Shown piece by piece: positions 1 through 64,000 of a stretch of 64,000 nucleotides of DNA (the stretch's first letter is position 1; each line of letters begins with the position of its first letter). The notes under the pieces were generated by a model. It was given only the letters and a program-made list of their open reading frames with translations, did not search any database and was not told the origin of the DNA. The stretch covers positions 186,001-250,000 of the forward strand of contig JAUZOL010000001.1 of the NCBI GenBank assembly GCA_030706455.1. Reading direction: 5' to 3'. This stretch comes from Bacteroidota bacterium (GTDB lineage: Bacteria > Bacteroidota > Bacteroidia > Bacteroidales > Paludibacteraceae). The position numbers and the translations under genes are program-made.

Positions 1-1018
1 TTGCCACATTCAAATATTTCCTGGCGTCGTCTTTGGATACGTATTGACTCAACTCAATCAGGGCAGAAGATATAACGGCTCCCGCAGAAGCATCTCGGCA
101 AACATTCGGAATTTTAGTGTCATCAAAATCCCAATACGGAATTTTATCCTTTGGCAAACGGGGATGATTGAGAATGAAAGCCGCTATTTTTTGTGCCTGA
201 TGCAAATAAACGACATCTTTCGTTTCGCGATAACACATGGTATAGCCATACAGAGCCCATGCCTGACCTCGTGACCAGGAAGATTCGTCGGCAAACCCCT
301 GACGTGTTTTACGAGCTTTTACTTTTCCCGTTACCGGATCATAGAAAACGACATGATAGCAACTTGCATCATTACGAAAATGATTTTTCATGGTAGTATT
401 TGCATGAGCAACAGCCACTTCCCGAAATTTAGAATTCCCGGTAAGTTTATATGCTTCAAACAACAATTCGAGATTCATCATGTTATCAATAATCACCGGA
501 TAAACCCCGGCACCTCTGTCCCATGACTTTATACATCCCGTCACCGGACTGAATCTTGTACAGAGAGATTGAGCGGCTCTTATAATCTTAGCTTTATAGT
601 CAGCATCGCCAGTCAACCGATAACCATTGCCATAACTACAATAGACAATAAAACCAATATCATGCGTATTGGTAGCATTTTGCATGCCTTCCAAACGATC
701 GGAGAAAAGTTTGGCATGCTGTTTTATCTGCTCATTTTTAGAATATCCGTACAAATACCAAAGCGTTCCCGGGAAAAAGCCACATGTCCATGAAGTAGTA
801 TCACATAAAGCCAGATTTCCATTCTTATCCAGCGTAACGGGAAACTTTCCAGGCCGATCTTTTACACTTTCAGCCATCTTTATCTCTTGTTTTACTGCAA
901 AATCAAGTTTTTGATTGATGGTGGTAAGAAAAGATTTTGATGTAGCTTTGGATTGTGCACATAAGGTTATGGTTCCAACAACACACACAAGCAGTGCAAC
1001 GTGTAGTTTCAATCTCAT
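1..1018 (-). CDS. GH88 unsaturated glucuronyl hydrolase (3' end beyond window)
   Basis: Glycoside hydrolase family 88: hydrolytic removal of the unsaturated uronic acid left on oligosaccharides by polysaccharide lyases. The frame opens at ATG 1018 with a signal peptide (MRLKLHVALLVC...) and stays open for 339 codons to the left edge, so the C-terminus is missing. Family motifs are visible: THDIGF (first catalytic Asp), IDNMMNLE (the second, acid/base Asp), and a late RDASAGA stretch matching the conserved RDSSAAA region. Family members are usually 370-420 residues, so little is lost. It is the last visible gene of the enzyme run of the first polysaccharide locus, 21 bp after the DUF2264 gene. 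Periplasmic or lipid-anchored action is inferred; exact linkage preference cannot be read. Confidence 0.88.
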   Translation of the reverse strand, partial: MRLKLHVALLVCVVGTITLCAQSKATSKSFLTTINQKLDFAVKQEIKMAESVKDRPGKFPVTLDKNGNLALCDTTSWTCGFFPGTLWYLYGYSKNEQIKQHAKLFSDRLEGMQNATNTHDIGFIVYCSYGNGYRLTGDADYKAKIIRAAQSLCTRFSPVTGCIKSWDRGAGVYPVIIDNMMNLELLFEAYKLTGNSKFREVAVAHANTTMKNHFRNDASCYHVVFYDPVTGKVKARKTRQGFADESSWSRGQAWALYGYTMCYRETKDVVYLHQAQKIAAFILNHPRLPKDKIPYWDFDDTKIPNVCRDASAGAVISSALIELSQYVSKDDARKYLNVA

Positions 1019-1039
1019 ATTTTTTATATTTAGGTTTGA

Positions 1040-2281
1040 TTAATGATTAAATTCCAATGCATGATCGCCGTTCACATCCTGGCCCGACCAAATTTTCACT
1101 GCCGTCCAGGCTTTATCCTCACACGTCCAAAACGAATCGTTCACCGACAAACCAAGCGGTAGAAAAATATTGGTGCATATATATAAGCTTCCGGTATTGT
1201 TATATACATCTGCTAATCCGGGCTGGTCTCCGCAAACTCCTAAATTCAGCCACCCGGCAGTCGAGAATGTATTCGGTGCATCCAACGTTTTTCGAATCAC
1301 AGCGGTCAGTGCAGCCCGCACCTGCCCTTCAGTCAAAGATACCGGCAAATTTTTATGCAAAGCCATATCCGCAAGGTGTTGAAACGCTGCACCTCGGTAG
1401 ACTATTGATCGGCCCGTTGCCGGGAAAGATCCATCTGCATTGATACATCTCTCTTGCAATTGTGCATACCGTTTGCTGATCGTATCCAATTTACCCGCGT
1501 ATTGTTTATACCTGTTAGTTTTCTGTATCATTACATACATAATTGTATTCATATACGGCTGAATAACATAGCTATTGTAATAATTTATATTAAACGGATT
1601 TCCATCCGAGAACATTCCATCTCCCGTATACCAGTGTTCCATAAATTCGCGAATGCCGAATTCAATACGAACCGGATCATACGGAATATCGTACTGACAG
1701 AAGAATGCTTCTATCATCGCTGAAAACAATATCCAGTTGTTATACACCGGAACGGTTGACCGCGTTTTTTTCAAGGCTTCAACAACCTGATTCTGCACTT
1801 TGGTATCCAAATGATTCCAGAGCCACGGAGCCCGGATAAGAGCCAGTGCAACATAGGATGCATCTACCAAGGGCTGAGGGATAGGTGCCATCCATGCCAC
1901 ATAATCTTTTGCCGCAGGATTCGTGGCATTATCGATCGCTTTCAGGCTCCATTCGCGGTAACGATTTCTCAATGCTATCTCATCTTGCGAGCCACCTTCC
2001 GAATTAAGCCAGGGAGCAATTCCACTCAAAGTTCTGCCAAAGATTTCGAGATAAGCCACCTTTTTCCTATTCTTCGGATCATCGCTAATAGACGGAACCG
2101 ACACTGGCATTTCTTCACGCAAGCGGTCGTTTGCGAGGTTCGACATTACGGGTTTTGCAATTTTGTCAAGATAGTTAAGCCATTCAAGACGTCGATTCTC
2201 CGCACCATTGTTTTGCGCTGATAAATCGGGAATAATCACACTGCCGACAACCAAAATCAGCAAAAAAAATAGTCTCTTCAT
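1040..2281 (-). CDS. DUF2264 family secreted protein
   Basis: Secreted protein of 413 residues with an N-terminal signal peptide (MKRLFFLLILVVGS...). I recognise it as a DUF2264-type protein: an all-alpha, probably (alpha/alpha)6-barrel protein rich in Trp and Tyr, with the stretch IAPWLNSEGG near residue 70 and NWILFSAMIEAF near 180. DUF2264 proteins are repeatedly found in Bacteroidota polysaccharide loci next to uronyl hydrolases and lyases, and a glycosidase or lyase-like role is suspected, but I cannot assign a reaction. It sits between the GH88 gene (21 bp downstream) and an esterase gene (29 bp upstream), so it is almost certainly co-transcribed. A poly-Asn turn (PFNINYYNSYVIQP) may be part of the substrate groove. 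Confidence 0.75.
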   Translation of the reverse strand: MKRLFFLLILVVGSVIIPDLSAQNNGAENRRLEWLNYLDKIAKPVMSNLANDRLREEMPVSVPSISDDPKNRKKVAYLEIFGRTLSGIAPWLNSEGGSQDEIALRNRYREWSLKAIDNATNPAAKDYVAWMAPIPQPLVDASYVALALIRAPWLWNHLDTKVQNQVVEALKKTRSTVPVYNNWILFSAMIEAFFCQYDIPYDPVRIEFGIREFMEHWYTGDGMFSDGNPFNINYYNSYVIQPYMNTIMYVMIQKTNRYKQYAGKLDTISKRYAQLQERCINADGSFPATGRSIVYRGAAFQHLADMALHKNLPVSLTEGQVRAALTAVIRKTLDAPNTFSTAGWLNLGVCGDQPGLADVYNNTGSLYICTNIFLPLGLSVNDSFWTCEDKAWTAVKIWSGQDVNGDHALEFNH

Positions 2282-2310
2282 AATGTTTTCAATTAATATA
2301 CAGCTACTTC

Positions 2311-3225
2311 TTAATTTATTATACCAGTTTCAATCAACCAGTTTTCCGCCAACACTGGCCAATATCCAGTTATTCCCGGATTCTTACGTACCCGAATACT
2401 ATGTCCTCCATTGGGGAAAATATGCAGCGAACACCCCTTAACATCCTGCTTCAAGAGACTTGAAAAATATAAAAGACTGTTTACGGGTGACACAGTTTGG
2501 TCATCTTCTGCCAGTGCGATAAAAGATGGTGGAGTTTGTATGCCTACATGCAATTGGCAGGAAAATTGTTCCAGGAGTGCTGGTGTTGCCTTTTTCCCCA
2601 AAAGCGTATTCCGGCTGGGCACATGAGCCGCTTCCAGCATGGAGATGACCGGCGAAATGAGAATTGCAAAGGCTGGTATAAAACTGTTGTAATCAATCGA
2701 ATCATTCGGAAGATACCACTCATTGGTGATCGTGGACAGACATGCCGCAATATGACCTCCTGCCGAAGCTCCCATTACACCCACTTTAGTTGCATCATAC
2801 CCCCACTCTTTTGATTTTGAACGAATCCATCTCATCGCTCTTTGTGCATCCTGCAGCGGCGCTTTATACGAATCGATTACATCCGGAGATTGCGGCAAAC
2901 GGTATTTAAGGACAAAAGCAGTCACTCCGATAGTATTAAACCATTTTGCCAACTGAAATCCGGTAGCATAAGAAAGCACCGAATAACCGCCGGATGGCAG
3001 AATCAATACGGCAGCGCCTTTGTTCTCTGCATTTGAAGGCCTGAATGCATACATACCAGGCACAGACACCCGGCAAATAAGTTCTGCATTCATACTATCT
3101 TTTACGCTTAATCCTCTGCTGTTCGCCATACACCCCGGTTTCCAAATCCGGATAAACTCCTGAGCTCCGACAGCAGATGCAGAGAACATCCAGATTAACG
3201 ATAGCAAGAAAAAATATTTCTTCAT
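2311..3225 (-). CDS. Secreted alpha/beta-hydrolase carbohydrate esterase (acetyl-esterase type)
   Basis: Alpha/beta-hydrolase fold esterase of 304 residues, probably removing acetyl or other acyl groups from the target glycan in the periplasm. The nucleophile elbow is MGASAGGH; a later AEDDQTVSP supplies the acid Asp and GGHSIRV the histidine. The oxyanion region is LPSGGYSVLSY. I start at ATG 3225 (MKKYFFLLSLIWMFS, a good signal peptide); a start 45 nt earlier would put a hydrophilic tail before it. It belongs to the BD-FAE/acetyl xylan esterase-like group. Flanked at short spacing by DUF2264 and the lyase gene, it fits an enzyme set for an acylated acidic polymer. Confidence 0.82.
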   Translation of the reverse strand: MKKYFFLLSLIWMFSASAVGAQEFIRIWKPGCMANSRGLSVKDSMNAELICRVSVPGMYAFRPSNAENKGAAVLILPSGGYSVLSYATGFQLAKWFNTIGVTAFVLKYRLPQSPDVIDSYKAPLQDAQRAMRWIRSKSKEWGYDATKVGVMGASAGGHIAACLSTITNEWYLPNDSIDYNSFIPAFAILISPVISMLEAAHVPSRNTLLGKKATPALLEQFSCQLHVGIQTPPSFIALAEDDQTVSPVNSLLYFSSLLKQDVKGCSLHIFPNGGHSIRVRKNPGITGYWPVLAENWLIETGIIN

Positions 3226-3286
3226 AATTTTGTTCGTGATTGAAAAATAAATACAAGGAGAAGGAATCATCGTTGGTGCATGATCT

Positions 3287-4360
3287 CTATTTTGCAGGAT
3301 ATGTGCCGATGCGCAAAGGCATCAACGTCGGGAATGTCCATGCATAAGCGTGAAAAGGATAAATAACCGGCCTTTTCGGTTGAACAAACTCAGTATAACT
3401 CTTCTCATTATAAATACCGTTCATCGCTTCCAATAAATTTTCCGGCCAGGGTTCACCTTCCCCGTTTCGCGGATTGGAAAACCACTTCCATTCATCGGGA
3501 TGTTTTGAGTAATAACACAAATAATCCAAGGCACTTTTTATCAATCGTCCCTCTTTATCGGACAGAAACAGATTCTCTCCTGTGCAATTGTAGGCAACCC
3601 AGCAGGCCGCAGTAATTGGAGCCAACGAGAAATAGGTGTACCATATTCCGTTCTTCTCCCGTTTCACTTCCTCAATCATTCGGCCGTCAGGGGCTATTTT
3701 TTGATCGAGATCTGACTTAATCAACCGTATGTTTTCTTGAATCTCTTTCTTATCAGCTAAAAACGATGCGCAAAGAAGCGAGCCAAACCGTCCCCAATCT
3801 CCCCAATTATTTTTCCGAACCCGAATATCATTTACAGCAGGCTGGTAGACCGACGTCACCCAGTTTACAAATTGATTTCGTTCGCGATTATTCCAAATTC
3901 CGGATCCGTCGATCAATTCAGCAGCTATCAACAACGCCGTACCATTATAGGCAAGCACCAACTCTCCGTCTGCATCCGAACATTTTTTATTAACAGAGGC
4001 CCAGGCATTCAGGAAATAGCATGCTTTTGCTCCGTACTTTTTATCTCCAGACAATCTGAAAGCAAGAGCGCTGGCATAAGCAGCAAATGCATCTCCGGAC
4101 AATGCTAAAGAGTTCTTTTTATGCAGTTCCGGTTTAAAATAAAAACCCGGTACAGAAAAATTTTCAAGCGCGTGATGCGGCTTGTTTTGCAAAGAATCTG
4201 CGATATGAATTAGCTGTTCATAAGCACTAAAACAAGGCTCTGCCTTCTGCTTTATCTTCAATTTCACAAAACGAATCTGTGCGTCCGGGTGCATGGAACT
4301 TTGACGAGCCATACACAAAGTCGAACTTAAAATCAATATTAAAAGCACTATCTTTTTCAT
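3287..4360 (-). CDS. Alginate-lyase-family polysaccharide lyase
   Basis: Secreted 357-residue protein of the alginate-lyase (alpha/alpha)n-toroid superfamily (Pfam Alginate_lyase; PL5/PL38-like). Features: signal peptide, NSLALSGDAFAAYASALAF helices, and the signature NNWGDWGRFGS near residue 190, where the Asn/Trp and a later WYTYFSLAP Tyr region line the catalytic cleft in this family. Expected reaction is beta-elimination at a uronic acid, giving the 4,5-unsaturated ends that the GH88 enzyme in the same operon removes. That pairing supports the function. Substrate (alginate, glucuronan or another uronate polymer) cannot be told from sequence. It is 4 bp downstream of the GH97 stop codon, so translationally close-coupled. 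Confidence 0.75.
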   Translation of the reverse strand: MKKIVLLILILSSTLCMARQSSMHPDAQIRFVKLKIKQKAEPCFSAYEQLIHIADSLQNKPHHALENFSVPGFYFKPELHKKNSLALSGDAFAAYASALAFRLSGDKKYGAKACYFLNAWASVNKKCSDADGELVLAYNGTALLIAAELIDGSGIWNNRERNQFVNWVTSVYQPAVNDIRVRKNNWGDWGRFGSLLCASFLADKKEIQENIRLIKSDLDQKIAPDGRMIEEVKREKNGIWYTYFSLAPITAACWVAYNCTGENLFLSDKEGRLIKSALDYLCYYSKHPDEWKWFSNPRNGEGEPWPENLLEAMNGIYNEKSYTEFVQPKRPVIYPFHAYAWTFPTLMPLRIGTYPAK

Positions 4361-4364
4361 CTTC

Positions 4365-6203
4365 CTATTGCAGGTTTTTCAGTCGCATAATGTAACCTCC
4401 GCCCGGTCGTAAATGTATAGTGACCACATCGCCATTGCGGACTTCTTTCTCCTCGCGAACAAAAGCATTCGGTACATTATTCTTATTATCAGACAAAACA
4501 AGTGCAGATGCTTTTTTCTTAATAAAATTCAATGCAAATGAAATCGTTGTCGGTTTTTTACCATTCATAACACCAATCCACCACTCATTCCCTTTTCTTT
4601 TGGCAAAAGCAGCCACCGCTCCTATTTCAGAGCAAGGTAGCACTATCGTTTCCTCCCACACAACGGGTATATCCCTCAAAACATCTTCAGCCGGGTTATC
4701 CAGATAATTGCGATAATCGTCAGCAAAATGGGTTAATGGCGAATTATATATCACAGCCTGAGCCAGCTCATGTGCCCAGGTATAACCCCGAAGCTCTTTG
4801 GCATCGAATATAACCGGAGTAAAATCGGCCGGTCCGGCAATAAAACGGGTAAACGGCATAATTTCATCCTGATCCAAGGGCATGAGACGGTCATAGCGAG
4901 TCATCTGATACTCATTGCCCCGCACACCTTCTCGGGTCATTTCGTGGGGCCAGGTTCTGCGCAAGCCAGTTGGTTTGATACAACCATGAAAATCACACAT
5001 TAGTTGGAGCTTATACGTTTCTTCACGTGCCATTTCATACCACTGCATTATTTCGGGTGTTGCCGGCGGAATAAAATCAATTTTAATCCCTTTTGCCCCT
5101 ACCTGTTTCACCTTTGTCAGATAAGTACGCAGGCTCTCTACATCGCGCATCTCTTTTGAATCTACCCACACGATACTTTTTACTCCGACTGAATTCCCGT
5201 AGTCTATAACTTCTTTCAGACATTGCCACTGATCTTTACCAGGTTGTCTCCAGTCGCGCCATCCATCATCAATTAAATAATACTCCCAGGTAAGGCGTGC
5301 TGCCGCATCGAACCACAATTTTTGGTCTTCGAATTTTGGAGCTCCCACGCTCCACCATTGCCATAAAACACGTCCGGGTTTTACCCAGCTAAAATCGGTT
5401 TGAGATTCAGGAGCTTTACACAAATTAGAGATTAAATCAGTATTAACTAAATCATTGAGATTATCAACCAGAATAACACATCTCCAGGGCGAGACAATTG
5501 AATTCTTCTGATTTTTCCACCCCTGCAAATTGGTTGTAAAATTTGCCTTGACAGCTCCATTCTGCTTCACCCAGCTCATATCTGGAAAATCGACACAACC
5601 GGCTTCACTAAATACCATATAAGAGTTGCTGGTTCGGACGGTAAACGGAGCCACTATGGCCTGATTTTCGCGAATTCCGCTAAAAGAAGAAACCGTATGT
5701 AATTCCTCATTACTATCAGCATATGGAGCCCAAAAACATTGCGCAGACGCTTGTATCGGAAAAGTAGTACCATCACTATTTACAACCTTATCCTTTGCAT
5801 TAGGAATAACATATTTCACGGCTACACCATCATCATAAGCCCTTACAAATAACTGATAACTGATATTGTGAGACTTGAATGGCAGTATCATTTCTCGGCA
5901 ATAATTAACCGCAGTGCTATGATTTCCAAACTGAGAATACTCTTCATGGATCGTCTTTTCTGCCACTTTACCGGTCATGGAAACATCTCGTCCAATATTA
6001 ATATTATCCAGAACCAACCCTAGAGAACAATCTGACAGCACTTTCGTATCGTTTTGCACAACAGCCAATTTCAACAGTTTGTTAGAAATATCTACCTTAG
6101 CCTCAATCTTTCCTCCAGGGCTCTTCAACGTTATAGCAACACTTTTCTGACTTATAACCAGCATAAGCAGTATCAGTAAAGAGACAACATATTTTAACTT
6201 CAT
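4365..6203 (-). CDS. GH97 alpha-glycosidase, probable retaining alpha-galactosidase subgroup
   Basis: Glycoside hydrolase family 97, 612 residues, with signal peptide, N-terminal beta-sandwich (residues ~25-270), (beta/alpha)8 barrel (~275-540) and C-terminal beta domain. Landmarks: VLWQWWSVGAP, EYYLIDDGW, and GIKIDF with Asp at about residue 376. In GH97 a nucleophilic Asp at this strand end marks the retaining (alpha-galactosidase-like) branch; the inverting SusB branch uses Glu bases instead. FHGCIKPTGLRRTWPHE is also typical. Start is ATG 6203 (MKLKYVVSLL); an upstream TTG at 6218 would add five residues. It lies between the lyase and GH29 genes in the same operon. Substrate assignment to galactosides is inference from the Asp. 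Confidence 0.88.
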   Translation of the reverse strand: MKLKYVVSLLILLMLVISQKSVAITLKSPGGKIEAKVDISNKLLKLAVVQNDTKVLSDCSLGLVLDNINIGRDVSMTGKVAEKTIHEEYSQFGNHSTAVNYCREMILPFKSHNISYQLFVRAYDDGVAVKYVIPNAKDKVVNSDGTTFPIQASAQCFWAPYADSNEELHTVSSFSGIRENQAIVAPFTVRTSNSYMVFSEAGCVDFPDMSWVKQNGAVKANFTTNLQGWKNQKNSIVSPWRCVILVDNLNDLVNTDLISNLCKAPESQTDFSWVKPGRVLWQWWSVGAPKFEDQKLWFDAAARLTWEYYLIDDGWRDWRQPGKDQWQCLKEVIDYGNSVGVKSIVWVDSKEMRDVESLRTYLTKVKQVGAKGIKIDFIPPATPEIMQWYEMAREETYKLQLMCDFHGCIKPTGLRRTWPHEMTREGVRGNEYQMTRYDRLMPLDQDEIMPFTRFIAGPADFTPVIFDAKELRGYTWAHELAQAVIYNSPLTHFADDYRNYLDNPAEDVLRDIPVVWEETIVLPCSEIGAVAAFAKRKGNEWWIGVMNGKKPTTISFALNFIKKKASALVLSDNKNNVPNAFVREEKEVRNGDVVTIHLRPGGGYIMRLKNLQ

Positions 6204-6251
6204 ACATTTAATTTTCAAACAATTACCAAATTCATCTTTTTCATAATTTAA

Positions 6252-7637
6252 TCAAATCGCACCTCCATCAATCTTGAACACCCATGCATATCTGCTCAAA
6301 TTATCAGATGGAGAAACCACAGGAGGCGTAATGGTTAATTGATTATTGACCGACGAATATTTTATTTTCCCCTTAAACCCTAACAATGTAACTGCATTAA
6401 CGTGAGGCACATCCTTAATTGTCATTGGAATATCCTGCCATTTCGTAACAATCACATATAAATCATTGCCTTTCGTGGTAAAGAACATGTTCGGATCTTT
6501 TTTGGACTTCGTTGAATGTTTCCAAGCTTGAGTTCCATAAATTGCTTCGCCGTTAATTGCCAGCCAATCCCCGACGTCTTTCAACCGTTGTTGCATAATG
6601 ACCGGAATTCTTCCATCTGCTGTAGGTCCTACATTAAGAAGCAAATTACCTCCTTTGGAGACTTTATCGACCAAAATACGAATCAGTGACTCTGAGGTTT
6701 CATAATCTTCCAGATATTCATTCCGGTTATAACCAAATGATCCTCCGATACCCCGGCATTCTTCCCAGGGGCGACCACTTTTTTCTCTCTTTACGGCCTG
6801 ATCACCATCGATATCGTACTCTGTGGTATAAAAACCTCCGTGCTTTCCCCGTGTATCCTTTCCCCAACGATCATTAACCACTATGGATTCTTTGACTGGC
6901 GAGTCGTTATATAACCAAGACAGAAACTCGGTGCTTTTCCACTGATCGCTTGTAATTTCCCATTCTCCGTCCGTCCACAACATATCCGGATGATAACGGT
7001 TCACCAAGTCTTTCATTTGAGGAATCATATGATCGGACACATATTTCGGCAGATCTTTTTTATACAGAGGATTATACCATTCATACAGCGAATAGTAAAA
7101 GCCCATGTGTAATCCGCTCGCTTTAACAGCAGTCGTCAAATCACCCGCCAAATCACGGTGAGGACCTACATCTACCGAGTTCCAGTTCCAGGCTTGTTCC
7201 GATGGCCACAGTGCAAATCCGTCATGATGTTTGGTGGTTAGCACGATGTACTTTGCACCCGATTGCTTGAATATCTCCGCCCATTTTGCCGGATCAAACA
7301 TCTCGGCCTTAAATTCGCTAACAAAATCAGGATATTCGGTTTTTGCACCGTAAATTTTGTTATGAAAGTCTGTAAATGCTGCAGAAGGTTTATCGGCAGG
7401 GTTTTGTCGAGCCCAGTACCATTCGGCATACTTTTCGTACACCTTACCTTTTGTCGGCGCCCACGCAGGTACGGAGTACAATCCCCAGTGAATAAAAATT
7501 CCGAACTTGGCTTCGGAAAACCAGGCGGGAACGGGACGACTGTCAATCGATTCCCATGTGGATTTATACAATGCTTGAGCATTAACACTTTGCAGAGCAA
7601 TCAACAAAAACGAAGAAACAAATAATAATTTTTTCAT
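6252..7637 (-). CDS. GH29 alpha-L-fucosidase
   Basis: Alpha-L-fucosidase of family GH29, 461 residues. A cleavable signal peptide (MKKLLFVSSFLLIAL...SVNAQ) precedes a catalytic barrel. Diagnostic motifs: KFGIFIHWGLYSVPAW, TTKHHDGFALWPS, and HPDMLWTDGEWE, whose Asp (about residue 223) is the expected nucleophile. GGNLLLNVGPTADG follows, also typical. The protein removes alpha-linked fucose by a retaining mechanism in the periplasm. I chose ATG 7637 for the signal peptide, not the in-frame ATG 21 nt upstream. The start codon is only 32 bp from a 235-bp inverted-repeat element, which therefore lies in its leader or promoter and may separate it from upstream genes. Confidence 0.93.
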   Translation of the reverse strand: MKKLLFVSSFLLIALQSVNAQALYKSTWESIDSRPVPAWFSEAKFGIFIHWGLYSVPAWAPTKGKVYEKYAEWYWARQNPADKPSAAFTDFHNKIYGAKTEYPDFVSEFKAEMFDPAKWAEIFKQSGAKYIVLTTKHHDGFALWPSEQAWNWNSVDVGPHRDLAGDLTTAVKASGLHMGFYYSLYEWYNPLYKKDLPKYVSDHMIPQMKDLVNRYHPDMLWTDGEWEITSDQWKSTEFLSWLYNDSPVKESIVVNDRWGKDTRGKHGGFYTTEYDIDGDQAVKREKSGRPWEECRGIGGSFGYNRNEYLEDYETSESLIRILVDKVSKGGNLLLNVGPTADGRIPVIMQQRLKDVGDWLAINGEAIYGTQAWKHSTKSKKDPNMFFTTKGNDLYVIVTKWQDIPMTIKDVPHVNAVTLLGFKGKIKYSSVNNQLTITPPVVSPSDNLSRYAWVFKIDGGAI

Positions 7638-7669
7638 ACGAAACGAGTTATAAATCAATTTTATAAAAA

Positions 7670-7904
7670 GAAGTCATCTTGACTTTTTATTTTTTGACCC
7701 CCAACCCCCAAAATGGAGGCTGTAACCTTGTAAAATGAACAAAATTTCCTCATTTTAAGGGCGAATTCCTCCCCATTTTGGGGAGGTTAGGTCAGACGAT
7801 AAATGTCTGACTCCGACACGAAGTCGTCGCGAGAGGGGTCGGTAATTGAAATTTAACAAATAATGCCCTTTTAGGCATATTCAGCCAAAAGTCAAGATGG
7901 CTTC
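7670..7904. repeat. 235-bp MITE-like element with terminal inverted repeats
   Basis: Terminal inverted repeats of 18 bp (7670-7687 and 7887-7904) match at 17 positions. Inside are further nested palindromes: a C-rich arm at about 7696-7719 faces a partner around 7768-7793, with an 8-bp hairpin CCTCCCCA/TGGGGAGG within the latter; GTCAGAC/GTCTGAC at about 7791-7811; and ATGCC/GGCAT near 7872-7879. No coding potential. The layout resembles a miniature inverted-repeat transposable element or a large REP-like palindrome. No clear target-site duplication is visible (only short A runs flank it). It lies directly upstream of the GH29 gene. Confidence 0.6.
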
Positions 7905-7924
7905 AAAATGCAGTCTGAGTAATA

Positions 7925-8572
7925 ATATTCAAATAAACAAATATTTTAGCCCAATTAGGTTCAGCCATTAGGGATGAAAAACTTTTTAGATTCAACGCCA
8001 TCAATGAGAATTTTCGTAATAATCTTTATAATTCACAGAGTCTTTCATTGAGTTCTCCAATTTTAAGCGAATAGCAACTTTGCCAAACGTCTCAGACAAT
8101 ATTCTGGCAGAAAGATTAGGAATCGTATATTTTTAAGTGGATCAACAACAAAATACTATAACCTTCAATAATTATAGCACGAATCAAAGACTAAGCTTTT
8201 CTGCCACATTATTATCCACAGTTATCTCAATCCAGCCCGAATTTGGTTCAATTAAACCAAAAGTCATTGTCATTCAGAAAACTAAAAAAACACAATCAGT
8301 TACTCTTTAAAATCCGGACACAACTTATTGTTTTGTAGAGAAACTCTTTCCCATTCTTTTCCTAGCCGATGCTGATCTAAATCTATTATCCTATTATTAA
8401 CAATACAATCTTTACCAATCGGACATGAAAAAACATGGAGATTCGCCTTCGCATAACTACTTACTATTATTTTAAAAAATAAACATTTAAATACTCCATG
8501 ATAAATCTTGGGTCCCCTTTCATTATAAGGATGGACTCCACTAGGATTACACCCTCTTAAATAATTCGTTTT
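7925..8572 (-). other. Intergenic stretch with possible decayed coding sequence
   Basis: About 650 bp without an intact gene. On the minus strand the frame directly after the TGA stop of the neighbouring esterase stays open for 90 codons (8572 to the TAA at 8300-8302) without any ATG. Next, a short frame beginning at ATG 8273 (MTMTFGLIEPNSGWIEIT...) runs 29 codons, and protein-like pieces appear in shifting frames down to about 7930. A gene degraded by frameshifts is possible, but nothing is recognisable, and the region is AT-rich so chance open frames cannot be excluded. Confidence 0.25.
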
Positions 8573-10042
8573 TCACTTCAAATAACCATATTTCCTCAGA
8601 AAATCATCTGTCAGGGTTTTAATGGTATAAAAAACAGGAGACAGTTCTTGTGCATAATTAAAGATAGGATGTCCGGCCCCTTCAATCATATGCAACTCAC
8701 AATCAACGCCATTTTCCTCCATGTGCAACCGAAACGTTTCGGCTGTTTTTACCGGGATCAGTGAATCTTTGGTTCCAAGAATAAACAGTGCCGGCGGTGT
8801 CGTATGATCGATATTGTGCAACGGAGATAGTTCCTTATATCTTGCTTTCACCAGATCAAATCCATAGCCGTTTTCGCTGTTGTCAATTACAGGATAGTAA
8901 AGCACCAGCAAATTTGGTTTACAGCTGAATGAGTCCTGCTTAGTTTCAAATTCTTTTAACGTACCAGTGGCTGCCGCAAGGTGTCCGCCAGCCGATGAGC
9001 CTGCTACTACAATCCGATCGGGATCGATATTCCATTTCCCGGCATTCCGGCGAATCCAACGGATAGCATCTTTGGCATCTTCCACGCTTTCGAATGGAGT
9101 AGAATGATCCAGGTTAGCAATCCGGTAATCGGATGCAATTGCAACCATTCCTTTTGAAGCGTAATAAGCACATTCGCGATAAAATTGCAATGGAGTTCCA
9201 ACCGACCAGCCTCCTCCGAAAAAGTAAACGATTGCTGGTCTTTTCTTTCCTTTCTTTATCTTTCCTGGCCTGAAAATATGAAGACTCAGATCTCTTTGAG
9301 CTGTCTTTTTATAGCTAACAATCTCCGGATGAAAAGATTGTCCCGGTTTAGGCAGAATTTGTTTTAGCGCATCAAACCAGGCTGTTGCCATACGATCAGC
9401 CCCAACCGGATTTGGATGCACTTTATCCTTAATGGTATACTGAGTCCAGTCAAATCCTTTGGATTGATCTACCAAAACCACGTTTGGATTATGCATGTTT
9501 TGAACCATGCTTGCAATGCGTTTATTTAATTCCGGGATATACGAGTATTTGGGTAATTTACCGCTTTCTATTACTTCGGCCACCAAGATTTTTACCTTCG
9601 GATTAATTGCCTGTATTTTCCTGATTATAGACTGTTGTGCTGCTATAATTCCATCTACTGGCTTTTCTGTATCAAAATGATTGTGCCCGGAATGAAGCAA
9701 AACCAGGGTTGCCGGATATTTTCGATAAATACTGTCGATATGAGCATCCAGAAATTCAGCTGTCATTCCGCTAAATCCGCAATGATTCAACGTTCCAATG
9801 CGACATTTACTACTTCGCGGACCGATAAACTCGATCCGGTATCCAGCAGCAAAAAGATGCTCCCACAGAGGGAACAAATAGGAATGAAACTCCTCGCCTC
9901 CTTCGGTGATTGAATCTCCCAACCCCATAATGGTTATCCGCTTTGAATGACCTGCGGTATTTGCCGTATCTTGAGCGATTATATTACTGTTTAACAACAG
10001 ACTGTATATAATTACCCCAAATAATAATTTGAAATTACGCAT
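8573..10042 (-). CDS. Two-domain esterase: SGNH hydrolase fused to alpha/beta hydrolase
   Basis: Secreted 489-residue protein with two different esterase folds. The N-terminal SGNH/GDSL domain (residues ~35-230) shows GDSITEGG (Ser), LHSGHNHFD (Asn), and DKVHPNPVGADRM (Asp/His). The C-terminal alpha/beta-hydrolase domain (~255-480) shows FFGGGWSVG (oxyanion hole), VAGSSAGGH (nucleophile elbow), LGTKDSLIPV (acid) and GAGHPIFNY (His). Both triads look complete. It probably removes two kinds of acyl substituent, or the same one in different positions, from the target glycan. Start is ATG 10042, giving a signal peptide (MRNFKLLFGVIIYSLLL). The frame after its stop remains open for 90 codons, discussed separately. 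Confidence 0.85.
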   Translation of the reverse strand: MRNFKLLFGVIIYSLLLNSNIIAQDTANTAGHSKRITIMGLGDSITEGGEEFHSYLFPLWEHLFAAGYRIEFIGPRSSKCRIGTLNHCGFSGMTAEFLDAHIDSIYRKYPATLVLLHSGHNHFDTEKPVDGIIAAQQSIIRKIQAINPKVKILVAEVIESGKLPKYSYIPELNKRIASMVQNMHNPNVVLVDQSKGFDWTQYTIKDKVHPNPVGADRMATAWFDALKQILPKPGQSFHPEIVSYKKTAQRDLSLHIFRPGKIKKGKKRPAIVYFFGGGWSVGTPLQFYRECAYYASKGMVAIASDYRIANLDHSTPFESVEDAKDAIRWIRRNAGKWNIDPDRIVVAGSSAGGHLAAATGTLKEFETKQDSFSCKPNLLVLYYPVIDNSENGYGFDLVKARYKELSPLHNIDHTTPPALFILGTKDSLIPVKTAETFRLHMEENGVDCELHMIEGAGHPIFNYAQELSPVFYTIKTLTDDFLRKYGYLK

Positions 10043-10385
10043 TAAATAACCTGCCATATATTTAAAATAAATATCATAACAAATGAATGCCAAACTATTC
10101 TTATTATAATCTTATCTCACTGCTGCACATCCTATAATAAAAAGCAAAATTTTGAGAATAAAAAATCAAGACACAACACCAGTCATGCTACTGATTATAT
10201 TAAGTTTAACATTTGTCTCCCCATATAATTTCAGAATCTTCCTATCAGGCGTATAGTTTGGAAAGTTAGAATGAGAATATCACATATTAGCCTGTTCTAC
10301 AACCTTCTTCAATAAAACAAATTTGTTTATTCTCAAATACCGAACATAATCAAACTAACACTTTAATCAATATTCTATTTTTCAA
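10043..10385. other. Intergenic spacer, 343 bp
   Basis: AT-rich spacer upstream of the two-domain esterase and downstream of the GH3 gene. I see a 14-bp perfect palindrome (AAACAAATTTGTTT, 10315-10328) but no convincing -7/-33 promoter pair, terminator or gene. The palindrome could be a regulator site, though such A/T palindromes arise easily by chance. Confidence 0.4.
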
Positions 10386-12167
10386 TCAAAATAATTTAAA
10401 TTTGCTTTGAACATCCAGATTAACCGGAGAATCACCCTTCATCGGAATCTCTCCGATCAACGCCTTTACTAAGGCCTTATGCATCACGGTTGTATTTGAG
10501 TAAGCATTAATGCAGGTATTGACCCGTTCAAAATATTCAGGAATGGAATACGGGCTTCCTAATGATATAACAATTAGCTTTTCTTTCGGCATAGCATTGA
10601 TGCCCCACACAGTTTGAGCCTCATCGTCCCACAACTCCAGCGGGCCATACGGTGCGTGCATGTGCCTGTCAACCAAAAACAATATGCGATCGTATTGTTT
10701 TGACACCGATTCTGTCCATCCCTGTGTTTCATATAACAGATCATGTTGAAAATCAACAACGAAACCTTTAGAGCGTAACAGCTCTCCAAATCCTTCCATC
10801 TTCTTCAGGGACGAATCTCCGCCTTTACGGCTAACCGGTGTAACCCCGACTAACAGGATTTTCTTATCTTTTTTCGGATCCAAAGGAAGTGCCTGGCTCC
10901 GGTCTCGAACCAGTGTAATCGCCTTTTCGCAAATCGCATCCGAAACGGATTGTGCATTCGATTTTTCTTCCGGTGTCATCGCTTCAATTAACTGCCGGTT
11001 TTTATCCATTAAACCGAGGCTTTTCTTAAGGTTCCATACGCGACTAACAGCATCATTCAGTCGTGATTCCGGTATTTCCTTACGTATGATACGGGCTTCG
11101 AGTGTGTCCATAAACTGATATGACGGCCACAATAAAACATCTACACCTGCCATAAAACTATGAATTTCGCCCTCCAACTGGCTATCATACCACCCACGAA
11201 ATCCTCCCATCACCATAGCATCCGAAACTACAACGCCTTTGAATCCCAGTTCTCCTTTCAACAAATTAGTCAGCAGTTCTTTGGACAATGTGGCTGGCAG
11301 ATAATGACCATTCATTGTTTCTTTTTGATACGATGGCAAACAGATATGTCCGGGCATTATCGTTTTCACACCACTATCAATCAACGCCTTAAAAACTCTT
11401 CCATGATATTTTTCCCAGACATCAAAAGGCATAGAATTACAGGTAGTCAATAAATGCTGATCACGAAAATCCACACCATCACCCGGAAAATGTTTGATAG
11501 TTGCAGCCACCCCATTGTCCTGCAATCCTTTGATTTGTCGGCTTAACAAACGTATGGCTCTGTCCGGATCATCCGAAATGCTTCGGGTATTAGTCACTGG
11601 ATTAAACGGATTTATATTCAAATCGGCTACCGGATGCAGCACCCATTTCACACCGACCGAGCGACTTTCCTGGGCGACAGTTTTTCCATACTGATAGGCC
11701 AGATTGGAAGAATTGGCAGCTCCCAAAGCCATTTCATTCGGAAAAGAAGTCATTCCGGGCAAAGTAACCCCGCTTTCATAATCTTCCTGAAAAAGCAAAG
11801 GCAGAGAACTGGCCTGCTGATATTCGGCACAGGTTTTTCTGATATGATTAAGATACTGGTCACGATCAACTCCATCCCAAAGTTTCCACCCCATAAAAAA
11901 TCCGGTTACCGGATATTTCGAAAAAAAAGCGGACAAAGAACCATTTCCCAATTCCAGTTCCTTTTGGCGATCGGGAAGCATCAGCATCAGTTGCCCAATT
12001 TTCTGTCGAAGAGTAAGTGATTTCCATGTAGTATCGGCCAATGAAAGTGGAGAAATTGTAGCAACTCTTGCCTCATAAGATGCTTGCTTCACGGCCTTTG
12101 TCTTATTTCCGGCAAAGATTAGTATGCTGATAAAAAATAAAATCGTTAAATAAAAAAATCGCTTCAT
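10386..12167 (-). CDS. GH3 glycosidase, NagZ-like
   Basis: Glycoside hydrolase family 3 of 593 residues, signal peptide at the N-terminus. The barrel holds the NagZ-type loop KHFPGDGVDFRDQH, in which the Asp/His pair of beta-N-acetylglucosaminidase-type GH3 enzymes is present (here with DQH), and the nucleophile stretch VVVSDAMVMGG. A C-terminal alpha/beta sandwich-like domain follows (ALPLDPKKDKKILLVGVTP onward). N-acetylglucosaminidase or a related exo-activity is the best inference; within this polysaccharide locus, cleavage of a beta-linked sugar from the imported oligosaccharide is likely. ATG 12167 was chosen because it begins the signal peptide. Located 59 bp after the beta-helix gene. 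Confidence 0.85.
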   Translation of the reverse strand: MKRFFYLTILFFISILIFAGNKTKAVKQASYEARVATISPLSLADTTWKSLTLRQKIGQLMLMLPDRQKELELGNGSLSAFFSKYPVTGFFMGWKLWDGVDRDQYLNHIRKTCAEYQQASSLPLLFQEDYESGVTLPGMTSFPNEMALGAANSSNLAYQYGKTVAQESRSVGVKWVLHPVADLNINPFNPVTNTRSISDDPDRAIRLLSRQIKGLQDNGVAATIKHFPGDGVDFRDQHLLTTCNSMPFDVWEKYHGRVFKALIDSGVKTIMPGHICLPSYQKETMNGHYLPATLSKELLTNLLKGELGFKGVVVSDAMVMGGFRGWYDSQLEGEIHSFMAGVDVLLWPSYQFMDTLEARIIRKEIPESRLNDAVSRVWNLKKSLGLMDKNRQLIEAMTPEEKSNAQSVSDAICEKAITLVRDRSQALPLDPKKDKKILLVGVTPVSRKGGDSSLKKMEGFGELLRSKGFVVDFQHDLLYETQGWTESVSKQYDRILFLVDRHMHAPYGPLELWDDEAQTVWGINAMPKEKLIVISLGSPYSIPEYFERVNTCINAYSNTTVMHKALVKALIGEIPMKGDSPVNLDVQSKFKLF

Positions 12168-12226
12168 AGTTTGTTGATGTTTAATGACAGAAATAAAACA
12201 GAGACACATCCAAAATAGACGTTCCG

Positions 12227-14404
12227 TTAGTGAATTCGTCCGATCTTCTCAAAGGGTATTGGCTTAAAATCAGGCAATTTTTGAAAAATCACAGACTGTT
12301 TTTTCAGTGTAAAATCAAATTGATCTGCATTTTGAAATTCCACATCCTGATCCGTTACCAAATTCTCATCCAAAACCACCCCCCACTCTTTTTTGCCATT
12401 ATGCACCTGTTTAACCCCTACAAACACATTGTTTTTAATATCATTATGTTTGGGTACAGCCGGATCATTGTCAAAATAATGAATCATCTCCGGGTATCTC
12501 TCAGCAAAAGGTGGTTTTTGAAAGTTCATCGCCTTCATTCTTATTTCGAAAATACCGTTTGGCAACAATGAGTTTTTTGCCCAGTTTTCAAGCCTGTTAT
12601 CCATGTGTATAGCCAGTTCGGAGGCAATGAAAATATTATTTTCCACTTTATTGTACTGCCCTCCTCCAATCAAAACAGAGCGTGTGCCCGCCTTGTAAAA
12701 AATGTTTCCGTAAAGCGATGTACCACATGCCCCGTCATCAAAATAAACTCCCATAGTAAGACCTTCATTACCAATATTTTTCAAGAAATTATACCGTATC
12801 ACATTCCCATATTCTGAAGGATCACGCCCTATATATACCGCACCCTGATCATCCATCAATTTACATGCACCGTCAATTACGTTGTATTCAACAATATGAT
12901 CGTTGCCGTGAATATAGATAGCGGTTGCCGGACAGGTATTGATCTGGCAATGTTGTATCCTATTGCCAACTCCGTCTACGTTCACCGGCGATTTATACGA
13001 ATAATCCCGTCGTCCACAATTGAAAAACTCGCAATCATACAAATAGTTACCAGCCTTTTCCAATTTCACACGGTTACCACCACCAACACTTACGCCTCCG
13101 CATCCGGTATTTTCAATCAAGCAATTAACAACCCCATTATTTTTGCCACCATCCCTGTCAAATATGGAATTTTCGTATAAATAGTCATATAAACTACCGA
13201 TCTCGCCAGATATTTTTTCTCCCGGCATAAATGGATTTTTTTCATCGGGATGACGGTATATTGGAGATGACTTACTGCCTTTTCCAATACAAACACCCAT
13301 TACTCCCATATTCCGAATAGTGCAGTTTTCAATTTTATCGGACACCGTATTTTCCATATAGATGCCGATGCCACGACCCGCTTCAAAACAAATGTTCCGA
13401 AATTCAGTATAGCTGGCACTTTTCAAGGCAATGAGCGGCTTCTCCAGAAGAGAAACCATTATTGTATCGGATGGCTTCAGTTCCGCAAACGGATAAAAAT
13501 AAAGCAGCCCTTTTTGTTGATCGATATAATATTCCCCTGACTCATCGAGCTCCTCCATCAAATTGAAAAAATAGTATTGATTCCATTCGTGTTCGCCGGA
13601 AATGCCAAACATGTGTGCATCGGCAAACTTTACCTCTCCGGTATTAGCATCAATCGTTTTAACCCTCAACTGATCGTTAGCCCAGGCATATTTAAAGTTT
13701 CCGCAAGTGAAAATATCCTGTGCCTTATTCCAGAGTGCAAGCCGTTGTTTGTCAAAACGAATGCTACCCGGATGGAAGTCATTATTAGCCATCCCAGGAT
13801 CAATGACATCATCCGTTCTGATCCGTATCTGATTTTTATTCGGATACCGGGACAAATGAAAAGGCTTCCCATTTATGAAAAGTTCCATGGCTGCATTCAC
13901 ATAAGGCCGACGAAATCCCGTTATTTGATTCTTCCCATAATCAACAATACCTAAAGCCTTTAAATCGATGACCTTTATTTTATCAACAGCCAATTGGTCT
14001 ACAAACCGTTTTTTTTCATTCAAACCGGCAACATTATGGACGGCTTTAGGAGAAATCAAACGTCCACCTATGATGGTGACTTTCTCTCCCGGATAAGCCC
14101 GATAGGAAATGTGGCACAATTCAGACCCGGTATCTTCGCTTGTCAGTTCGAAACTTTCGGTAAGTTCATAGATTCCACCTCTAATCCAGACAATGACATC
14201 TTGCTTTGTGCCACTGTTTGAGCCTATCTGTTTATAAGCCTGGATGGCTTTTTGAGCGTCAGTCAAAGTAAGGAATGGACTCTCTTTTGTTCCTGTATTG
14301 CCGGAATTACCATCTTTAGCTACGTAGAATTCTTTTACCGAATTAGCAAAAGACTGGTTTCCAACAAGAAACAACAAAGAGACAATAAATAAAATGCATT
14401 TCAT
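12227..14404 (-). CDS. Right-handed parallel beta-helix protein (GH141-like or lyase)
   Basis: Secreted 725-residue protein starting MKCILFIVSLLFLVG. The N-terminal FYVAKDGNSGNTGTKESPFLTLTDAQKAI segment is the classic opening of right-handed parallel beta-helix carbohydrate enzymes; repeated Asn ladders (IENCTIRNMGVMGV, VVNCLIENTGCGGVSVGG, IVEYNVIDGACKLMDDQGAVYIG) fill residues ~340-600. The fold is shared by GH141, GH120 and several polysaccharide lyase families, and the overall length and pattern are closest, from memory, to GH141-like proteins, which include an alpha-L-fucosidase of pectin degradation. Function is therefore only a carbohydrate-active enzyme with probable fucosidase or lyase activity. 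First enzyme gene after the SusCD pair. Confidence 0.7.
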   Translation of the reverse strand: MKCILFIVSLLFLVGNQSFANSVKEFYVAKDGNSGNTGTKESPFLTLTDAQKAIQAYKQIGSNSGTKQDVIVWIRGGIYELTESFELTSEDTGSELCHISYRAYPGEKVTIIGGRLISPKAVHNVAGLNEKKRFVDQLAVDKIKVIDLKALGIVDYGKNQITGFRRPYVNAAMELFINGKPFHLSRYPNKNQIRIRTDDVIDPGMANNDFHPGSIRFDKQRLALWNKAQDIFTCGNFKYAWANDQLRVKTIDANTGEVKFADAHMFGISGEHEWNQYYFFNLMEELDESGEYYIDQQKGLLYFYPFAELKPSDTIMVSLLEKPLIALKSASYTEFRNICFEAGRGIGIYMENTVSDKIENCTIRNMGVMGVCIGKGSKSSPIYRHPDEKNPFMPGEKISGEIGSLYDYLYENSIFDRDGGKNNGVVNCLIENTGCGGVSVGGGNRVKLEKAGNYLYDCEFFNCGRRDYSYKSPVNVDGVGNRIQHCQINTCPATAIYIHGNDHIVEYNVIDGACKLMDDQGAVYIGRDPSEYGNVIRYNFLKNIGNEGLTMGVYFDDGACGTSLYGNIFYKAGTRSVLIGGGQYNKVENNIFIASELAIHMDNRLENWAKNSLLPNGIFEIRMKAMNFQKPPFAERYPEMIHYFDNDPAVPKHNDIKNNVFVGVKQVHNGKKEWGVVLDENLVTDQDVEFQNADQFDFTLKKQSVIFQKLPDFKPIPFEKIGRIH

Positions 14405-14548
14405 ATTTGTAGCTTTGTAAACACGACAAACTAATAGGTTGCAAAACACCTGTCATTCAGACGCAACCATATCAGTAGAATGCTCTAATTTATGCGCTGT
14501 AGATACTTCGTGATTAGATTAATCCCGAAAAGTGAAAGTTGATAATAA

Positions 14549-14581
14549 CCTCTCCTTTCCTGTAGGCAAGGAAAGGAGAGG
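14549..14581 (-). terminator. Strong hairpin after susD
   Basis: A perfect 12-bp stem (CCTCTCCTTTCC, 14549-14560, with 14570-14581) and 9-nt loop lies 69 bp past the SusD stop. The U-tract on the minus strand is poor (UUAUUAUCAAC), so it may be a partial terminator or a transcript-stabilising hairpin that keeps SusCD expression above that of the downstream enzymes. Confidence 0.6.
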
Positions 14582-14649
14582 AGTGAAATCCTGATATTTG
14601 CAAAACATTATTGGTTAGTTACATATCAGGTAGCAAGACCTAAAACCTA

Positions 14650-16410
14650 TTAATTGATCCAACCATCATTTTGTGTCAAATTCGGATTGATTTGAATTTC
14701 CGATGCCGGTATTGGCCATGTGTAAATATAATCGCCCTTAAACGAATATGAACTTACAACACCACCCCAGATCTGTTTACTGCCATTACCGCTATAAAAC
14801 ACTTTGTCTTTCCATATTTTCCAACGTAACTGATCGAAATAATTGACACCTTCGCCAGCAAATTCAACACTACGTTCATTTTGAATACGGACTCTCAGAT
14901 CAGCCTGACCGGTCACTGTGGTCGCGGCATTAGAGTTCAACAGTGCAACTCCGGCTCTTTGCCTTATTTCATTCACCTTACTTATGGCTTCCGGCACGAA
15001 ACCCTGTTCGTTCAATGCTTCTGCCCACAAAAGAAGAACATCGGCATATCGGATAATCGGCATATCTATCGGGCTGTAATTTCGATTGAGAATATCGGTA
15101 ACTCCTTCAATCACAAACTTGCGGTACAAGTAATAAAAATAGTTTTGCGTGTCGGTTTGTATGTCGCCTCCGGTCAATGCCTGTGATCTGTAAGGCCATC
15201 TCAAAGTAGCGACAGCCACAGTCGAAGTATTGTTATACGCTCCTGTAAATGTCGAATACGGAGTGATAACTGTTGCTGCCAAACGTGGGTCACGATTTTG
15301 ATATGCCTTTAGAATTCTGGCTTCGTTGCCGGTTGGCAAATACAAGCTCATTTTGGCTCCCCTGAGTGCAGCCGCATTTTTTTCTGCTGTTGTTAAATTA
15401 TCTCTCAGGAAATAAACTTCACGTTCGGCGACAGTGAGGCTGGAGTAACCTGGAATAACATCATCCCAATTAAATTTTGAGCCATCGATGTTTTCATATA
15501 AATCCACTAAATCTGGCGTTGGCATAAAATAATTCCAGTCAGATGTAAAAGCTGAACGGCTACCATAATACAATTGGACGGAACCTCCAAAATCTTGTTG
15601 CCCGATATTTTGAATAGAAAAGATCATCTCTGGACATTGTTCGTTAGCTGTTGTAAAAAGAGTTTTGTAATTTGAAAACAAAGAATAGCCGCAATCTTTT
15701 ACCTTGCTAAAATCTTGAGCCGCCAGATCCCATTTTTTCTGGTACATATATACTTTACCGCGCAATGCATAAGCAGCGCCTTTTGTAATATGACCATAAT
15801 TTGCATTACCGGAAACATACCTATCCGGAAGATTAGTCTCATTGATACAGTCAGTCAAATCCGTAATAATCTGATTCCAAACTTCGTCCTCAGTTGACCG
15901 TGCCTTTGTTGCTTCTTCTGCAGTAAACGGTTCCAGATAAATTGGAACTCCTTTATAAAGCTGATTTAATCTATAGTAAAAATAAGCCCTTAGAAATTTA
16001 CACTCTGCAATATATCTCGCTTTTTTTGTGGCAACAGATGGAGATTTGAGCGGAATATTTTTGATAGCATCATTCGTACGCTGAATACCTTCGTAGAAAT
16101 TCTGCCACATTGTAGAAAACAACCCATCGCCGGCTGTGATAGTTCCTCTCAATAATGATTCATCAAACCGGCTCTGTCCTGTAAATCCAAAACGATCGGT
16201 TTCATACAGCTCGTACGGGGATGTAGTACTGCTACTTCCGGTTCCGAGTCTTAATGCAGCATACACTCCTGTTACTCCCAAATCAGTTAAATTATCCGTC
16301 GTCCACATTGTTTGGGATGATATGGCAGAATAAGGCGTTGTATCAAGCAAATCACTACTACAACTTACAATTAATAATATTGCACTTAAATAAAGATATA
16401 TTCGTTTCAT
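14650..16410 (-). CDS. SusD/RagB-family glycan-binding lipoprotein
   Basis: Surface lipoprotein of 586 residues that, in the SusCD mechanism, closes as a lid over its SusC partner and captures oligosaccharides. Signal peptide with lipobox IVSCSSD (Cys about residue 17). The typical SusD opening LLDTTPYSAIS, TPR-like helices (AKYIAECKFLRAYFYYRL... region; RGKVYMYQKKWDLAAQDF) and C-terminal RYADVLLLWAEALNE, RIQNERSVEFAGEGVNYFDQLRWK are all present. Twelve bp separate it from the upstream SusC gene. Expected ligand is the acidic fucosylated glycan implied by the downstream enzymes; not visible directly. Confidence 0.93.
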   Translation of the reverse strand: MKRIYLYLSAILLIVSCSSDLLDTTPYSAISSQTMWTTDNLTDLGVTGVYAALRLGTGSSSTTSPYELYETDRFGFTGQSRFDESLLRGTITAGDGLFSTMWQNFYEGIQRTNDAIKNIPLKSPSVATKKARYIAECKFLRAYFYYRLNQLYKGVPIYLEPFTAEEATKARSTEDEVWNQIITDLTDCINETNLPDRYVSGNANYGHITKGAAYALRGKVYMYQKKWDLAAQDFSKVKDCGYSLFSNYKTLFTTANEQCPEMIFSIQNIGQQDFGGSVQLYYGSRSAFTSDWNYFMPTPDLVDLYENIDGSKFNWDDVIPGYSSLTVAEREVYFLRDNLTTAEKNAAALRGAKMSLYLPTGNEARILKAYQNRDPRLAATVITPYSTFTGAYNNTSTVAVATLRWPYRSQALTGGDIQTDTQNYFYYLYRKFVIEGVTDILNRNYSPIDMPIIRYADVLLLWAEALNEQGFVPEAISKVNEIRQRAGVALLNSNAATTVTGQADLRVRIQNERSVEFAGEGVNYFDQLRWKIWKDKVFYSGNGSKQIWGGVVSSYSFKGDYIYTWPIPASEIQINPNLTQNDGWIN

Positions 16411-16422
16411 GGTCTCAATTAT

Positions 16423-19400
16423 TTAGAAAGTAATATTCATCCCTACGGTATATTGTCTCATGGTAGGATAAGAAATAGATGCACCTACTTCCGGATCCAG
16501 TCCCGGGAATGATGTCAAAGTCAACAAGTTTTCACCACCAATAAAAATACGGGCATTACTAATTGACACTTTTTTTGTCAGTCGTTCCGGAATTGTATAT
16601 CCAATTTGTAAACTTTTCAATTTCAGATAAGAAGCATTGTACAAATAGAAATCGCTTGCTATGCCACTCTGAGGATCAGTAGTTTTCAATCTGGGATAAT
16701 GCCCATAGATATTATTCGCCGGATCACTCGGATTTGCTTCATTGTAATAATAATGATCATTAGCAACTAATGTAGGAACAGCTTTCCCTAACGCCACTAT
16801 TGATCTGTTCATATATGTTTCATTCCAATAATATGACATTCCGGCACTACCGGCCCAAATCATAGAAACATCGAAACCTTTGTAAGCCATGTTAAAATTC
16901 ATTCCATAATTCCATGAAGGAGAAGAGTTTTTACCGGTAAATTTCTGATCATACGAATTACCATAAATACCATCTCCATTGGTATCGCCATATATTAAAT
17001 CACCATACCATATTTTAGAATTACTGACTCCACCGGAAGGCTGAAAAGTATAACCGGCAGCAACCATCATTTGAAGCCAATTCATATCTTGTTGAGTTCT
17101 GATCATCCCATCTTTCGGACCACCATTTTTATTGACCGAGCCATCTTTGTTGGTGTAAGTTCCATTGCCTTTGTATACCGGATAAAGATAATATTCGTTA
17201 ATACGGTGTCCTTGCAGAATACGTTGAGTTGAACCTGTCGATACGGAACCAAGGTTTGAGGAGTAAACCTGATTGCCATTGGCATCTGTGACATAGCCTT
17301 CTTGCAACTGTCCTTTGTATTTTTTTACATTGTTATAGTTGTAGGCTATATTTCCCGATATGCTGTATTTGAAATTCTTGAGTTTACCGTTATACCCGAG
17401 AGTCAATTCTATTCCTTTTTTTGTAACCTGTGCAATATTTTGAGTTGCGGCTGTAGCCGTTCCGACTGTAATAGGCACTGTTGGCACGAACAAGATGCCC
17501 TCCGTAAATCCGCGGTACACATCCAGTTCAAAGTTAAAGGCGCCCTTCAATGCCGTTCCGCTTAATCCCAGGTTCGTAGTCGTAGTTGTTTCCCATTGCA
17601 AGTACGGATTTGCGCTCTTTTTTTGTATTAAGCCACTTGTTGCAACTCCATTGTAGGAATATTGCGTTGTGTTATATGTAGCTTGGTAATCATAATTTCC
17701 AGAAGCATTATTCCCGGTTTTACCCCAAGACGCACGTAGTTTTAAATTGTCTACAATCTTGTTTACATTTCGCATAAATGGTTCTTCGGAAACTCTCCAA
17801 CCACCGGAGAATGCAGGAAAGAAGCCCCAACGGCTATCTTTCGAAAAACGGGATGATCCATCGTAACGTAAAACTGCTTCAAATAAATATTTTTGATTGT
17901 ATGCATAATTTAACCTGCCGAAAAAAGATCTTAGTGCATAATCATAAGCATCTCCTGAAATGGTAGTCATGGTAGTTGCCGTATTCAATGTCGTTAACGA
18001 AGCATCCAGCAAGCCTGTCTTTTTGGCCAAGAAGTTATATAATTTGAAATACTGTTGGTTATAGCCGGCCAAAACGCCCACATCATGTTTACCTGCAATG
18101 GTTGTATTATACTTCAAAACATTATCAAGTATTACATTATAGTTTTTATACAATGAATATTGAGTGGTCAACTGACCCGGGCTTGCCGCTGAAGACCCAA
18201 TTGTATTTGTTGCAAAATTCCATTTATCCTGAGAAACCGGATGGTTATTGTTTTCAGTATATGACACGTCATAGTGAGCTTTTGATTCCATACGCAGACC
18301 TTTAACAATATCCAAATTCGCAAAAACCGTGGTATTTGCCATAGTAACAGTATTTTCTCCTGCCAACGAATAGAGTGATGCAAGCGGATTGTTTGCGGTT
18401 GAAGATTCTTCTGAGGCTGAAGGGAAACCGTATTTTCCATTATAGTGAGGATAAACTCCCGGAACTGTAGCTGTCAGATAAGAAAAGACTGTATTTAAAT
18501 CCACAACGCTTGAATTCTGTACAGATCCAAATGTTTGGGTACCGACAGTAAGAAACTTTGCCACCTTCGATTGTAGATTCACACGAATTTGATAGCGGTC
18601 TGAACCTGTATTTGGCATTGTTCCCGGGTTGTTCATGTATCCGGCAGACAATAAAAACTGCGTATTCTGAGTTCCTCCCTTTAGCGACAAGTTATGATTT
18701 TGGAGCAATTTATCCTGGAAGATTACATTCGCCCAATTTGTATTGGGATAAGCGACATAATTGGGAATTCCTAATGATGTCAATTCATTAGGATGTTCGT
18801 TTGCATTCTGCCAGAGGGCAATCGTTGACGCGGTATAAACCGGAGTCTGACCAATATTAGAATAGCCTTCGTTGACTAATTGCATGTGACGTGCATAATC
18901 AGATACGAAACCAGGTAAATTGTTAGGATGAGTGATGGATGTATTTCCTGAATAGGTCACACTGATCTTGCCCTGACTACCACTTTTGGTAGTAACCAGT
19001 ATGACTCCGTTTGAGGCCAACGATCCGTAAATAGCAGCTGTAGCAGCATCTTTTAACACAGAAATACTTTCTACATCATTCGGGTTTAATCCGGTAGTTG
19101 TACCCACAATACCATCAACAATTACCAACGGTGCTGTATTATTCAATGTACCTGTACCGCGAATAAGAATGCTGGCTCCATCAGAACCCGGCTGGCCCGA
19201 AGTATTACGAACGTAAACCCCTGTAGCCAAACCTGCCAGTGCAGACGATAAATTTGTTACAGGCCTGCTATCGAGCGATTTTGAGTTAATCGTCGCAACA
19301 GAACCTATAACATTCACTTTCTTTTGAGTGGCGTAACCCACCGCAACCACTTCATTTAACCCAATCGCTTCGTCTTGAAGGGTAATATCAAGATTCGTTT

Positions 19401-19968
19401 GTTTATTTATTGGGATTTCTTGTTTCTTCATACCAACAAAAGAAACTTGCAAAATGGAGTTATCCTCTACATTTTGTAACGAAAAAGCCCCATCAAGATC
19501 AGTTATCACGCCTTGTTTATTGCCTTTGATGATTACGCTGGCTCCCGGCAAAGGTTGCCCTTTTTCGTCTTTCACAAAACCTGTGATTTTGTGGATGTTC
19601 TTTCTTGTCTGTTCATCCATTCCTTCCTGGCTTTTCGACTTTTGAAAAAGAACAATCAAATTGTTCTTATCTTTTTTGTAGCCAATATTAGCCTTAGACA
19701 AAAGTTGCGTCATCACTTTATCTATCGGCGCATTGTCCACCTTTATAGTGCACAATTGATCCAGACCTTTCAGGCTTTCGTTGTAGAAGAAACGATACCC
19801 ACTTTTCGATTCAATCAGCTTGAATATGTCTTTCAGCGGTTGCTGTTTTACATTGAGGCTGATTTGTGCGCTCATAAAAAACGGGAAAAACAGCAGCAAT
19901 ACAACAAGGTATCGCAAGTCCGGGTGCCTCCGTCTGATTCTCGAAGTGTCATTAACGTGCATTCTCAT
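16423..19968 (-). CDS. SusC-like TonB-dependent transporter with STN signalling domain
   Basis: Outer-membrane TonB-dependent importer of 1,181 residues. Order: signal peptide/TM (residues ~18-34), STN secretin/TonB N-terminal domain (~36-90, ISLNVKQQPLKDIFKLIE), carboxypeptidase-regulatory-like domain (~128-205, ITGFVKDEKGQPLPGASV), plug (~210-330, VVAVGYATQKK, then IRGTGTLNNTAPLVIVDG), and 22-strand barrel ending in aromatic MNITF. The STN domain is the part that signals to a FecR anti-sigma factor, and a matching FecR and ECF sigma gene lie directly upstream. Its own promoter appears to be the ECF-type element at 20021-20070. It forms the transport pair with the SusD gene 12 bp downstream. 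Confidence 0.95.
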   Translation of the reverse strand: MRMHVNDTSRIRRRHPDLRYLVVLLLFFPFFMSAQISLNVKQQPLKDIFKLIESKSGYRFFYNESLKGLDQLCTIKVDNAPIDKVMTQLLSKANIGYKKDKNNLIVLFQKSKSQEGMDEQTRKNIHKITGFVKDEKGQPLPGASVIIKGNKQGVITDLDGAFSLQNVEDNSILQVSFVGMKKQEIPINKQTNLDITLQDEAIGLNEVVAVGYATQKKVNVIGSVATINSKSLDSRPVTNLSSALAGLATGVYVRNTSGQPGSDGASILIRGTGTLNNTAPLVIVDGIVGTTTGLNPNDVESISVLKDAATAAIYGSLASNGVILVTTKSGSQGKISVTYSGNTSITHPNNLPGFVSDYARHMQLVNEGYSNIGQTPVYTASTIALWQNANEHPNELTSLGIPNYVAYPNTNWANVIFQDKLLQNHNLSLKGGTQNTQFLLSAGYMNNPGTMPNTGSDRYQIRVNLQSKVAKFLTVGTQTFGSVQNSSVVDLNTVFSYLTATVPGVYPHYNGKYGFPSASEESSTANNPLASLYSLAGENTVTMANTTVFANLDIVKGLRMESKAHYDVSYTENNNHPVSQDKWNFATNTIGSSAASPGQLTTQYSLYKNYNVILDNVLKYNTTIAGKHDVGVLAGYNQQYFKLYNFLAKKTGLLDASLTTLNTATTMTTISGDAYDYALRSFFGRLNYAYNQKYLFEAVLRYDGSSRFSKDSRWGFFPAFSGGWRVSEEPFMRNVNKIVDNLKLRASWGKTGNNASGNYDYQATYNTTQYSYNGVATSGLIQKKSANPYLQWETTTTTNLGLSGTALKGAFNFELDVYRGFTEGILFVPTVPITVGTATAATQNIAQVTKKGIELTLGYNGKLKNFKYSISGNIAYNYNNVKKYKGQLQEGYVTDANGNQVYSSNLGSVSTGSTQRILQGHRINEYYLYPVYKGNGTYTNKDGSVNKNGGPKDGMIRTQQDMNWLQMMVAAGYTFQPSGGVSNSKIWYGDLIYGDTNGDGIYGNSYDQKFTGKNSSPSWNYGMNFNMAYKGFDVSMIWAGSAGMSYYWNETYMNRSIVALGKAVPTLVANDHYYYNEANPSDPANNIYGHYPRLKTTDPQSGIASDFYLYNASYLKLKSLQIGYTIPERLTKKVSISNARIFIGGENLLTLTSFPGLDPEVGASISYPTMRQYTVGMNITF

Positions 19969-20020
19969 ACGTATTAATTTAGAAGTTAAAAGGTAAAAAT
20001 TAATCTTTCACTTATATATA

Positions 20021-20070
20021 CAGGCAAGGCGTAAAATTCCGCTACTGCATCCTGCATTTTAACATATAAA
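20021..20070 (-). promoter_or_regulatory. ECF-sigma-type promoter element before susC
   Basis: A 50-bp stretch nearly identical (about 41 of 50) to 21886-21935 upstream of the sigma gene. On the minus strand both contain TGTTAAAA, then ATGCAGTAGCGGAATTTT after about seven bases, i.e. a -35-like GTTAAAA and a -10-like CGGAA separated by about 15 bp. It ends about 52 bp before the SusC start and follows the FecR terminator. Activation by the ECF sigma at 21186 is inferred. Confidence 0.65.
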
Positions 20071-20074
20071 TTTC

Positions 20075-20107
20075 AAAAAAAAGCAACCTAAATTATTTCA
20101 GGCTGCT
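20075..20107 (-). terminator. Rho-independent terminator after fecR
   Basis: Stem AGCAGCCT / AGGTTGCT (8 bp, one G-U; 20100-20107 and 20082-20089) followed on the minus strand by a run of eight U. It ends the sigma-FecR transcript 37 bp past the FecR stop, so susC needs its own promoter, in agreement with the adjacent ECF element. Confidence 0.75.
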
Positions 20108-20143
20108 ATTGTTTGTATAGTGAAAGAACAGAAGGATCAACAG

Positions 20144-21121
20144 TTATCGTTTGGACAAAATAACTTGTTGATTCTCGATCCGGAATTTTAACGACGATGT
20201 TAGTGCCAATGTATTCAGCACACTTTCAAGGCTCCCATTATTAATGGTACCTGTAAAATATTGATTTTCTATGCCGTTCGAGCCAAACACTATTTTAATA
20301 TTGTATGTACGTTCTATGCTTTTGGCAATCTCTTTAAGTGTCTCATGTTCAAAACGCAATTCATTATTTCTCCATCCGGTAAAGTCGGGAGCATTGGTGA
20401 CATGCTTTACCTTGTTAGTTCGTGTTTCTTTGTCATATTCGACCCGTTCGTTCGGAGACAACACGACCTGTCCACCGAGTGTTCCTACCTTCACCTTACC
20501 ATTTATCAGAACCGAAGACACTGTTTTATCTTCGCCGTAAGCTCTCACAACAAATGCCGTTCCGAGCGCTTCCACTGAAATATCGTTACATTTTACCCGA
20601 AATGGTTTATTCTTATTGTGTGCCACCTCAAAATAAGCCTCACCTGTCAGATTCAGCTCCCGATCTTTATCATTAAAACCGGGTGTACATGTCAGTTTCG
20701 ATTTTGAGTTGAGCCAGACCTTGGATCCATCCGGCAAAACGATGTTTGCCTTTTGTCCTTGTTCGACGGCAATAGTATAGGGTGCTTTTTCTGGAATTGT
20801 TTTGTCTGACATGTAGAAATACATGCCGATAGCTGTCAGTAACGGTAGCATAACGACTGCCGCGGCCAGCCACCATTGTTTTTTCCAACCGGAAGAACGT
20901 ACCGGTGCATTATCAGGCTCCACTTCCTTATGTATATTCCGGAGCATTCTAAATTGCAGCGCGGCATCAATCTCGGAAGACGAATCCTCAATCTGCCGTT
21001 CCAACCAACGCGAAAGTCCCGGATTATTTTTAATCCAGTTAGACAATCTGGCAATTTCCTGGTCAGAGGCTTTGCCAAACACATAGCGTTCAAAAAGTTC
21101 TATACATTCTTCTGGACTCAT
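20144..21121 (-). CDS. FecR-family anti-sigma factor
   Basis: Inner-membrane anti-sigma regulator of 325 residues. Cytoplasmic N-terminus (~1-85) with the EECIELFERYVFGKASDQEIARL stretch that holds the sigma factor, one membrane helix (WWLAAAVVMLPLLTAIGMYF, ~85-105), periplasmic FecR domain (~120-215, ANIVLPDGSKVWLNSKSKL) and a C-terminal DUF4974-type domain (LRFEHETLKEIAKSIERTYNIKI). It receives the signal from the STN domain of the liganded SusC and frees the ECF sigma. Transcribed with the sigma gene 64 bp upstream; a terminator follows. Confidence 0.92.
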   Translation of the reverse strand: MSPEECIELFERYVFGKASDQEIARLSNWIKNNPGLSRWLERQIEDSSSEIDAALQFRMLRNIHKEVEPDNAPVRSSGWKKQWWLAAAVVMLPLLTAIGMYFYMSDKTIPEKAPYTIAVEQGQKANIVLPDGSKVWLNSKSKLTCTPGFNDKDRELNLTGEAYFEVAHNKNKPFRVKCNDISVEALGTAFVVRAYGEDKTVSSVLINGKVKVGTLGGQVVLSPNERVEYDKETRTNKVKHVTNAPDFTGWRNNELRFEHETLKEIAKSIERTYNIKIVFGSNGIENQYFTGTINNGSLESVLNTLALTSSLKFRIENQQVILSKR

Positions 21122-21185
21122 ACATTAAGACTTTATGCTTTGCTACTCTATATACAGTTAGCACTTATTTTTCCACTACTTAAAG

Positions 21186-21764
21186 TTAGAAAAACATACA
21201 CAAAAATAAGATGTAAGTACCGTAATATTTTAGTTTGTCTTTCATATAAGCCAAAGATTTAGCAAGTTGTGTTTCAATAGTGCTTTCAGAAATATGTAAT
21301 TGTCTGGCAATGCTTTTGTTGGAGAATCCTTGTTTACGGCTTAAAATGAAGATTTCTTTCCGTTTTGGGGGCAATTCTTCCGTAAGTTGATCTATAAATT
21401 CTTCCAATAGTTTGCGATCAACCTCCTTTTCCGTCTCATTATCATACTGCAGATAGGCATTATTCTTTATATATTCAGTGTAAACAAACCGAACTGCCTC
21501 GTGTTCATAATCGTTAATCAGAAGATTCTTCGCAATTGTGCACAAAAAAGAAAGGAAAGATTTGTCAGGATCTATTTTTGCCTGTTGTTCCCATAATTTG
21601 ATAAAAGTACGCTGTACCAGTTCTTCAGCCACATGGCTGTTCCCTTGCGTCAGTTTCAATATAAAATTGTATAACTTCCCGCTGTAAAGGTAATACAGGT
21701 GTTCAAAAGCAGCCGTATTCCCCTGAGAAAGCAAACGTATTTCTTCTTTTTCAATCATGGCCAT
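21186..21764 (-). CDS. ECF-type RNA polymerase sigma-70 factor
   Basis: Sigma factor of 192 residues. Region 2 is around residues 20-85 (AFEHLYYLYSGKLYNFILKLT, then ELVQRTFIKLWEQQ), region 4 around 125-180 with the helix-turn-helix SRKQGFSNKSIARQLHISES. It matches the Bacteroidota FecI-like group that controls SusCD transporters by trans-envelope signalling with the adjacent FecR and STN-SusC. Its upstream region carries a copy of the same promoter element found before susC, so autoregulation is likely. ATG 21764 or the ATG two codons later are both possible starts. The tail ends with a hydrophobic stretch (YGTYILFLCMFF), unusual but present. Confidence 0.93.
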   Translation of the reverse strand: MAMIEKEEIRLLSQGNTAAFEHLYYLYSGKLYNFILKLTQGNSHVAEELVQRTFIKLWEQQAKIDPDKSFLSFLCTIAKNLLINDYEHEAVRFVYTEYIKNNAYLQYDNETEKEVDRKLLEEFIDQLTEELPPKRKEIFILSRKQGFSNKSIARQLHISESTIETQLAKSLAYMKDKLKYYGTYILFLCMFF

Positions 21765-21885
21765 CCATCTAAATGCAATTATTTAATCCCAATTATAACA
21801 GATAGATTCGTTCAGGTTATATCTACACACAAGGTGAATCACTCGATTGTAAGACAAATTCATCTCTCATGCATGTAAAGGTATA

Positions 21886-21935
21886 CAGGCAATGTGGAAA
21901 ATTCCGCTACTGCATTCTTCGTTTTAACATATTTA
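21886..21935 (-). promoter_or_regulatory. ECF-sigma-type promoter element before the sigma gene
   Basis: Second copy of the 50-bp element at 20021-20070, located about 120 bp upstream of the sigma start. Conserved core on the minus strand: TGTTAAAA, then GCAGTAGCGGAATTTT. Two near-identical copies, one before each transcription unit of the same regulatory cascade, argue for positive feedback by the encoded sigma. Confidence 0.6.
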
Positions 21936-22034
21936 GAAAGTCATCCGATCAAACCTGATTCGTCACAAAATGCCAGATAACAAATGTTTTGACAAGATTG
22001 CACTTCGTATTTCCCGGCTCTCAAATTTAACACT

Positions 22035-24317
22035 TCATTCTACAAATACCTGAAACAAAGAGCATGGAATATTTTTTTCAGTTTTTTTAAGTTGCAAAAT
22101 CAGTTGATTGATTTTAATTGGTTCCTGAAAAATGATTCTTCGTATTGTCTGATAATTTTCTCTTACTTCAAATATCGGCTCTCTTCGCTCGTTCAATAGT
22201 TTGAAATCCCTGACACAAAATGGAATCCGGTTTTCAGGATGCCCCATTTGGACAGATTCCATCGGATGGTCAAAGTCCGTATCAAAATATAAAATGATTC
22301 GGTTGATGGTTTGTACTTCTGTCCACGAAAATCGCAACTCGGGATGTTGATCTTCCAATGAAGCAACCCAGGCATTGGGTCTCCCCGTCGGACGGGTATA
22401 GCCATTTATCACATTGGCTGCGCCAAAACTGGTAATTGCAGGATGAATGTTCATTGCAATATTGTGCCCTCCCGGTCGCCTTTCGGGACACCAGAATTCA
22501 AAAGAGTCAATCCCTGCATTCTCAGGCGGATCCTGTTTTCCATGATTGTTTACCGCATAATTGAATTTATTAAATACGCTCAACAAGCCGGAATAACGTT
22601 TTGTGCTCGTTCTTATTTTTACAACCTCATTCTTTAGAAACGTTACAAATGCATATTGTTCATTCGGAATCGATGTCTTGAATGAAATTTGCAATCGCTG
22701 TACTCCTGGTTCCAATGCATACATCCATTTTTCCGCAGTACAATCCGGAGTGAAATTTTCAGGTTTTTCCGCATACCGCAACTCAATATCCAGTGTAGTA
22801 GGTCGCAAAACATCCAATTCTACCTCAAAACTGTAATTCACAGATGAGCTGAAAGGTAATAGCTGTGCCACTGAAAAATCAAGTTGGTGCCATGATCCAT
22901 CAAAAGGAATTCGATCCAGCTCCAACGTACTTGAAGCCTCAAGATGTGCACAATTTGCCAGATTGCTGTCGTTATTTATCGGAATGCCAGGAATGCTTTG
23001 ACCTGTCAGATTGAGTGTCTGCTGGAGGTTTTTCAGTTCCTTCAGCGAAAGAATATCAGCCGGCAATATCTTATGCATAATACACTGAGCTGCAGCAATA
23101 CCCACTGCTTGCGCCCCGAAAGCAGAAGTGGCCATTACCCGTGAAGATCCGTGCGCCACATGCGATGTACTGATGATTCGTCCTGCAAAAAAAAGATTCC
23201 GTATATCTTTGCTAACAAAACATTTATACGGCATTTCGTAAATTCCTTTGGAATGATACTGGGTACAGCCATTTTCCTTACTGTAAACACCGTCCGATGG
23301 ATGCAAGTCGATTGCCCAACCGCCATACGCCACTGCATCCTGATGGTGACATTGTTCGATTATATCCTGCTGCGTCAAAGTATACAGCCCTTCAAACCTC
23401 CGGCTTTCCCGTTTTCCGGGAATAACACCCACCCATTCCAGTGTCAGATTTTCAACGCCCTGAAAATTACCTGAGTTTTTGATGTAATTCCATACCCCAT
23501 AAACAATGCTCCATAATTCCCATTTAATTTCTTCTGTATCGTGAATTGTATCTTGTCGTCCGCCACACTCCAACCACCAAAATTTACAGCCGTGTTCGCC
23601 GGTATTGATATTACTGAAACGCGGAATTTTGGTGATATCTTTCAATGCATATGAGGGTGCTATATATTTGACCGGAGCACCTGTATCCTTACTGTAAAAA
23701 TAGATAGAATGTCCCAGTAATTCACCGTACTTAGAAGTATCGGGAGCAAATTTTTCCCCGTATTTTATTTGATCTTCGGCACCAACCCTATATCCGGCTC
23801 CTGCTAAATAAGCTAAAACGCCATCGCCGGAAGCATCGCAAAACAGTGGAGCGATTATCTCATACCGGGTTTCATTCTGCGAATTAAATCCGAATACTTT
23901 GGCAATTTTATCTTCCGAGCTTTTTTCGATGTCATATACTACTGTATTCAACAACAGTGTAATATTTTTTTCCTGTTTGATCTTATCAAGTAGTATCGTA
24001 TCAAAAATAACCGGATTTCCCTCCTTGTTTTTATAAAGATTTTCCACCAGAATCTCGTCGATTATGCCACCTTCCCTCGACCAACGATTGTTATTGCCCA
24101 TGTGGGAGGTAGCTCCCAATACCCATAAACGAACCTCGCTCGAAGCATTTCCGCCCACAACCGGACGATCCTGCAAAAGCCCCACTTTTATACCCGCCCG
24201 GGCTGCAGAAATGGCAGCACAAATTCCAGCCATTCCACCCCCGACAACCACAAAATCAGCATCAAGAGTTACGCTCCTAAATGATCTTTTATCCTTATCA
24301 AACAATTTTTCTATCAT
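22035..24317 (-). CDS. FAD-dependent oxidoreductase with C-terminal discoidin-like domain
   Basis: Cytoplasmic-looking protein of 760 residues without signal peptide. N-terminal FAD/NAD(P)-binding Rossmann fold: DADFVVVGGGMAGICAAISA (GxGxxG at ~28-33), then VVGGNASSEVRLWV, the signature of the FAD_oxidored group found in polysaccharide loci. DASGDGVLAYLAG is the second flavin contact and GRIISTSHVAHGSSRVMAT the last. Residues ~600-760 (ITSFGAANVINGYTRP...) resemble an F5/8 type C/CBM32-like beta-sandwich. Substrate unknown; oxidation of a released sugar or cyclitol is a guess. Only 7 bp separate it from the symporter gene, so transport and intracellular oxidation of the same compound is a reasonable inference. 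Confidence 0.82.
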   Translation of the reverse strand: MIEKLFDKDKRSFRSVTLDADFVVVGGGMAGICAAISAARAGIKVGLLQDRPVVGGNASSEVRLWVLGATSHMGNNNRWSREGGIIDEILVENLYKNKEGNPVIFDTILLDKIKQEKNITLLLNTVVYDIEKSSEDKIAKVFGFNSQNETRYEIIAPLFCDASGDGVLAYLAGAGYRVGAEDQIKYGEKFAPDTSKYGELLGHSIYFYSKDTGAPVKYIAPSYALKDITKIPRFSNINTGEHGCKFWWLECGGRQDTIHDTEEIKWELWSIVYGVWNYIKNSGNFQGVENLTLEWVGVIPGKRESRRFEGLYTLTQQDIIEQCHHQDAVAYGGWAIDLHPSDGVYSKENGCTQYHSKGIYEMPYKCFVSKDIRNLFFAGRIISTSHVAHGSSRVMATSAFGAQAVGIAAAQCIMHKILPADILSLKELKNLQQTLNLTGQSIPGIPINNDSNLANCAHLEASSTLELDRIPFDGSWHQLDFSVAQLLPFSSSVNYSFEVELDVLRPTTLDIELRYAEKPENFTPDCTAEKWMYALEPGVQRLQISFKTSIPNEQYAFVTFLKNEVVKIRTSTKRYSGLLSVFNKFNYAVNNHGKQDPPENAGIDSFEFWCPERRPGGHNIAMNIHPAITSFGAANVINGYTRPTGRPNAWVASLEDQHPELRFSWTEVQTINRIILYFDTDFDHPMESVQMGHPENRIPFCVRDFKLLNERREPIFEVRENYQTIRRIIFQEPIKINQLILQLKKTEKNIPCSLFQVFVE

Positions 24318-24324
24318 AAATCAA

Positions 24325-26010
24325 TCATGCTTTTTTATTCGGTTTCAAGGAACTACACTTCACAAAACCCAATCCCAATAAAACGAATCCAGCTCCTGTA
24401 CTTGCTACAAAAACTTTATAGGAAGGGGCCAACATGCCCAACACAAAAATTGCAAGCCCGATAAAAGCCACACCATAGCCTATAATTCGCAAGCTATATC
24501 TGTTTTCTCGTTTTGCTTCCTGTATCTCTTGTTCTGAAATATGGCTACGATTCTCCCTATTCTCATCTTCCCACATTTTGTACGAATCATACCTGTCGGA
24601 AGTATGCTGCTTTAGAATAAAATACACTTCAAGAATTATCATACAAAGTATCGGGAAAGCCACACCCAACACCATTTCATCCGTTCTATTCAACGAAAAA
24701 TCAAAAAGCATGGGCGTTATGAACTTAAAGTATCCATTTACCAAAAGACTTAGAATTGTCGCTGTCAATACAGAGAATGACGTTTGTCTTTTGGAAAATA
24801 ATGTCCATATTATCGGCAGATAGAGCGGAACTCCGGTAAGAGCGGCAAGACTGATCACCACGTTTACCACCCCACCCATACGAGGAATCATAAGTGCCAG
24901 AAAAATGCCGGCAACTCCAAAAGCCACAGTCGAAAAACGGGCTACCAACATCAAAATTTTGTCTGAGCTATTGGGACGTAATCTTTTGAATATATCATTG
25001 GTAATCACTCCCGAAGCAATATTTAGTTTGGAATTCATGGCACTCGTAGTAGCAAAGATCATCCCTCCTATCATCAATCCCAAAACGCCTTTGGGCAATA
25101 CTTCTTTACACATCATAAGGTAAGCCCCTTCGGAGTCAAGAACTCCCAACGAAGAATTACACATATGATACAACATGGGAGGCAGCATCCACAAAACAGG
25201 ATTTATGATATATAATACGGCAAAAAACCAGCCTACCTTGCGGGAATCCAACTCTGTTTTAACACAGGTATAACGTTGCACATAAGCCCAGTTTCCTCCG
25301 AGAAATATAGTGTTGTAGATACCGAAAGCAATGATGAAAGTAAGAGTATATTCTGCGTTGGACAGGTTAAAGAAGGATGCTGAAGTGTGGGAAATAAAAT
25401 GAGAAACACCATCCACCCTATCGATAGACAAGGGTATGACAATTATCAGGGCGGCTGTAAGAATAATAAACTGCAAAATATCCGTGGAAACAACAGCCCA
25501 CAAACCGCCAACAGAGACGTATAGTATGCAGAATATCCCCAAAAGCACGATGCACAAATTCAAATCAAGGCCTGTGGACACCTCTACTATTTTAGCTACC
25601 GGATAAAGAAATGAAGCGGTAAGAAATAGAGCAATGAACAAAAACAAATAGGTATAGATCTTTTGTGTCGTTACGCCTAAACGCTTGTTAATGTACTCCG
25701 CCACCGTAAACGATCCGGTTTTGTGCCATCTGGGAGCTATGAAGCAACCGACAATCAACCCGGCAATGGCCATTGTCCATTGAATAGAGATAGAAACCCA
25801 ACCGTACAAATATGCCACCGATCCCCAAACAACGAACGTTCCGGCAGAGTGAAAACCCATAAATAATGATAATCCGCTCATTTGCCAGGGGACAGCCCCT
25901 CCGGCGGCAAAAAAAGAAGTCATATTTTTACCTCTCTTCGAGAAAGCCAAACCGGCACTTAACACACCAATGGTAAGAAGTAGAATGGTCAGAATGTCTA
26001 ATAAACTCAT
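24325..26010 (-). CDS. Sodium:solute symporter (SSS family)
   Basis: Inner-membrane transporter of 561 residues with about 13-14 predicted helices. Begins MSLLDILTILLLTIGVLSAGLAF at ATG 26010; the longer frame upstream adds a hydrophilic stretch and would overlap the promoter, so I rejected it. Typical SSS features: SFFAAGGAVPWQMSGLSLF, GSFTVAEYINKRLG, YVSVGGLWAVVSTDILQF. Cytoplasmic charged loop near the C-terminus (ENRENRSHISEQEIQEAKREN). Sodium-driven uptake of a sugar, uronic acid or polyol released by the locus is likely. Precedes the FAD oxidoreductase by 7 bp. A good -7/-33 promoter and a LacI-type operator lie immediately upstream. Confidence 0.92.
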   Translation of the reverse strand: MSLLDILTILLLTIGVLSAGLAFSKRGKNMTSFFAAGGAVPWQMSGLSLFMGFHSAGTFVVWGSVAYLYGWVSISIQWTMAIAGLIVGCFIAPRWHKTGSFTVAEYINKRLGVTTQKIYTYLFLFIALFLTASFLYPVAKIVEVSTGLDLNLCIVLLGIFCILYVSVGGLWAVVSTDILQFIILTAALIIVIPLSIDRVDGVSHFISHTSASFFNLSNAEYTLTFIIAFGIYNTIFLGGNWAYVQRYTCVKTELDSRKVGWFFAVLYIINPVLWMLPPMLYHMCNSSLGVLDSEGAYLMMCKEVLPKGVLGLMIGGMIFATTSAMNSKLNIASGVITNDIFKRLRPNSSDKILMLVARFSTVAFGVAGIFLALMIPRMGGVVNVVISLAALTGVPLYLPIIWTLFSKRQTSFSVLTATILSLLVNGYFKFITPMLFDFSLNRTDEMVLGVAFPILCMIILEVYFILKQHTSDRYDSYKMWEDENRENRSHISEQEIQEAKRENRYSLRIIGYGVAFIGLAIFVLGMLAPSYKVFVASTGAGFVLLGLGFVKCSSLKPNKKA

Positions 26011-26057
26011 AGACAATGTTTTTATGATATTACGATTTGTACTGTGATTTAACGCAA

Positions 26058-26086
26058 CAAAAGTATGCACAAAAGAAACAGGCAAA
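26058..26086 (-). promoter_or_regulatory. Bacteroidota-type promoter of the symporter gene
   Basis: Minus-strand TACTTTTG (-7 box TAnnTTTG, 26058-26065) with a -33 TTTG (26083-26086) 17 bp upstream. Predicted start near 26052 gives a leader of about 40 nt before ATG 26010. Confidence 0.6.
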
Positions 26087-26106
26087 TCATCTTTTCAAGA
26101 AAAACT

Positions 26107-26122
26107 CCGTAAACGTTTCCGG
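26107..26122. promoter_or_regulatory. LacI-family operator-like palindrome
   Basis: CCGTAAACGTTTCCGG: perfect AAACGTTT core with CCG/CGG flanks, the usual shape of LacI/GalR/PurR-type operators. It lies about 20 bp above the -33 box of the symporter promoter and between that gene and the LacI-family regulator encoded at 26250-27275. Binding by that regulator is inferred. Confidence 0.6.
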
Positions 26123-26249
26123 AAATAGAAATTCAATGATTAAAGCTAAAAAAAGAGGTTTGAGATATACTCATCTGGGAGAAAGGCTTATCTTCTATCG
26201 GAAGATTCTCTTACACACTATCTAACTATGAAACAGAACGATGTGCGTT

Positions 26250-27275
26250 TCAATGAGCCCTTTTATTGAGAGGAAGAGTGGAGTTGCGAATATTCAATTT
26301 TGCTTCCAGAACGACGGTTTCTACCGGCAAATCATTATTTGCTATTTGTTTCAGCAGCATCTCTGCGGCAATCTTGCCTATTTCAAATGTAGGTTGCGAA
26401 ACGCTGGTCAGTTCCATGATTTTTCCAATGGGCGACTCTGAAAAACCGGCAACAGCAACATCTTCCGGAATTCTCAATCCCCGTTTCCTTAATTCCAGCA
26501 TACAACCAACTGCAACAGGGTCATTTACCGCAAAAATAGCATCCGGCCGTTCTTTTAATACCATCAGGTAATCAATTCCGTCTTTCGCTCGTTCCTGTTG
26601 TATGCCTACATACATAATCAGCTGTTCCTGTACCGGAATTCCATATGCAGCTAAAGCATCCAAATATCCATGCAAACGTTCTTTGGTAACCGACAAATCA
26701 GGATTTCCTGCAAGATGTGCAATGCACTTGTATCCGCATTTTATCAAGTGTTCCACCGTTTGAAATGCCCATTTTCTATCATCAATAACAACCTGGTTAA
26801 CATTTAATTGAGGCAAAACACGATTCACAAAAACCATCGGCATCCGATCTTGGACCAGACGTTCGTACAGATCCATATTTTTAGAATCTTTTGTCACGGA
26901 CACAATCAATCCTTCCACCATGCTGTCTTCCAGCATCTCCACATTCTTGCGCTCCAAGGAGGATGATTCATTCGATTGACAAATCAAGACCTGATATCCA
27001 TGCTTATTTACGACCTCTTGTATACCAATGATTATTTCTGGAAAGAAGAACGTAATAAATTCAGGCACAACCACCCCGATCATATTATTCCGTCTTTTGA
27101 GAAGATTGCGTGCCTGAATATTGGGTTTATAATGCAGTTCTCTTGCTTTCGCCAGTACCTTTTCTTTTGTTTCCAGATGAATATCGTAGCTACCATTCAG
27201 TGCTCTGGAAACGGTTGCAATCGAAAGTCCCAATGCACTGGCAATTTCTTTTATTGTGATTTTAGAAGAAGGCAT
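26250..27275 (-). CDS. LacI-family transcriptional regulator
   Basis: DNA-binding repressor of 341 residues. N-terminal helix-turn-helix ITIKEIASALGLSIATVSRALNG (residues ~6-28) and hinge helix region PNIQARNLLKRR, then a periplasmic-binding-protein-like effector domain (~60-330; GVVVPEFITFFFPEIIIGIQ; FVNRVLPQLNVNQVVIDD; AVNDPVAVGCMLELRKRG). Effector is probably a sugar or uronic acid from the locus. It lies upstream of the symporter on the same strand; a palindromic operator stands between them. A -7-like TATCTTTG on the minus strand at 27412-27419 may be its promoter. Confidence 0.93.
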   Translation of the reverse strand: MPSSKITIKEIASALGLSIATVSRALNGSYDIHLETKEKVLAKARELHYKPNIQARNLLKRRNNMIGVVVPEFITFFFPEIIIGIQEVVNKHGYQVLICQSNESSSLERKNVEMLEDSMVEGLIVSVTKDSKNMDLYERLVQDRMPMVFVNRVLPQLNVNQVVIDDRKWAFQTVEHLIKCGYKCIAHLAGNPDLSVTKERLHGYLDALAAYGIPVQEQLIMYVGIQQERAKDGIDYLMVLKERPDAIFAVNDPVAVGCMLELRKRGLRIPEDVAVAGFSESPIGKIMELTSVSQPTFEIGKIAAEMLLKQIANNDLPVETVVLEAKLNIRNSTLPLNKRAH

Positions 27276-27606
27276 TTTGATGATATATTACTAATTATAT
27301 GATAAATAGGACGACAACATTCTCTCAAAGAAGAATCATTACCTGCTATTGAATCATTATTCCGGGTTGTTTGTCATTCATTTTTATGGTATATTTGGCG
27401 CCGCAATGCCGCAAAGATATATCAAATTTTCATATTCTTATAGCTTGGATGAAGCAAAGCCGTGACTAAAAATCACACTCAGAAAGCGTTGCTAATAAAC
27501 GCCACACAATTATTTGCTGCCATTCCAAACACTTCTAATTTCCAATATTCCTGATTTTATCAACTTAAACACCTGTACAACATCTCATTTACATATTTAT
27601 TATATC
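27276..27606. promoter_or_regulatory. Divergent intergenic region with candidate promoters
   Basis: Separates the minus-strand LacI gene from the plus-strand DUF4886 gene. Plus strand: TATATTTG (27390-27397), a TAnnTTTG -7 box, with TTG at 27367-27369 twenty bases upstream. Minus strand: TATCTTTG (27412-27419), -7-like, without a clear -33 partner. The plus leader would be about 200 nt. No other structure noticed. Confidence 0.4.
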
Positions 27607-28449
27607 ATGATTAAGAAGATTTTTGTATTATCAATTGCATTATTTGCATGCATTGCCGTTTTTGCTGCCAATGACACAATACGTGTTTTGGCTATTGGTA
27701 ACAGTTTTTCTGAAGATGCTGTCGAAAACTATCTCTACGATCTTGGGAAATCGGATGGCGTGACCTTCGTTATCGGGAATATGTTCATCGGAGGCTGTTC
27801 GCTCGAGAAGCATTGGAATAATGCAGCAAATGACCTTGCGGTATATTCGTACCGGAAAATTGAAACAAACGGCATCAAAATGACCATTCCAAACTCCAAG
27901 TTATCAGAAGTCATTCCCAGCGAACGGTGGGACTACATTTCATTTCAGCAGGTGAGTTTCAATGCCGGCATATACGACACTTACTTTCCTTATCTGCCGA
28001 ACTTATTTACCTATGTGAAAGCCAAAGCAACAAATCCAGCTGTCACATATATGCTGCACATGACATGGGCTTACGCACAAAATTCCACACACACGGGGTT
28101 TGTCAACTACAACAAGAGTCAATCTCAGATGTACAGTGCCATTGTAGATGCCGTCAATCACGTAGCAAAAACAGTAGATATTAACATCATCATTCCTTCA
28201 GGAACTGCGATTCAAAATGCACGTTCTACCTATTTAGGAGATACTTTCTGCAGAGACGGTCATCATCTCAATCTTATCATCGGGCGTTATATTGCCGCGT
28301 GCACCTGGTACGAAAAACTGACAGGACGCAGTGTGGTCGGAAACTCATTTGCACCGTCCGCATTATCAAAAGCTGAAATTAAGATCGCACAAGAAGCTGC
28401 TCATAATGCGGTTCAGCATCCCAACACAATCACTTCAACAAACTATTAA
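27607..28449 (+). CDS. DUF4886 (SGNH-like) secreted hydrolase
   Basis: The only convincing plus-strand protein gene in the window. 280 residues with signal peptide (MIKKIFVLSIALFACIAVFA). DUF4886 proteins have an SGNH-hydrolase-like fold: here AIGNSFSEDAVENYL holds the Ser block, GGCSLEKHW the second block, and CRDGHHLNLIIGRYIAA the Asp/His block near the C-terminus, so the hydrolase residues look present. A deacylase acting on glycans is the usual guess for this family. Start ATG 27607 begins the signal peptide; the frame extends 31 codons upstream without purpose. Divergent from the LacI gene and convergent with the next cluster across a bidirectional hairpin. Confidence 0.82.
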   Translation: MIKKIFVLSIALFACIAVFAANDTIRVLAIGNSFSEDAVENYLYDLGKSDGVTFVIGNMFIGGCSLEKHWNNAANDLAVYSYRKIETNGIKMTIPNSKLSEVIPSERWDYISFQQVSFNAGIYDTYFPYLPNLFTYVKAKATNPAVTYMLHMTWAYAQNSTHTGFVNYNKSQSQMYSAIVDAVNHVAKTVDINIIIPSGTAIQNARSTYLGDTFCRDGHHLNLIIGRYIAACTWYEKLTGRSVVGNSFAPSALSKAEIKIAQEAAHNAVQHPNTITSTNY

Positions 28450-28550
28450 AAACACTTAATAGGAACCTCATTCTTAAGAGTATCTCACAAATTGCACCTG
28501 CGTACCTAAGAAAAAAATCGTTCATAAAAGACTGAGGTCCATACAGAGTA

Positions 28551-28592
28551 AACGCCAAAGGTCAGTGATCGAAATCATTGCCCTTTGGCGTA
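28551..28592. terminator. Bidirectional hairpin between convergent genes
   Basis: Outer stem ACGCCAAAGG / CCTTTGGCGT (28552-28561 with 28582-28591) and inner CAGTGAT/ATCATTG arms around a CGAA loop. It lies between the convergent ends of the DUF4886 and SGNH genes and can serve both, although the U-tracts are short. Confidence 0.6.
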
Positions 28593-28647
28593 AAATAAGA
28601 ATCGTGCTTTTGCTAAGCCATATTAAAACAGCACTTTATCTGCCTTA

Positions 28648-29400
28648 TCAATTAGAGCATACTTTTAACAGCTTCGGTTTAAGAACATTGATCCATAAAT
28701 CATACCCCTTTTGGTTCATATGTAGCCTGTCGGCCTTAAAGATATCTTCACGCAATTTGTTCTGTTCATCATACAGACAAGTCGCCACATCCACAAAACG
28801 AACAGTCGGCTGAGTAGTGCACCATTCTGACAACAGGCTATTAATTGCTTTTTGCTTTGCAAGCATCTTTAAACGAGCATATGACGGCTTGAAAGACAAC
28901 AAGAAAACCGGCTTAGTCGGATAATCACGCACTAGCTTAGATAGGAAAAGACGAAAGAAATCATAGGTCTCTCCCACCGTAAGATCGTCTTTGGAACCTG
29001 CTAAATCATTCTCTACGTACAACACAATTGCTTTAGGATTGAAGCCCCTTGCAATTGCATCATAATTATAAAGCATATCCCTGATAGCAGCACCGCCATA
29101 GGATCGTCTGATAATTTTCAGTGGAGACATGTCCCGAACAATACTATCCCACAAATTAATGGATGAACTTCCAAGAAAAAGCACATCACAGCTGCGATCA
29201 GTCAACGTCCGGTTGATGCCCCTGTAAACATCAATATCTTTTTCATAGCGATTGATCCATGACATAGCATCTGTATGTTGCACCTCCAGATATTCTTTAA
29301 AACGGAGAGAATCGGTTCGATTCTGGGCATCCATAATACCGGAATATAACATACATAGTAAGCTGATTAATAGCCCCAAATACCGCTTCATACATTTCAT
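28648..29400 (-). CDS. SGNH/GDSL-family hydrolase
   Basis: Secreted esterase-like protein of 250 residues; signal peptide MKRYLGLLISLLCMLYSG (start ATG 29400 or 29391). SGNH blocks: VLFLGSSSINLW (Ser), RSYGGAAIRDML (Gly), VLYVENDLAG (Asn) and DRLHMNQKGYDLW (Asp and His). All four catalytic blocks are present. Block I reads GSSS, as in the platelet-activating-factor-acetylhydrolase-like subgroup, in place of GDS. Probable deacylation of a glycan or glycoside. It is the last gene of the second polysaccharide cluster, 23 bp after the EEP-family gene. Confidence 0.85.
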   Translation of the reverse strand: MKCMKRYLGLLISLLCMLYSGIMDAQNRTDSLRFKEYLEVQHTDAMSWINRYEKDIDVYRGINRTLTDRSCDVLFLGSSSINLWDSIVRDMSPLKIIRRSYGGAAIRDMLYNYDAIARGFNPKAIVLYVENDLAGSKDDLTVGETYDFFRLFLSKLVRDYPTKPVFLLSFKPSYARLKMLAKQKAINSLLSEWCTTQPTVRFVDVATCLYDEQNKLREDIFKADRLHMNQKGYDLWINVLKPKLLKVCSN

Positions 29401-29423
29401 TTTTTACAAATAGAATAAACTGT

Positions 29424-30302
29424 TTATTTTTCAAAGATAAGTTCTGACATAACCGGATTATGATCAGAAAGATAGGGACGACCTTCCACTTTATCGGCAA
29501 TTACACGATATTTAGAAACACTAAATCCTTTGTTGAAAAATATATAATCAATTAAGGGTCGTTCGCTGAGAGGAAGACGGCCATAATCATGAAAAGTCCA
29601 ATCCGGGCCATAAACTATTGGCGAAACCAACCTGCTATCCTTCCAGCCAGCACCTACAATATAAATAATTGGGTCCGAATCAGGAGTACCGTTAAAATCT
29701 CCGGTAATAATTGTGGGTAAGGATGGCGCCAGCTCCTTTGCTTTGTTCAGCAACAACCGGGCACTTTCGTGTCGGGCAATCTGACCCATATGATCGAAAT
29801 GCGTATTAAAAACAGCAAAAATCTTTCCGTTAAATTTATCTTTAAGGATCGCCCAGGTCACAATTCGCTCACAGGCAGCATCCCAACCTTTCACTCCTAT
29901 TATTTCAGGAGTCTGACTTAGTCCGTAGTTTCCTTGTCTGATTATCTCGAATCTATCTTTGCGAATAAACAAAGAACTATATTCTCCTTTTTCTTTACCA
30001 TCAGCACGTCCAACCCCAATTTGAACATAACCAGGCAAACCCTTTTTCAAATCGTCCAACTGATTTTTCAACACTTCTTGCATTCCAATCAAACCGGGAG
30101 CATAGTAGTTGAGCATCAGTATCACATTATCTTTACGATATTGCCAGTTATTCAAACTATCCGACTGACTATCGAGACGGATATTGAACGTCATGACATC
30201 AATGGAGTGAATCGTTTTTTTTGCGTTGGCTATAGTAAATAGTCCCAGGAGGAAGAGCACACAGATCCCCACCTTCATCTTTCCGTTCATATTCTTATTC
30301 AT
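29424..30302 (-). CDS. Endonuclease/exonuclease/phosphatase (EEP) family protein
   Basis: Secreted 292-residue member of the EEP superfamily (metal-dependent phosphodiesterases and phosphatases). Motifs in order: DVMTFNIRLD, IGMQEVL (metal Glu), FNTHFDHMGQIARHESA, IITGDFNGTPDSDPI, and the terminal YLSDHNPVMSEL (catalytic His). The signal peptide sits after several possible Met starts (30302, 30290, 30278). Such proteins are common in Bacteroidota carbohydrate loci, where a phosphodiester- or phosphate-bearing glycan is sometimes targeted, but sequence alone does not show substrate. Lies 25 bp after the GH3 gene. Confidence 0.85.
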   Translation of the reverse strand: MNKNMNGKMKVGICVLFLLGLFTIANAKKTIHSIDVMTFNIRLDSQSDSLNNWQYRKDNVILMLNYYAPGLIGMQEVLKNQLDDLKKGLPGYVQIGVGRADGKEKGEYSSLFIRKDRFEIIRQGNYGLSQTPEIIGVKGWDAACERIVTWAILKDKFNGKIFAVFNTHFDHMGQIARHESARLLLNKAKELAPSLPTIITGDFNGTPDSDPIIYIVGAGWKDSRLVSPIVYGPDWTFHDYGRLPLSERPLIDYIFFNKGFSVSKYRVIADKVEGRPYLSDHNPVMSELIFEK

Positions 30303-30327
30303 TTTTCCTTTTATAATTAAACCCTGA

Positions 30328-32619
30328 TTATTTGCCTTGTAGAGTAAAAGATGTTTTCTGCAAATCCCGGCTATTGGCTCCTATCATCAGATCGAATTCA
30401 CCCGGTTCGCTTACGTACTGAAGATCGTAGTTATAAAATTTCAACATATCCGGAGTAATCGTAAATGTTACTTTTTGCGATTGGCCTGCTTTGAGATATA
30501 TTTTCTGAAAACCTTTCAGCTCTTTCACGGGACGGGTAACTGACCCAACCTTATCGTGCAGGTAAAGTTGTACAACTTCCGATCCATCCACTTTTCCTGC
30601 GTTAGTCAAAACAACAGACGCCGTGATGGAACCTTGGTTTGTCATCGTGTTCCGACTCAATTCGATAGATCCATACGAGAATTGGGTATATGATAGTCCG
30701 TATCCAAAAGGATAAAGAGGTTCATTGTCTACATCAAGATAATCGCTACGAAATTTTTCAAACCATTTCCCCTCAGGCAGAGGCCTGCCTGTATTTTTGT
30801 GAGCGTAGTAAATTGGAATTTGCCCGACATTTTTCGGAAATGTCATTGTCAGTTTTCCACTTGGATTTGTTTTTCCAAAGAGTACATCTGCAATTGCATA
30901 TGCAGATTCTGACCCTCCAAACCAAACATGCAAAATAGCTGGAAGATTAGCCTGTTCCCAGTTGAGTGTTGTGGGTCTCCCCGCAAAATAAACTAAAACT
31001 ACCGGCTTACCAGTACTCATCAATGCTTGAAGCAATGTTTTCTGTACATCCGGAAGATCAAGGTTTGTCCGGCAGCTACTCTCTCCGCTCATTTCAGAAG
31101 ACTCTCCCATTGCGGCAACAATTACATCCGATTGTTCCGCTATTTTCAACGCTTCATCCAAAAGTTCTCGATCGGAACGACCATCACGATGCAAGTCTCT
31201 GCCAAACATTGTAGCTCGTTTTTCATAGGCTGTATCGGCCACCAAATTACTCCCTTTCGCATACATTATTTGAGCTTTGCCTGCAACAGCCTGTTGCAAT
31301 CCCTCCATCAAAGTCGGCACATTTGCATGGACAGCTGCTACACTCCAAGTACCTACCATATTGGCTCGATTATTGGCAAGCGGACCAATAAGGGCAATCC
31401 GGCCTGTCATTTGTAAAGGCAGCAGGTTATTTTCATTCTTAAGCAACACAAAACTTTCAGCTGCAACCTGACGGGCAAATGCTCTGTGTTCTGGAGAAAA
31501 AATATCATATTTAGGCCGGTTCAGATCACAATATTTATATGGATCGTCAAAAAGGCCAAGCTTATATTTTGCTTCCAAAATACGCCTACATGCCCTATCG
31601 ATAGTTTCAACCGTAACCTTTCCTTCCAGAATAGATTTTTTCAGTGTTTTTACAAACCCGTCACTCACCATATCCAGATCAATTCCGGCATTCAGAGCAC
31701 GCGCCGACACATTTTGCAAATCGCCGATACCATGCTCTACCATTTCGGAAATGCCGGTAAAATCTGTCACTACAAAACCATTAAAGCCCCATTGTTTACG
31801 CAAAACATCAGTCATCAACCATTTATTTGCAGTTGCCGGAATTCCGTCCACTTCATTAAACGAAGCCATTATGCTACCTGCTCCGGCCTGAATTGCGGCC
31901 TTATAGGGCGGAAAATAATCATTATACATTTTCAGATGACTCATATCCGTCGTATTATAATCGCGTCCTGCTTCGGCAGCACCGTAGAGTGCGAAATGCT
32001 TGACACAAGCCATCATCTCAGTTTTATTTTTCAGAGCCACGCCCTGATACCCCCGAACCATTGCCTTTGCTATTTCGGAACCAAGAAAAGGATCTTCGCC
32101 ACTACCTTCTGCAACACGACCCCAACGCGGATCGCGGGCAATATCAACCATGGGACTAAAGGTCCAATTAATACCATCGGCTGTTGACTCAATGGCTGCA
32201 ATACGAGCAGACTGTTCTATCGTTTTCATGTTCCAGCTGCATGACAATCCCAGAGGAATCGGAAAAACTGTTTCATAACCATGCACCACATCCATCCCAA
32301 ACAACAAGGGTATACCCAAACGACTGTTTTCCACGGCCAACTTCTGGACTTCTCTAATCTTATCGACACCTTTCAAGTTGAAAAGTCCTCCGACTTCGCC
32401 TTTTCTGATTTTTTCAGCTACATCGCTACTCTTAGCAGTTCCTGTCACAATCTCACCCGATACTGGCAAATTAAGCTGACCAATCTTCTCCTCCAAAGTC
32501 ATTTTTTCCATCAGCTTATCTATAAAGATTTTCATCCTATTATCTGTCGCTTGAGCCAAAGCCGCAACAGCCACAAGCATAAACGACAAGACAAACAAAC
32601 CTTTTTTTCTTAACTTCAT
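30328..32619 (-). CDS. bglX: GH3 beta-glucosidase, BglX-like
   Basis: Periplasmic GH3 beta-glycosidase of 763 residues, the usual BglX length. Start ATG 32619 (MKLRKKGLFVLSFMLVAVAALAQ signal peptide). The barrel includes GMDVVHGYETVFPIPLG, SPMVDIARDPRWGR, VKHFALYGAAEAGRDY, and VVTDFTGISEM, where Asp is the nucleophile. The second domain holds AMGESSEMSGESSCRTNLDLP (acid/base Glu region), and a fibronectin-III-like domain closes the protein (VVQLYLHDKVGSVTRPVKELKGF). Exo-acting removal of beta-linked glucose is expected. It follows the SusCD terminator, so its level may be lower than that of the transporter pair. Confidence 0.9.
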   Translation of the reverse strand: MKLRKKGLFVLSFMLVAVAALAQATDNRMKIFIDKLMEKMTLEEKIGQLNLPVSGEIVTGTAKSSDVAEKIRKGEVGGLFNLKGVDKIREVQKLAVENSRLGIPLLFGMDVVHGYETVFPIPLGLSCSWNMKTIEQSARIAAIESTADGINWTFSPMVDIARDPRWGRVAEGSGEDPFLGSEIAKAMVRGYQGVALKNKTEMMACVKHFALYGAAEAGRDYNTTDMSHLKMYNDYFPPYKAAIQAGAGSIMASFNEVDGIPATANKWLMTDVLRKQWGFNGFVVTDFTGISEMVEHGIGDLQNVSARALNAGIDLDMVSDGFVKTLKKSILEGKVTVETIDRACRRILEAKYKLGLFDDPYKYCDLNRPKYDIFSPEHRAFARQVAAESFVLLKNENNLLPLQMTGRIALIGPLANNRANMVGTWSVAAVHANVPTLMEGLQQAVAGKAQIMYAKGSNLVADTAYEKRATMFGRDLHRDGRSDRELLDEALKIAEQSDVIVAAMGESSEMSGESSCRTNLDLPDVQKTLLQALMSTGKPVVLVYFAGRPTTLNWEQANLPAILHVWFGGSESAYAIADVLFGKTNPSGKLTMTFPKNVGQIPIYYAHKNTGRPLPEGKWFEKFRSDYLDVDNEPLYPFGYGLSYTQFSYGSIELSRNTMTNQGSITASVVLTNAGKVDGSEVVQLYLHDKVGSVTRPVKELKGFQKIYLKAGQSQKVTFTITPDMLKFYNYDLQYVSEPGEFDLMIGANSRDLQKTSFTLQGK

Positions 32620-32644
32620 ACTATTGTTTAATATTAGAAATACA

Positions 32645-32679
32645 ATAAAAAAGGTGCCCAAATTAAGCTTGGGCACCTT
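32645..32679 (-). terminator. Rho-independent terminator after susD
   Basis: Stem AAGGTGCCCAA / TTGGGCACCTT (32651-32661, 32669-32679), 7-nt loop, followed on the minus strand by TTTTTTATTG. It ends or attenuates the SusC-SusD transcript 68 bp after the susD stop and before the GH3 gene. Confidence 0.85.
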
Positions 32680-32746
32680 CGTAAAACCAAACTACCACCT
32701 TATAAAAAAACTAAAAAGAATGTGTTTTGACTACAAACATCAACCA

Positions 32747-34267
32747 TTAGAAATTTGGATTCTGAACTAAGACTCCCTTCGATTTATCTATTTCATCCTG
32801 AGGAATAGGCAGTAATGCGTGTTTGGCCTGATAATTGACCTTTCCTACAGCATGCAGCACATCGGCTGCAATTCCCCAACGTACCAAATCATAGAAACGT
32901 CCGCTTTCGAGACCTAGTTCGACTCTCCGTTCATGACGGATGGAATCGCGTAATACGTTCTGAACTAACGAAGTTACCTTAGGCAAAATGGTAGCGTTAG
33001 TACCGCGGGCACGGGCTCTTACCATTTCCAGATAATTCGAGGCTTCTGACGACTTACCCAATTCATTCGCCGATTCGGCAGCCATAAGTACTACGTCGGC
33101 ATAGCGGATAATGCGAATATTAACCCAGAACCCTTCTTTAGTATACAAAGCACGTTTTGCAGGATCAGTGTACGCCTTTTTATTAAAATAAGCCCCATTA
33201 GCAGACGACACCGGAGACTCTCCATATGGAGCATTTGTATTTGCAGCGGTAATTGGTTCAGTTGTCGAATGACGAAAGTAGAGTAAAGTGGCATCTTTAC
33301 GGGGATCGCCGGACTCAAAGGCGTCGCCTAATTCCTTCGTTCCCATGTGCCAACCCCATCCAAGATTCCATTGGCCTGAACCACGAACACCCTGCACCTG
33401 ACAGAACTGACTGCCGATAGTCAGGCTGGCGGGCAAAGACGCAGTGGATGTACATTGTAATTCAAACACTGATTCTGAAGAGTTTTCTCCCGCGTCGGTA
33501 AAAATTTTGTCATACGGAGTATTCAGGTTATAAAGACCCGAATTGATCACTTCAGTTGACGCTGCATACATATTAGCCCAGTCGTTCCTCATCATATAAG
33601 TACGGGCATGCAAAGCACGGGCAGCCCCCCAAGTGAGACGACCCACATACTGCGACGACCAGCTTTGCGGTAATAATTTTTCTGCTTCCGTAAGGTCAGC
33701 ATCAATTTGTTGGTATATTGCAGAAGCTGCCGATTTTGCCACATTCGCCTGAGAGGCATCTGTAATTTTAAACGTAACCAAAGGCACATCGCCGAATGCT
33801 CTAACCAGATTGAAATAGCAATAGGCTCTGAAGAAAAGGGCTTCGCCCCTCAGTTTATTGGACAAATCATCGGTAGTTCCCTGAGTTTTAATATCGGCCA
33901 AAACAGAGTTCGATTGATAAATGATGGTATAATTATGAGACCAGTATGCCTTGACCGATCCGTTATTATTCACATAATTGAAATTATCGAACATTTCAGC
34001 CATATCGGCGCCATCCGATGCAGTACTCCCTTTTTCAGAATCTTCCGAACGCATGCATTCTACGGCAAAAGCAGGAATACCAGCCGTGATATTATAGCTA
34101 CGCATCAGCGTGTAGATACTAAACACCTGTCCTTCAAGCCCGCCACCCGGGGCATCATCGGCAGTAAACTGACCTTGCGGTTTAAGGTCTAACAGATTAT
34201 TACAACTAATGCCTATCAGAGCCATTGAGGCGAACGAGGCAATGGTTATATATTTTCTAAAATTCAT
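32747..34267 (-). CDS. SusD/RagB-family glycan-binding lipoprotein
   Basis: Surface lipoprotein of 506 residues; lipobox LIGISCNNLLDLKPQG with Cys about residue 22. SusD-family landmarks: GEALFFRAYCYFNLVRAFGDVPLV, GAARALHARTYMMRNDW (TPR-like), IRIIRYADVVLMAAESANELGK and IRHERRVELGLESGRFYDLVRWG. It partners the SusC gene 18 bp upstream. The downstream BglX-type glycosidase suggests a beta-glucan or beta-glucoside-containing ligand, but this is inference only. Confidence 0.93.
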   Translation of the reverse strand: MNFRKYITIASFASMALIGISCNNLLDLKPQGQFTADDAPGGGLEGQVFSIYTLMRSYNITAGIPAFAVECMRSEDSEKGSTASDGADMAEMFDNFNYVNNNGSVKAYWSHNYTIIYQSNSVLADIKTQGTTDDLSNKLRGEALFFRAYCYFNLVRAFGDVPLVTFKITDASQANVAKSAASAIYQQIDADLTEAEKLLPQSWSSQYVGRLTWGAARALHARTYMMRNDWANMYAASTEVINSGLYNLNTPYDKIFTDAGENSSESVFELQCTSTASLPASLTIGSQFCQVQGVRGSGQWNLGWGWHMGTKELGDAFESGDPRKDATLLYFRHSTTEPITAANTNAPYGESPVSSANGAYFNKKAYTDPAKRALYTKEGFWVNIRIIRYADVVLMAAESANELGKSSEASNYLEMVRARARGTNATILPKVTSLVQNVLRDSIRHERRVELGLESGRFYDLVRWGIAADVLHAVGKVNYQAKHALLPIPQDEIDKSKGVLVQNPNF

Positions 34268-34285
34268 ATTCGTTTGCTTTTAAGG

Positions 34286-37200
34286 TTAGAAAGTAAGATT
34301 AATCCCCATCGTATAAGTTACAGGCATCGGATAACTACCGTTGTCTACACCAAATGCAGTAGCCGATCCACCCAGTTCGGGAGTATAACCAGTGTTATGT
34401 TTCCAGGTTTTCAGGTTCTGAATATTGGCGTATACTTTCAGGTCTTTTACTGCCACCTTACGGAGCAATTGCTTGCTGAAATTATATGCCAACTGAACGT
34501 TTCTGATACGGAAGAAACTACCATCTTCCACATAATAGTCGGAGTTCATATTGTTGATGGTATGCTTGGTATTCAGCAGCGGTTGCCAGTTGGAGGTACC
34601 TTCACCATGCCAACGATCCATGCGTTGAGCCATAAAGTTGAACTGCGACCAGTTGTAGTTATCCCATGTACGGTAAATCTGACTACCCCCCTGTCCCATC
34701 ATTTCTACGTTCAGTTCGAGGTTTTTATAGCTCACGCCGAAATTCACGCCATAAGTCACATCCGGAGTCGGGTTTCCGATCATAGTACGGTCGGACGTAG
34801 TAATTTTGCCATCACCATTCACATCTTGGAATTTCAGGTCACCCGGAGTTACTTTAGCCAAGGTGTTGGTCGGAGAATTAGCTATATCCGTCAGCGACTG
34901 ATATACGCCGGCTACTTTGTAGCCATAAAAATAACCGATTGGATACCCTGCCTGTGTATAGCTTTGACTCTTGTCGCCGTCGATAATGGCATATCCTTGT
35001 TGCAACAATCTGACTACTTTGTTATTGAGAGTAGTAAGGTTACCTCCGATGTGATACGTAAAATCTCCAATCTTATCATTCCAGTTTACAGAAAACTCCA
35101 CTCCTTTGTTTTCAATTTCACCTAAATTTCCGATACCGGGCACGGTTCCCGACAAACCCGGAACTTTTGCCAATAGATCTTTAGTGTTTTTCTTATAATA
35201 AACACCTTCGAAATGTAAGCGGGAACGGAACATATTTGCTTCCAAACCAGCTTCCCACGCTTCTACTTTTTCCCAACGCAAACTCGAGTTAGGCAGGTAT
35301 GACAGCTGATAGCCCGGAATAATGGTGTTGCCGAACACCGCCGATGAACTGTTTTGTAAAATCGGATCTGCCGGGTATGCCGTATCCATGTTCTGGTTAC
35401 CCAATGTTCCCCACGAGCCTTTCAGTTTCAAAGAATTGAGCCAGGTAAGACTTTTCATAAAATCTTCTTCGGACATCAACCATCCGGCACCTGCCGAATA
35501 GAAATTCTGCCAAGTGTTGTGCGTATATGAGAATGCTGAGGAACCATCGCGACGGAAGGATGCATTCAACAAATACTTGCTTTTATAATTGTACAAAATA
35601 CGTGCAAGAGCTGAAACAGTCGAACGTTCCCATTGTGTACTTGCGTTGGTGGCTGTTCCTGCATCCCCAATGCTCACGTACCATTTATCGGAATTATCGG
35701 CAATTACCAGTCCGTCACCTTGCTGACGAGCCGCATCCAACCGTTCCAGTGCATTGTAGAACGTGGTAAAACCTGCAGTTGCAGTTACACTGTGTAACCC
35801 AAATTTATTGCTGTAGGTGAGCAAATAATCGCTCTGAATTTTCTTTTCATTTTGTTTATACTGGCTTACGGCTGTTTTGCCTGTGCCAAGAGTAGTGACA
35901 TAACCAACAACATCAGCATCATATAATTTTACGATCGGAGTAAAAGTACGGCTGTTGTACGATGAATAATCCATCGAGAACATGGCTTTGAAAGTGAAAT
36001 TTTTCAGAAAGTTAAATTCACCGTAGATATTACCCGATCCGCGATAATTTTCGGCTCTGGTTTTGTTAGCTCTCAAATCCACATCCACCATCGGATTGGT
36101 GATCTGTGCCTTTTGAAAAGGAGGCAACACAGAGTAAAGTCCATATTCATCATTATAAACGGATCCTACCGGTGATGAACGGACAGCATTGAGCACCTCT
36201 TTGGTATCGGCCGGCAACATGCGGGCTCCGTTAAACTGAAAACCAACCTTAAAGTCTTTGGTTACATTATAATCGTTGCTCAGGTTGACGGTCATCTTGC
36301 TGAATTTCTCGTGCTTGATATTTCCTTCTTCGCTGGCATAGCCCAAACCCAGATAGCTACGTTGTTTTCCCGTAGAACCGGTAATACTAATATTATTATT
36401 GGTTAAAAAACCGGTCTGGAAAATTTGGTTCTGCCAGTTGGTATCTGCCGTCCATTTAGAAAAATCGAAGGTGGCAGTTCCTTCATTTGTCAACTGTTCG
36501 TTATACAGTTCTTTGAACTGAGCTGCATTTGCCATAGCAATTTTATCGCTCACAGCTTTCCATCCGAAAGAGCTGTTGATATTTACTACCGTTTGTCCTT
36601 CTTTTGCCCTTTTGGTACTGATAATGATTACCCCATTTGCTCCACGTACACCAAAGATTGCCAGAGAAGAAGGATCCTTCAGTATTTCCATCGACTCGAT
36701 ATCTTCAGGGTTCAGATAGCTGACGTTATCGGTAAACAATCCGTCAACGATATAGAGAGGTTTGTAGCCGTTGATTGAATTCGTACCACGGATACGGATT
36801 TCAGGATCGGCACCGGCACGTCCGGAATTAACCACCTGAACGCCGGAAACTTTACCCTGTAAAGACGAAATGGGATTGGTGGCAGGTTTGTTGGCTATAT
36901 CACCAGCCTTGACGTTAGTAATAGAACCTGTTAAGTCCCGTTTTTTTGCACTACCGTAACCGATCACTACCGTTTCGCCCAATACCTGGGAGTTATCTTT
37001 CAGCGATACATTTATTACGCCCTGGCTTCCGACTTTTTTAGTCTGGCTTTCCATGCCAATAAACGAAAAAACCAATATGTTGTCAGGAGATACCGACAGG
37101 CTGAATTTTCCATCCACATCGGTAATGGTTCCGATGGTTTTCCCCTGGATGGAAATGTTGACGCCCGCGAGAGGTTGATTGTCTGAATCAGTCACTTTTC

Positions 37201-37324
37201 CTGTCACCGTTTTCTGCTGGGCCATTGCATTGACGCCTGCAAAAAGAAGACAGAACAAGAAGAAGTGCCTGAGTTGTTGTAGGCTCATCTGTCGAAATAG
37301 ATGTAAAAAATTCATATTCTTCAT
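34286..37324 (-). CDS. SusC-like TonB-dependent outer-membrane transporter
   Basis: TonB-dependent importer of 1,012 residues lacking an STN domain. Signal peptide ends near NAMAQ, then carboxypeptidase-regulatory-like domain (TVTGKVTDSDNQPLAGVNISIQG, ~40-115), plug (GETVVIGYGSAKKRDLTGSI; IRIRGTNSINGYKPLYIVDG), and a barrel ending MGINLTF. Without STN, control is expected from the SusR-like regulator encoded immediately upstream, not from a sigma/anti-sigma pair. A -7-like TACCTTTG stands at 37456-37463. Start ATG 37324, or the ATG three codons later. Confidence 0.95.
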   Translation of the reverse strand: MKNMNFLHLFRQMSLQQLRHFFLFCLLFAGVNAMAQQKTVTGKVTDSDNQPLAGVNISIQGKTIGTITDVDGKFSLSVSPDNILVFSFIGMESQTKKVGSQGVINVSLKDNSQVLGETVVIGYGSAKKRDLTGSITNVKAGDIANKPATNPISSLQGKVSGVQVVNSGRAGADPEIRIRGTNSINGYKPLYIVDGLFTDNVSYLNPEDIESMEILKDPSSLAIFGVRGANGVIIISTKRAKEGQTVVNINSSFGWKAVSDKIAMANAAQFKELYNEQLTNEGTATFDFSKWTADTNWQNQIFQTGFLTNNNISITGSTGKQRSYLGLGYASEEGNIKHEKFSKMTVNLSNDYNVTKDFKVGFQFNGARMLPADTKEVLNAVRSSPVGSVYNDEYGLYSVLPPFQKAQITNPMVDVDLRANKTRAENYRGSGNIYGEFNFLKNFTFKAMFSMDYSSYNSRTFTPIVKLYDADVVGYVTTLGTGKTAVSQYKQNEKKIQSDYLLTYSNKFGLHSVTATAGFTTFYNALERLDAARQQGDGLVIADNSDKWYVSIGDAGTATNASTQWERSTVSALARILYNYKSKYLLNASFRRDGSSAFSYTHNTWQNFYSAGAGWLMSEEDFMKSLTWLNSLKLKGSWGTLGNQNMDTAYPADPILQNSSSAVFGNTIIPGYQLSYLPNSSLRWEKVEAWEAGLEANMFRSRLHFEGVYYKKNTKDLLAKVPGLSGTVPGIGNLGEIENKGVEFSVNWNDKIGDFTYHIGGNLTTLNNKVVRLLQQGYAIIDGDKSQSYTQAGYPIGYFYGYKVAGVYQSLTDIANSPTNTLAKVTPGDLKFQDVNGDGKITTSDRTMIGNPTPDVTYGVNFGVSYKNLELNVEMMGQGGSQIYRTWDNYNWSQFNFMAQRMDRWHGEGTSNWQPLLNTKHTINNMNSDYYVEDGSFFRIRNVQLAYNFSKQLLRKVAVKDLKVYANIQNLKTWKHNTGYTPELGGSATAFGVDNGSYPMPVTYTMGINLTF

Positions 37325-37878
37325 TGTATTAAATTGTTAATAATCCCGGTTAAACAAGTTAAAGCAAGCAAACAGTCGTTATGTTGTTCTTCGTGGGCCC
37401 TTAGTACGAATAGTTACAGCAACCACCACTTACTCCCTTTGACAGGCAACCGCAGCAAAGGTATTCCTCCTTGATTAACGGATATAAACAAATGGGTTCA
37501 CCACAACTACGACATCCTATATTTTTAACAAATGCGACACCTCATGTTTACTACTCAAATAATATTAATATATTATTATACAATTGATTAACAACATAAA
37601 AAAAATACACAAAATAGCATCTAAAACACACAAATGAGAAGTCGAACAGGATCAAAAAGCAAAGGATGAGGTCTATTTTGGCTTTACAGGATATTCATTC
37701 CCTGATACTTTTTATCATTTTTGAGGGTGGCATCCGTTACAATAGAGATTATTTGTGCGGTTGGCACCAAATGAACAGAATCTTGGCTTGTGTTCGGCAA
37801 GACGAAAAAGCCGGGTTGTTCAGTTGCACTGAACAGCCCGGCTATACTTCAACGTCGAATAAAGCAGAAGGGTCTCTC
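37325..37878. promoter_or_regulatory. Intergenic region: susC leader/promoter and regulator terminator
   Basis: About 550 bp. On the minus strand TACCTTTG (37456-37463) is a -7-like box, with TTTG 25 bp upstream (longer than usual spacing), about 130 bp before the SusC start. Nearer 37800 lies the terminator of the upstream regulator. The stretch between, about 37500-37800, is AT-rich and contains no gene or repeat that I can recognise. Confidence 0.4.
37804..37843 (-). terminator. Rho-independent terminator after the SusR-like regulator
   Basis: Sixteen-base arms (37809-37824, 37828-37843) with one G-U and a 3-nt loop; on the minus strand the stem is followed by CTTTTTC. It ends the regulator transcript 35 bp past its stop and isolates susC. 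Confidence 0.85.
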
Positions 37879-40728
37879 CTATTCTATTTCGATAAAATAC
37901 TCGTTCAAAATCTGGTTAGGTTTCAGATCGATCTTTTTACGGAGCCGATAACGGTTATTCTCCACTGCCCGCACAGAAAGGTTCATCAACGAGGCGATAT
38001 CTTTGGTATCCAAATTCAGTTTCAGGCAGGCGCAGAGCCGTAAATCGTTCGGTGTAAGCTCTGGATGTTTTTCTTTCAGACGTTTAAAAAATAAACTATG
38101 CTTTTGTTCGAACTGAATCATAAACATTTTCCAGTCCTCTTCAGCATCCAGCCGGTCGGAGAGTAGTCGGCTCATTTTCTGGAAGAGCGGAATCATGCTC
38201 TTCTGTGTGTTTTTCTCCGACATATTTTCCACCATCTCTTTCAAATGAAGAATTAGCTCGTTCTTGCGAATGATAAAAGACGTCTGGGTCAATAGCTCCC
38301 CGTTTTTTGCCTCAATTTCGCCTTGTAAACGTTCGTTCATATTGCGCAAATGCTCGGCCTCCAACATGCGCAGTTGCTGCATCTGTATATTTCGAAAACG
38401 ACGTATGACGTAATAGCGGATCAGGTAGGCAATGCCTGCCAGCAAGAGAATATAGAATATCCAGGCCCATACAGACCGATACCAAGGTGCACGTATGTCG
38501 AACTGGTATTCGGTGATAGCAGAATAATTCCCTAACCCATCGGTAGAACGCACCTGAAAGACATAATGTCCCTGAGGAAGACGGGCATAAGATACGCTGT
38601 TGGTAGTAACTGGATCGCACCACCGGTCATCCACATTGGCATTCTTCAGTCGGTATTGCACCATCAAAGCTTGTGCAAAGGCATTTCTTACGGTAAAGTT
38701 AATCGTCACGCTATTATAGGCGTATCCGATAGAAGCCTCCTCATTCACAGAACAGTAAACAGGCTCCCGCTCCAGCCCAGTAGCCTTTACCGCCTCCAGA
38801 AAAGGTGGAACCAAACGGGTCGAGAGGTTGCTGCGACGAACCTTACTCAGGGTATGGGTTGCAAAACCATCATCGAGACAAAGGAGCGAAAGCGAATCAT
38901 TCAGCATGGAAATATTCTCGTACTCATTCACAAACGAGAGCGAATTGTTTTCCAGGCGGTACGATTCCTCTATCCGGCATTTATACCCGTCGTAGAAGAA
39001 TCGGCAGATGGCATTTCCGGTAATGGCCCAATTGATATCGTCACGAATAGGAACAATGTTCTTGATATCGCTCAGATTGGCAAAACAACGGCTCAACGTG
39101 GCATCTTGCTGCAGACGGTTTCGGGTTTCGTTATAGGTCCAGAAATGGTTTCCCCCGACCAGCAAAATACGTTCGCCAGCTTTAAACAAACGTATCTGAG
39201 CAGGCAGCGACGGATCGTTTTTTTTCGAAAAACAGGTAATGTATTTAAATCGGGTTGCCGCATCGTCGAGGCGGCATTTATAAATGGCATGCGACGTCGT
39301 CTCGAGCCAGATATTGCCTAGATAATCGGTTTCGGCACGCAGGATCGACTCCGGTATCTGGGTCATCGAGTGCAGGGATTGCGTTGTTTTATCATACACA
39401 TATAAACTGTGATAAGTGACGATGAATTGGTAAATCCTGCCTCTGATAATACTTTCGAATATCCGAAAAACGCCGGTATGGATTTGCGGCAGTGGAGACG
39501 AAACCGTAAGTCCCTTACTAATCTCTTTCACCCCGCTGTTATGTCCAAAATAGAGCCGATCGCCTATTTTAGAAAAAGACCACACCTGCCCCTGAGTTCC
39601 CTCTATAAATTTAAGCTTTGAGAACAGATCTGGATCATTCAAAGCATCACTGGAGACAACAAATACTCCCTGATTAGTTCCCAACAGCAAATGTCCGTTC
39701 CATAACGTTGCGGCATATACACTTCCGGCATCTTTTTCATTCGATTTATAGAAGCTGAAACCTTCTTTGTACAGAATATATGACAGGCCTCGGTCCATGG
39801 CCACCCACACATTATGCTGATAATCCTCGAAGAGAGCCTGTACGGTATTGTTTTGCAATGAATTTCCTGTATTAAAATGATTAATCAGTTGTCCGGTCTC
39901 ACTCACTTCGTACACTCCATTCAACAGGGTACCAAGAAAATAGCTGCGTTTATGCTCCGAATAGATACCACAGTTCAGCTCCGTACCTTTCAACCGTTCT
40001 GACAGTCCGGTATTCCACAGCACAAACCCCGCACCGTTGTACCGGAACAATTTACCGTCGGAGGTACCGACCAGCACCTCATTTTGTCCCAACGGTAGAA
40101 TGACCCGGACCACAGTGCCTCTGAACAAGTCGCTTCCGGGAATTTTCGCCAGTTGACTTCCCTTTAAGCGGAACAGCGCACCGTTGATTTCCTGCACCCA
40201 AAACTCATTGCGCACCTTCAGCAAGAATAAAAAGCCATTCACCGACCTGATCTTGCTGATACGGTTATTCTCGTACAGATAGATATTGCTGAACGATTGA
40301 AAATAGACCCGTTTGCCGTCACACCAGATTTTCCAGAAACTTTCGTCGATATTGTTTTTCTTCAACAATCCTGTCAGTGATGTGTATGCAAAGTGTCCAG
40401 AAGCATCTCTGTCCCACCGGCCAATTTCGTTATTACCGCCCGTGAATACGGTTTTGTGGGAAACTATGGCTAAAGCGCGTACCATGGGAGAACGTGGAGG
40501 CGTATTGAGTGTCCACGACATGCCGTCGCTCTCCAGTAAACCCATATCATTACCGCAATAAATAATACCACGTTCATCCTGTCCCAGCGACCAGTTTTTA
40601 GTGGCTGCCTTGTATTGATTTTTGTAAATATTGAGGACCAGAGGTGTAGCACGAGACTGCTCCTCAAACACACTAAAAATAATAAAAAAGAACAGTAACA
40701 AGGAGCGTTTAGGGTATGATTTCAGCAT
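37879..40728 (-). CDS. SusR-like membrane sensor-regulator with LuxR-type HTH
   Basis: One-protein transmembrane regulator of 949 residues. Signal/TM start, then a periplasmic two-component-regulator propeller (~35-650: NWSLGQDERGIIYCGNDMGLL, ALFEDYQHNVWVAMDRGLSY), a Y_Y_Y domain (~665-725: MVQYRLKNANVDDRW, YVFQVRSTDGLGNYS), one membrane helix (~735-755, WAWIFYILLLAGIAYLI), a coiled-coil linker, and a C-terminal LuxR-type helix-turn-helix (LTPNDLRLCACLKLNLDTKD; IASLMNLSVRAVENNRYRLR). There is no histidine kinase or receiver domain, so it is SusR-like, larger because of the full propeller. It should bind an oligosaccharide in the periplasm and activate the SusCD operon next to it. Confidence 0.88.
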   Translation of the reverse strand: MLKSYPKRSLLLFFFIIFSVFEEQSRATPLVLNIYKNQYKAATKNWSLGQDERGIIYCGNDMGLLESDGMSWTLNTPPRSPMVRALAIVSHKTVFTGGNNEIGRWDRDASGHFAYTSLTGLLKKNNIDESFWKIWCDGKRVYFQSFSNIYLYENNRISKIRSVNGFLFLLKVRNEFWVQEINGALFRLKGSQLAKIPGSDLFRGTVVRVILPLGQNEVLVGTSDGKLFRYNGAGFVLWNTGLSERLKGTELNCGIYSEHKRSYFLGTLLNGVYEVSETGQLINHFNTGNSLQNNTVQALFEDYQHNVWVAMDRGLSYILYKEGFSFYKSNEKDAGSVYAATLWNGHLLLGTNQGVFVVSSDALNDPDLFSKLKFIEGTQGQVWSFSKIGDRLYFGHNSGVKEISKGLTVSSPLPQIHTGVFRIFESIIRGRIYQFIVTYHSLYVYDKTTQSLHSMTQIPESILRAETDYLGNIWLETTSHAIYKCRLDDAATRFKYITCFSKKNDPSLPAQIRLFKAGERILLVGGNHFWTYNETRNRLQQDATLSRCFANLSDIKNIVPIRDDINWAITGNAICRFFYDGYKCRIEESYRLENNSLSFVNEYENISMLNDSLSLLCLDDGFATHTLSKVRRSNLSTRLVPPFLEAVKATGLEREPVYCSVNEEASIGYAYNSVTINFTVRNAFAQALMVQYRLKNANVDDRWCDPVTTNSVSYARLPQGHYVFQVRSTDGLGNYSAITEYQFDIRAPWYRSVWAWIFYILLLAGIAYLIRYYVIRRFRNIQMQQLRMLEAEHLRNMNERLQGEIEAKNGELLTQTSFIIRKNELILHLKEMVENMSEKNTQKSMIPLFQKMSRLLSDRLDAEEDWKMFMIQFEQKHSLFFKRLKEKHPELTPNDLRLCACLKLNLDTKDIASLMNLSVRAVENNRYRLRKKIDLKPNQILNEYFIEIE

Positions 40729-40798
40729 AGATAATTAAAAGTTTGCGTGAAATATCCGGGACGATAGTCCAAAAAATCATTACGTAAATAGTGAGTTG

Positions 40799-40806
40799 CA
40801 AAGATA
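40799..40806 (-). promoter_or_regulatory. Candidate -7 box of the SusR-like regulator
   Basis: TATCTTTG on the minus strand, about 70 bp before the regulator start. No TTTG at ideal -33 distance, so only tentative. Confidence 0.35.
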
Positions 40807-41006
40807 CAACAAAAGAGAAAATGTAACTCTTTACTGCAATGATAAACACTACGACATGCTTTCTTGATTGATATATTGAACGCTGATCTCAAGAAAACCA
40901 ATAATCATCTTTCTATCCCATGTCATTTTTGCACAAAAAATCAAAAATATACGCTTAGTGCAAGGTGCAAGTTCAAAAATAGCTTGTATCTTTGAACCTG
41001 AGATTT

Positions 41007-41288
41007 ATGCAGACACAGGAAAGACAAGTAATACTATTGTGGCCAAAGGATAAACTAACAACTGTCGTTAGTTTGCAACAAATTCATTGAATAGGTAAAG
41101 ACTTAAAACAAGAAGCAATACCTGTTATACAACCTGAAAAGAAGGATATAATAACAGTGAATCTCTTTGTTAAAAAACGCCTTCAAAACCGTACATTTAA
41201 CTGTACCCCAAAGGCAACTTCCAATTACAAGCAATTGGAAAACAAACAACAAAGACAAAGGTTCACGTTCCGTCCATACCGCCATTAG
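41007..41288 (+). pseudogene. Short frame interrupted by one in-frame TGA
   Basis: ATG 41007 opens a frame (MQTQERQVILLWPKDK...) that meets TGA at 41088-41090, then continues in the same frame without stops to TAG 41286-41288 (94 codons in all). A -7-like TATCTTTG ends 12 bp before the ATG, and a rho-independent terminator follows 5 bp after the last stop. It reads as a small unit that acquired a nonsense mutation, or as a small RNA with chance open frames. The product is not recognised; the second part is basic (KKRLQNR; NKQQRQRF). Confidence 0.3.
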
Positions 41289-41293
41289 TTGCA

Positions 41294-41338
41294 AAATAGC
41301 GAGCCGATTTGGCTTGCTATTTTTTTGTTTTATGCCCA
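41294..41338 (+). terminator. Plus-strand rho-independent terminator
   Basis: Stem AAATAGCGAGCC / GGCTTGCTATTT with one G-U pair, 5-nt loop, then TTTTTGTTTT on the plus strand. No intact plus-strand gene precedes it, which supports a short transcript from about 41000. Confidence 0.75.
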
Positions 41339-41405
41339 ACCCTTAGCGGGTCGCCTACAAAAGTCGGATCTATCGGGATAATGCCTACTTATTCACATGC
41401 ACAAC

Positions 41406-41438
41406 AAAGCGCAAAAAGACTATATCTTCTTGCGCTTT
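41406..41438 (-). terminator. Terminator of the sulfur/encapsulin operon
   Basis: Imperfect inverted repeat AAAGCGCAAAAAGA / TCTTCTTGCGCTTT (41406-41419, 41425-41438) 18 bp past the desulfurase stop. The minus-strand tail is TTGTTGTG, a weak U-tract. Confidence 0.6.
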
Positions 41439-41455
41439 ACAGAGACTGACATTTA

Positions 41456-43081
41456 TCAACGGCTATACAAAACTTTCCTAATCGCCACTACCAGCTTATC
41501 AATCTCCTCAGTGGTGTTGTAGAATGCAAAAGACGGACGAACAGTAGCCTCCACTCCCAAACGGCGTAATGCAGGTTGGGCGCAATGATGTCCGGCACGA
41601 AGGGCTATTCCTTCCTGATCGAGCAAGCGGCCTACCTCTGGTGTCGGAATCCCATCCAGAACAAAAGAAACTACGCTTACCCGTTTTTTCGGATTACCGA
41701 TCAAACGTAAACCGTCGATCTTGCCTAACTCTTCCCGGGCATATTCGGTGAGATAATGTTCGTATTTCGAAATATTATTTATCCCGATACGGCTGACGTA
41801 ATCGAGAGCAAACCCCAGTCCTACGGCATCGGCCACATTGGGAGTACCGGCCTCAAACTTAGCAGGAGGTGCATTGAAAACCGTCTCTTCAAAGGTCACA
41901 TCCTGAATCATATTGCCACCACCCTGCCAGGGAGGAATAATATCCAACAACTCTTTCTTGCCAAAAACTACCCCAATACCATTCGGAGCATAAATCTTAT
42001 GACCTGAAAAGACGAAGAAGTCGGCATCCAGTTCCTGGACATTGATGGGAGTATGAGCCACTGATTGTGCACCGTCGATCAGCACCCTGGCTCCCCAGCG
42101 ATGTGCCGATTCGATCATCTGTTTCACCGGAGATATGGTACCGAAGGTATTGTTTACCTGCCCGATAGAAACAAATTTGGTACGCGGCCCGAGCAGCTTT
42201 TCGTAATCTTCAAGTAACACGTCGCCATTGTTGTTGATAGGTATCGGAACCAGTTTGGCTCCTTTTTCCTTGGCTAATTGTTGCCACGGCACAATGTTCG
42301 CATGATGGTCGAGCGTAGAAACAATGATTTCATCGCCCGGCTGAATAAATTTCCATCCGTACGTTTGCGTCACCAGATTAATTCCCTCGGTTGTTCCGCG
42401 AACGAATATAATCTCTTCCGTCGATGAAGCACCAATGAAGCTCTTCACTTTTTCACGAGCTTTTTCGTAAGCATCGGTCGAGCGGGCGGCAAGCGTATGA
42501 GCTGCCCGGTGAATATTTGAATTGTCCTGTTCATAGAAACGGGCTATCCCGTCGATCACCTGTCTCGGCTTCTGGGTAGTAGCTGCATTATCAAACCATA
42601 TAAGGTCTTTCCCGTTCACTTTCTGATGAAGAATGGGAAAATCGTTGCGGATAGAGTTGACATCCAGATAATCGTTATCCGTGTAACGAATCTGTTGATC
42701 GCGACCGAACGCATAATTTGAAAATGTAGAAGGCACAAATCCGGCCTTTGATCCGTTAGAAAGTGCCTGATCGGTATCGCCCTTTTTGTCCGGGGCAAAA
42801 TTGAACTTCTGCTGCGGCAGACCTCCCGTAAACAAGCTAAGGTCGAAAGCAAGAGCATCATCAACCGGCTCAACAACCGGAGACAACACCTCCTCTTTAT
42901 TGGCAACACTTTTGAGCACCTCAAAAACAGACTCGAGATGGAGATCGTCCGGAATATTGTTGGCCACTCCCGTTTTGAATTCTTCCCGCTGAAACAGGCT
43001 ATCGGCCAGTTGGCGAAGGCGACCCGAATTCAATTCTTCACCCGGCTGAAACACATTAATCGCTTGATTTTCAGTTGGCAT
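41456..43081 (-). CDS. SufS-type cysteine desulfurase, encapsulin cargo
   Basis: Group II (SufS-like) PLP-dependent cysteine desulfurase of 541 residues, converting cysteine to alanine and enzyme-bound persulfide. The catalytic part spans ~140-541: STLDHHANIVPWQQ, FVFSGHKIYAPNG (PLP Lys about 362) and RAGHHCAQPALRRLG (persulfide Cys about 500). The first ~140 residues are an extra, low-complexity, acidic and Pro/Gly-rich extension with short motifs (LADSLFQREEF; FAPDKKGDTDQ; STFSNYAFGRD). Normal SufS is about 405 residues. This extended form is the described cargo of family 2A encapsulins, where the disordered N-terminus directs loading. The shell gene lies 81 bp upstream. Last gene of the nine-gene operon. 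Confidence 0.93.
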   Translation of the reverse strand: MPTENQAINVFQPGEELNSGRLRQLADSLFQREEFKTGVANNIPDDLHLESVFEVLKSVANKEEVLSPVVEPVDDALAFDLSLFTGGLPQQKFNFAPDKKGDTDQALSNGSKAGFVPSTFSNYAFGRDQQIRYTDNDYLDVNSIRNDFPILHQKVNGKDLIWFDNAATTQKPRQVIDGIARFYEQDNSNIHRAAHTLAARSTDAYEKAREKVKSFIGASSTEEIIFVRGTTEGINLVTQTYGWKFIQPGDEIIVSTLDHHANIVPWQQLAKEKGAKLVPIPINNNGDVLLEDYEKLLGPRTKFVSIGQVNNTFGTISPVKQMIESAHRWGARVLIDGAQSVAHTPINVQELDADFFVFSGHKIYAPNGIGVVFGKKELLDIIPPWQGGGNMIQDVTFEETVFNAPPAKFEAGTPNVADAVGLGFALDYVSRIGINNISKYEHYLTEYAREELGKIDGLRLIGNPKKRVSVVSFVLDGIPTPEVGRLLDQEGIALRAGHHCAQPALRRLGVEATVRPSFAFYNTTEEIDKLVVAIRKVLYSR

Positions 43082-43162
43082 GTTGTTATTTTTATTGGGA
43101 AATCACCTTTCCTAAAGTTCTAAACTTTAGGAAAGTTATGGATAGAAAATTTATCTGTATTT

Positions 43163-44599
43163 TTATTTTTCAACAGCATTACGATGCTGATAATCATGAT
43201 AATATCCCACTTCCACATTTTCGAGCACCGCCACGGCATCGTCGGTAAGAGAAGCTAAGGAGAAATATTTGGTCAACAGGTAGGAAGCCACGCCAAACTT
43301 ATCGAGACCCATCAAACGAGCTGAGAGACTAGGAGCTATTTCGCCCGGAATTCCGGCTTGGTGCAAGCCTACCACACCCTGTTCGTGTTCACCGATGCGT
43401 ACCAGAATAATACTGGTGGTTCCAACACCGCGATTGGTGAGATATTGACCTTTTATTTCCACCTTATCGCTAGGAATAATGGGGACACCACGCCATGTAA
43501 TGACCGGAACGCCGTGAATATTGGTGGTTACGGGAGGCACGCCACGCCAGGTGCATTCGCGTTCAAATGCGGCAATAGCACGCGGGTGAGCCACAAAGAA
43601 AGCCGGATTTTTCCATACCAGCGACAGCAGTTCGTCCAGATCATCTGGGGTCGGCGAACCGTAGCGGGTACTGATGCGGTAGCCCGGCTCCACGCTGTTG
43701 AGCAGCCCGAATGTAGTGTTGTTAATCAATTCCCATTCCTGGCGCTCCTTAATGCTTTCAATGCTCAATCGGACCTGTTGTTCCAGTTGGTTGTATGGAT
43801 CGTTGTAGAGATCAGATACACGGGTATGCACACGAACGATTGTTTGCAAAGTATTGAGCGAATATTCGCGGGGATTTTCCTCGTAGTCGATGTATGTCTC
43901 AGGAATAATGTTGTCTTCTTCGTGTCCTGAAACCAGGTCGATATGCTTTTCGCCGTGGGTATTGACGGTCGCTTTCAGACGGAGATGTTCATCAACGGCT
44001 TTCTGGAATTGTTCGCGAAAATCGGGAACTTCCTTGGTAATGGTTTCCAGCTCTTCGCTGTTCAACGTAAAGAAAACTCCCGGAGTAATGGGACGCACGG
44101 TCACTGATGCTGGTTTATCAGAAATAAGGTCGGCCTCACCGAAATATTCACCTTGAGTCAGAATACCAATACGCAGATCTTCACCATGCGGACCTTTGCT
44201 TATAATTTCCACTTGCCCTTTGGCAACAATGAAAAATTTCTGATCGTCACCCTCGTTAATCAGATTTTGCCCCAGTTCCACTTCTTCGATAGCGAAACGT
44301 TTAGCAAGACGATTCACAATATTTTCATCGATATGCGAAAACAAGGGAATCCGGCGTAAAGAATCGGCTCTGAATGCTGGTGTACCTTCAAGGTATTCAA
44401 TAGCAATACGTTCTGCTTTTTTCAATTCTACCTTTGTACGATTAACACGGTAGGTTCCCGAGTCGACCTGAACCCACGGCAATACTTTAAGTAATAAACG
44501 CGGAGTGATTGATCCCATCTGCGGGATGGTCTTGGTGGTGTTTGCCAACTGACGGGCTGTTGCAGTGGTTACACTGCGCTGTAAATCATTTTTAGCCAT
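43163..44599 (-). CDS. Family 2 encapsulin shell protein with inserted cyclic-nucleotide-binding fold
   Basis: Shell protein of an encapsulin nanocompartment (SrpI-type, HK97 fold), 478 residues. N-terminal arm ~1-75 (SVTTATARQLANTTKTIPQMG; LLKVLPWVQVDSGTYRVNR), a cyclic-nucleotide-binding-like domain ~82-190 (IPLFSHIDENIVNRLAKRF; GEYFGEADLISDKPASVTV), then the HK97 body ~230-478 (NTTFGLLNSVEPGYRIS; AHPRAIAAFERECTWRGVPP; GLHQAGIPGEIAPSLSARLMG). Many copies assemble into an icosahedral shell. The insert keeps the FGE glutamate, but the arginine that binds the nucleotide phosphate in CRP/PKA aligns with Ala 164, so classic cAMP binding is doubtful. Cyclic-nucleotide-domain shells are usually called family 2B, yet here the neighbour is the cysteine desulfurase typical of 2A. 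Confidence 0.93.
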   Translation of the reverse strand: MAKNDLQRSVTTATARQLANTTKTIPQMGSITPRLLLKVLPWVQVDSGTYRVNRTKVELKKAERIAIEYLEGTPAFRADSLRRIPLFSHIDENIVNRLAKRFAIEEVELGQNLINEGDDQKFFIVAKGQVEIISKGPHGEDLRIGILTQGEYFGEADLISDKPASVTVRPITPGVFFTLNSEELETITKEVPDFREQFQKAVDEHLRLKATVNTHGEKHIDLVSGHEEDNIIPETYIDYEENPREYSLNTLQTIVRVHTRVSDLYNDPYNQLEQQVRLSIESIKERQEWELINNTTFGLLNSVEPGYRISTRYGSPTPDDLDELLSLVWKNPAFFVAHPRAIAAFERECTWRGVPPVTTNIHGVPVITWRGVPIIPSDKVEIKGQYLTNRGVGTTSIILVRIGEHEQGVVGLHQAGIPGEIAPSLSARLMGLDKFGVASYLLTKYFSLASLTDDAVAVLENVEVGYYHDYQHRNAVEK

Positions 44600-44660
44600 T
44601 TAGTTTATATTAATTAGTTAACATACAATCAAAAACTTACACGACATAAAACAGACACTT

Positions 44661-45569
44661 TTATATCCCAAGTCCATCTATAAATGTGTTCTCCACTGCT
44701 TTTTGCTGGGTAATCTTAGTATTGGGGGGAATGCTGGTAGTTAACCAAACATTTCCGCCAACCACAGATCCGGCACCGATAGTGATGCGGCCCAAAACAT
44801 TGGCATTGGAATAAATCACTACACTATCTTCGATTATCGGGTGACGGGGCAAATTGATCGGATTTCCTTTATCATCCAGCCTGAAACGAATAGCCCCCAA
44901 CGTCACACCCTGATAAAGAGTAACATGATTACCTATAATAGTAGTTTCGCCAATCACAACCCCTGTCCCGTGATCTATACTGAAATACTCTCCAATTTGA
45001 GCACCAGGATGAATATCGATACCGGTTTCTGAATGAGCCAATTCGGAGATAATGCGTGGCAAAACGGGAATATTCAACCGAAGCAATGCATGAGCTACCC
45101 TATGATTGAAAATAGCCCGAATAGCGGGATAACAGAAAATTACCTCGCCATAACTCTTGGCTGCCGGATCTCCATCATACATAGCTTTCACGTCTGTGGA
45201 TATCAACCTTTTCAATTCAGGAATCTGCTGAAGGAAAAGCAAGGTCTTTTCTTGTGCCACCAGTCGGGCATCGTTACAAAGTTCATCGGAAGCACTAAAG
45301 CAAAGTCCGTAAAGAATTTGTTCTTTCAGCAAGGAATAAAGCCGCTCTTGCGTTACCCCCAAGTGATATTCGAGGGTGTTGGAATTCGCTATAAAGTCGC
45401 CGTAGTATCCGGGGAAGACAATTGATCGCAACAACTCTACAATTTCCTGCAATTTGGTCAGCGAAGGCAAAGGCTTATCGTGTTGCGGGATGTAACGATA
45501 TTCTACTACATTGTTTTTCAACAATTCCGAAATATTCTTCTGAAGAACTTTAACAACAGGAGGCTGCAT
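44661..45569 (-). CDS. cysE: Serine O-acetyltransferase (EpsC-type)
   Basis: Serine acetyltransferase of 302 residues, making O-acetylserine from serine and acetyl-CoA, the substrate for the CysK encoded in the same operon. An alpha-helical N-terminal domain (~1-165) precedes a left-handed beta-helix of hexapeptide repeats (~170-290): GIDIHPGAQIGEYFSIDHGTG, GVVIGETTIIGNHVTLYQGV, VVIYSNANVLGRITIGAGSVVGG. His in DIHPGA and IDHGTG are the family's active-site residues. The long N-terminus and the RFRLDDKGNPINLPRHP insert fit the EpsC/SATase subgroup of Bacteroidota. Ends 61 bp before the shell gene; 10 bp after the JAMM gene. Confidence 0.92.
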   Translation of the reverse strand: MQPPVVKVLQKNISELLKNNVVEYRYIPQHDKPLPSLTKLQEIVELLRSIVFPGYYGDFIANSNTLEYHLGVTQERLYSLLKEQILYGLCFSASDELCNDARLVAQEKTLLFLQQIPELKRLISTDVKAMYDGDPAAKSYGEVIFCYPAIRAIFNHRVAHALLRLNIPVLPRIISELAHSETGIDIHPGAQIGEYFSIDHGTGVVIGETTIIGNHVTLYQGVTLGAIRFRLDDKGNPINLPRHPIIEDSVVIYSNANVLGRITIGAGSVVGGNVWLTTSIPPNTKITQQKAVENTFIDGLGI

Positions 45570-45579
45570 ATGTTCAATA

Positions 45580-45978
45580 TTAAAGTGTTACATTTATTTC
45601 CACCTCTGCTGACTCTCCGTTTTGAATCCGAAATGCTTTCAAAACAGGCCATTCTTCGCTTAGAGAAAGTATCAGGTACAAAATATTCGGATCATAAGCC
45701 AAACGAATATCTTCCTGTGAAGGCCGAGCCGGTGTGGAAGGATGACTATGATAATTGGCAATGATCTGCAATCCTTCTTTACGGGCATTGCGTAATACAT
45801 TGAACTGCTCGGTGGGATCGAATGAGAAGTGTTCGGGACTGTGATCTATATTACTCAGAGCAAAGCGTTTTTCCACATTTTCCTCTCTACCCACCAACAA
45901 CCCACAAGCTTCATTCGGAAGCTCATTATGAGCCTGTTCGATAATCGCCTTTACAATATATTGTGGTATTGAAATCAT
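45580..45978 (-). CDS. JAMM/MPN+ (M67) metalloprotease, Mec+-like
   Basis: Zinc metalloprotease of 132 residues with a complete JAMM motif: catalytic Glu in NELPNEACGLLVG, then NYHSHPSTPARPSQED, which fits HxHx7Sx2D. In Mycobacterium, Mec+ releases cysteine from the sulfur-carrier CysO; QbsD and HcyD cleave C-terminal extra residues from ThiS-like carriers. Both roles are possible here because the operon encodes a ThiS-like carrier ending GGGQR and a CysK. Its ATG overlaps the TusA stop (ATGA, 45975-45978), indicating translational coupling; it is followed 10 bp later by cysE. Confidence 0.92.
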   Translation of the reverse strand: MISIPQYIVKAIIEQAHNELPNEACGLLVGREENVEKRFALSNIDHSPEHFSFDPTEQFNVLRNARKEGLQIIANYHSHPSTPARPSQEDIRLAYDPNILYLILSLSEEWPVLKAFRIQNGESAEVEINVTL

Positions 45979-46202
45979 TTTTCAATTATTACTCTGTGAA
46001 TGCCTTTTACTTCGGTTTCTGTCACCGATAGCACTTTGAAACCTTGTTCCGTCGCACTGCGCGGAACGTTCTCCAATGGTTCGCCCTCGGTCAACAACAC
46101 CTCCAGTGTGTCGCCCGTTTTGAGTTTTGACAATTCAATTTTCGTTTTTACGAATGTCATCGGGCAATGCTCTTTTGTAATATCTAATCTGTAAGTTGCC
46201 AT
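45975..46202 (-). CDS. TusA/SirA-like sulfur carrier
   Basis: Small persulfide carrier of 75 residues. The family motif is EHCPMTFVKTKIEL with the single Cys 13 that carries the persulfide, close to the CPxP of TusA (the second Pro is replaced). Secondary structure pattern beta-alpha-beta-alpha-beta-beta is typical. It would pass sulfur from the desulfurase to downstream acceptors such as the DsrE-like protein or the E1/carrier pair. Overlaps the JAMM gene by 4 bp and lies 77 bp after the DsrE-like gene. Confidence 0.9.
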   Translation of the reverse strand: MATYRLDITKEHCPMTFVKTKIELSKLKTGDTLEVLLTEGEPLENVPRSATEQGFKVLSVTETEVKGIHRVIIEK

Positions 46203-46279
46203 AATTTGAGAATTAATCGATTAATTGGCAAAGGATTGAATCGTACGTTACCATCACATCCCCTTCGCCTTCTCACTTT

Positions 46280-46783
46280 CTAAATAAACAGTGTTTGTCC
46301 GCCATCAGCTAGCTTTAGAAAAGTTGCCACACCGAGCACATCTTTCACTTCAGGAATAAAATCTTCTTTCGACAAGCCGAGTACGTGCATAGCCATTTCG
46401 CAGGCATAAAAATTGATGCCCAGAACTTTAGCAGCTTCCACTAATTCTTCGAGTGTAGCCACGTTATTCTTTCGCATCAGGTGGCGGAATATTTTCGGAC
46501 TAATTCCTGCAAAGTTCAAACGGCTGACAGGAGCTACTTTCAAACCTCCCATGAAAAGACCGAATACTTTAGGCAAAAATCCTTTGCCGATAGGGCTTCG
46601 TCCCTGTTTGATTTTGATAGCATCCAAACCCCAGAAGGTAAAAAAGAGGTTGACTTCATAGCCCACGGCAGCCGCGCCGGTAGCAAGAGTGAAGACGGCG
46701 GTCAGTTTGTCAAAATCGCCACTGAAGCCTATGATAGAAAGCTTTTTAACTTTCGGATCGAGTTGAATATCAGATGTTGCCAT
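46280..46783 (-). CDS. DsrE/DsrF/DrsH-like family protein
   Basis: Protein of 167 residues with a DsrE-like fold. KKLSIIGFSGDFDKLTAVFTLATGA begins the Rossmann-like core; the conserved Cys is in GINFYACEMAMHVLGLSKEDF (about residue 126), the persulfide-accepting position of DsrE/TusD relatives. A middle hydrophobic, Gly/Lys-rich insertion (GKGFLPKVFGLFMGGLK) is characteristic of the DsrE/DrsH-like group that often neighbours TusA and may associate with the membrane. Probable sulfur relay partner of TusA. Spaced 77-84 bp from both neighbours. Confidence 0.87.
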   Translation of the reverse strand: MATSDIQLDPKVKKLSIIGFSGDFDKLTAVFTLATGAAAVGYEVNLFFTFWGLDAIKIKQGRSPIGKGFLPKVFGLFMGGLKVAPVSRLNFAGISPKIFRHLMRKNNVATLEELVEAAKVLGINFYACEMAMHVLGLSKEDFIPEVKDVLGVATFLKLADGGQTLFI

Positions 46784-46867
46784 GAATTTTAATTTGAAAA
46801 TGTGTCAATATGCTAATTTGCCAATACTGTCTGTTGAAATCTTGGAATTTTGAAAGTTGAAATCATT

Positions 46868-47674
46868 TCAATGCTTCTTCAGTTCGCAGGCGGCCTGTTC
46901 GTAATCAACCAGTTGAGTTACGGTAGGATGATCGCCATCTACTGGGCAATTGGGATTATGTTTCACATTGACCGTGCGGAAAGTCATCTTCTTGGCATCG
47001 AAAATCAACAGACGGTTGGTAAGCAGCTCTCCTACTCCGGTAAGATATTTCAATGCCTCGGCTGCCTGTATGGTGCCCAGCATTCCCGCTATAGCCCCCA
47101 ACACGCCTGCCTGCGAACAGGTAGGTACTGCGTTGGGAGGCGGGGGACTAACAAACACACATCTATAACATGCTGAGCCGGGCACATAGGTCATGGTTTG
47201 CCCGTCGAAGCGGAGAATTCCGCCATGCGAGAAAGGCTTACCGGCCAGCACACAAGCATCGTTGATCAGAAACTTCACCGGGAAATTGTCGGTTCCGTCG
47301 ATGAGAAAATCATAGTCTTTTATAATATCCAAAGCGTTGTAAGAGGTCAGCAGCTCCTGATACGTCACCACATTGACATCGGGATTGAGCTGGTTAATCT
47401 TCTCTTTGGCCGAAATTACTTTCGGCTTGTTGACATCGGCCGTGAAGTGAATCACCTGACGTTGCAGGTTGGAATAGTCCACCACATCACCGTCAATAAT
47501 ACCGATAGTACCTACCCCGGCAGCGGCCAGATAGAGAGCTGCCGGCGCTCCTAGCCCACCGGCTCCCACAATCAGCACCTTACCGTTGCTGATCTTTTCC
47601 TGTCCCTCCACACCGACATCCTGCAACAGAAAATGACGGCTATATCGTTGAATTTGTTCTTCTGTATAATCCAT
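46868..47674 (-). CDS. ThiF/MoeB/HesA-family E1-like adenylyltransferase
   Basis: E1-like enzyme of 268 residues that adenylates the C-terminal Gly of a ThiS/MoaD-type carrier before thiocarboxylation. Features: QIQRYSRHFLLQDVGVEGQ start, VLIVGAGGLGAPAALYLAAAGVG nucleotide motif, DGDVVDYSNLQRQVIH (catalytic Arg and Asp), DGTDNFPVKFLINDAC, and zinc site CYRC. The second zinc pair reads NPNCPVDGD: Asp replaces the second Cys of the usual CxxC, which is odd but could still bind metal. No C-terminal rhodanese domain is present, so sulfur must come from another protein such as TusA or the desulfurase. Its carrier is encoded 89 bp upstream. Confidence 0.92.
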   Translation of the reverse strand: MDYTEEQIQRYSRHFLLQDVGVEGQEKISNGKVLIVGAGGLGAPAALYLAAAGVGTIGIIDGDVVDYSNLQRQVIHFTADVNKPKVISAKEKINQLNPDVNVVTYQELLTSYNALDIIKDYDFLIDGTDNFPVKFLINDACVLAGKPFSHGGILRFDGQTMTYVPGSACYRCVFVSPPPPNAVPTCSQAGVLGAIAGMLGTIQAAEALKYLTGVGELLTNRLLIFDAKKMTFRTVNVKHNPNCPVDGDHPTVTQLVDYEQAACELKKH

Positions 47675-47763
47675 AGTTACATGTACAATTTCAGACTTTA
47701 CGATTTCAAATCCCGGCTATACGACGGATTCAATTCGTAAATCGTCAATAAATAAATTGTCAA

Positions 47764-47979
47764 TCAGCGTTGTCCGCCTCCCATAAAATAGAGAAAATCG
47801 AGCTCGTCGCCATCGTTAATTGTGGTTGTTTCATATCGATCACGAAGAACGAATTCGCCATTAAGCTGAATCGATACCATATCAGGTTGCTGCACATCGT
47901 TCAACTTTATTAAATCGAGTAACTGGATGGATGTTGTATCAATAGTTTGTTCCTGACCGTTTACAATAATCTTGCTCAT
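47764..47979 (-). CDS. ThiS/MoaD-like sulfur-carrier protein with extra C-terminal residues
   Basis: Ubiquitin-like sulfur carrier of 71 residues starting at ATG 47979 (MSKIIVNGQEQTID); a longer upstream frame runs into cysK and was rejected. The beta-grasp pattern and the ISIQLNGEFVLRDR-like middle are typical of ThiS. The C-terminus is DFLYFMGGGQR: the carrier Gly-Gly is followed by Gln-Arg, so it cannot be adenylated until trimmed. ThiS-like carriers with such tails (QbsE, HcyS) are processed by a JAMM protease, and one is encoded six genes downstream. With CysK next to it, a CysO-like role in cysteine formation is likely. Confidence 0.9.
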   Translation of the reverse strand: MSKIIVNGQEQTIDTTSIQLLDLIKLNDVQQPDMVSIQLNGEFVLRDRYETTTINDGDELDFLYFMGGGQR

Positions 47980-48013
47980 AGTTGTGTTTGTTAGTTGTGT
48001 CCTTTTGTTTAGT

Positions 48014-48955
48014 TTACTCTTTATCAAACTGATACAAAAGAGTAGAAAGATAACGCTCTCCTGTATCCGGCAGAATAACCACAATATTTTTACCCTCATT
48101 CTCAGGGCGTTTGGCAATCTGAATAGCTGCATAAGCAGCTGCTCCCGACGAAATACCAACCAGCAATCCTTCGGTACGAGCCAACTCGCGACCTACAGCA
48201 AAAGCATCATCACTTTTCACTTTAAAAATTTCATCGTAAATATTCGAATTAAGTGTATCGGGGACAAAACCGGCCCCAATGCCCTGAATTTTATGTGGCC
48301 CCGGCTGACCACCTGAAAGGACAGGCGAATCGAATGGCTCAACTGCCACTACCTTAATCTTCGGATTTTTCTTTTTCAGCACCTCGCCCACACCTGTGAT
48401 GGTACCACCGGTTCCTATACCGGCGACAACAATATCTACCTGACCATCGGTATCACGCCAAATCTCTTCTGCTGTGGTTTTTCGATGAATTTCAGGATTG
48501 GCCGGATTCTTGAATTGTTGTGGAATAAAGGCATTTTTGTACTCTTTCTTGAGTTCTTCCGCCTTGCGGATAGCGCCACCCATCCCTTCGAAACCGGGAG
48601 TCAGGACAAGCTCTGCGCCCAATGCTTTGAGAATGTTGCGTCGTTCGATGCTCATCGTTTCTGGCATCGTAAGTATAAGCTTATACCCCTTTGAGGCCGC
48701 TACAAATGCCAGAGCAATACCGGTATTTCCGCTGGTAGGCTCAATAAGCACTGTGTTTTTGTCAATTAAACCTTCCGTTTCTGCGGTTTCAATCAATGCC
48801 AGACCAATACGATCTTTCACACTTCGGGCTGGATTGAAGTATTCGAGCTTAGCAATAACCTTTGCCTGAAGAGCATAATTCTTTTCTACTCGTGTTAATT
48901 CCAGTAACGGAGTGTTTCCAATAAGGTCTGTCAGTTTCTCTACTACTTTTCCCAT
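48014..48955 (-). CDS. cysK: Cysteine synthase (O-acetylserine sulfhydrylase)
   Basis: PLP enzyme of 313 residues making cysteine from O-acetylserine and sulfide, or from a thiocarboxylated carrier in CysM-type relatives. The PLP Lys is in [11 protein letters not shown] (Lys 47); [12 protein letters not shown] binds the substrate carboxylate; [20 protein letters not shown] the phosphate; [11 protein letters not shown] completes the site. It is the first gene of the nine-gene operon. A duplicated promoter module (48985-49058) stands about 30 nt before its start, leaving a short leader. It has features of CysK more than of CysM, so use of the neighbouring carrier protein is an open question. 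Confidence 0.95.
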
Positions 48956-48984
48956 GACAATTCTATTTTGATGTATTTGTTAGT

Positions 48985-49058
48985 GATACAAATGTCCGAT
49001 AAAAAGAAAGATGAAAAAATCCCATAAATACGTCATTTTCATACCATAAGTATGGGAT
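48985..49058 (-). promoter_or_regulatory. Promoter/operator module of the cysK operon (copy 1 of 3)
   Basis: On the minus strand: an upstream box with CCCATACTTATGGTATG and GAAAAT (49058-49035), then GGGATTT, exactly 20 bp, and a -7-like GACATTTG (48996-48989) followed by TATC. The same order and spacing recur at 49227-49296 (plus strand) and 62638-62710. Predicted transcript start is about 25-30 nt before the cysK ATG. The upstream box could bind an activator or repressor; the regulator is not identified. Confidence 0.65.
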
Positions 49059-49226
49059 ATTCATTCCTCCATCTGAAAGCTTACAATTCGCGTGAATCCG
49101 TATTTATATATAACAATGAGCTTATTAGTCGATTATAACCTTGATACTATGGTCCCGATTGAGTTTGTTGACCAACTCCGGAACTTGGCGCTTAGATTGA
49201 CTTTTGTTACGTATAACCAGCATTTT

Positions 49227-49296
49227 ATACCTTTTGTATGGTAACGAAATACCATATATATGGGATTTATGATGAAAAAAAATGATATTACATTTG
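49227..49296 (+). promoter_or_regulatory. Divergent promoter/operator module (copy 2 of 3)
   Basis: Plus strand: ATACC, then GTATGGTAACGAAATACCAT, TATGGGATTT (to 49268), 20 bp, and TACATTTG (49289-49296), a perfect TAnnTTTG -7 box. The palindrome TATGGTA(A)CGAAATACCATA lies inside. It points away from cysK and would start a transcript near 49303 that has no protein gene before the terminator at 49611. Confidence 0.6.
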
Positions 49297-49302
49297 TTAC
49301 AT

Positions 49303-49645
49303 AATTATTGAACTTATTTTCAGCGTTTATCGATCTGGGAACAGCAATAATAAATAGCCGGAAAATTGAATCAGGAAATAGTATAACCCGATTTTGATAA
49401 TAATTAGAGAGCCATATTTGATTAGTGTTTGTTGGTGGATTAGTTCCAGTCTGTCATTGCCTTTCTTTCTGTCTTTACAGAAAAAGGCAATGATCTGGGC
49501 TAATTCTGAAAGGATTTTGGATATTGAAAAGACAACTAAAAAAAAGCTTTATTTGTGACATCATAATTTCATAATAGGGATTTGAATAGATAGATAATTT
49601 GAACACTTTGCAGTCTTTGGTAGGGATACCGAAGACTGTTTTTTT
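49303..49645 (+). ncRNA. Candidate small RNA divergent from cysK
   Basis: About 340 nt from the predicted start of the plus-strand module to a rho-independent terminator. Only a 22-codon open frame is present. The RNA would contain a strong internal hairpin (arms TCATTGCCTTT 49454-49464 and AAAGGCAATGA 49483-49493). Because its promoter resembles those of the cysK and scavenging operons, it is a candidate sulfur-responsive regulatory RNA. Boundaries are approximate. Confidence 0.4.
49611..49645 (+). terminator. Plus-strand rho-independent terminator
   Basis: Stem CAGTCTTTGG / CCGAAGACTG (49611-49620, 49629-49638) with one G-U, 8-nt loop, then a run of eight T from 49638-49645. It ends the candidate small RNA; no plus-strand protein gene explains it. 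Confidence 0.85.
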
Positions 49646-49670
49646 ATGGGAACAGACTAATATCTGACTA

Positions 49671-49707
49671 AAAAAAAGAAGCGACAGGCTTAAGACCTAT
49701 CGCTTCT
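49671..49707 (-). terminator. Terminator of the sulfur-scavenging operon
   Basis: Stem AGAAGCGACAGGC / CCTATCGCTTCT (49677-49689, 49696-49707) followed on the minus strand by seven or more U. It lies 12 bp past the stop of the B3/4-domain gene, the last gene of the operon. Confidence 0.88.
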
Positions 49708-49719
49708 ATACTTATTCAA

Positions 49720-50409
49720 TCAACCTATCTGACTCAGCATATAGGCTTCACCTCCGCAGTATTTCTGAACCTGATCTATCAGCTCGAAAACGGCATCTTC
49801 AATATAAGGAATGGGAGTATTGGCATTGCCCTGAACCACAAAGAATACATTGTGAGTATCGAGAGTTACCTTAGTCTTGTCAATCTGACGCACATCAAGA
49901 TAGCAAATAACTTCATTACTATCATCAATATACGAATATTCACCCGGCTTGATCGGTTTTGCATCCGATTCGCCAAGAGGAATGAATTTTTCCGTTCCGT
50001 TGGTAATCCGGAGATGCACATTGCCATCAATCCGATCCCAGTCATGAGCGCCAAGAGCCAGTTTATATTTTAGCGATATGCTGTTATAAATATCCACTAT
50101 CAGATTAACATGGGGAATAGTTCCTCTTTTTTCAAGAACTTTATACAGATTTTCGCTGGCCGAAAGGTTCTTCCGATTGGGAGCCCCCACTCTCTCGTGA
50201 AGTTGTCTGAATCCTTGCAGAATAGGATCTTCCTTAATATCTCCCAAACGATGGGCATATTGATACGCATTATCGATTATTTGTTGTTGATAAGAACAAA
50301 AATTACTATCACTTTCGCGATTTCTGACATTTTCGATGGTCAGATAAATTCCCCGAAGTCCGATTGGGTTTATTTCGGGGTGAGCAATAAATTGTTTTTC
50401 TATAGCCAT
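49720..50409 (-). CDS. B3/4 (PheT-like) domain protein
   Basis: Cytoplasmic 229-residue protein made of the B3/B4 tRNA-editing-like domain found in phenylalanyl-tRNA synthetase beta chains (IGLRGIYLTIENVRN; YAHRLGDIKEDPILQGFRQLHERVG; NLIVDIYNSISLKYKLALGAHDWDRI). Stand-alone B3/4 proteins are thought to act in trans on mischarged tRNA or on amino acids, but function is not settled. I start at ATG 50409 (MAIEKQFIAHPEIN), where the family similarity begins; an ATG 75 nt upstream is possible. Last gene of the operon, 110 bp after the permease. Its association with amino-acid uptake and trans-sulfuration fits an amino-acid-related task. Confidence 0.8.
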   Translation of the reverse strand: MAIEKQFIAHPEINPIGLRGIYLTIENVRNRESDSNFCSYQQQIIDNAYQYAHRLGDIKEDPILQGFRQLHERVGAPNRKNLSASENLYKVLEKRGTIPHVNLIVDIYNSISLKYKLALGAHDWDRIDGNVHLRITNGTEKFIPLGESDAKPIKPGEYSYIDDSNEVICYLDVRQIDKTKVTLDTHNVFFVVQGNANTPIPYIEDAVFELIDQVQKYCGGEAYMLSQIG

Positions 50410-50519
50410 GACATTTTCACCTTTTATAATCACAGAAGTAATTTCGATTGTAAAATTTCGGCTGAAATAGTTCTTACGAAACATCTACTATGGATACATT
50501 GATTTTCTAAAAAAAATAT

Positions 50520-51968
50520 CTACGATTTATTTAATTTACTCCTCTTTCGTCCGAATCCAAAATAAATAGCAAACCCTATAAGTAACCATACAATAAGACG
50601 TAGCCAGGTATCAAAAGGCAACGACACCATGAGAACAACACTGATTATAATGCTTATTATCGGCAGTATAGGCACAAACGGCGTTTTAAAAGGACGATGT
50701 ACTTCCGGTTGCGTTTTGCGCAAAATCAAAACACCAATACTTACAAGAATGAATGCCAGCAGTGTACCGATACTGGTCATTTCACCTACAATGTGAATAG
50801 GAGCGAAACCGGCAAACATGCATATAAAAATGCACAGCAAAATATTCGATTTGAAGGGTGTTCCATATTTTGCATGAATATCAGCAAACAATTTGGGCAA
50901 AAGACCGTCGCGACTCATGGAGAAAAACACCCTCGACTGTCCCATCAAATCAACCAGTATCACCGAAATATAGCCTATCAGGATAGCAAAAATAATCAGT
51001 TGTGACAACCAAGCAAAAGGAGTTTTGGCAATAGCAATAGCTACCGGTGCCGCACTGTCTTTGAATTCTTGATAGTTCGCCATTCCGGTCATTACATAAG
51101 CAAATGCCACGAATAAAACGGTACAAATAATTAAAGAACCAATGATACCGATTGGCATATTCTTTTTAGGATTTTTTGTCTCCTGAGCCATTGTAGCCAC
51201 TATGTCAAATCCTATGAAAACAAAGAAGATAACCCCTGCTCCACGGAATATGCCGCTAATGCCATACTCTCCGAAAGTTCCCGTATTGGCCGGAATAAAC
51301 GGATGGTAATTTACCGGATTGATATAATGCCAGCCAACAGCTATAAATGTCAATACGATTCCGACCTTAAGTATAACAATAATGGAAGTCACGATGGAGG
51401 ACAATCCTACTCCACGGATAATGATCAGTGTAATCGCCAACACGACCAGAATTGCCGGCAGGTTAATGAAACCGTGAGCAATTGTTCCATCTGCCAGAGT
51501 AATAGTTTCAAAAGGAGAGAGCGCCAGTTGGGTTGGAATATGAATGCCGTAAAATCCGAGAAATTTGATCAGGTATTGCGACCAGCTAATGGCTACTGTC
51601 GCCGCTCCCACCGAATATTCCAAAATCAAATCCCAACCGATAATCCATGCAAAAAACTCCCCGATGCTTGTATACGAATAGGTATAAGCACTACCTGCTA
51701 CCGGCACCAGCGAAGCGAATTCAGCATAACACAAGGCATTGAAACTGCAACAAACAGCCGCTACCACAAACGACAGAATAATAGCTGATCCTGCATTGTT
51801 TGCTGCGGCAATTCCGGTAAGAGAGAACAAACCCGCCCCAATAATTACTCCAATACCGATAGCAATCAAACCCCACGGACCGAGTTTTCTCTTGAGAGCA
51901 TTTATCCCGGTCTCGGAAGCTTCAGCAGTAAGTACCGATATTGTTTTTTTTCTAAATAAATTATTCAT
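50520..51968 (-). CDS. APC-family amino-acid permease
   Basis: Inner-membrane transporter of 482 residues with about 12-14 helices. APC superfamily motifs: GPWGLIAIGIGVIIGAGLFSLTG (helix 1, substrate-binding GxG), CYAEFASLVPVAGSAYTYSY (helix 3), FFVFIGFDIVATMAQETKNPKKNMP and RVFFSMSRDGLLPKLFADIH. The pattern is that of the cationic-amino-acid-transporter-like (CAT) subgroup. In this operon with a trans-sulfuration enzyme and carboxypeptidase, uptake of an amino acid released from peptides, perhaps cysteine/cystine or methionine, is the reasonable inference. 27 bp after the PLP enzyme gene. Confidence 0.92.
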   Translation of the reverse strand: MNNLFRKKTISVLTAEASETGINALKRKLGPWGLIAIGIGVIIGAGLFSLTGIAAANNAGSAIILSFVVAAVCCSFNALCYAEFASLVPVAGSAYTYSYTSIGEFFAWIIGWDLILEYSVGAATVAISWSQYLIKFLGFYGIHIPTQLALSPFETITLADGTIAHGFINLPAILVVLAITLIIIRGVGLSSIVTSIIVILKVGIVLTFIAVGWHYINPVNYHPFIPANTGTFGEYGISGIFRGAGVIFFVFIGFDIVATMAQETKNPKKNMPIGIIGSLIICTVLFVAFAYVMTGMANYQEFKDSAAPVAIAIAKTPFAWLSQLIIFAILIGYISVILVDLMGQSRVFFSMSRDGLLPKLFADIHAKYGTPFKSNILLCIFICMFAGFAPIHIVGEMTSIGTLLAFILVSIGVLILRKTQPEVHRPFKTPFVPILPIISIIISVVLMVSLPFDTWLRLIVWLLIGFAIYFGFGRKRSKLNKS

Positions 51969-51995
51969 TTTCGATAATTGTATATTATAATGTTA

Positions 51996-53168
51996 TCATC
52001 GGAGTGCCTTATCGAACTCTGAAAGAATATCATCAATATGTTCCAGACCGGTTGAGATGCGAATCAATCCTTTAGAGATACCTGCCCGCTCCAATTCTTC
52101 ATCACTTAGCGAGCGATGAGACGTTTTTGCAGGATAGGAAGTAGAAGTCGATACTCCAGCCAAGCTTGGAACCAGCTTAATAGTTTCAAGATTCCGGATT
52201 AAGTCATATGCTCCTTTCTCTCCATCATACAAGTCAATACTCAACATTCCACCGAACAAACCGTTTTGTAAGACCTTCAGTCCGGTTCGATGAGTGGATG
52301 AAGATTTCAGACCCGGATAATTGACCGCTTTTACTTTCTGATGATTCTCAAGGAATTGAGCTAATACCAGTGCATTCTCCGAATGTTTTTTTATTCGTAG
52401 CTCCAAGGTACGAAGACTGCGGATAATCAGCCAGGCATCGAAGGGACTCATAGTTGGTCCAAAGAGTAACCCGGTATTATAGATATCTTTAATCGTAACT
52501 TTATCGGTTACCACTACCCCAGCCGTCACATCACTATGGCCCGACAAATATTTAGTCGCACTATACACCACTATGTCGGCACCCAATTTCAAAGGCTGGC
52601 AAATGATAGGAGTAGCAAAAGTATTATCGACAATAAGTTTGGCATTATGTCGGTGTGTAATCTCCGCAATTTTGGGTAAGTTTACCACTTCCATTACTGG
52701 ATTGGAGATCGTTTCGATATAAACTACCCGGGTGTTTTCCCTAAAATAGGGAGCTATATCTTCATTTATAGGATCAACAAAGGTGACTTCAATATTAAAT
52801 CGCTGCAATTCATTCTTAATCAATTGAAAACTTCCTCCATACAACACATTGGCTGCAATTATGTGGTCTCCCGCATTCAACTGGGATAAAACACTGACTG
52901 ATATGGCTCCCATACCAGAAGAATAGACCTCTGCTGCTTCTCCTTCTTCAATGGTAGTCATTATTTCTTTCAAAGCATCGTGAACAGGATTACCGTTACG
53001 GGTGTAGATATAACCATGAGCCTGTTGCTCATATACCTGATCCAGGCTTTCAACGTCGTCGAATACAAACACAGAACTCATGGCAATAGGCACCGATTTT
53101 CCCCTGGAAATAGACTCAGGAATCTTTTCGCCTGCATGAATAAGTTGTGTTGCAAAATTCTTTTTCAT
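51996..53168 (-). CDS. Trans-sulfuration PLP enzyme (cystathionine gamma-lyase / methionine gamma-lyase type)
   Basis: PLP enzyme of 390 residues in the Cys/Met metabolism family. Motifs: YIYTRNGNPVHDALKE, YSSGMGAISVSVLSQL, ETISNPVMEVVNL, and VVYSATKYLSGHSDV with the PLP Lys at about 206. C-terminal LAGVSTSTSYPAKTSHRSL and GLIRISTGLEHIDDIL are family signatures. Specific activity (gamma-lyase on cystathionine, methionine or homocysteine; beta-lyase) cannot be decided. It lies between a Fe-S protein and an amino-acid permease, so it probably breaks down or interconverts imported sulfur amino acids and feeds sulfur to cysteine synthesis. Confidence 0.92.
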   Translation of the reverse strand: MKKNFATQLIHAGEKIPESISRGKSVPIAMSSVFVFDDVESLDQVYEQQAHGYIYTRNGNPVHDALKEIMTTIEEGEAAEVYSSGMGAISVSVLSQLNAGDHIIAANVLYGGSFQLIKNELQRFNIEVTFVDPINEDIAPYFRENTRVVYIETISNPVMEVVNLPKIAEITHRHNAKLIVDNTFATPIICQPLKLGADIVVYSATKYLSGHSDVTAGVVVTDKVTIKDIYNTGLLFGPTMSPFDAWLIIRSLRTLELRIKKHSENALVLAQFLENHQKVKAVNYPGLKSSSTHRTGLKVLQNGLFGGMLSIDLYDGEKGAYDLIRNLETIKLVPSLAGVSTSTSYPAKTSHRSLSDEELERAGISKGLIRISTGLEHIDDILSEFDKALR

Positions 53169-53198
53169 AATCTTCTAATAAAGAATTAAATTGAATAT

Positions 53199-54023
53199 TT
53201 ATTTTGAACCGAAACTGCGTAAGTGAACCCAGCTCCTGTAATCTTCTGCATTTTTATTTTCGGACAGAACTTTCAACTCATTCAGGTATTTTTTTTTGGT
53301 CATCCCATAAAGTTTACGATCTTTACCAACAGGACATACTTTGATACATACCCCGCAAGGATAGTGTAATTCCTTTTTCAATTGATGATGATAATCGGCA
53401 CATTTTTTCTTGTCCATAAGAGCTACCAGCTCTTTTCGAGTTGTAAAAGCCCCGGTAGGACAACAATGTTTGCACAATTCACACTTGACACACAACTCCT
53501 TATCTATAAGCGGATCTGAAGGCAGTTCGGCATCTGTAAAAACGGATACCAACCTGACTCTTGGTCCATATTGTTTGGTTAACAATGTGTGATTATACCC
53601 AATCGTTCCCAATCCTGCATATTTACCTGCAAGCACATGAGAAAATGCAGCCTCAGGCTTGTCAACCAACACGGAAATATCTCCATAGCCGTCGCGCGGA
53701 AAGAAAACAGCCCTGTAACCTTTTCTGTTGATGTATGCCGCCAGCTTGTAGGCAATTTCGTCCAAAACGCGGTTGGAAGTGTTGTACAGTTCCGAATAGA
53801 CTATAGACGGTGTACTTTCGAGCATTGGAAGAAAAACAGGCGTTCCGATAACAATTACCGATCGGGTGAAGGGAAAAATCGTTTGCGGAAAATAGTCAGG
53901 AGCAGTTTCCTTATATTCACTCCATCTTTCTACCGAAGCTATTCCAACGATATCAGCGCCCAATGTTTGACTCTTGCGAATGATCTCTTTTTTAAGTTTG
54001 TTTGTGTCGTAACCTGATGTCAT
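53199..54023 (-). CDS. QueG-like 4Fe-4S protein (epoxyqueuosine-reductase-related)
   Basis: Cytoplasmic 274-residue protein with two [4Fe-4S] motifs: LCVKCELCKHCCPTGAF (CxxCxxCxxxC-type, one Cys doubled) and PCGVCIKVCPVG. The N-terminal part (SQTLGADIVGIASVERW; GYGDISVLVDKPEAAFSH; GLGTIGYNHTLLTKQYGPRV) resembles QueG and reductive-dehalogenase-like cobalamin proteins, but it is shorter than QueG (about 370) and lacks the C-terminal HEAT repeats. Electron transfer or a reduction coupled to imported sulfur compounds is possible; no substrate can be named. I start at ATG 54023; an ATG 51 nt upstream adds an unrelated hydrophobic piece. 30 bp before the PLP enzyme gene. Confidence 0.8.
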   Translation of the reverse strand: MTSGYDTNKLKKEIIRKSQTLGADIVGIASVERWSEYKETAPDYFPQTIFPFTRSVIVIGTPVFLPMLESTPSIVYSELYNTSNRVLDEIAYKLAAYINRKGYRAVFFPRDGYGDISVLVDKPEAAFSHVLAGKYAGLGTIGYNHTLLTKQYGPRVRLVSVFTDAELPSDPLIDKELCVKCELCKHCCPTGAFTTRKELVALMDKKKCADYHHQLKKELHYPCGVCIKVCPVGKDRKLYGMTKKKYLNELKVLSENKNAEDYRSWVHLRSFGSK

Positions 54024-54109
54024 TTTTCGTTTGTATATCAACAACATGACAGCAGGAAGCGCTCCCACTGTCATATGTTATACGTATCAATCAGCTAATG
54101 ATTTTTCTT

Positions 54110-56785
54110 TTATTCGGCTGCGCCGTAAAAGCCATGTTCCGATAAATTGGCAAAAAACAAAGCATTAATAAATAGTCTGTTTGTCCCCGGCCAATAGTTG
54201 CGATAGGTCGGATCGTCGGCAAAAAGAACGATAGAGCCGGCTCCGCTTCCCCGAACTATGATTGCGGCCGAATTTTTAACTTTTGATATACTCTCTTTGG
54301 GTGCATAACCATTCACAAATGGATGCGAAGTATACTGAGCTACAGTGGCATACCGATTGGCACTTGGAACAAGAACCGTATTATCATTCTTATTGATATA
54401 GAGTTTTCTGTCAGACAGGCCGAATCCGATCGGATGCGTAATGTCTATATCAGCTTCAAAAATGGCTCCGTTTATGCGGCTTGCTCCTTCAACATCCTGT
54501 TGGGTAACATAATCCAGACGTTTGCCAGTCTCTTCTTGCTGATTAATACCAAATGTTCGTTGTCCATTTGTCTCCTGCACTTTTCCTTTGGTTGCCTCCG
54601 TTTTAACTTCAGCTGGAGAAACAGTGGCTCCTCTTCTGCCAGAGAAACTTGATTCTGCTAACTTTTCATTGATAAGCCCCTGATTAATCGCCCATGCTGT
54701 TGCGCTTTGGAATGTGACGAGAGTCCCTCCTGCATTTACCCAATTTTTCAATTTATCAACTAAAGATTTATCCCATGCTGCATAATTTCCTCCGGGAAGT
54801 ACAATGGTGTTGTATTTGTTCAGCAATGCCCGTTGGAAACTGTTGACATCGATTTTCACGACCGGAAGCGATAGTTGCTGATTTAATAGAAACCACACTT
54901 GACCAGCTTCTTCAGAATTAATACCCTGACCAAAAGCGACTGCCACCTCTGGCTTACTCACTGTCTTTATATTGCTGCTTCCCAAATCGATACCATCGAT
55001 ATTGAATCCGGTTGACACGGAGGTAAACGAAACACGAGCACTATCGGCAGCTATTTTGAGGGTTCTATACAACGAATCGGAGGAAATTGTTTGTCCGGCC
55101 ACCGGAATAACAAGAGAGCCGTAACTATACGTTTTGTTGCCGTCGGGAGTTGCAACTGTAAAAGGCTTGAATGCTGTTTTGACAAGCACCTTTTTATCCA
55201 GAAGATAATACAACGCTTTGCTTGCATTATAATCTGTCCAGCTTAACAAATAAGCGTAGTTTGACGCTCCACCCTTTATTTCTCCCTGTGGCAGACGAAC
55301 CGATGTAACAAGGCCTCCTTTTGTAACCGTGCTATTCACTTTTGCATATTGCAATCCATATGCTTGAATCAGGCTCCAGGCGGTATTGTCCATAAAAAGA
55401 CTGTCCTGCAATATATTTTCTTCAAAAACGGCATTCACAATCTGATAATTAGGCTGCTCGGAAGGAACGACATAAGCCTTCTTTTTTTGGAATGTTTTTC
55501 CGTTCTGCGAAAAGTTATCATTCAATTCATATACCTTCACGCGGTGTCTGAGTAGAATGCCAAGAAACTTCTGCGTTAAGTTTTCATCTCTACTATCGCC
55601 GAATACATAGGCTTTTGTATTACTTTGCCGTCCTTGTTCCAAAGCATTTTTGAAAAATTCTTTCTGGACTTTGAACAAGCCTTCTTTTTCGGCTACAGCA
55701 CCACAGATAGTAGCCAAACTGGTAGCCAAATGATTTCTGATGGTGAAAGAAAATGTGAGAAGGCCGTTAGTTGTTTCGCGCAAAATTCCACCCGAGCTGG
55801 CTTCTTCAAAAGTTGCCCCTACGCTTCCATAAAACTTAGGATAGGTGGAACCATAAATAGGCGATAAGTTGTCATAATTTTCTTTTGTAAAATAAAGAGA
55901 ACCAATAGCATCCAAGGCTTTTGCTTCATATTTCGCAAGCACCACATTGAAATCGTACAAAAATTGAGGAATGTGTGGGTTCTGATGGCGTTTGGGCGAC
56001 GGTTCAAAATAGTATGTTGCATTGGATCCCTGTTCGTGAAAATCAATTTGGATATTCGGATACCATTTATGAAAAAACTCCACTCTGTTGACACTTTCTA
56101 TTTGACTCAGGTTCAACCAATCACGATTAAGATTATTGAGATAATGATTCCCTCGTCCACCGGGCCATTGTTCCTGATGTTCTTTATCCAAACCATCGGC
56201 AACGGGAGGATATGATTTATACGAATTGTACCAATTGGCAGCTCTGTCGCGTCCATCCGGATTTTCAGAAGGATCGATCAGAATAACAGCCTCTTTGAGA
56301 AATTTAGCGGTTTCTTCGCTCTGGTTCGCTACCAGGTAATAGGCCGTCAACAAACTGGTTTCCGCGCTTGAGGTCTCATTGCCATGAACACTGTAACTTA
56401 AATCAACAATTACTGGCTCGTTTTTGCCTATTACAGGTTTTGAAGGATCAACCAGTGTTGCGTGAATCTTTTGAATATCATCTATGCGTCGGTAGTTGTC
56501 TGCCGAAGTAATAGTGGCAACTACTTGAGGCCGCAATTCATACGTTTTCCCTATTACTTCCACATGAATTTTATTCGACTTTTTTGCCAATTCATTAAGA
56601 TAAGCCACAATCTGATCGTGACGGGTATAATGTGAACCGATAGGATAACCTAAAAACTGTTCGGGGGAAGGAATTGAAGAATCGAAACTACCACTCTTCG
56701 GAAAATAGTAATCCGACTGTGCATTTGTTATTTGTGCGGCCAACAGCAGCACAAATGCGACAAGTATATGTTTTATTGTTTTCAT
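54110..56785 (-). CDS. Secreted M14 zinc carboxypeptidase with GATase1-like domain
   Basis: Secreted 891-residue metallopeptidase. Signal peptide MKTIKHILVAFVLLLAAQITNA. M14 catalytic domain (~50-370): zinc ligands in YSVHGNETSS (HxxE) and IDFHEQGSN (His), substrate Arg region NPDGRDRAANW, and catalytic Glu in GATFEEASSGG. The C-terminal half includes a class I glutamine-amidotransferase-like fold (YNTIVLPGGNYAAWDKSL; WVNAGGTLVTFQSATAWA), a common two-domain pattern in Bacteroidota M14 proteins. It would trim peptides taken up by the SusCD pair encoded just upstream, releasing amino acids for the permease downstream. 19 bp after the susD gene. Confidence 0.9.
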   Translation of the reverse strand: MKTIKHILVAFVLLLAAQITNAQSDYYFPKSGSFDSSIPSPEQFLGYPIGSHYTRHDQIVAYLNELAKKSNKIHVEVIGKTYELRPQVVATITSADNYRRIDDIQKIHATLVDPSKPVIGKNEPVIVDLSYSVHGNETSSAETSLLTAYYLVANQSEETAKFLKEAVILIDPSENPDGRDRAANWYNSYKSYPPVADGLDKEHQEQWPGGRGNHYLNNLNRDWLNLSQIESVNRVEFFHKWYPNIQIDFHEQGSNATYYFEPSPKRHQNPHIPQFLYDFNVVLAKYEAKALDAIGSLYFTKENYDNLSPIYGSTYPKFYGSVGATFEEASSGGILRETTNGLLTFSFTIRNHLATSLATICGAVAEKEGLFKVQKEFFKNALEQGRQSNTKAYVFGDSRDENLTQKFLGILLRHRVKVYELNDNFSQNGKTFQKKKAYVVPSEQPNYQIVNAVFEENILQDSLFMDNTAWSLIQAYGLQYAKVNSTVTKGGLVTSVRLPQGEIKGGASNYAYLLSWTDYNASKALYYLLDKKVLVKTAFKPFTVATPDGNKTYSYGSLVIPVAGQTISSDSLYRTLKIAADSARVSFTSVSTGFNIDGIDLGSSNIKTVSKPEVAVAFGQGINSEEAGQVWFLLNQQLSLPVVKIDVNSFQRALLNKYNTIVLPGGNYAAWDKSLVDKLKNWVNAGGTLVTFQSATAWAINQGLINEKLAESSFSGRRGATVSPAEVKTEATKGKVQETNGQRTFGINQQEETGKRLDYVTQQDVEGASRINGAIFEADIDITHPIGFGLSDRKLYINKNDNTVLVPSANRYATVAQYTSHPFVNGYAPKESISKVKNSAAIIVRGSGAGSIVLFADDPTYRNYWPGTNRLFINALFFANLSEHGFYGAAE

Positions 56786-56804
56786 TTTTACGACATATTA
56801 TGAA

Positions 56805-58154
56805 TTAATAGCCAGGATTTTGAGTTACATCAGGGTCGGAAAGAATATCAGACCCCGGAATCGGGAAGAGCCACAAATTTGTATTGGTAACTCCTAGAAC
56901 AGCACCCACTCTTTTTGTTCTCACAAGATCAAACCAACGGTGAGCTTCAAATGCAAACTCAATATTATTCTCATTTTCAATTGCCGTCAAAATATCAACC
57001 TGAGTTGTGGCCGTTGAATTTACCAAACCGGCGCGATTCCGTACAACATTAAGATCTGACAATGCTCCTGTAAGATTATTTTGTTGTGCTCTGGCTTCAG
57101 TCCTTATAAGGTAAAGCTCCGCTATCCGAATTAAATAAAACGGATCGGCTCCGGCAGTTGAGTTATACAATACTCCATAGACATTAGGGCTTGTGCCGGC
57201 AACCAGAGTGCTTCGAGAGCCCCCTATCGTTGGATCTTTCACTTTGGTCACAAATGAGTCGGATGGCTTTAGCGTGTATTGCCCACCCAGATTACTCAAA
57301 TACCAAAGATTCCAGAAACTATTTTTGTCATTCGTTGAAAATGTCAGTTCCAGAACAGATTCAGAGGTAAGATAGGGCGCGGTAAAGAACGCTTTATAAG
57401 GAGTAACCAAATTGTATTTTGTCGTTTCGGCTATCACCTGACTGGCATAGTTCTCGGCATCACTCCATTGTTGTCTGTAAAGGTGAAGGCGAGCTCGCAA
57501 TGCCCGGACGGAAGCCTTTTGTGCGCGATTTCGCAGGTTGCTGTCGGACGCTGTCACGTCGGGTAATAACTGTTCGGCTTTGATCAAATCAGACAATACC
57601 TGATCGTAAGTTTGATCCAGCGTACTTCTTTTAACACCTTTCAGAGAAGCGATATCTTTCGTTGGTGTCAAACGAAGCTGCACGCCACCCCAACCACGGC
57701 CCAGGTCAAAATATCCAAGAGCACGAATGAAATAGGCCTCACCAAGAATTTTGTTTTTTTCAGTGGTTGTCAGTGCCGGATCGGAAACAGACGGCACCAA
57801 TGAAATAATTGTATTTGCCGAGTTAATAGCCTGATATATTCCCTGATAAGCCGCAACAGTTACAACGTTATCGACTGGAATAGAAATCTGATCTAACTGT
57901 AAATACTGGGATAATGATCCGTTAAACACAACATTGTCTGCCGTGATTGTACCTAAAGTTGTATAAGACGAATAGTAATTCTGCACCTCGTCGTAAGCGC
58001 CGATTATTGCTGCTCTGGCCGTTCCGGCATCTGTAATGGCAGTTTCAGCAGAAATATTGCCATTCGATTTTTCATCGAAAAAGCTTCCACATGAATTCAA
58101 TACAAGAGTAAGCGCTAATAGAGAGATTCCTATGAAATATCTTGTTTTTTTCAT
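56805..58154 (-). CDS. SusD/RagB-family lipoprotein
   Basis: Surface-exposed ligand-binding lipoprotein, 449 residues; start ATG 58154 with lipobox LVLNSCGSFFDE. Family segments: GEAYFIRALGYFDLGRGWGGV, VRALRARLHLYRQQWSDAENYA and LIRIAELYLIRTEARAQQNNL, then NNIEFAFEAHRWFDLVRTKR. Shorter than the other two complete SusD proteins, in the RagB size range; RagAB-type pairs import peptides. Since the operon carries a carboxypeptidase and amino-acid genes but no glycosidase, peptide binding is the better inference than glycan binding. Confidence 0.92.
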   Translation of the reverse strand: MKKTRYFIGISLLALTLVLNSCGSFFDEKSNGNISAETAITDAGTARAAIIGAYDEVQNYYSSYTTLGTITADNVVFNGSLSQYLQLDQISIPVDNVVTVAAYQGIYQAINSANTIISLVPSVSDPALTTTEKNKILGEAYFIRALGYFDLGRGWGGVQLRLTPTKDIASLKGVKRSTLDQTYDQVLSDLIKAEQLLPDVTASDSNLRNRAQKASVRALRARLHLYRQQWSDAENYASQVIAETTKYNLVTPYKAFFTAPYLTSESVLELTFSTNDKNSFWNLWYLSNLGGQYTLKPSDSFVTKVKDPTIGGSRSTLVAGTSPNVYGVLYNSTAGADPFYLIRIAELYLIRTEARAQQNNLTGALSDLNVVRNRAGLVNSTATTQVDILTAIENENNIEFAFEAHRWFDLVRTKRVGAVLGVTNTNLWLFPIPGSDILSDPDVTQNPGY

Positions 58155-58173
58155 ATCTGTATTTTTTTGAAAA

Positions 58174-61100
58174 TTAGAATGTAACATTAATTCCGGTAGT
58201 TATGGTTCGGGGTTGCGGTGCCGTTGCCCAGTCATAACCGGCAGTATTCTGATTACTACTTTGTGAACTTACTTCCGGATCTAATCCTCTGTATTTTGTA
58301 AGCGTAATCAGGTTTGTTCCTGAAACGTAAACTTTTACGTTACTGATTCCTGCTTTGCGGGTAATTGACTTCGGAAGATTGTACGACAACGAAGCGGATT
58401 TTAACCGGACGAATGAACCATTATCCAGATAGCGAGAACTCAGATTGGACACAACACCTCCGTAATTATTGGCAGAACCTCCATTAGTATTGGTATCTCC
58501 ACTGTATGTAGTCAGTCGTGGAATATCAGTTATATCTCCTGCTTTTTGCCATCTTTCCAATTGTCGGTCTAAGAAACCGATGTTCTTTTGCGTACCTCCA
58601 TGTACCATGAAGAATTCGTTCATATTCATAATCTTATTCCCATGTACAAAAGAGACAAAGAGGTTTAGTTCAAAATTTTTGTATGTAAGCGTATTGGTGA
58701 AACCTCCCGTAAAGTCAGGATTGGCATTTCCAACGACCTGACGGTCGGCAGATGTAATTTTACCATCTTTGTTTACATCTTCATAAACAGCGTTTCCCGT
58801 TTTAGAATCGACATAAAGCTGCTTATAGAGATAAAAAGAATTTATCGCATAACCCTGTTTCAATATTGAAATATTTCGACCTGAAGCTCCCAGTGCAATG
58901 TCCGATGCCAATTTCTTAATCAGGTTTTTATTATGCGAAATATTGAAATCAGAAGTCCAACTAAAGTCTTTGGTGCTAATATTCACTGAATGAAAAGAAA
59001 ATTCAAATCCTTTATTACTAACCGCACCATAATTCTGGGTGTAGGAGGCGAATCCTGAACTATATGTCACTGGAACAGCCAGCAATAAGTCGTAGGTATA
59101 TTTGTCGTAATAATCTAGGGATACAGACAATCTGTTTTTCAACACTGAAAATTCAGTCCCAAAATCTATTTGGCGTGTTGTTTCCCACGTTAAATTCGGA
59201 TTGGCTAACTGAGAAGGTGCTGTTCCTGCCGTGCTCAGGTAACTGCCCGATCCTGACCAAAGTCCCTGAGAAGCGTAAGCGCCTATTCCACTCTGATTCC
59301 CCGACAAACCGATACTTCCTCTGAGTTTGAGTTCATCGAAAACTTTCAGCTTATTGACAAATTTTTCTTGGCTGGCATTCCACGTTACACCTCCTGAAGG
59401 AAAATACCCCCAGCGCTTATTACTACCGAATTTTGATGATCCATCTGCACGGATACTTCCGTCAATGGTATATTTATTGTCGTACGTGTATGAAGCTTTG
59501 CTGAAAAATGAAGCCAGCTTGCTTTGTGATTTTGAAGAGGTTCCGGTTGTAGTCGCGGCGGTCGAGATAGCTGTAAGGTCATTAGTTGCAAATCCAGATC
59601 CGGTAGCACCTGTCGATTGATACAAGCTGGAATTTATCGTATTACCAACCAAGGCATTGATATAATGCTTCCCGTTTTTGCCAAACGACTTGATAAACGT
59701 AAGTACCTGTTCATTAGTGAGCACCTGATTTTTCGTGTCGTAAGATGATGCAGAACCATTGGTGGCAATACCGGCGCTGATCGAGGTATTGGAATAGTTA
59801 TTTTCATACACATCATTATTGTCAAGACTCCAGCTGCTTCGCAATTTCAGATCAGGAGTTATCGCATAATCAGCAAAGATGTTACCGATGGCTCTTAACC
59901 CTACCGCATCATTGTTTAAGTTCTTAATAAGGGCAATATGGTTGTCGAAAGCACCATAACGGGCATAAGATCCGTCACTGTTATAGACGGGTAAATATGT
60001 TCTTACAAACAAGGCTGAATTGATGACTCCAACCGGGTTATTGTCGTTGCTACTGACATTGCGCCATGTCCGTGACAAGTTTAAGCTAGTCCCTACCTTT
60101 ATTTTATTTGTTATCTGATTATCATAATTCAAGCGACCTGAATAACGAGTGAATGCCGATGGCTTCACAATGGACTGTTGATTTAAGTAGCCGAGTCCTA
60201 TAAAATAGGTATCTTTATCACTTCCACCCTGAATCGACAGATCATAATTACTGGTATTTGCTGTCTTGAATACATCTTTCAGCCTGTCATATGTTTTCAG
60301 CGTATCGGGTTGGGCTGAAATTAATGTAGCTGTGGAAGGATCTTTACCATTGTCAATGGCAGTATTCCTTGCCGATTCATTTGCCAAAACAGCCGATTGT
60401 GGTCCATTCGTAAGAGAATATGATTTTGCAGCTTTTGACCATCCATGGGAGATCTGCAAATTAATTTTTGCCTTTGTGCTCTTTTTACCCCTTTTGGTAG
60501 TGACAATCACAACCCCATTAGCGCCTAACGAACCATAAATAGCTGTGGCATTCGCATCTTTAAGGATGGTAACATTTTCAATGTCATCAGGATTAATATC
60601 CGCCAAGGGGTTAGACTGAGCCTGATTGCCCATGCCCGTTTTAATCAGGTTGTCGCTACTGATAAAAACTCCGTCAACGATATATAGCGGATCGACGCCT
60701 GCGTTGATTGAATTTGTACCACGAATTCTAAAAGTAATACTTCCGCCCGGCACTCCTGAATTGGATGTCACCTGAACGCCCGTAGCCTTTCCCTGCAACA
60801 GTTCACTGAAACTGGAGGCGGCTGCATTATCCTTTAACACATTGGTGTTGAGAGTGGTTACCGCACCCGAAATGTATTTTTTACTCTGCGTGCTGTAACC
60901 TGTTACAACAACTTCATCCAATCGATTGGAAAGATCGCTGAGTACAATTTCAACTGGCACATTTTCATAAAGATCAACTTCCTGATTTTTATATCCGATT
61001 GCTCTCACTTCTAATGTAACCGGGAATGATTGTTTTACCACAAATTTGAAATCACCATTTACATCTGTCACAGAGCCAGCCGTAGTGCCTTTAATAGTGA

Positions 61101-61278
61101 CTGTTGCACCTATGATGGAAGCTTTTTTTTCGTCCAATATCTTGCCTTTTATTGTTGCCCCGTTTTGGGCAAAAGCGCCAAGAAAAGTTCCCGACAGGAC
61201 ACTTAAAAAAACATAAACACGCAAGTAGTTTCTGAGAAGTTGGATACAACTTCCCGGGAAATGGGATAATTTTGTCAT
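58174..61278 (-). CDS. SusC/RagA-like TonB-dependent transporter
   Basis: TonB-dependent outer-membrane importer, 1,034 residues, without STN domain. Signal region LRVYVFLSVLSGTFLGAFAQ, carboxypeptidase-regulatory-like domain (~40-115, ATIKGKILDEKKASIIGATV), plug (VVVTGYSTQSKKYISGAV; FRIRGTNSINAGVDPLYIVDG) and barrel ending TTGINVTF. It forms the uptake pair with the SusD 19 bp downstream. No glycosidase is near; the operon context (M14 peptidase, trans-sulfuration, permease) points to peptide or sulfur-compound uptake. No promoter is evident in the 80 bp before it, so it is probably transcribed from the promoter in front of the PstS-like gene. Confidence 0.94.
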   Translation of the reverse strand: MTKLSHFPGSCIQLLRNYLRVYVFLSVLSGTFLGAFAQNGATIKGKILDEKKASIIGATVTIKGTTAGSVTDVNGDFKFVVKQSFPVTLEVRAIGYKNQEVDLYENVPVEIVLSDLSNRLDEVVVTGYSTQSKKYISGAVTTLNTNVLKDNAAASSFSELLQGKATGVQVTSNSGVPGGSITFRIRGTNSINAGVDPLYIVDGVFISSDNLIKTGMGNQAQSNPLADINPDDIENVTILKDANATAIYGSLGANGVVIVTTKRGKKSTKAKINLQISHGWSKAAKSYSLTNGPQSAVLANESARNTAIDNGKDPSTATLISAQPDTLKTYDRLKDVFKTANTSNYDLSIQGGSDKDTYFIGLGYLNQQSIVKPSAFTRYSGRLNYDNQITNKIKVGTSLNLSRTWRNVSSNDNNPVGVINSALFVRTYLPVYNSDGSYARYGAFDNHIALIKNLNNDAVGLRAIGNIFADYAITPDLKLRSSWSLDNNDVYENNYSNTSISAGIATNGSASSYDTKNQVLTNEQVLTFIKSFGKNGKHYINALVGNTINSSLYQSTGATGSGFATNDLTAISTAATTTGTSSKSQSKLASFFSKASYTYDNKYTIDGSIRADGSSKFGSNKRWGYFPSGGVTWNASQEKFVNKLKVFDELKLRGSIGLSGNQSGIGAYASQGLWSGSGSYLSTAGTAPSQLANPNLTWETTRQIDFGTEFSVLKNRLSVSLDYYDKYTYDLLLAVPVTYSSGFASYTQNYGAVSNKGFEFSFHSVNISTKDFSWTSDFNISHNKNLIKKLASDIALGASGRNISILKQGYAINSFYLYKQLYVDSKTGNAVYEDVNKDGKITSADRQVVGNANPDFTGGFTNTLTYKNFELNLFVSFVHGNKIMNMNEFFMVHGGTQKNIGFLDRQLERWQKAGDITDIPRLTTYSGDTNTNGGSANNYGGVVSNLSSRYLDNGSFVRLKSASLSYNLPKSITRKAGISNVKVYVSGTNLITLTKYRGLDPEVSSQSSNQNTAGYDWATAPQPRTITTGINVTF

Positions 61279-61358
61279 AAATCTAATTTTTTAGGTTAAG
61301 TGTCTCCTCAAACCAATTGCAGACGGAAAAAGGGAGGCACTTTTTTGTTGAAATAAGT

Positions 61359-62294
61359 TTATTGGATTGCAGTGAGCAATTTTTCTTCTGTCTGTGCTTT
61401 TTGAGCAGAAAGGGTAGATTCGTCGAGATTCAAAAAACCGGCTTCATGATTATAGCTTTGACCCGAAGTAATTACCCACTTGAGGAAAGATCTTAAAATC
61501 TTATTATCTCTTTGTTCATTTGAAAGAGCTAACCCGAAATTCTGAACAGGAATACTTTCCACGCTGTTCTTTTCCAGCAAAGAAATGGCATTATCCAAGT
61601 CAAGAGAGTTCAAAACTTCTTTTTGTTGTGATTTGAGGCTGAGCGGCAAAAGTGCAATATCCGACCTTAATTTACGACTTTGCAGGTCATACGCGTAGTT
61701 GATGCTGTTATAAGTCACGCCGGTAGTATCTTTTTTAATTGCATTGAGCAGATAGATATCATCACCCAATACTTTTTTACCTTTCAGATTTACCGGTTTG
61801 ACTCCAAAATACCTAGCCAAAGCAATGGTGGTAGGCGCCTGGCTTTCTCTAGCATAAACGGTTGCTATATACTTGCTTTTGGCATCCTGTTGATCTTCCG
61901 AATATTCATCCGACTCATCAAAGAACAGCTTTTTCAATACTTTCTTTGACAATCCGCCTTTGCCAGCTTTGCTCAGAATCGGATTTTGTTTGTTGCTGAC
62001 AGGAACCAAGGCATACCTCCCAACATAAAAGGCGGTTTGATTGGCCAACTGATCCGAGTCTGTCAGTTGATAAGCCACTACATTCAATCCCTGTGCATCA
62101 GGAATTTGTTTGGTATTAATTTTTATCTGTAACTGAGGATTCAATTTATTATATTCAGAAACCCATTTCTCAATAAGCGGAAAAGTAAATTTGGCACCTT
62201 TCAGATAAAACGATCTGTTTTCTTTTTCCTGCCCATAAACTGAAGCAGAAAGCAAGAGCACCAAAGCAAGAGATTTAATTACATTAGTTCTCAT
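61359..62294 (-). CDS. PstS-like periplasmic substrate-binding protein
   Basis: Secreted 311-residue protein of the PBP-like (PstS/phosphate-binding type) superfamily. Signal peptide MRTNVIKSLALVLLLSASVYG from ATG 62294. Segments FYLKGAKFTFPLIEKWVSEYNK, FYVGRYALVPVSNKQNP, SKYIATVYARESQAPTTIALARYFG and SINYAYDLQSRKLRSDIALLPL follow the two-lobed binding-protein pattern. There is no ABC permease or ATPase nearby, so it is not a simple phosphate transporter subunit; it may deliver or sense a ligand for the SusCD pair encoded 80 bp downstream. First protein gene of the scavenging operon, preceded by a long leader with the shared promoter module. Confidence 0.75.
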   Translation of the reverse strand: MRTNVIKSLALVLLLSASVYGQEKENRSFYLKGAKFTFPLIEKWVSEYNKLNPQLQIKINTKQIPDAQGLNVVAYQLTDSDQLANQTAFYVGRYALVPVSNKQNPILSKAGKGGLSKKVLKKLFFDESDEYSEDQQDAKSKYIATVYARESQAPTTIALARYFGVKPVNLKGKKVLGDDIYLLNAIKKDTTGVTYNSINYAYDLQSRKLRSDIALLPLSLKSQQKEVLNSLDLDNAISLLEKNSVESIPVQNFGLALSNEQRDNKILRSFLKWVITSGQSYNHEAGFLNLDESTLSAQKAQTEEKLLTAIQ

Positions 62295-62353
62295 AATCAA
62301 TAATATATTAGTTATTTTAGTTAGCGCACGACAAAAAATAGTTTGCCACAACA

Positions 62354-62410
62354 TTTGATAAAATCAAGAGAAAGGAATCTGGCGAAATGAATGCAATAAG
62401 CATTATCAAA
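62354..62410 (-). other. Possible structured leader segment
   Basis: TTTGATAA (62403-62410 on the minus strand) pairs with TTATCAAA (62354-62361), enclosing an AATGC/GCATT hairpin. It lies in the 5' leader of the PstS-like gene, 60 bp before the start codon. Pairing is AT-rich and only 8 bp, so its reality is uncertain. Confidence 0.25.
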
Positions 62411-62489
62411 GAGAGCTTTGTAAAAAAAAGACGAATAGATTCCCGGAACTTTCAACAAGGAGTCCCCTTGTAATTTTGTATATATAGAG

Positions 62490-62540
62490 TCAACAACATC
62501 TATACATGCACATTCGGATTATCATATTCATTCCCGGCAT
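62490..62540 (-). CDS. Candidate Met/Cys-rich leader peptide
   Basis: A 16-codon frame MPGMNMIIRMCMYRCC followed by TGA, in the leader of the scavenging operon. Five Met and three Cys make half its residues sulfur amino acids. It begins about 90-100 nt after the predicted transcript start and ends about 200 nt before the first structural gene. A hairpin (ACAAGG/CCTTGT) and a T8 run follow within about 70 nt. Resembles leader peptides of amino-acid attenuators, but no strong terminator/antiterminator pair is obvious. Confidence 0.35.
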   Translation of the reverse strand: MPGMNMIIRMCMYRCC

Positions 62541-62637
62541 AAGTATATTGATTGGGGTTATACGAACTTACTTACCTATTAGCTTTCTGAGTTGTAAAAA
62601 TGACTGATACTGGATCAATCATAAAATTATGTTTTGC

Positions 62638-62710
62638 GATACAAAATTCACTAAACTTAATGATACCCAAATCCCTTCTGTATGGTATTTTCATAGCACA
62701 TGTATGGTAT
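62638..62710 (-). promoter_or_regulatory. Promoter/operator module of the sulfur-scavenging operon (copy 3 of 3)
   Basis: Minus strand: ATACCATACATGTGCTATG then AAAATACCATAC (from 62710), GGGATTTG, 18-19 bp, and -7-like GAATTTTG (62649-62642) followed by TATC. Twenty of the first 24 positions equal the cysK copy, and the spacing to the -7 box differs by only one base. Predicted start near 62630, giving a leader of roughly 335 nt before the PstS-like gene. Confidence 0.6.
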
Positions 62711-62762
62711 ATTATATGTCCCATTTTAACACAATAGTTTAGAAGAAAACCCATTAGCCGGA

Positions 62763-62810
62763 ATACAAAACAGCCGAAAAACACCATTGCATTTTTCGGC
62801 TGTTTTGTAT
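62763..62810 (-). terminator. Strong terminator after the TlpA-like gene
   Basis: Perfect 19-bp inverted repeat (62763-62781, 62792-62810) with 10-nt loop, containing ACAGCCGAAAAA and its complement, 12 bp past the thioredoxin-like gene's stop. U-runs on both sides make it potentially bidirectional. Separates the TlpA transcript from the scavenging operon. Confidence 0.88.
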
Positions 62811-62822
62811 CCTACCACTCAA

Positions 62823-63380
62823 TCAGGAAGATTTTCTGGCAAGTCCATCTATAACCTTCAGCATAGAGGAAAATTCCTCCTCATTGTAAAGTCGCGTCAG
62901 GAATACGATCCGTCCGTTTTGGTCAATAACAACATTGCGGGTTACTCCGCTTTTTTTGTTGGCAAACCGACCGAAAATGTCCGCTCCCAGATCAAGAGCC
63001 AACGGATATGTTATTTTCAGGTCGTCTTTGAATTTCACCACCTTATCGATCGGCTCATCCCTGTCAACACCGATCAACACCACGTTACGATCTTTGTATG
63101 GTTGCCACAGTTCGCTTTCCAGATGCGGCATTTCAGTACGGCACACTCTGCACCAACTGGCAGTAAACTGAAGAACTACAATTTTACCTCTCAGGGCTTT
63201 CAGCGTTGTAGTTTCTCCGGAAGTCAGTACCAGTTTGAAGTCATCCGGTGCTACATCTCCCACATTAACAACATAACCCCGGTTTTGTGTCGTATCGGGC
63301 TTGCTCAATGGAGCTGCATTTTGCGAAAAAACATGGACTGAAAGCAATATCATCAATCCCAGTATCAGTTTATTTTTCAT
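62823..63380 (-). CDS. TlpA-like thioredoxin-fold protein
   Basis: Secreted or lipid-attached thioredoxin-fold protein, 185 residues, signal peptide MKNKLILGLMILLSVHVFSQ. AhpC/TSA-redoxin domain ~40-180 with active site ASWCRVCRTEMPHLE (CxxC with RV between) and IGVDRDEPIDKVV, then GVTRNVVIDQNGRI containing the expected cis-Pro-equivalent region. Likely reduces disulfides or handles redox of periplasmic partners. In Bacteroidota such proteins are frequent behind SusCD genes, as here 35 bp after a SusD. Redox activity on imported disulfide peptides fits the sulfur theme but is inferred. Confidence 0.88.
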   Translation of the reverse strand: MKNKLILGLMILLSVHVFSQNAAPLSKPDTTQNRGYVVNVGDVAPDDFKLVLTSGETTTLKALRGKIVVLQFTASWCRVCRTEMPHLESELWQPYKDRNVVLIGVDRDEPIDKVVKFKDDLKITYPLALDLGADIFGRFANKKSGVTRNVVIDQNGRIVFLTRLYNEEEFSSMLKVIDGLARKSS

Positions 63381-63415
63381 TGAATTAAAAAATTAAATTA
63401 TTGTACAAATACTTT

Positions 63416-64000
63416 TTATTTTGATAGTTTCCAACCTGCATCGACAGCGGTAGCAGTTTCTCCGTATTTACCTTTTTCTCCCAGATAAGCTTTACCACCG
63501 AAAGTGTAGACTGTTTCGCCAACCAAATCAAGCTGCACTTGTGGAATTGGAAATTCGGTAGGCGTACCGCCAATCAACAGATTGTTCCGTCGCATAAAAG
63601 TGAAAGGAACAAAAGCTCCACCGGCTCCATCAATTTCAATTGCATACTCATAATGTAATGCATTCCTAACTGCGGTCTCATTAGCTGCCACGTCGGGCAA
63701 ATTACCTATAAGCTTACGAGCGGCAGACGCGTCATTCAATTCAGCGGCAGCTCCTGTGTAATCACCCAACCATAGTTTCGATTCTGCTCTCAACAAACGC
63801 GTCTCTTCGGCTAAAAAATACGGATTGACAGCTCCGGCAACATTGAGCGTATTTTTGGTATTGTACCAACGAACCCTATAATAGTTGGTGAATAAACCCC
63901 GCCCTCTCGATTCCATAAATATTCCAAAGCTTGTAGTATAACCGAAGTATTTGTAGAACCGCTTATCGTTTGAGGTAATGGCAGGAAGGATTCCTGACGA
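63416..64000 (-). CDS. SusD/RagB-like protein, C-terminal part (5' end beyond window)
   Basis: Frame open from the right edge to the stop at 63416 (194 residues). The C-terminal SusD pattern is present: YFLAEETRLLRAESKLWLGDYTGAAAELNDASAAR (TPR-like), then ALHYEYAIEIDGAGGAFVPFTFMRRNNLLIGGTP and FPIPQVQLDLVGE near the end, matching the usual 'E.. E ... W... RR' and 'PIP..E.' segments in altered form. The N-terminus with lipobox lies outside the window. Probably partner of a SusC beyond the right edge and co-transcribed with the TlpA-like gene. Confidence 0.8.
   Translation of the reverse strand, partial: SSGILPAITSNDKRFYKYFGYTTSFGIFMESRGRGLFTNYYRVRWYNTKNTLNVAGAVNPYFLAEETRLLRAESKLWLGDYTGAAAELNDASAARKLIGNLPDVAANETAVRNALHYEYAIEIDGAGGAFVPFTFMRRNNLLIGGTPTEFPIPQVQLDLVGETVYTFGGKAYLGEKGKYGETATAVDAGWKLSK

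Follow-up and report, generated by a model that had tools for sequence, protein, structure and literature searches.

Three copies of an upstream element and the genes behind them

Within the window (the whole 64,000-nt stretch of DNA analysed here), three ~75-bp copies of a shared upstream element were confirmed at the positions and on the strands given in the initial annotation. Copy 1 is followed on the minus strand by cysK, encoding cysteine synthase A (48014..48955; TIGR01139, 469 bits, cutoff 351), and by a further gene cluster (41456..48159, minus) for ThiS (47764-48159), ThiF (46868-47674), a DsrE-like protein (46280-46783), a JAB protease-like protein (45580-45978), a hexapeptide transferase that is CysE-like by eye (44661-45569), a family 2B encapsulin shell (43163-44599; 566 bits, cutoff 400) and a SufS-type cysteine desulfurase of the encapsulin-cargo type (41456-43081; 553 bits, cutoff 475; 770 bits with the cargo model, which requires 800). 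From gene order and strand, this cluster probably forms one operon. The first gene after copy 3, also on the minus strand, encodes a periplasmic substrate-binding-like protein (61359..62354) that reached 29.8 bits with the PstS model (cutoff 205) and had no Pfam match. Behind it lies a putative scavenging cluster (49720..61278, minus) consisting of SusC (58174-61278), SusD (56805-58187), an M14 peptidase (54110-56785), a 4Fe-4S protein with weak QueG/reductive-dehalogenase similarity (53199-54074), a Cys/Met PLP enzyme of the lyase/sulfhydrylase type (51996-53168), an amino-acid permease (50520-51968) and a B3/4-domain protein (49720-50484).

Copy 2 precedes a putative structured transcript on the plus strand (49302..49645), the 3' end of which is a terminator-like hairpin with a T run. 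Its folding z-score is -3.26, and none of 100 shuffles was equally stable. The region contains no convincing ORF: the longest frame with a bacterial start has 54 codons (TTG, 49394-49558), and the longest ATG frame has 22 (49490-49558). It is plausible that copy 2 may drive a structured or small RNA. Seven other genomes of the genus gave no match to this RNA, and blastn of 49060-49720 against the other fetched loci was likewise negative. The cysK operon also seems not to be shared with these genus mates, whose best cysK matches are 66-69% identical; given this apparent absence, the missing RNA is weak evidence against its existence. A sulfur-sensing riboswitch or a T-box in the leaders was considered and rejected, as Rfam returned no gathering-level match in the window; its five matches in 48900-49720 all scored far below gathering scores and included no riboswitch.

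Each copy is a tandem palindrome at a fixed distance from a -7-like element

The unit in each copy consists of two tandem 18-bp palindromes (ATACCATANNTATGGTAT) with a centre-to-centre distance of 22 bp. The palindrome core comprises 16 bp, TACCATA-NN-TATGGTA, in a 7-2-7 layout. On the minus strand, copy 1 combines the distal palindrome ATCCCATACTTATGGTAT (49041..49058), the proximal palindrome ATGACGTATTTATGGGAT with a degenerate left arm (49019..49036) and the -7-like element GACATTTG (48989..48996), whose first base is G. Copy 2, on the plus strand, carries ATACCTTTTGTATGGTAA (49227..49244), ATACCATATATATGGGAT (49249..49266) and TACATTTG (49289..49296), an exact TAnnTTTG. Copy 3, again on the minus strand, has ATACCATACATGTGCTAT (62693..62710), ATACCATACAGAAGGGAT (62671..62688) and GAATTTTG (62642..62649), here too with G as first base. 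The Bacteroidetes -7 consensus is TAnnTTTG, according to the available part of PMC7366714. At the -33 element of such sigma-A promoters, copy 3 alone has an exact TTTG, and copies 1 and 2 have TTTT and TTTA respectively. The -33 region is directly adjoined by the proximal palindrome. Measured from the expected transcription start, the two palindrome centres lie ~42 and ~64 bp upstream.

Recounting gave the same likeness of copies 1 and 3 as originally reported, 20 of the 24 leading positions, and the distance from GGGATTT to the -7-like element (20, 20 and 19 bp in copies 1, 2 and 3) agrees with the 18-20 bp first proposed. The sub-motif of the initial annotation, a GAAAW box followed by GGGATTT, proved marginal on its own: GAAAW-N8-16-GGGATTT had three matches in the window where 0.73 would be expected, and three were also reached by 2 of 100 shuffles. 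We rejected it as the unit for this weakness and replaced it by the tandem palindrome, in which GGGATTT marks the border of the second palindrome. With up to two mismatches allowed and matches on either strand counted, the tandem unit had five matches in the window, every one of them at one of the three copies; 100 window shuffles gave none.

Sites before sulfur genes across the genome and in relatives

A degenerate tandem pattern (≤ 3 mismatches) identified nine sites in the window's own genome, among them C235, which has three mismatches; the reversed control pattern had no match there. An additional single-orientation match with three mismatches, C1:272072, was taken as chance. Among the genes that these sites precede are cysK, an OAH sulfhydrylase with cysK2, another Cys/Met PLP enzyme, an M28 peptidase with SusCD, a binding protein with SusCD, SusCD, and a TonB receptor opposite a gamma-glutamyltransferase. 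The genome-wide motif search suggested in the initial annotation thus did find further sites near sulfur genes, namely before the OAH sulfhydrylase/cysK2 pair and the Cys/Met PLP enzyme. For five of the nine sites, which precede outer-membrane/scavenging genes or the RNA, a role in sulfur metabolism is only presumed. Extending the set with single palindromes (≤ 2 mismatches) was abandoned as too noisy (33 sites versus 17 with the reversed control); the two examined, C309:2211 and C15:6837, both lie within ORFs. When the pattern was fused to the -7 element, copy 2 was the single match in the genome, but the gap of this fused pattern is one base short for copies 1 and 3, so that it is uninformative on rarity.

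Among 150 genomes of the family, 28 contained the tandem (≤ 2 mismatches), while the reversed control had no match in the same 150. Site targets in relatives include two PAPS-reductase-family proteins (CysD- and CysH-like), a CysN-like GTPase, the sulfite reductase flavoprotein and hemoprotein, a tetrapyrrole methylase, and a SusCD-sulfatase cluster; in clusters headed by a site, a sulfatase gene and one for a radical SAM protein lie farther along. An ECF sigma factor was among other regulators found after some sites. Across the order, a stricter fused pattern showed no enrichment (21 of 294 genomes versus 19, by our count, with reversed-control matches). The candidate regulator described below was present in 7 of these 21 genomes (the window's own included), as against 1 of the 19 control genomes.

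A training set of 40 sites was assembled from the nine own sites and 31 of the 32 sites (≤ 2 mismatches) from loci L095-L114, the 32nd being left out because it had A..TTTG on neither side. From tandem end to A..TTTG start, the distance was 23 nt in 37 and 22 nt in 3 of the 40 sites, with the caveat that orientation was set by the -7 element and that 31 of the 40 had been selected for the presence of A..TTTG. For an independent test, matrices from these sites were applied to 79 named loci picked by similarity to the regulator. L116, of the same genus as the window, was excluded from both matrix tests, and upstream regions of < 200 bases (tandem) or < 150 bases (single palindrome) were skipped. 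Single palindromes of at least 12 bits occurred in 27 of 35 cysK/OAHS upstream regions, compared with 22 of 905 for other ORFs (Fisher P 8e-32, ignoring phylogeny). Tandems of at least 18 bits preceded 12 of 20 OAHS-class genes, 1 of 18 cysK genes and 2 of 902 other ORFs. In 11 of 13 re-read loci, which were of our choosing, a palindrome stood 22-23 nt before A..TTTG. The 22-bp tandem is not universal, as several Prevotellaceae loci have one palindrome, or two ~40 bp apart; the lone palindrome retains the exact 22-23 nt spacing, for example in L144, L153, L157, L159, L186 and L191.

A NarL/LuxR-type protein is a candidate regulator

The gene neighbourhood indicates one likely regulator. Outside the window (contig C68, ~29655-30317), a gene of the NarL/FixJ (LuxR, GerE) family lies near the OAH sulfhydrylase and cysK2. 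The GerE domain (PF00196) scored 54-68 bits in all four proteins tested (cut-off 23.5); the Response_reg profile reached 23.1 bits in one of the four, below its cut-off of 30.2, and was unlisted in the other three. Full-length profile matches were to VraR/RcsB/NarL, and the predicted fold (mean pLDDT 90, pTM 0.64) matches LiaR, RcsB, VraR and NarL. In this predicted structure, the receiver domain alone has a TM-score of ~0.8 to VraR and RcsB, and the full length 0.45-0.57. Among 54 regulator sequences, D11, D57 and K108 are invariant and S85 is conserved in at least 90%; by our assignment, these would be the receiver's phospho-acceptor Asp and associated residues. One residue of the usual receiver acidic pair is non-acidic. 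Against NCBIfam, the best 25 of 28 matches of the own genome's regulator all fell far below cut-offs. No histidine kinase was noticed by eye among the neighbours of the inspected loci.

In 32 of 75 named relatives, a sulfur gene (cysK/OAHS neighbourhood) lies within 4 kb of the regulator gene; 5 of the initial 80 had been dropped for want of an ORF labelled as regulator. In Bacteroides fragilis and B. graminisolvens, the candidate gene is close to a site-bearing OAH sulfhydrylase, and homologues occur in ten more loci that had been retrieved on account of cysK or of tandem sites. Counting a match of at least 130 bits as presence, and the six genomes with weaker matches only as negative, we found the regulator in 26 of 28 tandem-positive genomes, and the tandem in 2 of 100 regulator-negative genomes (Fisher P 3e-13, ignoring phylogeny). 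These two are G039, which is 55% complete, and G107, with one single-orientation match. Conversely, the tandem (≤ 2 mismatches) is missing from 24 family genomes that do carry the regulator, three of which (G060, G104 and G114) are of the window's genus. The regulator's own upstream region reached 12 bits in 12 of 72 cases, mostly through sites shared with a divergent neighbour, which argues that autoregulation is not general. Control by an Rrf2 protein (CymR/IscR-type), suggested by the palindrome, was rejected: the own genome (94.8% complete) has no PF02082 match at E ≤ 0.001, and the same search was positive in 13 of 14 control genomes.

Discussion

The three window copies are members of a larger group of paired palindromes that stand, at constant spacing, in front of Bacteroidales sulfur and cysteine genes. 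We consider it probable that they are promoters of one sulfur regulon, bound by a NarL-type activator when sulfur or cysteine is short. The common regulator tied to sulfur or cysteine supply that the initial annotation had envisaged gains support from the sites before sulfur genes in the own genome and in relatives; the annotation did not yet include the tandem-palindrome anatomy, the reach of the regulon or its probable regulator. Sites, geometry, target genes, gene neighbourhood and co-occurrence are read from sequence; binding by this protein, activation and the signal are inferred. A NarL/FixJ-family dimer would bind each palindrome, two dimers being placed ~two helical turns apart, and upon sulfur or cysteine shortage would activate housekeeping-sigma transcription from a class-II-like position. 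The predicted output is threefold: cysteine synthesis by the cysK/sulfur-carrier cluster, which includes the encapsulated cysteine desulfurase; scavenging of peptides and thiols by SusCD systems and a Cys/Met PLP enzyme; and a structured RNA expressed from copy 2.

Several other readings were weighed. Chance likeness between AT-rich intergenic regions, or a dispersed repeat element, could be invoked since the original sub-motif barely exceeds chance; this reading, to which we give next to no probability, is already contradicted by the empty shuffles and reversed family control, the fixed promoter spacing, and the sulfur-gene enrichment in loci picked without the motif. The palindromes could instead be repressor operators in the same regulon with opposite sign, the -33 region being blocked when cysteine is plentiful. 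The proximal palindrome abuts that region, where a repressor could act too, and CymR and McbR, sulfur master regulators elsewhere, are both repressors. Yet NarL/RcsB/LiaR relatives often activate, and lone palindromes keep the spacing where the 22-bp tandem is missing. The fixed geometry suggests activation, because 40 sites keep 22-23 nt between palindrome and -7 element, the arrangement that contact between activator and polymerase would need, and we regard repression as unlikely.

The regulon might also be real but served by another factor (e.g. LysR/CysB-like or Lrp-like), with the NarL-type gene a co-inherited neighbour. The 24 regulator-positive genomes without the strict tandem would fit such a case, as would the further regulators, such as the ECF sigma factor, that follow some sites. 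On the other hand, the NarL-type protein co-occurs with the sites, it was the sole transcription factor noticed to recur beside cysK/OAHS in many genomes, and 7-2-7 palindromes suit NarL-type dimers; of other regulator families, Rrf2 was searched for, and the own genome has no match. Another factor thus seems quite unlikely. Very improbable, in our judgement, is a regulon that answers mainly to redox state, iron or peptide supply, with sulfur genes as one branch. Five own-genome sites do drive, by position, SusCD/TonB loci or the RNA, and the OAH sulfhydrylase BT2387 of B. thetaiotaomicron, pertinent here if it carries a site, changed 2.0-fold (p 0.09) in an iron-limitation study (available part of PMC10434189). 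However, the relatives' targets (sulfate activation and reduction, sulfite reductase, cysteine and homocysteine synthesis) share little but sulfur acquisition.

The proposed NarL-type activator resembles NarL/FixJ response regulators (NarL, RcsB, LiaR/VraR) in its GerE domain and predicted receiver and HTH fold, and its 16-bp palindrome starting with TAC resembles the inverted heptamers, in 7-2-7 layout, of NarL sites; it differs in that its targets are sulfur genes and its receiver stays below the Pfam cut-off. Like CymR, the Rrf2-type cysteine master regulator of Firmicutes, it would place cysteine synthesis, scavenging and Cys/Met PLP enzymes under one regulator, but the own genome has no Rrf2 match and the promoter geometry suggests activation. 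A comparable role is that of CysB/Cbl, the LysR-type activators of Proteobacteria, which turn on sulfate assimilation and the making of cysteine when sulfur is limiting; protein family and site differ if the candidate is right.

Titles and abstract beginnings of the matches listed in the open literature gave no description of a Bacteroidota sulfur/cysteine master regulator, or of this motif or regulator. The analysis yields a site consensus, a fixed promoter geometry, one candidate regulator gene, and predicted target genes for making cysteine and homocysteine, for assimilating sulfate, for scavenging through SusCD and for an encapsulin. A bolder proposal, which is possible though we tend to doubt it, would have sulfur assimilation in Bacteroidales governed by a master regulator on a response-regulator scaffold that, without a dedicated kinase, senses sulfur status directly, e.g. 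via a sulfur metabolite or via the cysteine, nearly invariant, in the region between its domains. It would control synthesis, an encapsulin compartment, SusCD scavenging and a sulfur-responsive small RNA, across a range from Bacteroides of the gut to relatives in the environment. How gut Bacteroidales control the use of sulfate, sulfatases and cysteine bears on hydrogen sulfide and host sulfated glycans.

With its 2B shell, SufS-type desulfurase and hexapeptide transferase, the copy-1 cluster is reminiscent of family 2 encapsulin-cysteine desulfurase operons (SrpI type). Here, the encapsulin differs in lying inside a cysK-ThiS-ThiF-JAB cluster after a tandem-palindrome promoter, a form of control not mentioned in the available part of PMC8346489. 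The same part reports family 2B desulfurase systems and serine acetyltransferase neighbours, and induction of the family 2A encapsulin system of S. elongatus by sulfur starvation.

Tandem-palindrome unit

The initial annotation had described three promoter regions with shared sequence boxes, at 48985–49058 (minus strand; copy 1, preceding a cysK cluster), 49227–49296 (plus strand; copy 2, pointing into a putative RNA) and 62638–62710 (minus strand; copy 3, preceding a SusCD scavenging cluster). All three positions were confirmed in the window, as was the identity of copies 1 and 3 at 20 of their first 24 positions. The core GAAAW-N8-16-GGGATTT matched the window three times but was marginal in that form, with 0.73 matches expected by chance and three reached in 2 of 100 shuffles of the window. 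When compared with the DNA preceding cysK homologues in related genomes of the family, each copy proved to be two 18 bp palindromes in tandem (consensus ATACCATANNTATGGTAT), separated by a 4-base, mostly A-rich spacer: ATCCCATACTTATGGTAT-GAAA-ATGACGTATTTATGGGAT in copy 1, ATACCTTTTGTATGGTAA-CGAA-ATACCATATATATGGGAT in copy 2 and ATACCATACATGTGCTAT-GAAA-ATACCATACAGAAGGGAT in copy 3. The boxes recognized initially fall onto this unit, ATACC/CCATAC being the left arm, GAAAT the spacer and GGGATTT the right arm. The unit matches the window five times, every time within one of the three copies; 100 shuffles contained no match. The palindrome core, 16 bp long, begins with TAC and shares the 7-2-7 layout of NarL sites.

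Sites in the genome and in relatives

In the 4.0 Mb genome, the tandem pattern (≤ 3 mismatches) yielded nine sites, eight with ≤ 2 mismatches and one, on contig C235, with 3; the reversed control had no match in this genome, and one extra single-orientation match was taken as chance. Outside the window, the site at C68:28089 precedes genes for O-acetylhomoserine (OAH) sulfhydrylase and a second CysK, and that at C235:10380 a Cys/Met PLP enzyme gene. The site at C2:10320 has a TonB receptor on one side and gamma-glutamyltransferase on the other, while those at C1:264743, C7:4950 and C321:4013 precede, respectively, an M28 peptidase and SusCD, SusCD, and a periplasmic binding protein followed by SusCD (SusC/SusD names assigned by eye, except on C7). 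The binding protein at C321:4013 resembles the first gene after copy 3. Thus, sulfur amino-acid metabolism genes follow four of the nine sites (copies 1 and 3, C68 and C235), and we infer a sulfur role for the genes at the other five. At L061:115–10408, a fetched locus, a tandem site lies between two successive SusC/SusD pairs whose SusC N-termini are near-identical.

At ≤ 2 mismatches the tandem was present in 28 of 150 family genomes, none of which contained a reversed-control match. Relatives' genes were named partly from Pfam and partly by eye. In genome G001, genes following the sites included a cysK-ThiF-DsrE-JAB-acetyltransferase-encapsulin cluster, SusCD, CysN and CysD-like genes, a tetrapyrrole methylase gene and the permease gene of a binding-protein transporter. 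Sites in G143 precede the gene of the candidate regulator described below, a cluster of binding protein, SusCD and sulfatase, and a TonB receptor gene with a radical SAM gene after it; in G023, they precede cysK, OAH sulfhydrylase, additional PLP enzymes and the regulator gene accompanied by ThiF and DsrE. Genes for both the flavoprotein and the hemoprotein of sulfite reductase follow sites in G061 and G147, joined in G061 by CysD-, CysN- and CysH-like genes. The earlier proposal of a common regulator linked to sulfur or cysteine is supported and extended: a tandem-palindrome promoter of fixed geometry marks Bacteroidales sulfur genes.

Two loci carried other kinds of genes. In G001 (L098:6219–7023), a tandem site is followed by an ECF sigma factor gene, an apparent anti-sigma gene and a TonB receptor gene; the regulon may accordingly feed into a cascade of sigma factors. 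In G023 (L102:1812–4637), a tandem site lies between NifH-like and radical-SAM NifB-like genes (names by eye), a hint that the sulfur regulon of this relative may include nitrogenase-related genes.

Promoter geometry

Among 40 oriented sites (nine from the genome itself and 31 from relatives, oriented by the presence of A..TTTG), the A of this element starts 23 nt past the tandem at 37 sites and 22 nt past it at the other three. It was missing on either side at one of 32 tandem sites with ≤ 2 mismatches (loci L095–L114). For the Bacteroidetes housekeeping sigma factor, the consensus is TAnnTTTG at −7 with TTTG near −33 (PMC7366714). Assuming that transcription begins 4 bases beyond the G in the −7 element, the two palindromes would be centred near −42 and −64, and a fixed distance at that position would be what a class-II-like activator needs.

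A NarL-type candidate regulator

A GerE-domain protein of ∼220 residues is encoded in the neighbourhood of OAH sulfhydrylase and the second cysK (L064:12655–13317). Homologues occurred in 10 further loci, all fetched for cysK or the motif, and a sulfur gene lay ≤ 4 kb from the regulator gene in at least 32 of 75 named relatives, a lower bound as some contigs end early. Full-length orthologues scored > 200 bits, three partial sequences in two genomes 137–148, and other matches < 120. The regulator was present in 26 of 28 tandem-positive family genomes, the two exceptions being one 55% complete genome and one with a single single-orientation match; the tandem was found in 2 of 100 family genomes lacking the regulator (co-occurrence, Fisher 3e-13). 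Another 24 family genomes, three from the window's genus, carried the regulator and no tandem at ≤ 2 mismatches. A CymR- or IscR-type regulator is unlikely, because the Rrf2 family had no match in the genome (94.8% complete), while 13 of 14 control genomes were positive. Most likely, the NarL-type protein reads the tandem-palindrome promoter.

Its AlphaFold2 model (mean pLDDT 90, pTM 0.64) comprises a receiver-like and an HTH domain, and LiaR, RcsB, VraR and NarL were the top structural and profile matches. Receiver domains alone superposed with a TM of ∼0.8 and full-length chains with 0.45–0.57, the lower values arising because the domain arrangement differs. The regulator scored below the cut-off of the Pfam receiver model. 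In 54 regulator sequences, D11, D57 and K108 were invariant and S85 nearly so, residues that make phosphorylation possible. C130 (locus L116:9001–9657), likewise nearly invariant, sits in the stretch that connects the receiver-like domain to the DNA-binding domain and could possibly act as a thiol switch. The protein family and promoter logic are of already-known kinds; among the literature matches listed, the parts available contain no description of the tandem site, the regulon or a NarL-type master of sulfur metabolism.

Loci selected by regulator similarity

We fetched 80 named loci with the regulator alignment A1, so that protein similarity and not the motif was the criterion. A single-palindrome matrix trained on the 40 oriented sites scored ≥ 12 bits before 27 of the 35 cysK/OAH-sulfhydrylase genes and before 22 of the 905 remaining ORFs (Fisher 8e-32, which overstates independence because the loci are related); many of the latter ORFs flank the same site in divergent orientation. 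The matrix for the full tandem (≥ 18 bits) matched upstream of 12/20 OAH-sulfhydrylase-class genes, 1/18 cysK genes, 0/74 regulator genes and 2/902 others. Bacteroides fragilis was among the tandem matches (L158, L177), with 22 nt from the tandem to TATCTTTG. The cultivated type strain Bacteroides graminisolvens DSM 19988 (L123) likewise combines a site with the regulator gene. Single palindromes (≥ 12 bits) preceded 12 of 72 regulator genes, and autoregulation is therefore not general.

In 13 hand-picked loci that we re-read, from Prevotellaceae and others without the 22 bp tandem, a palindrome in the proximal place was followed by A..TTTG in 11 (at 23 nt in 10 and 22 nt in one). L135 and L118 lacked such an A..TTTG spacing, and their called ORFs start close after the palindrome. 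In L135, L138 and L166, a second palindrome lies upstream of cysK ∼40 bp further upstream, as against 22 bp, with the proximal position the same where the −7 element is readable.

Across the order, a fused pattern did not outperform its control: it matched 21 of 294 genomes, and reversed-control matches occurred in 19. Either the pattern is too rigid or the sites differ in those genomes. Of the 294, 35 encoded the regulator, including 7 of the 21 fused-pattern genomes (our own among them) versus 1 of the 19 control genomes, an excess that is only a hint.

Sequences downstream of copies 1 and 2

The minus-strand cluster at 41456–48955 contains cysK, ThiS, ThiF, DsrE-like, JAB and hexapeptide transferase genes, a sulfur-carrier cysteine synthesis cluster, and continues through the shell gene of a family 2B encapsulin to that of a SufS-type cargo cysteine desulfurase, connecting a protein nanocompartment with the predicted sulfur regulon.

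Of the three copies, copy 2 carries the best-formed −7 element (exact TACATTTG). The ∼350 bp that it points into contain no convincing ORF; among frames with a bacterial start codon, the longest has 54 codons and begins at a TTG. The copy 2 region had no Rfam family at gathering score, one far sub-threshold match being an Enterococcus sRNA, and no relative was detected in seven further members of the genus. The plus-strand segment 49302–49645 ends in a hairpin and T run and folds more stably than 100 of 100 shuffles (z −3.26), to which the terminator-like hairpin contributes. A candidate small RNA under sulfur control is plausible for copy 2.
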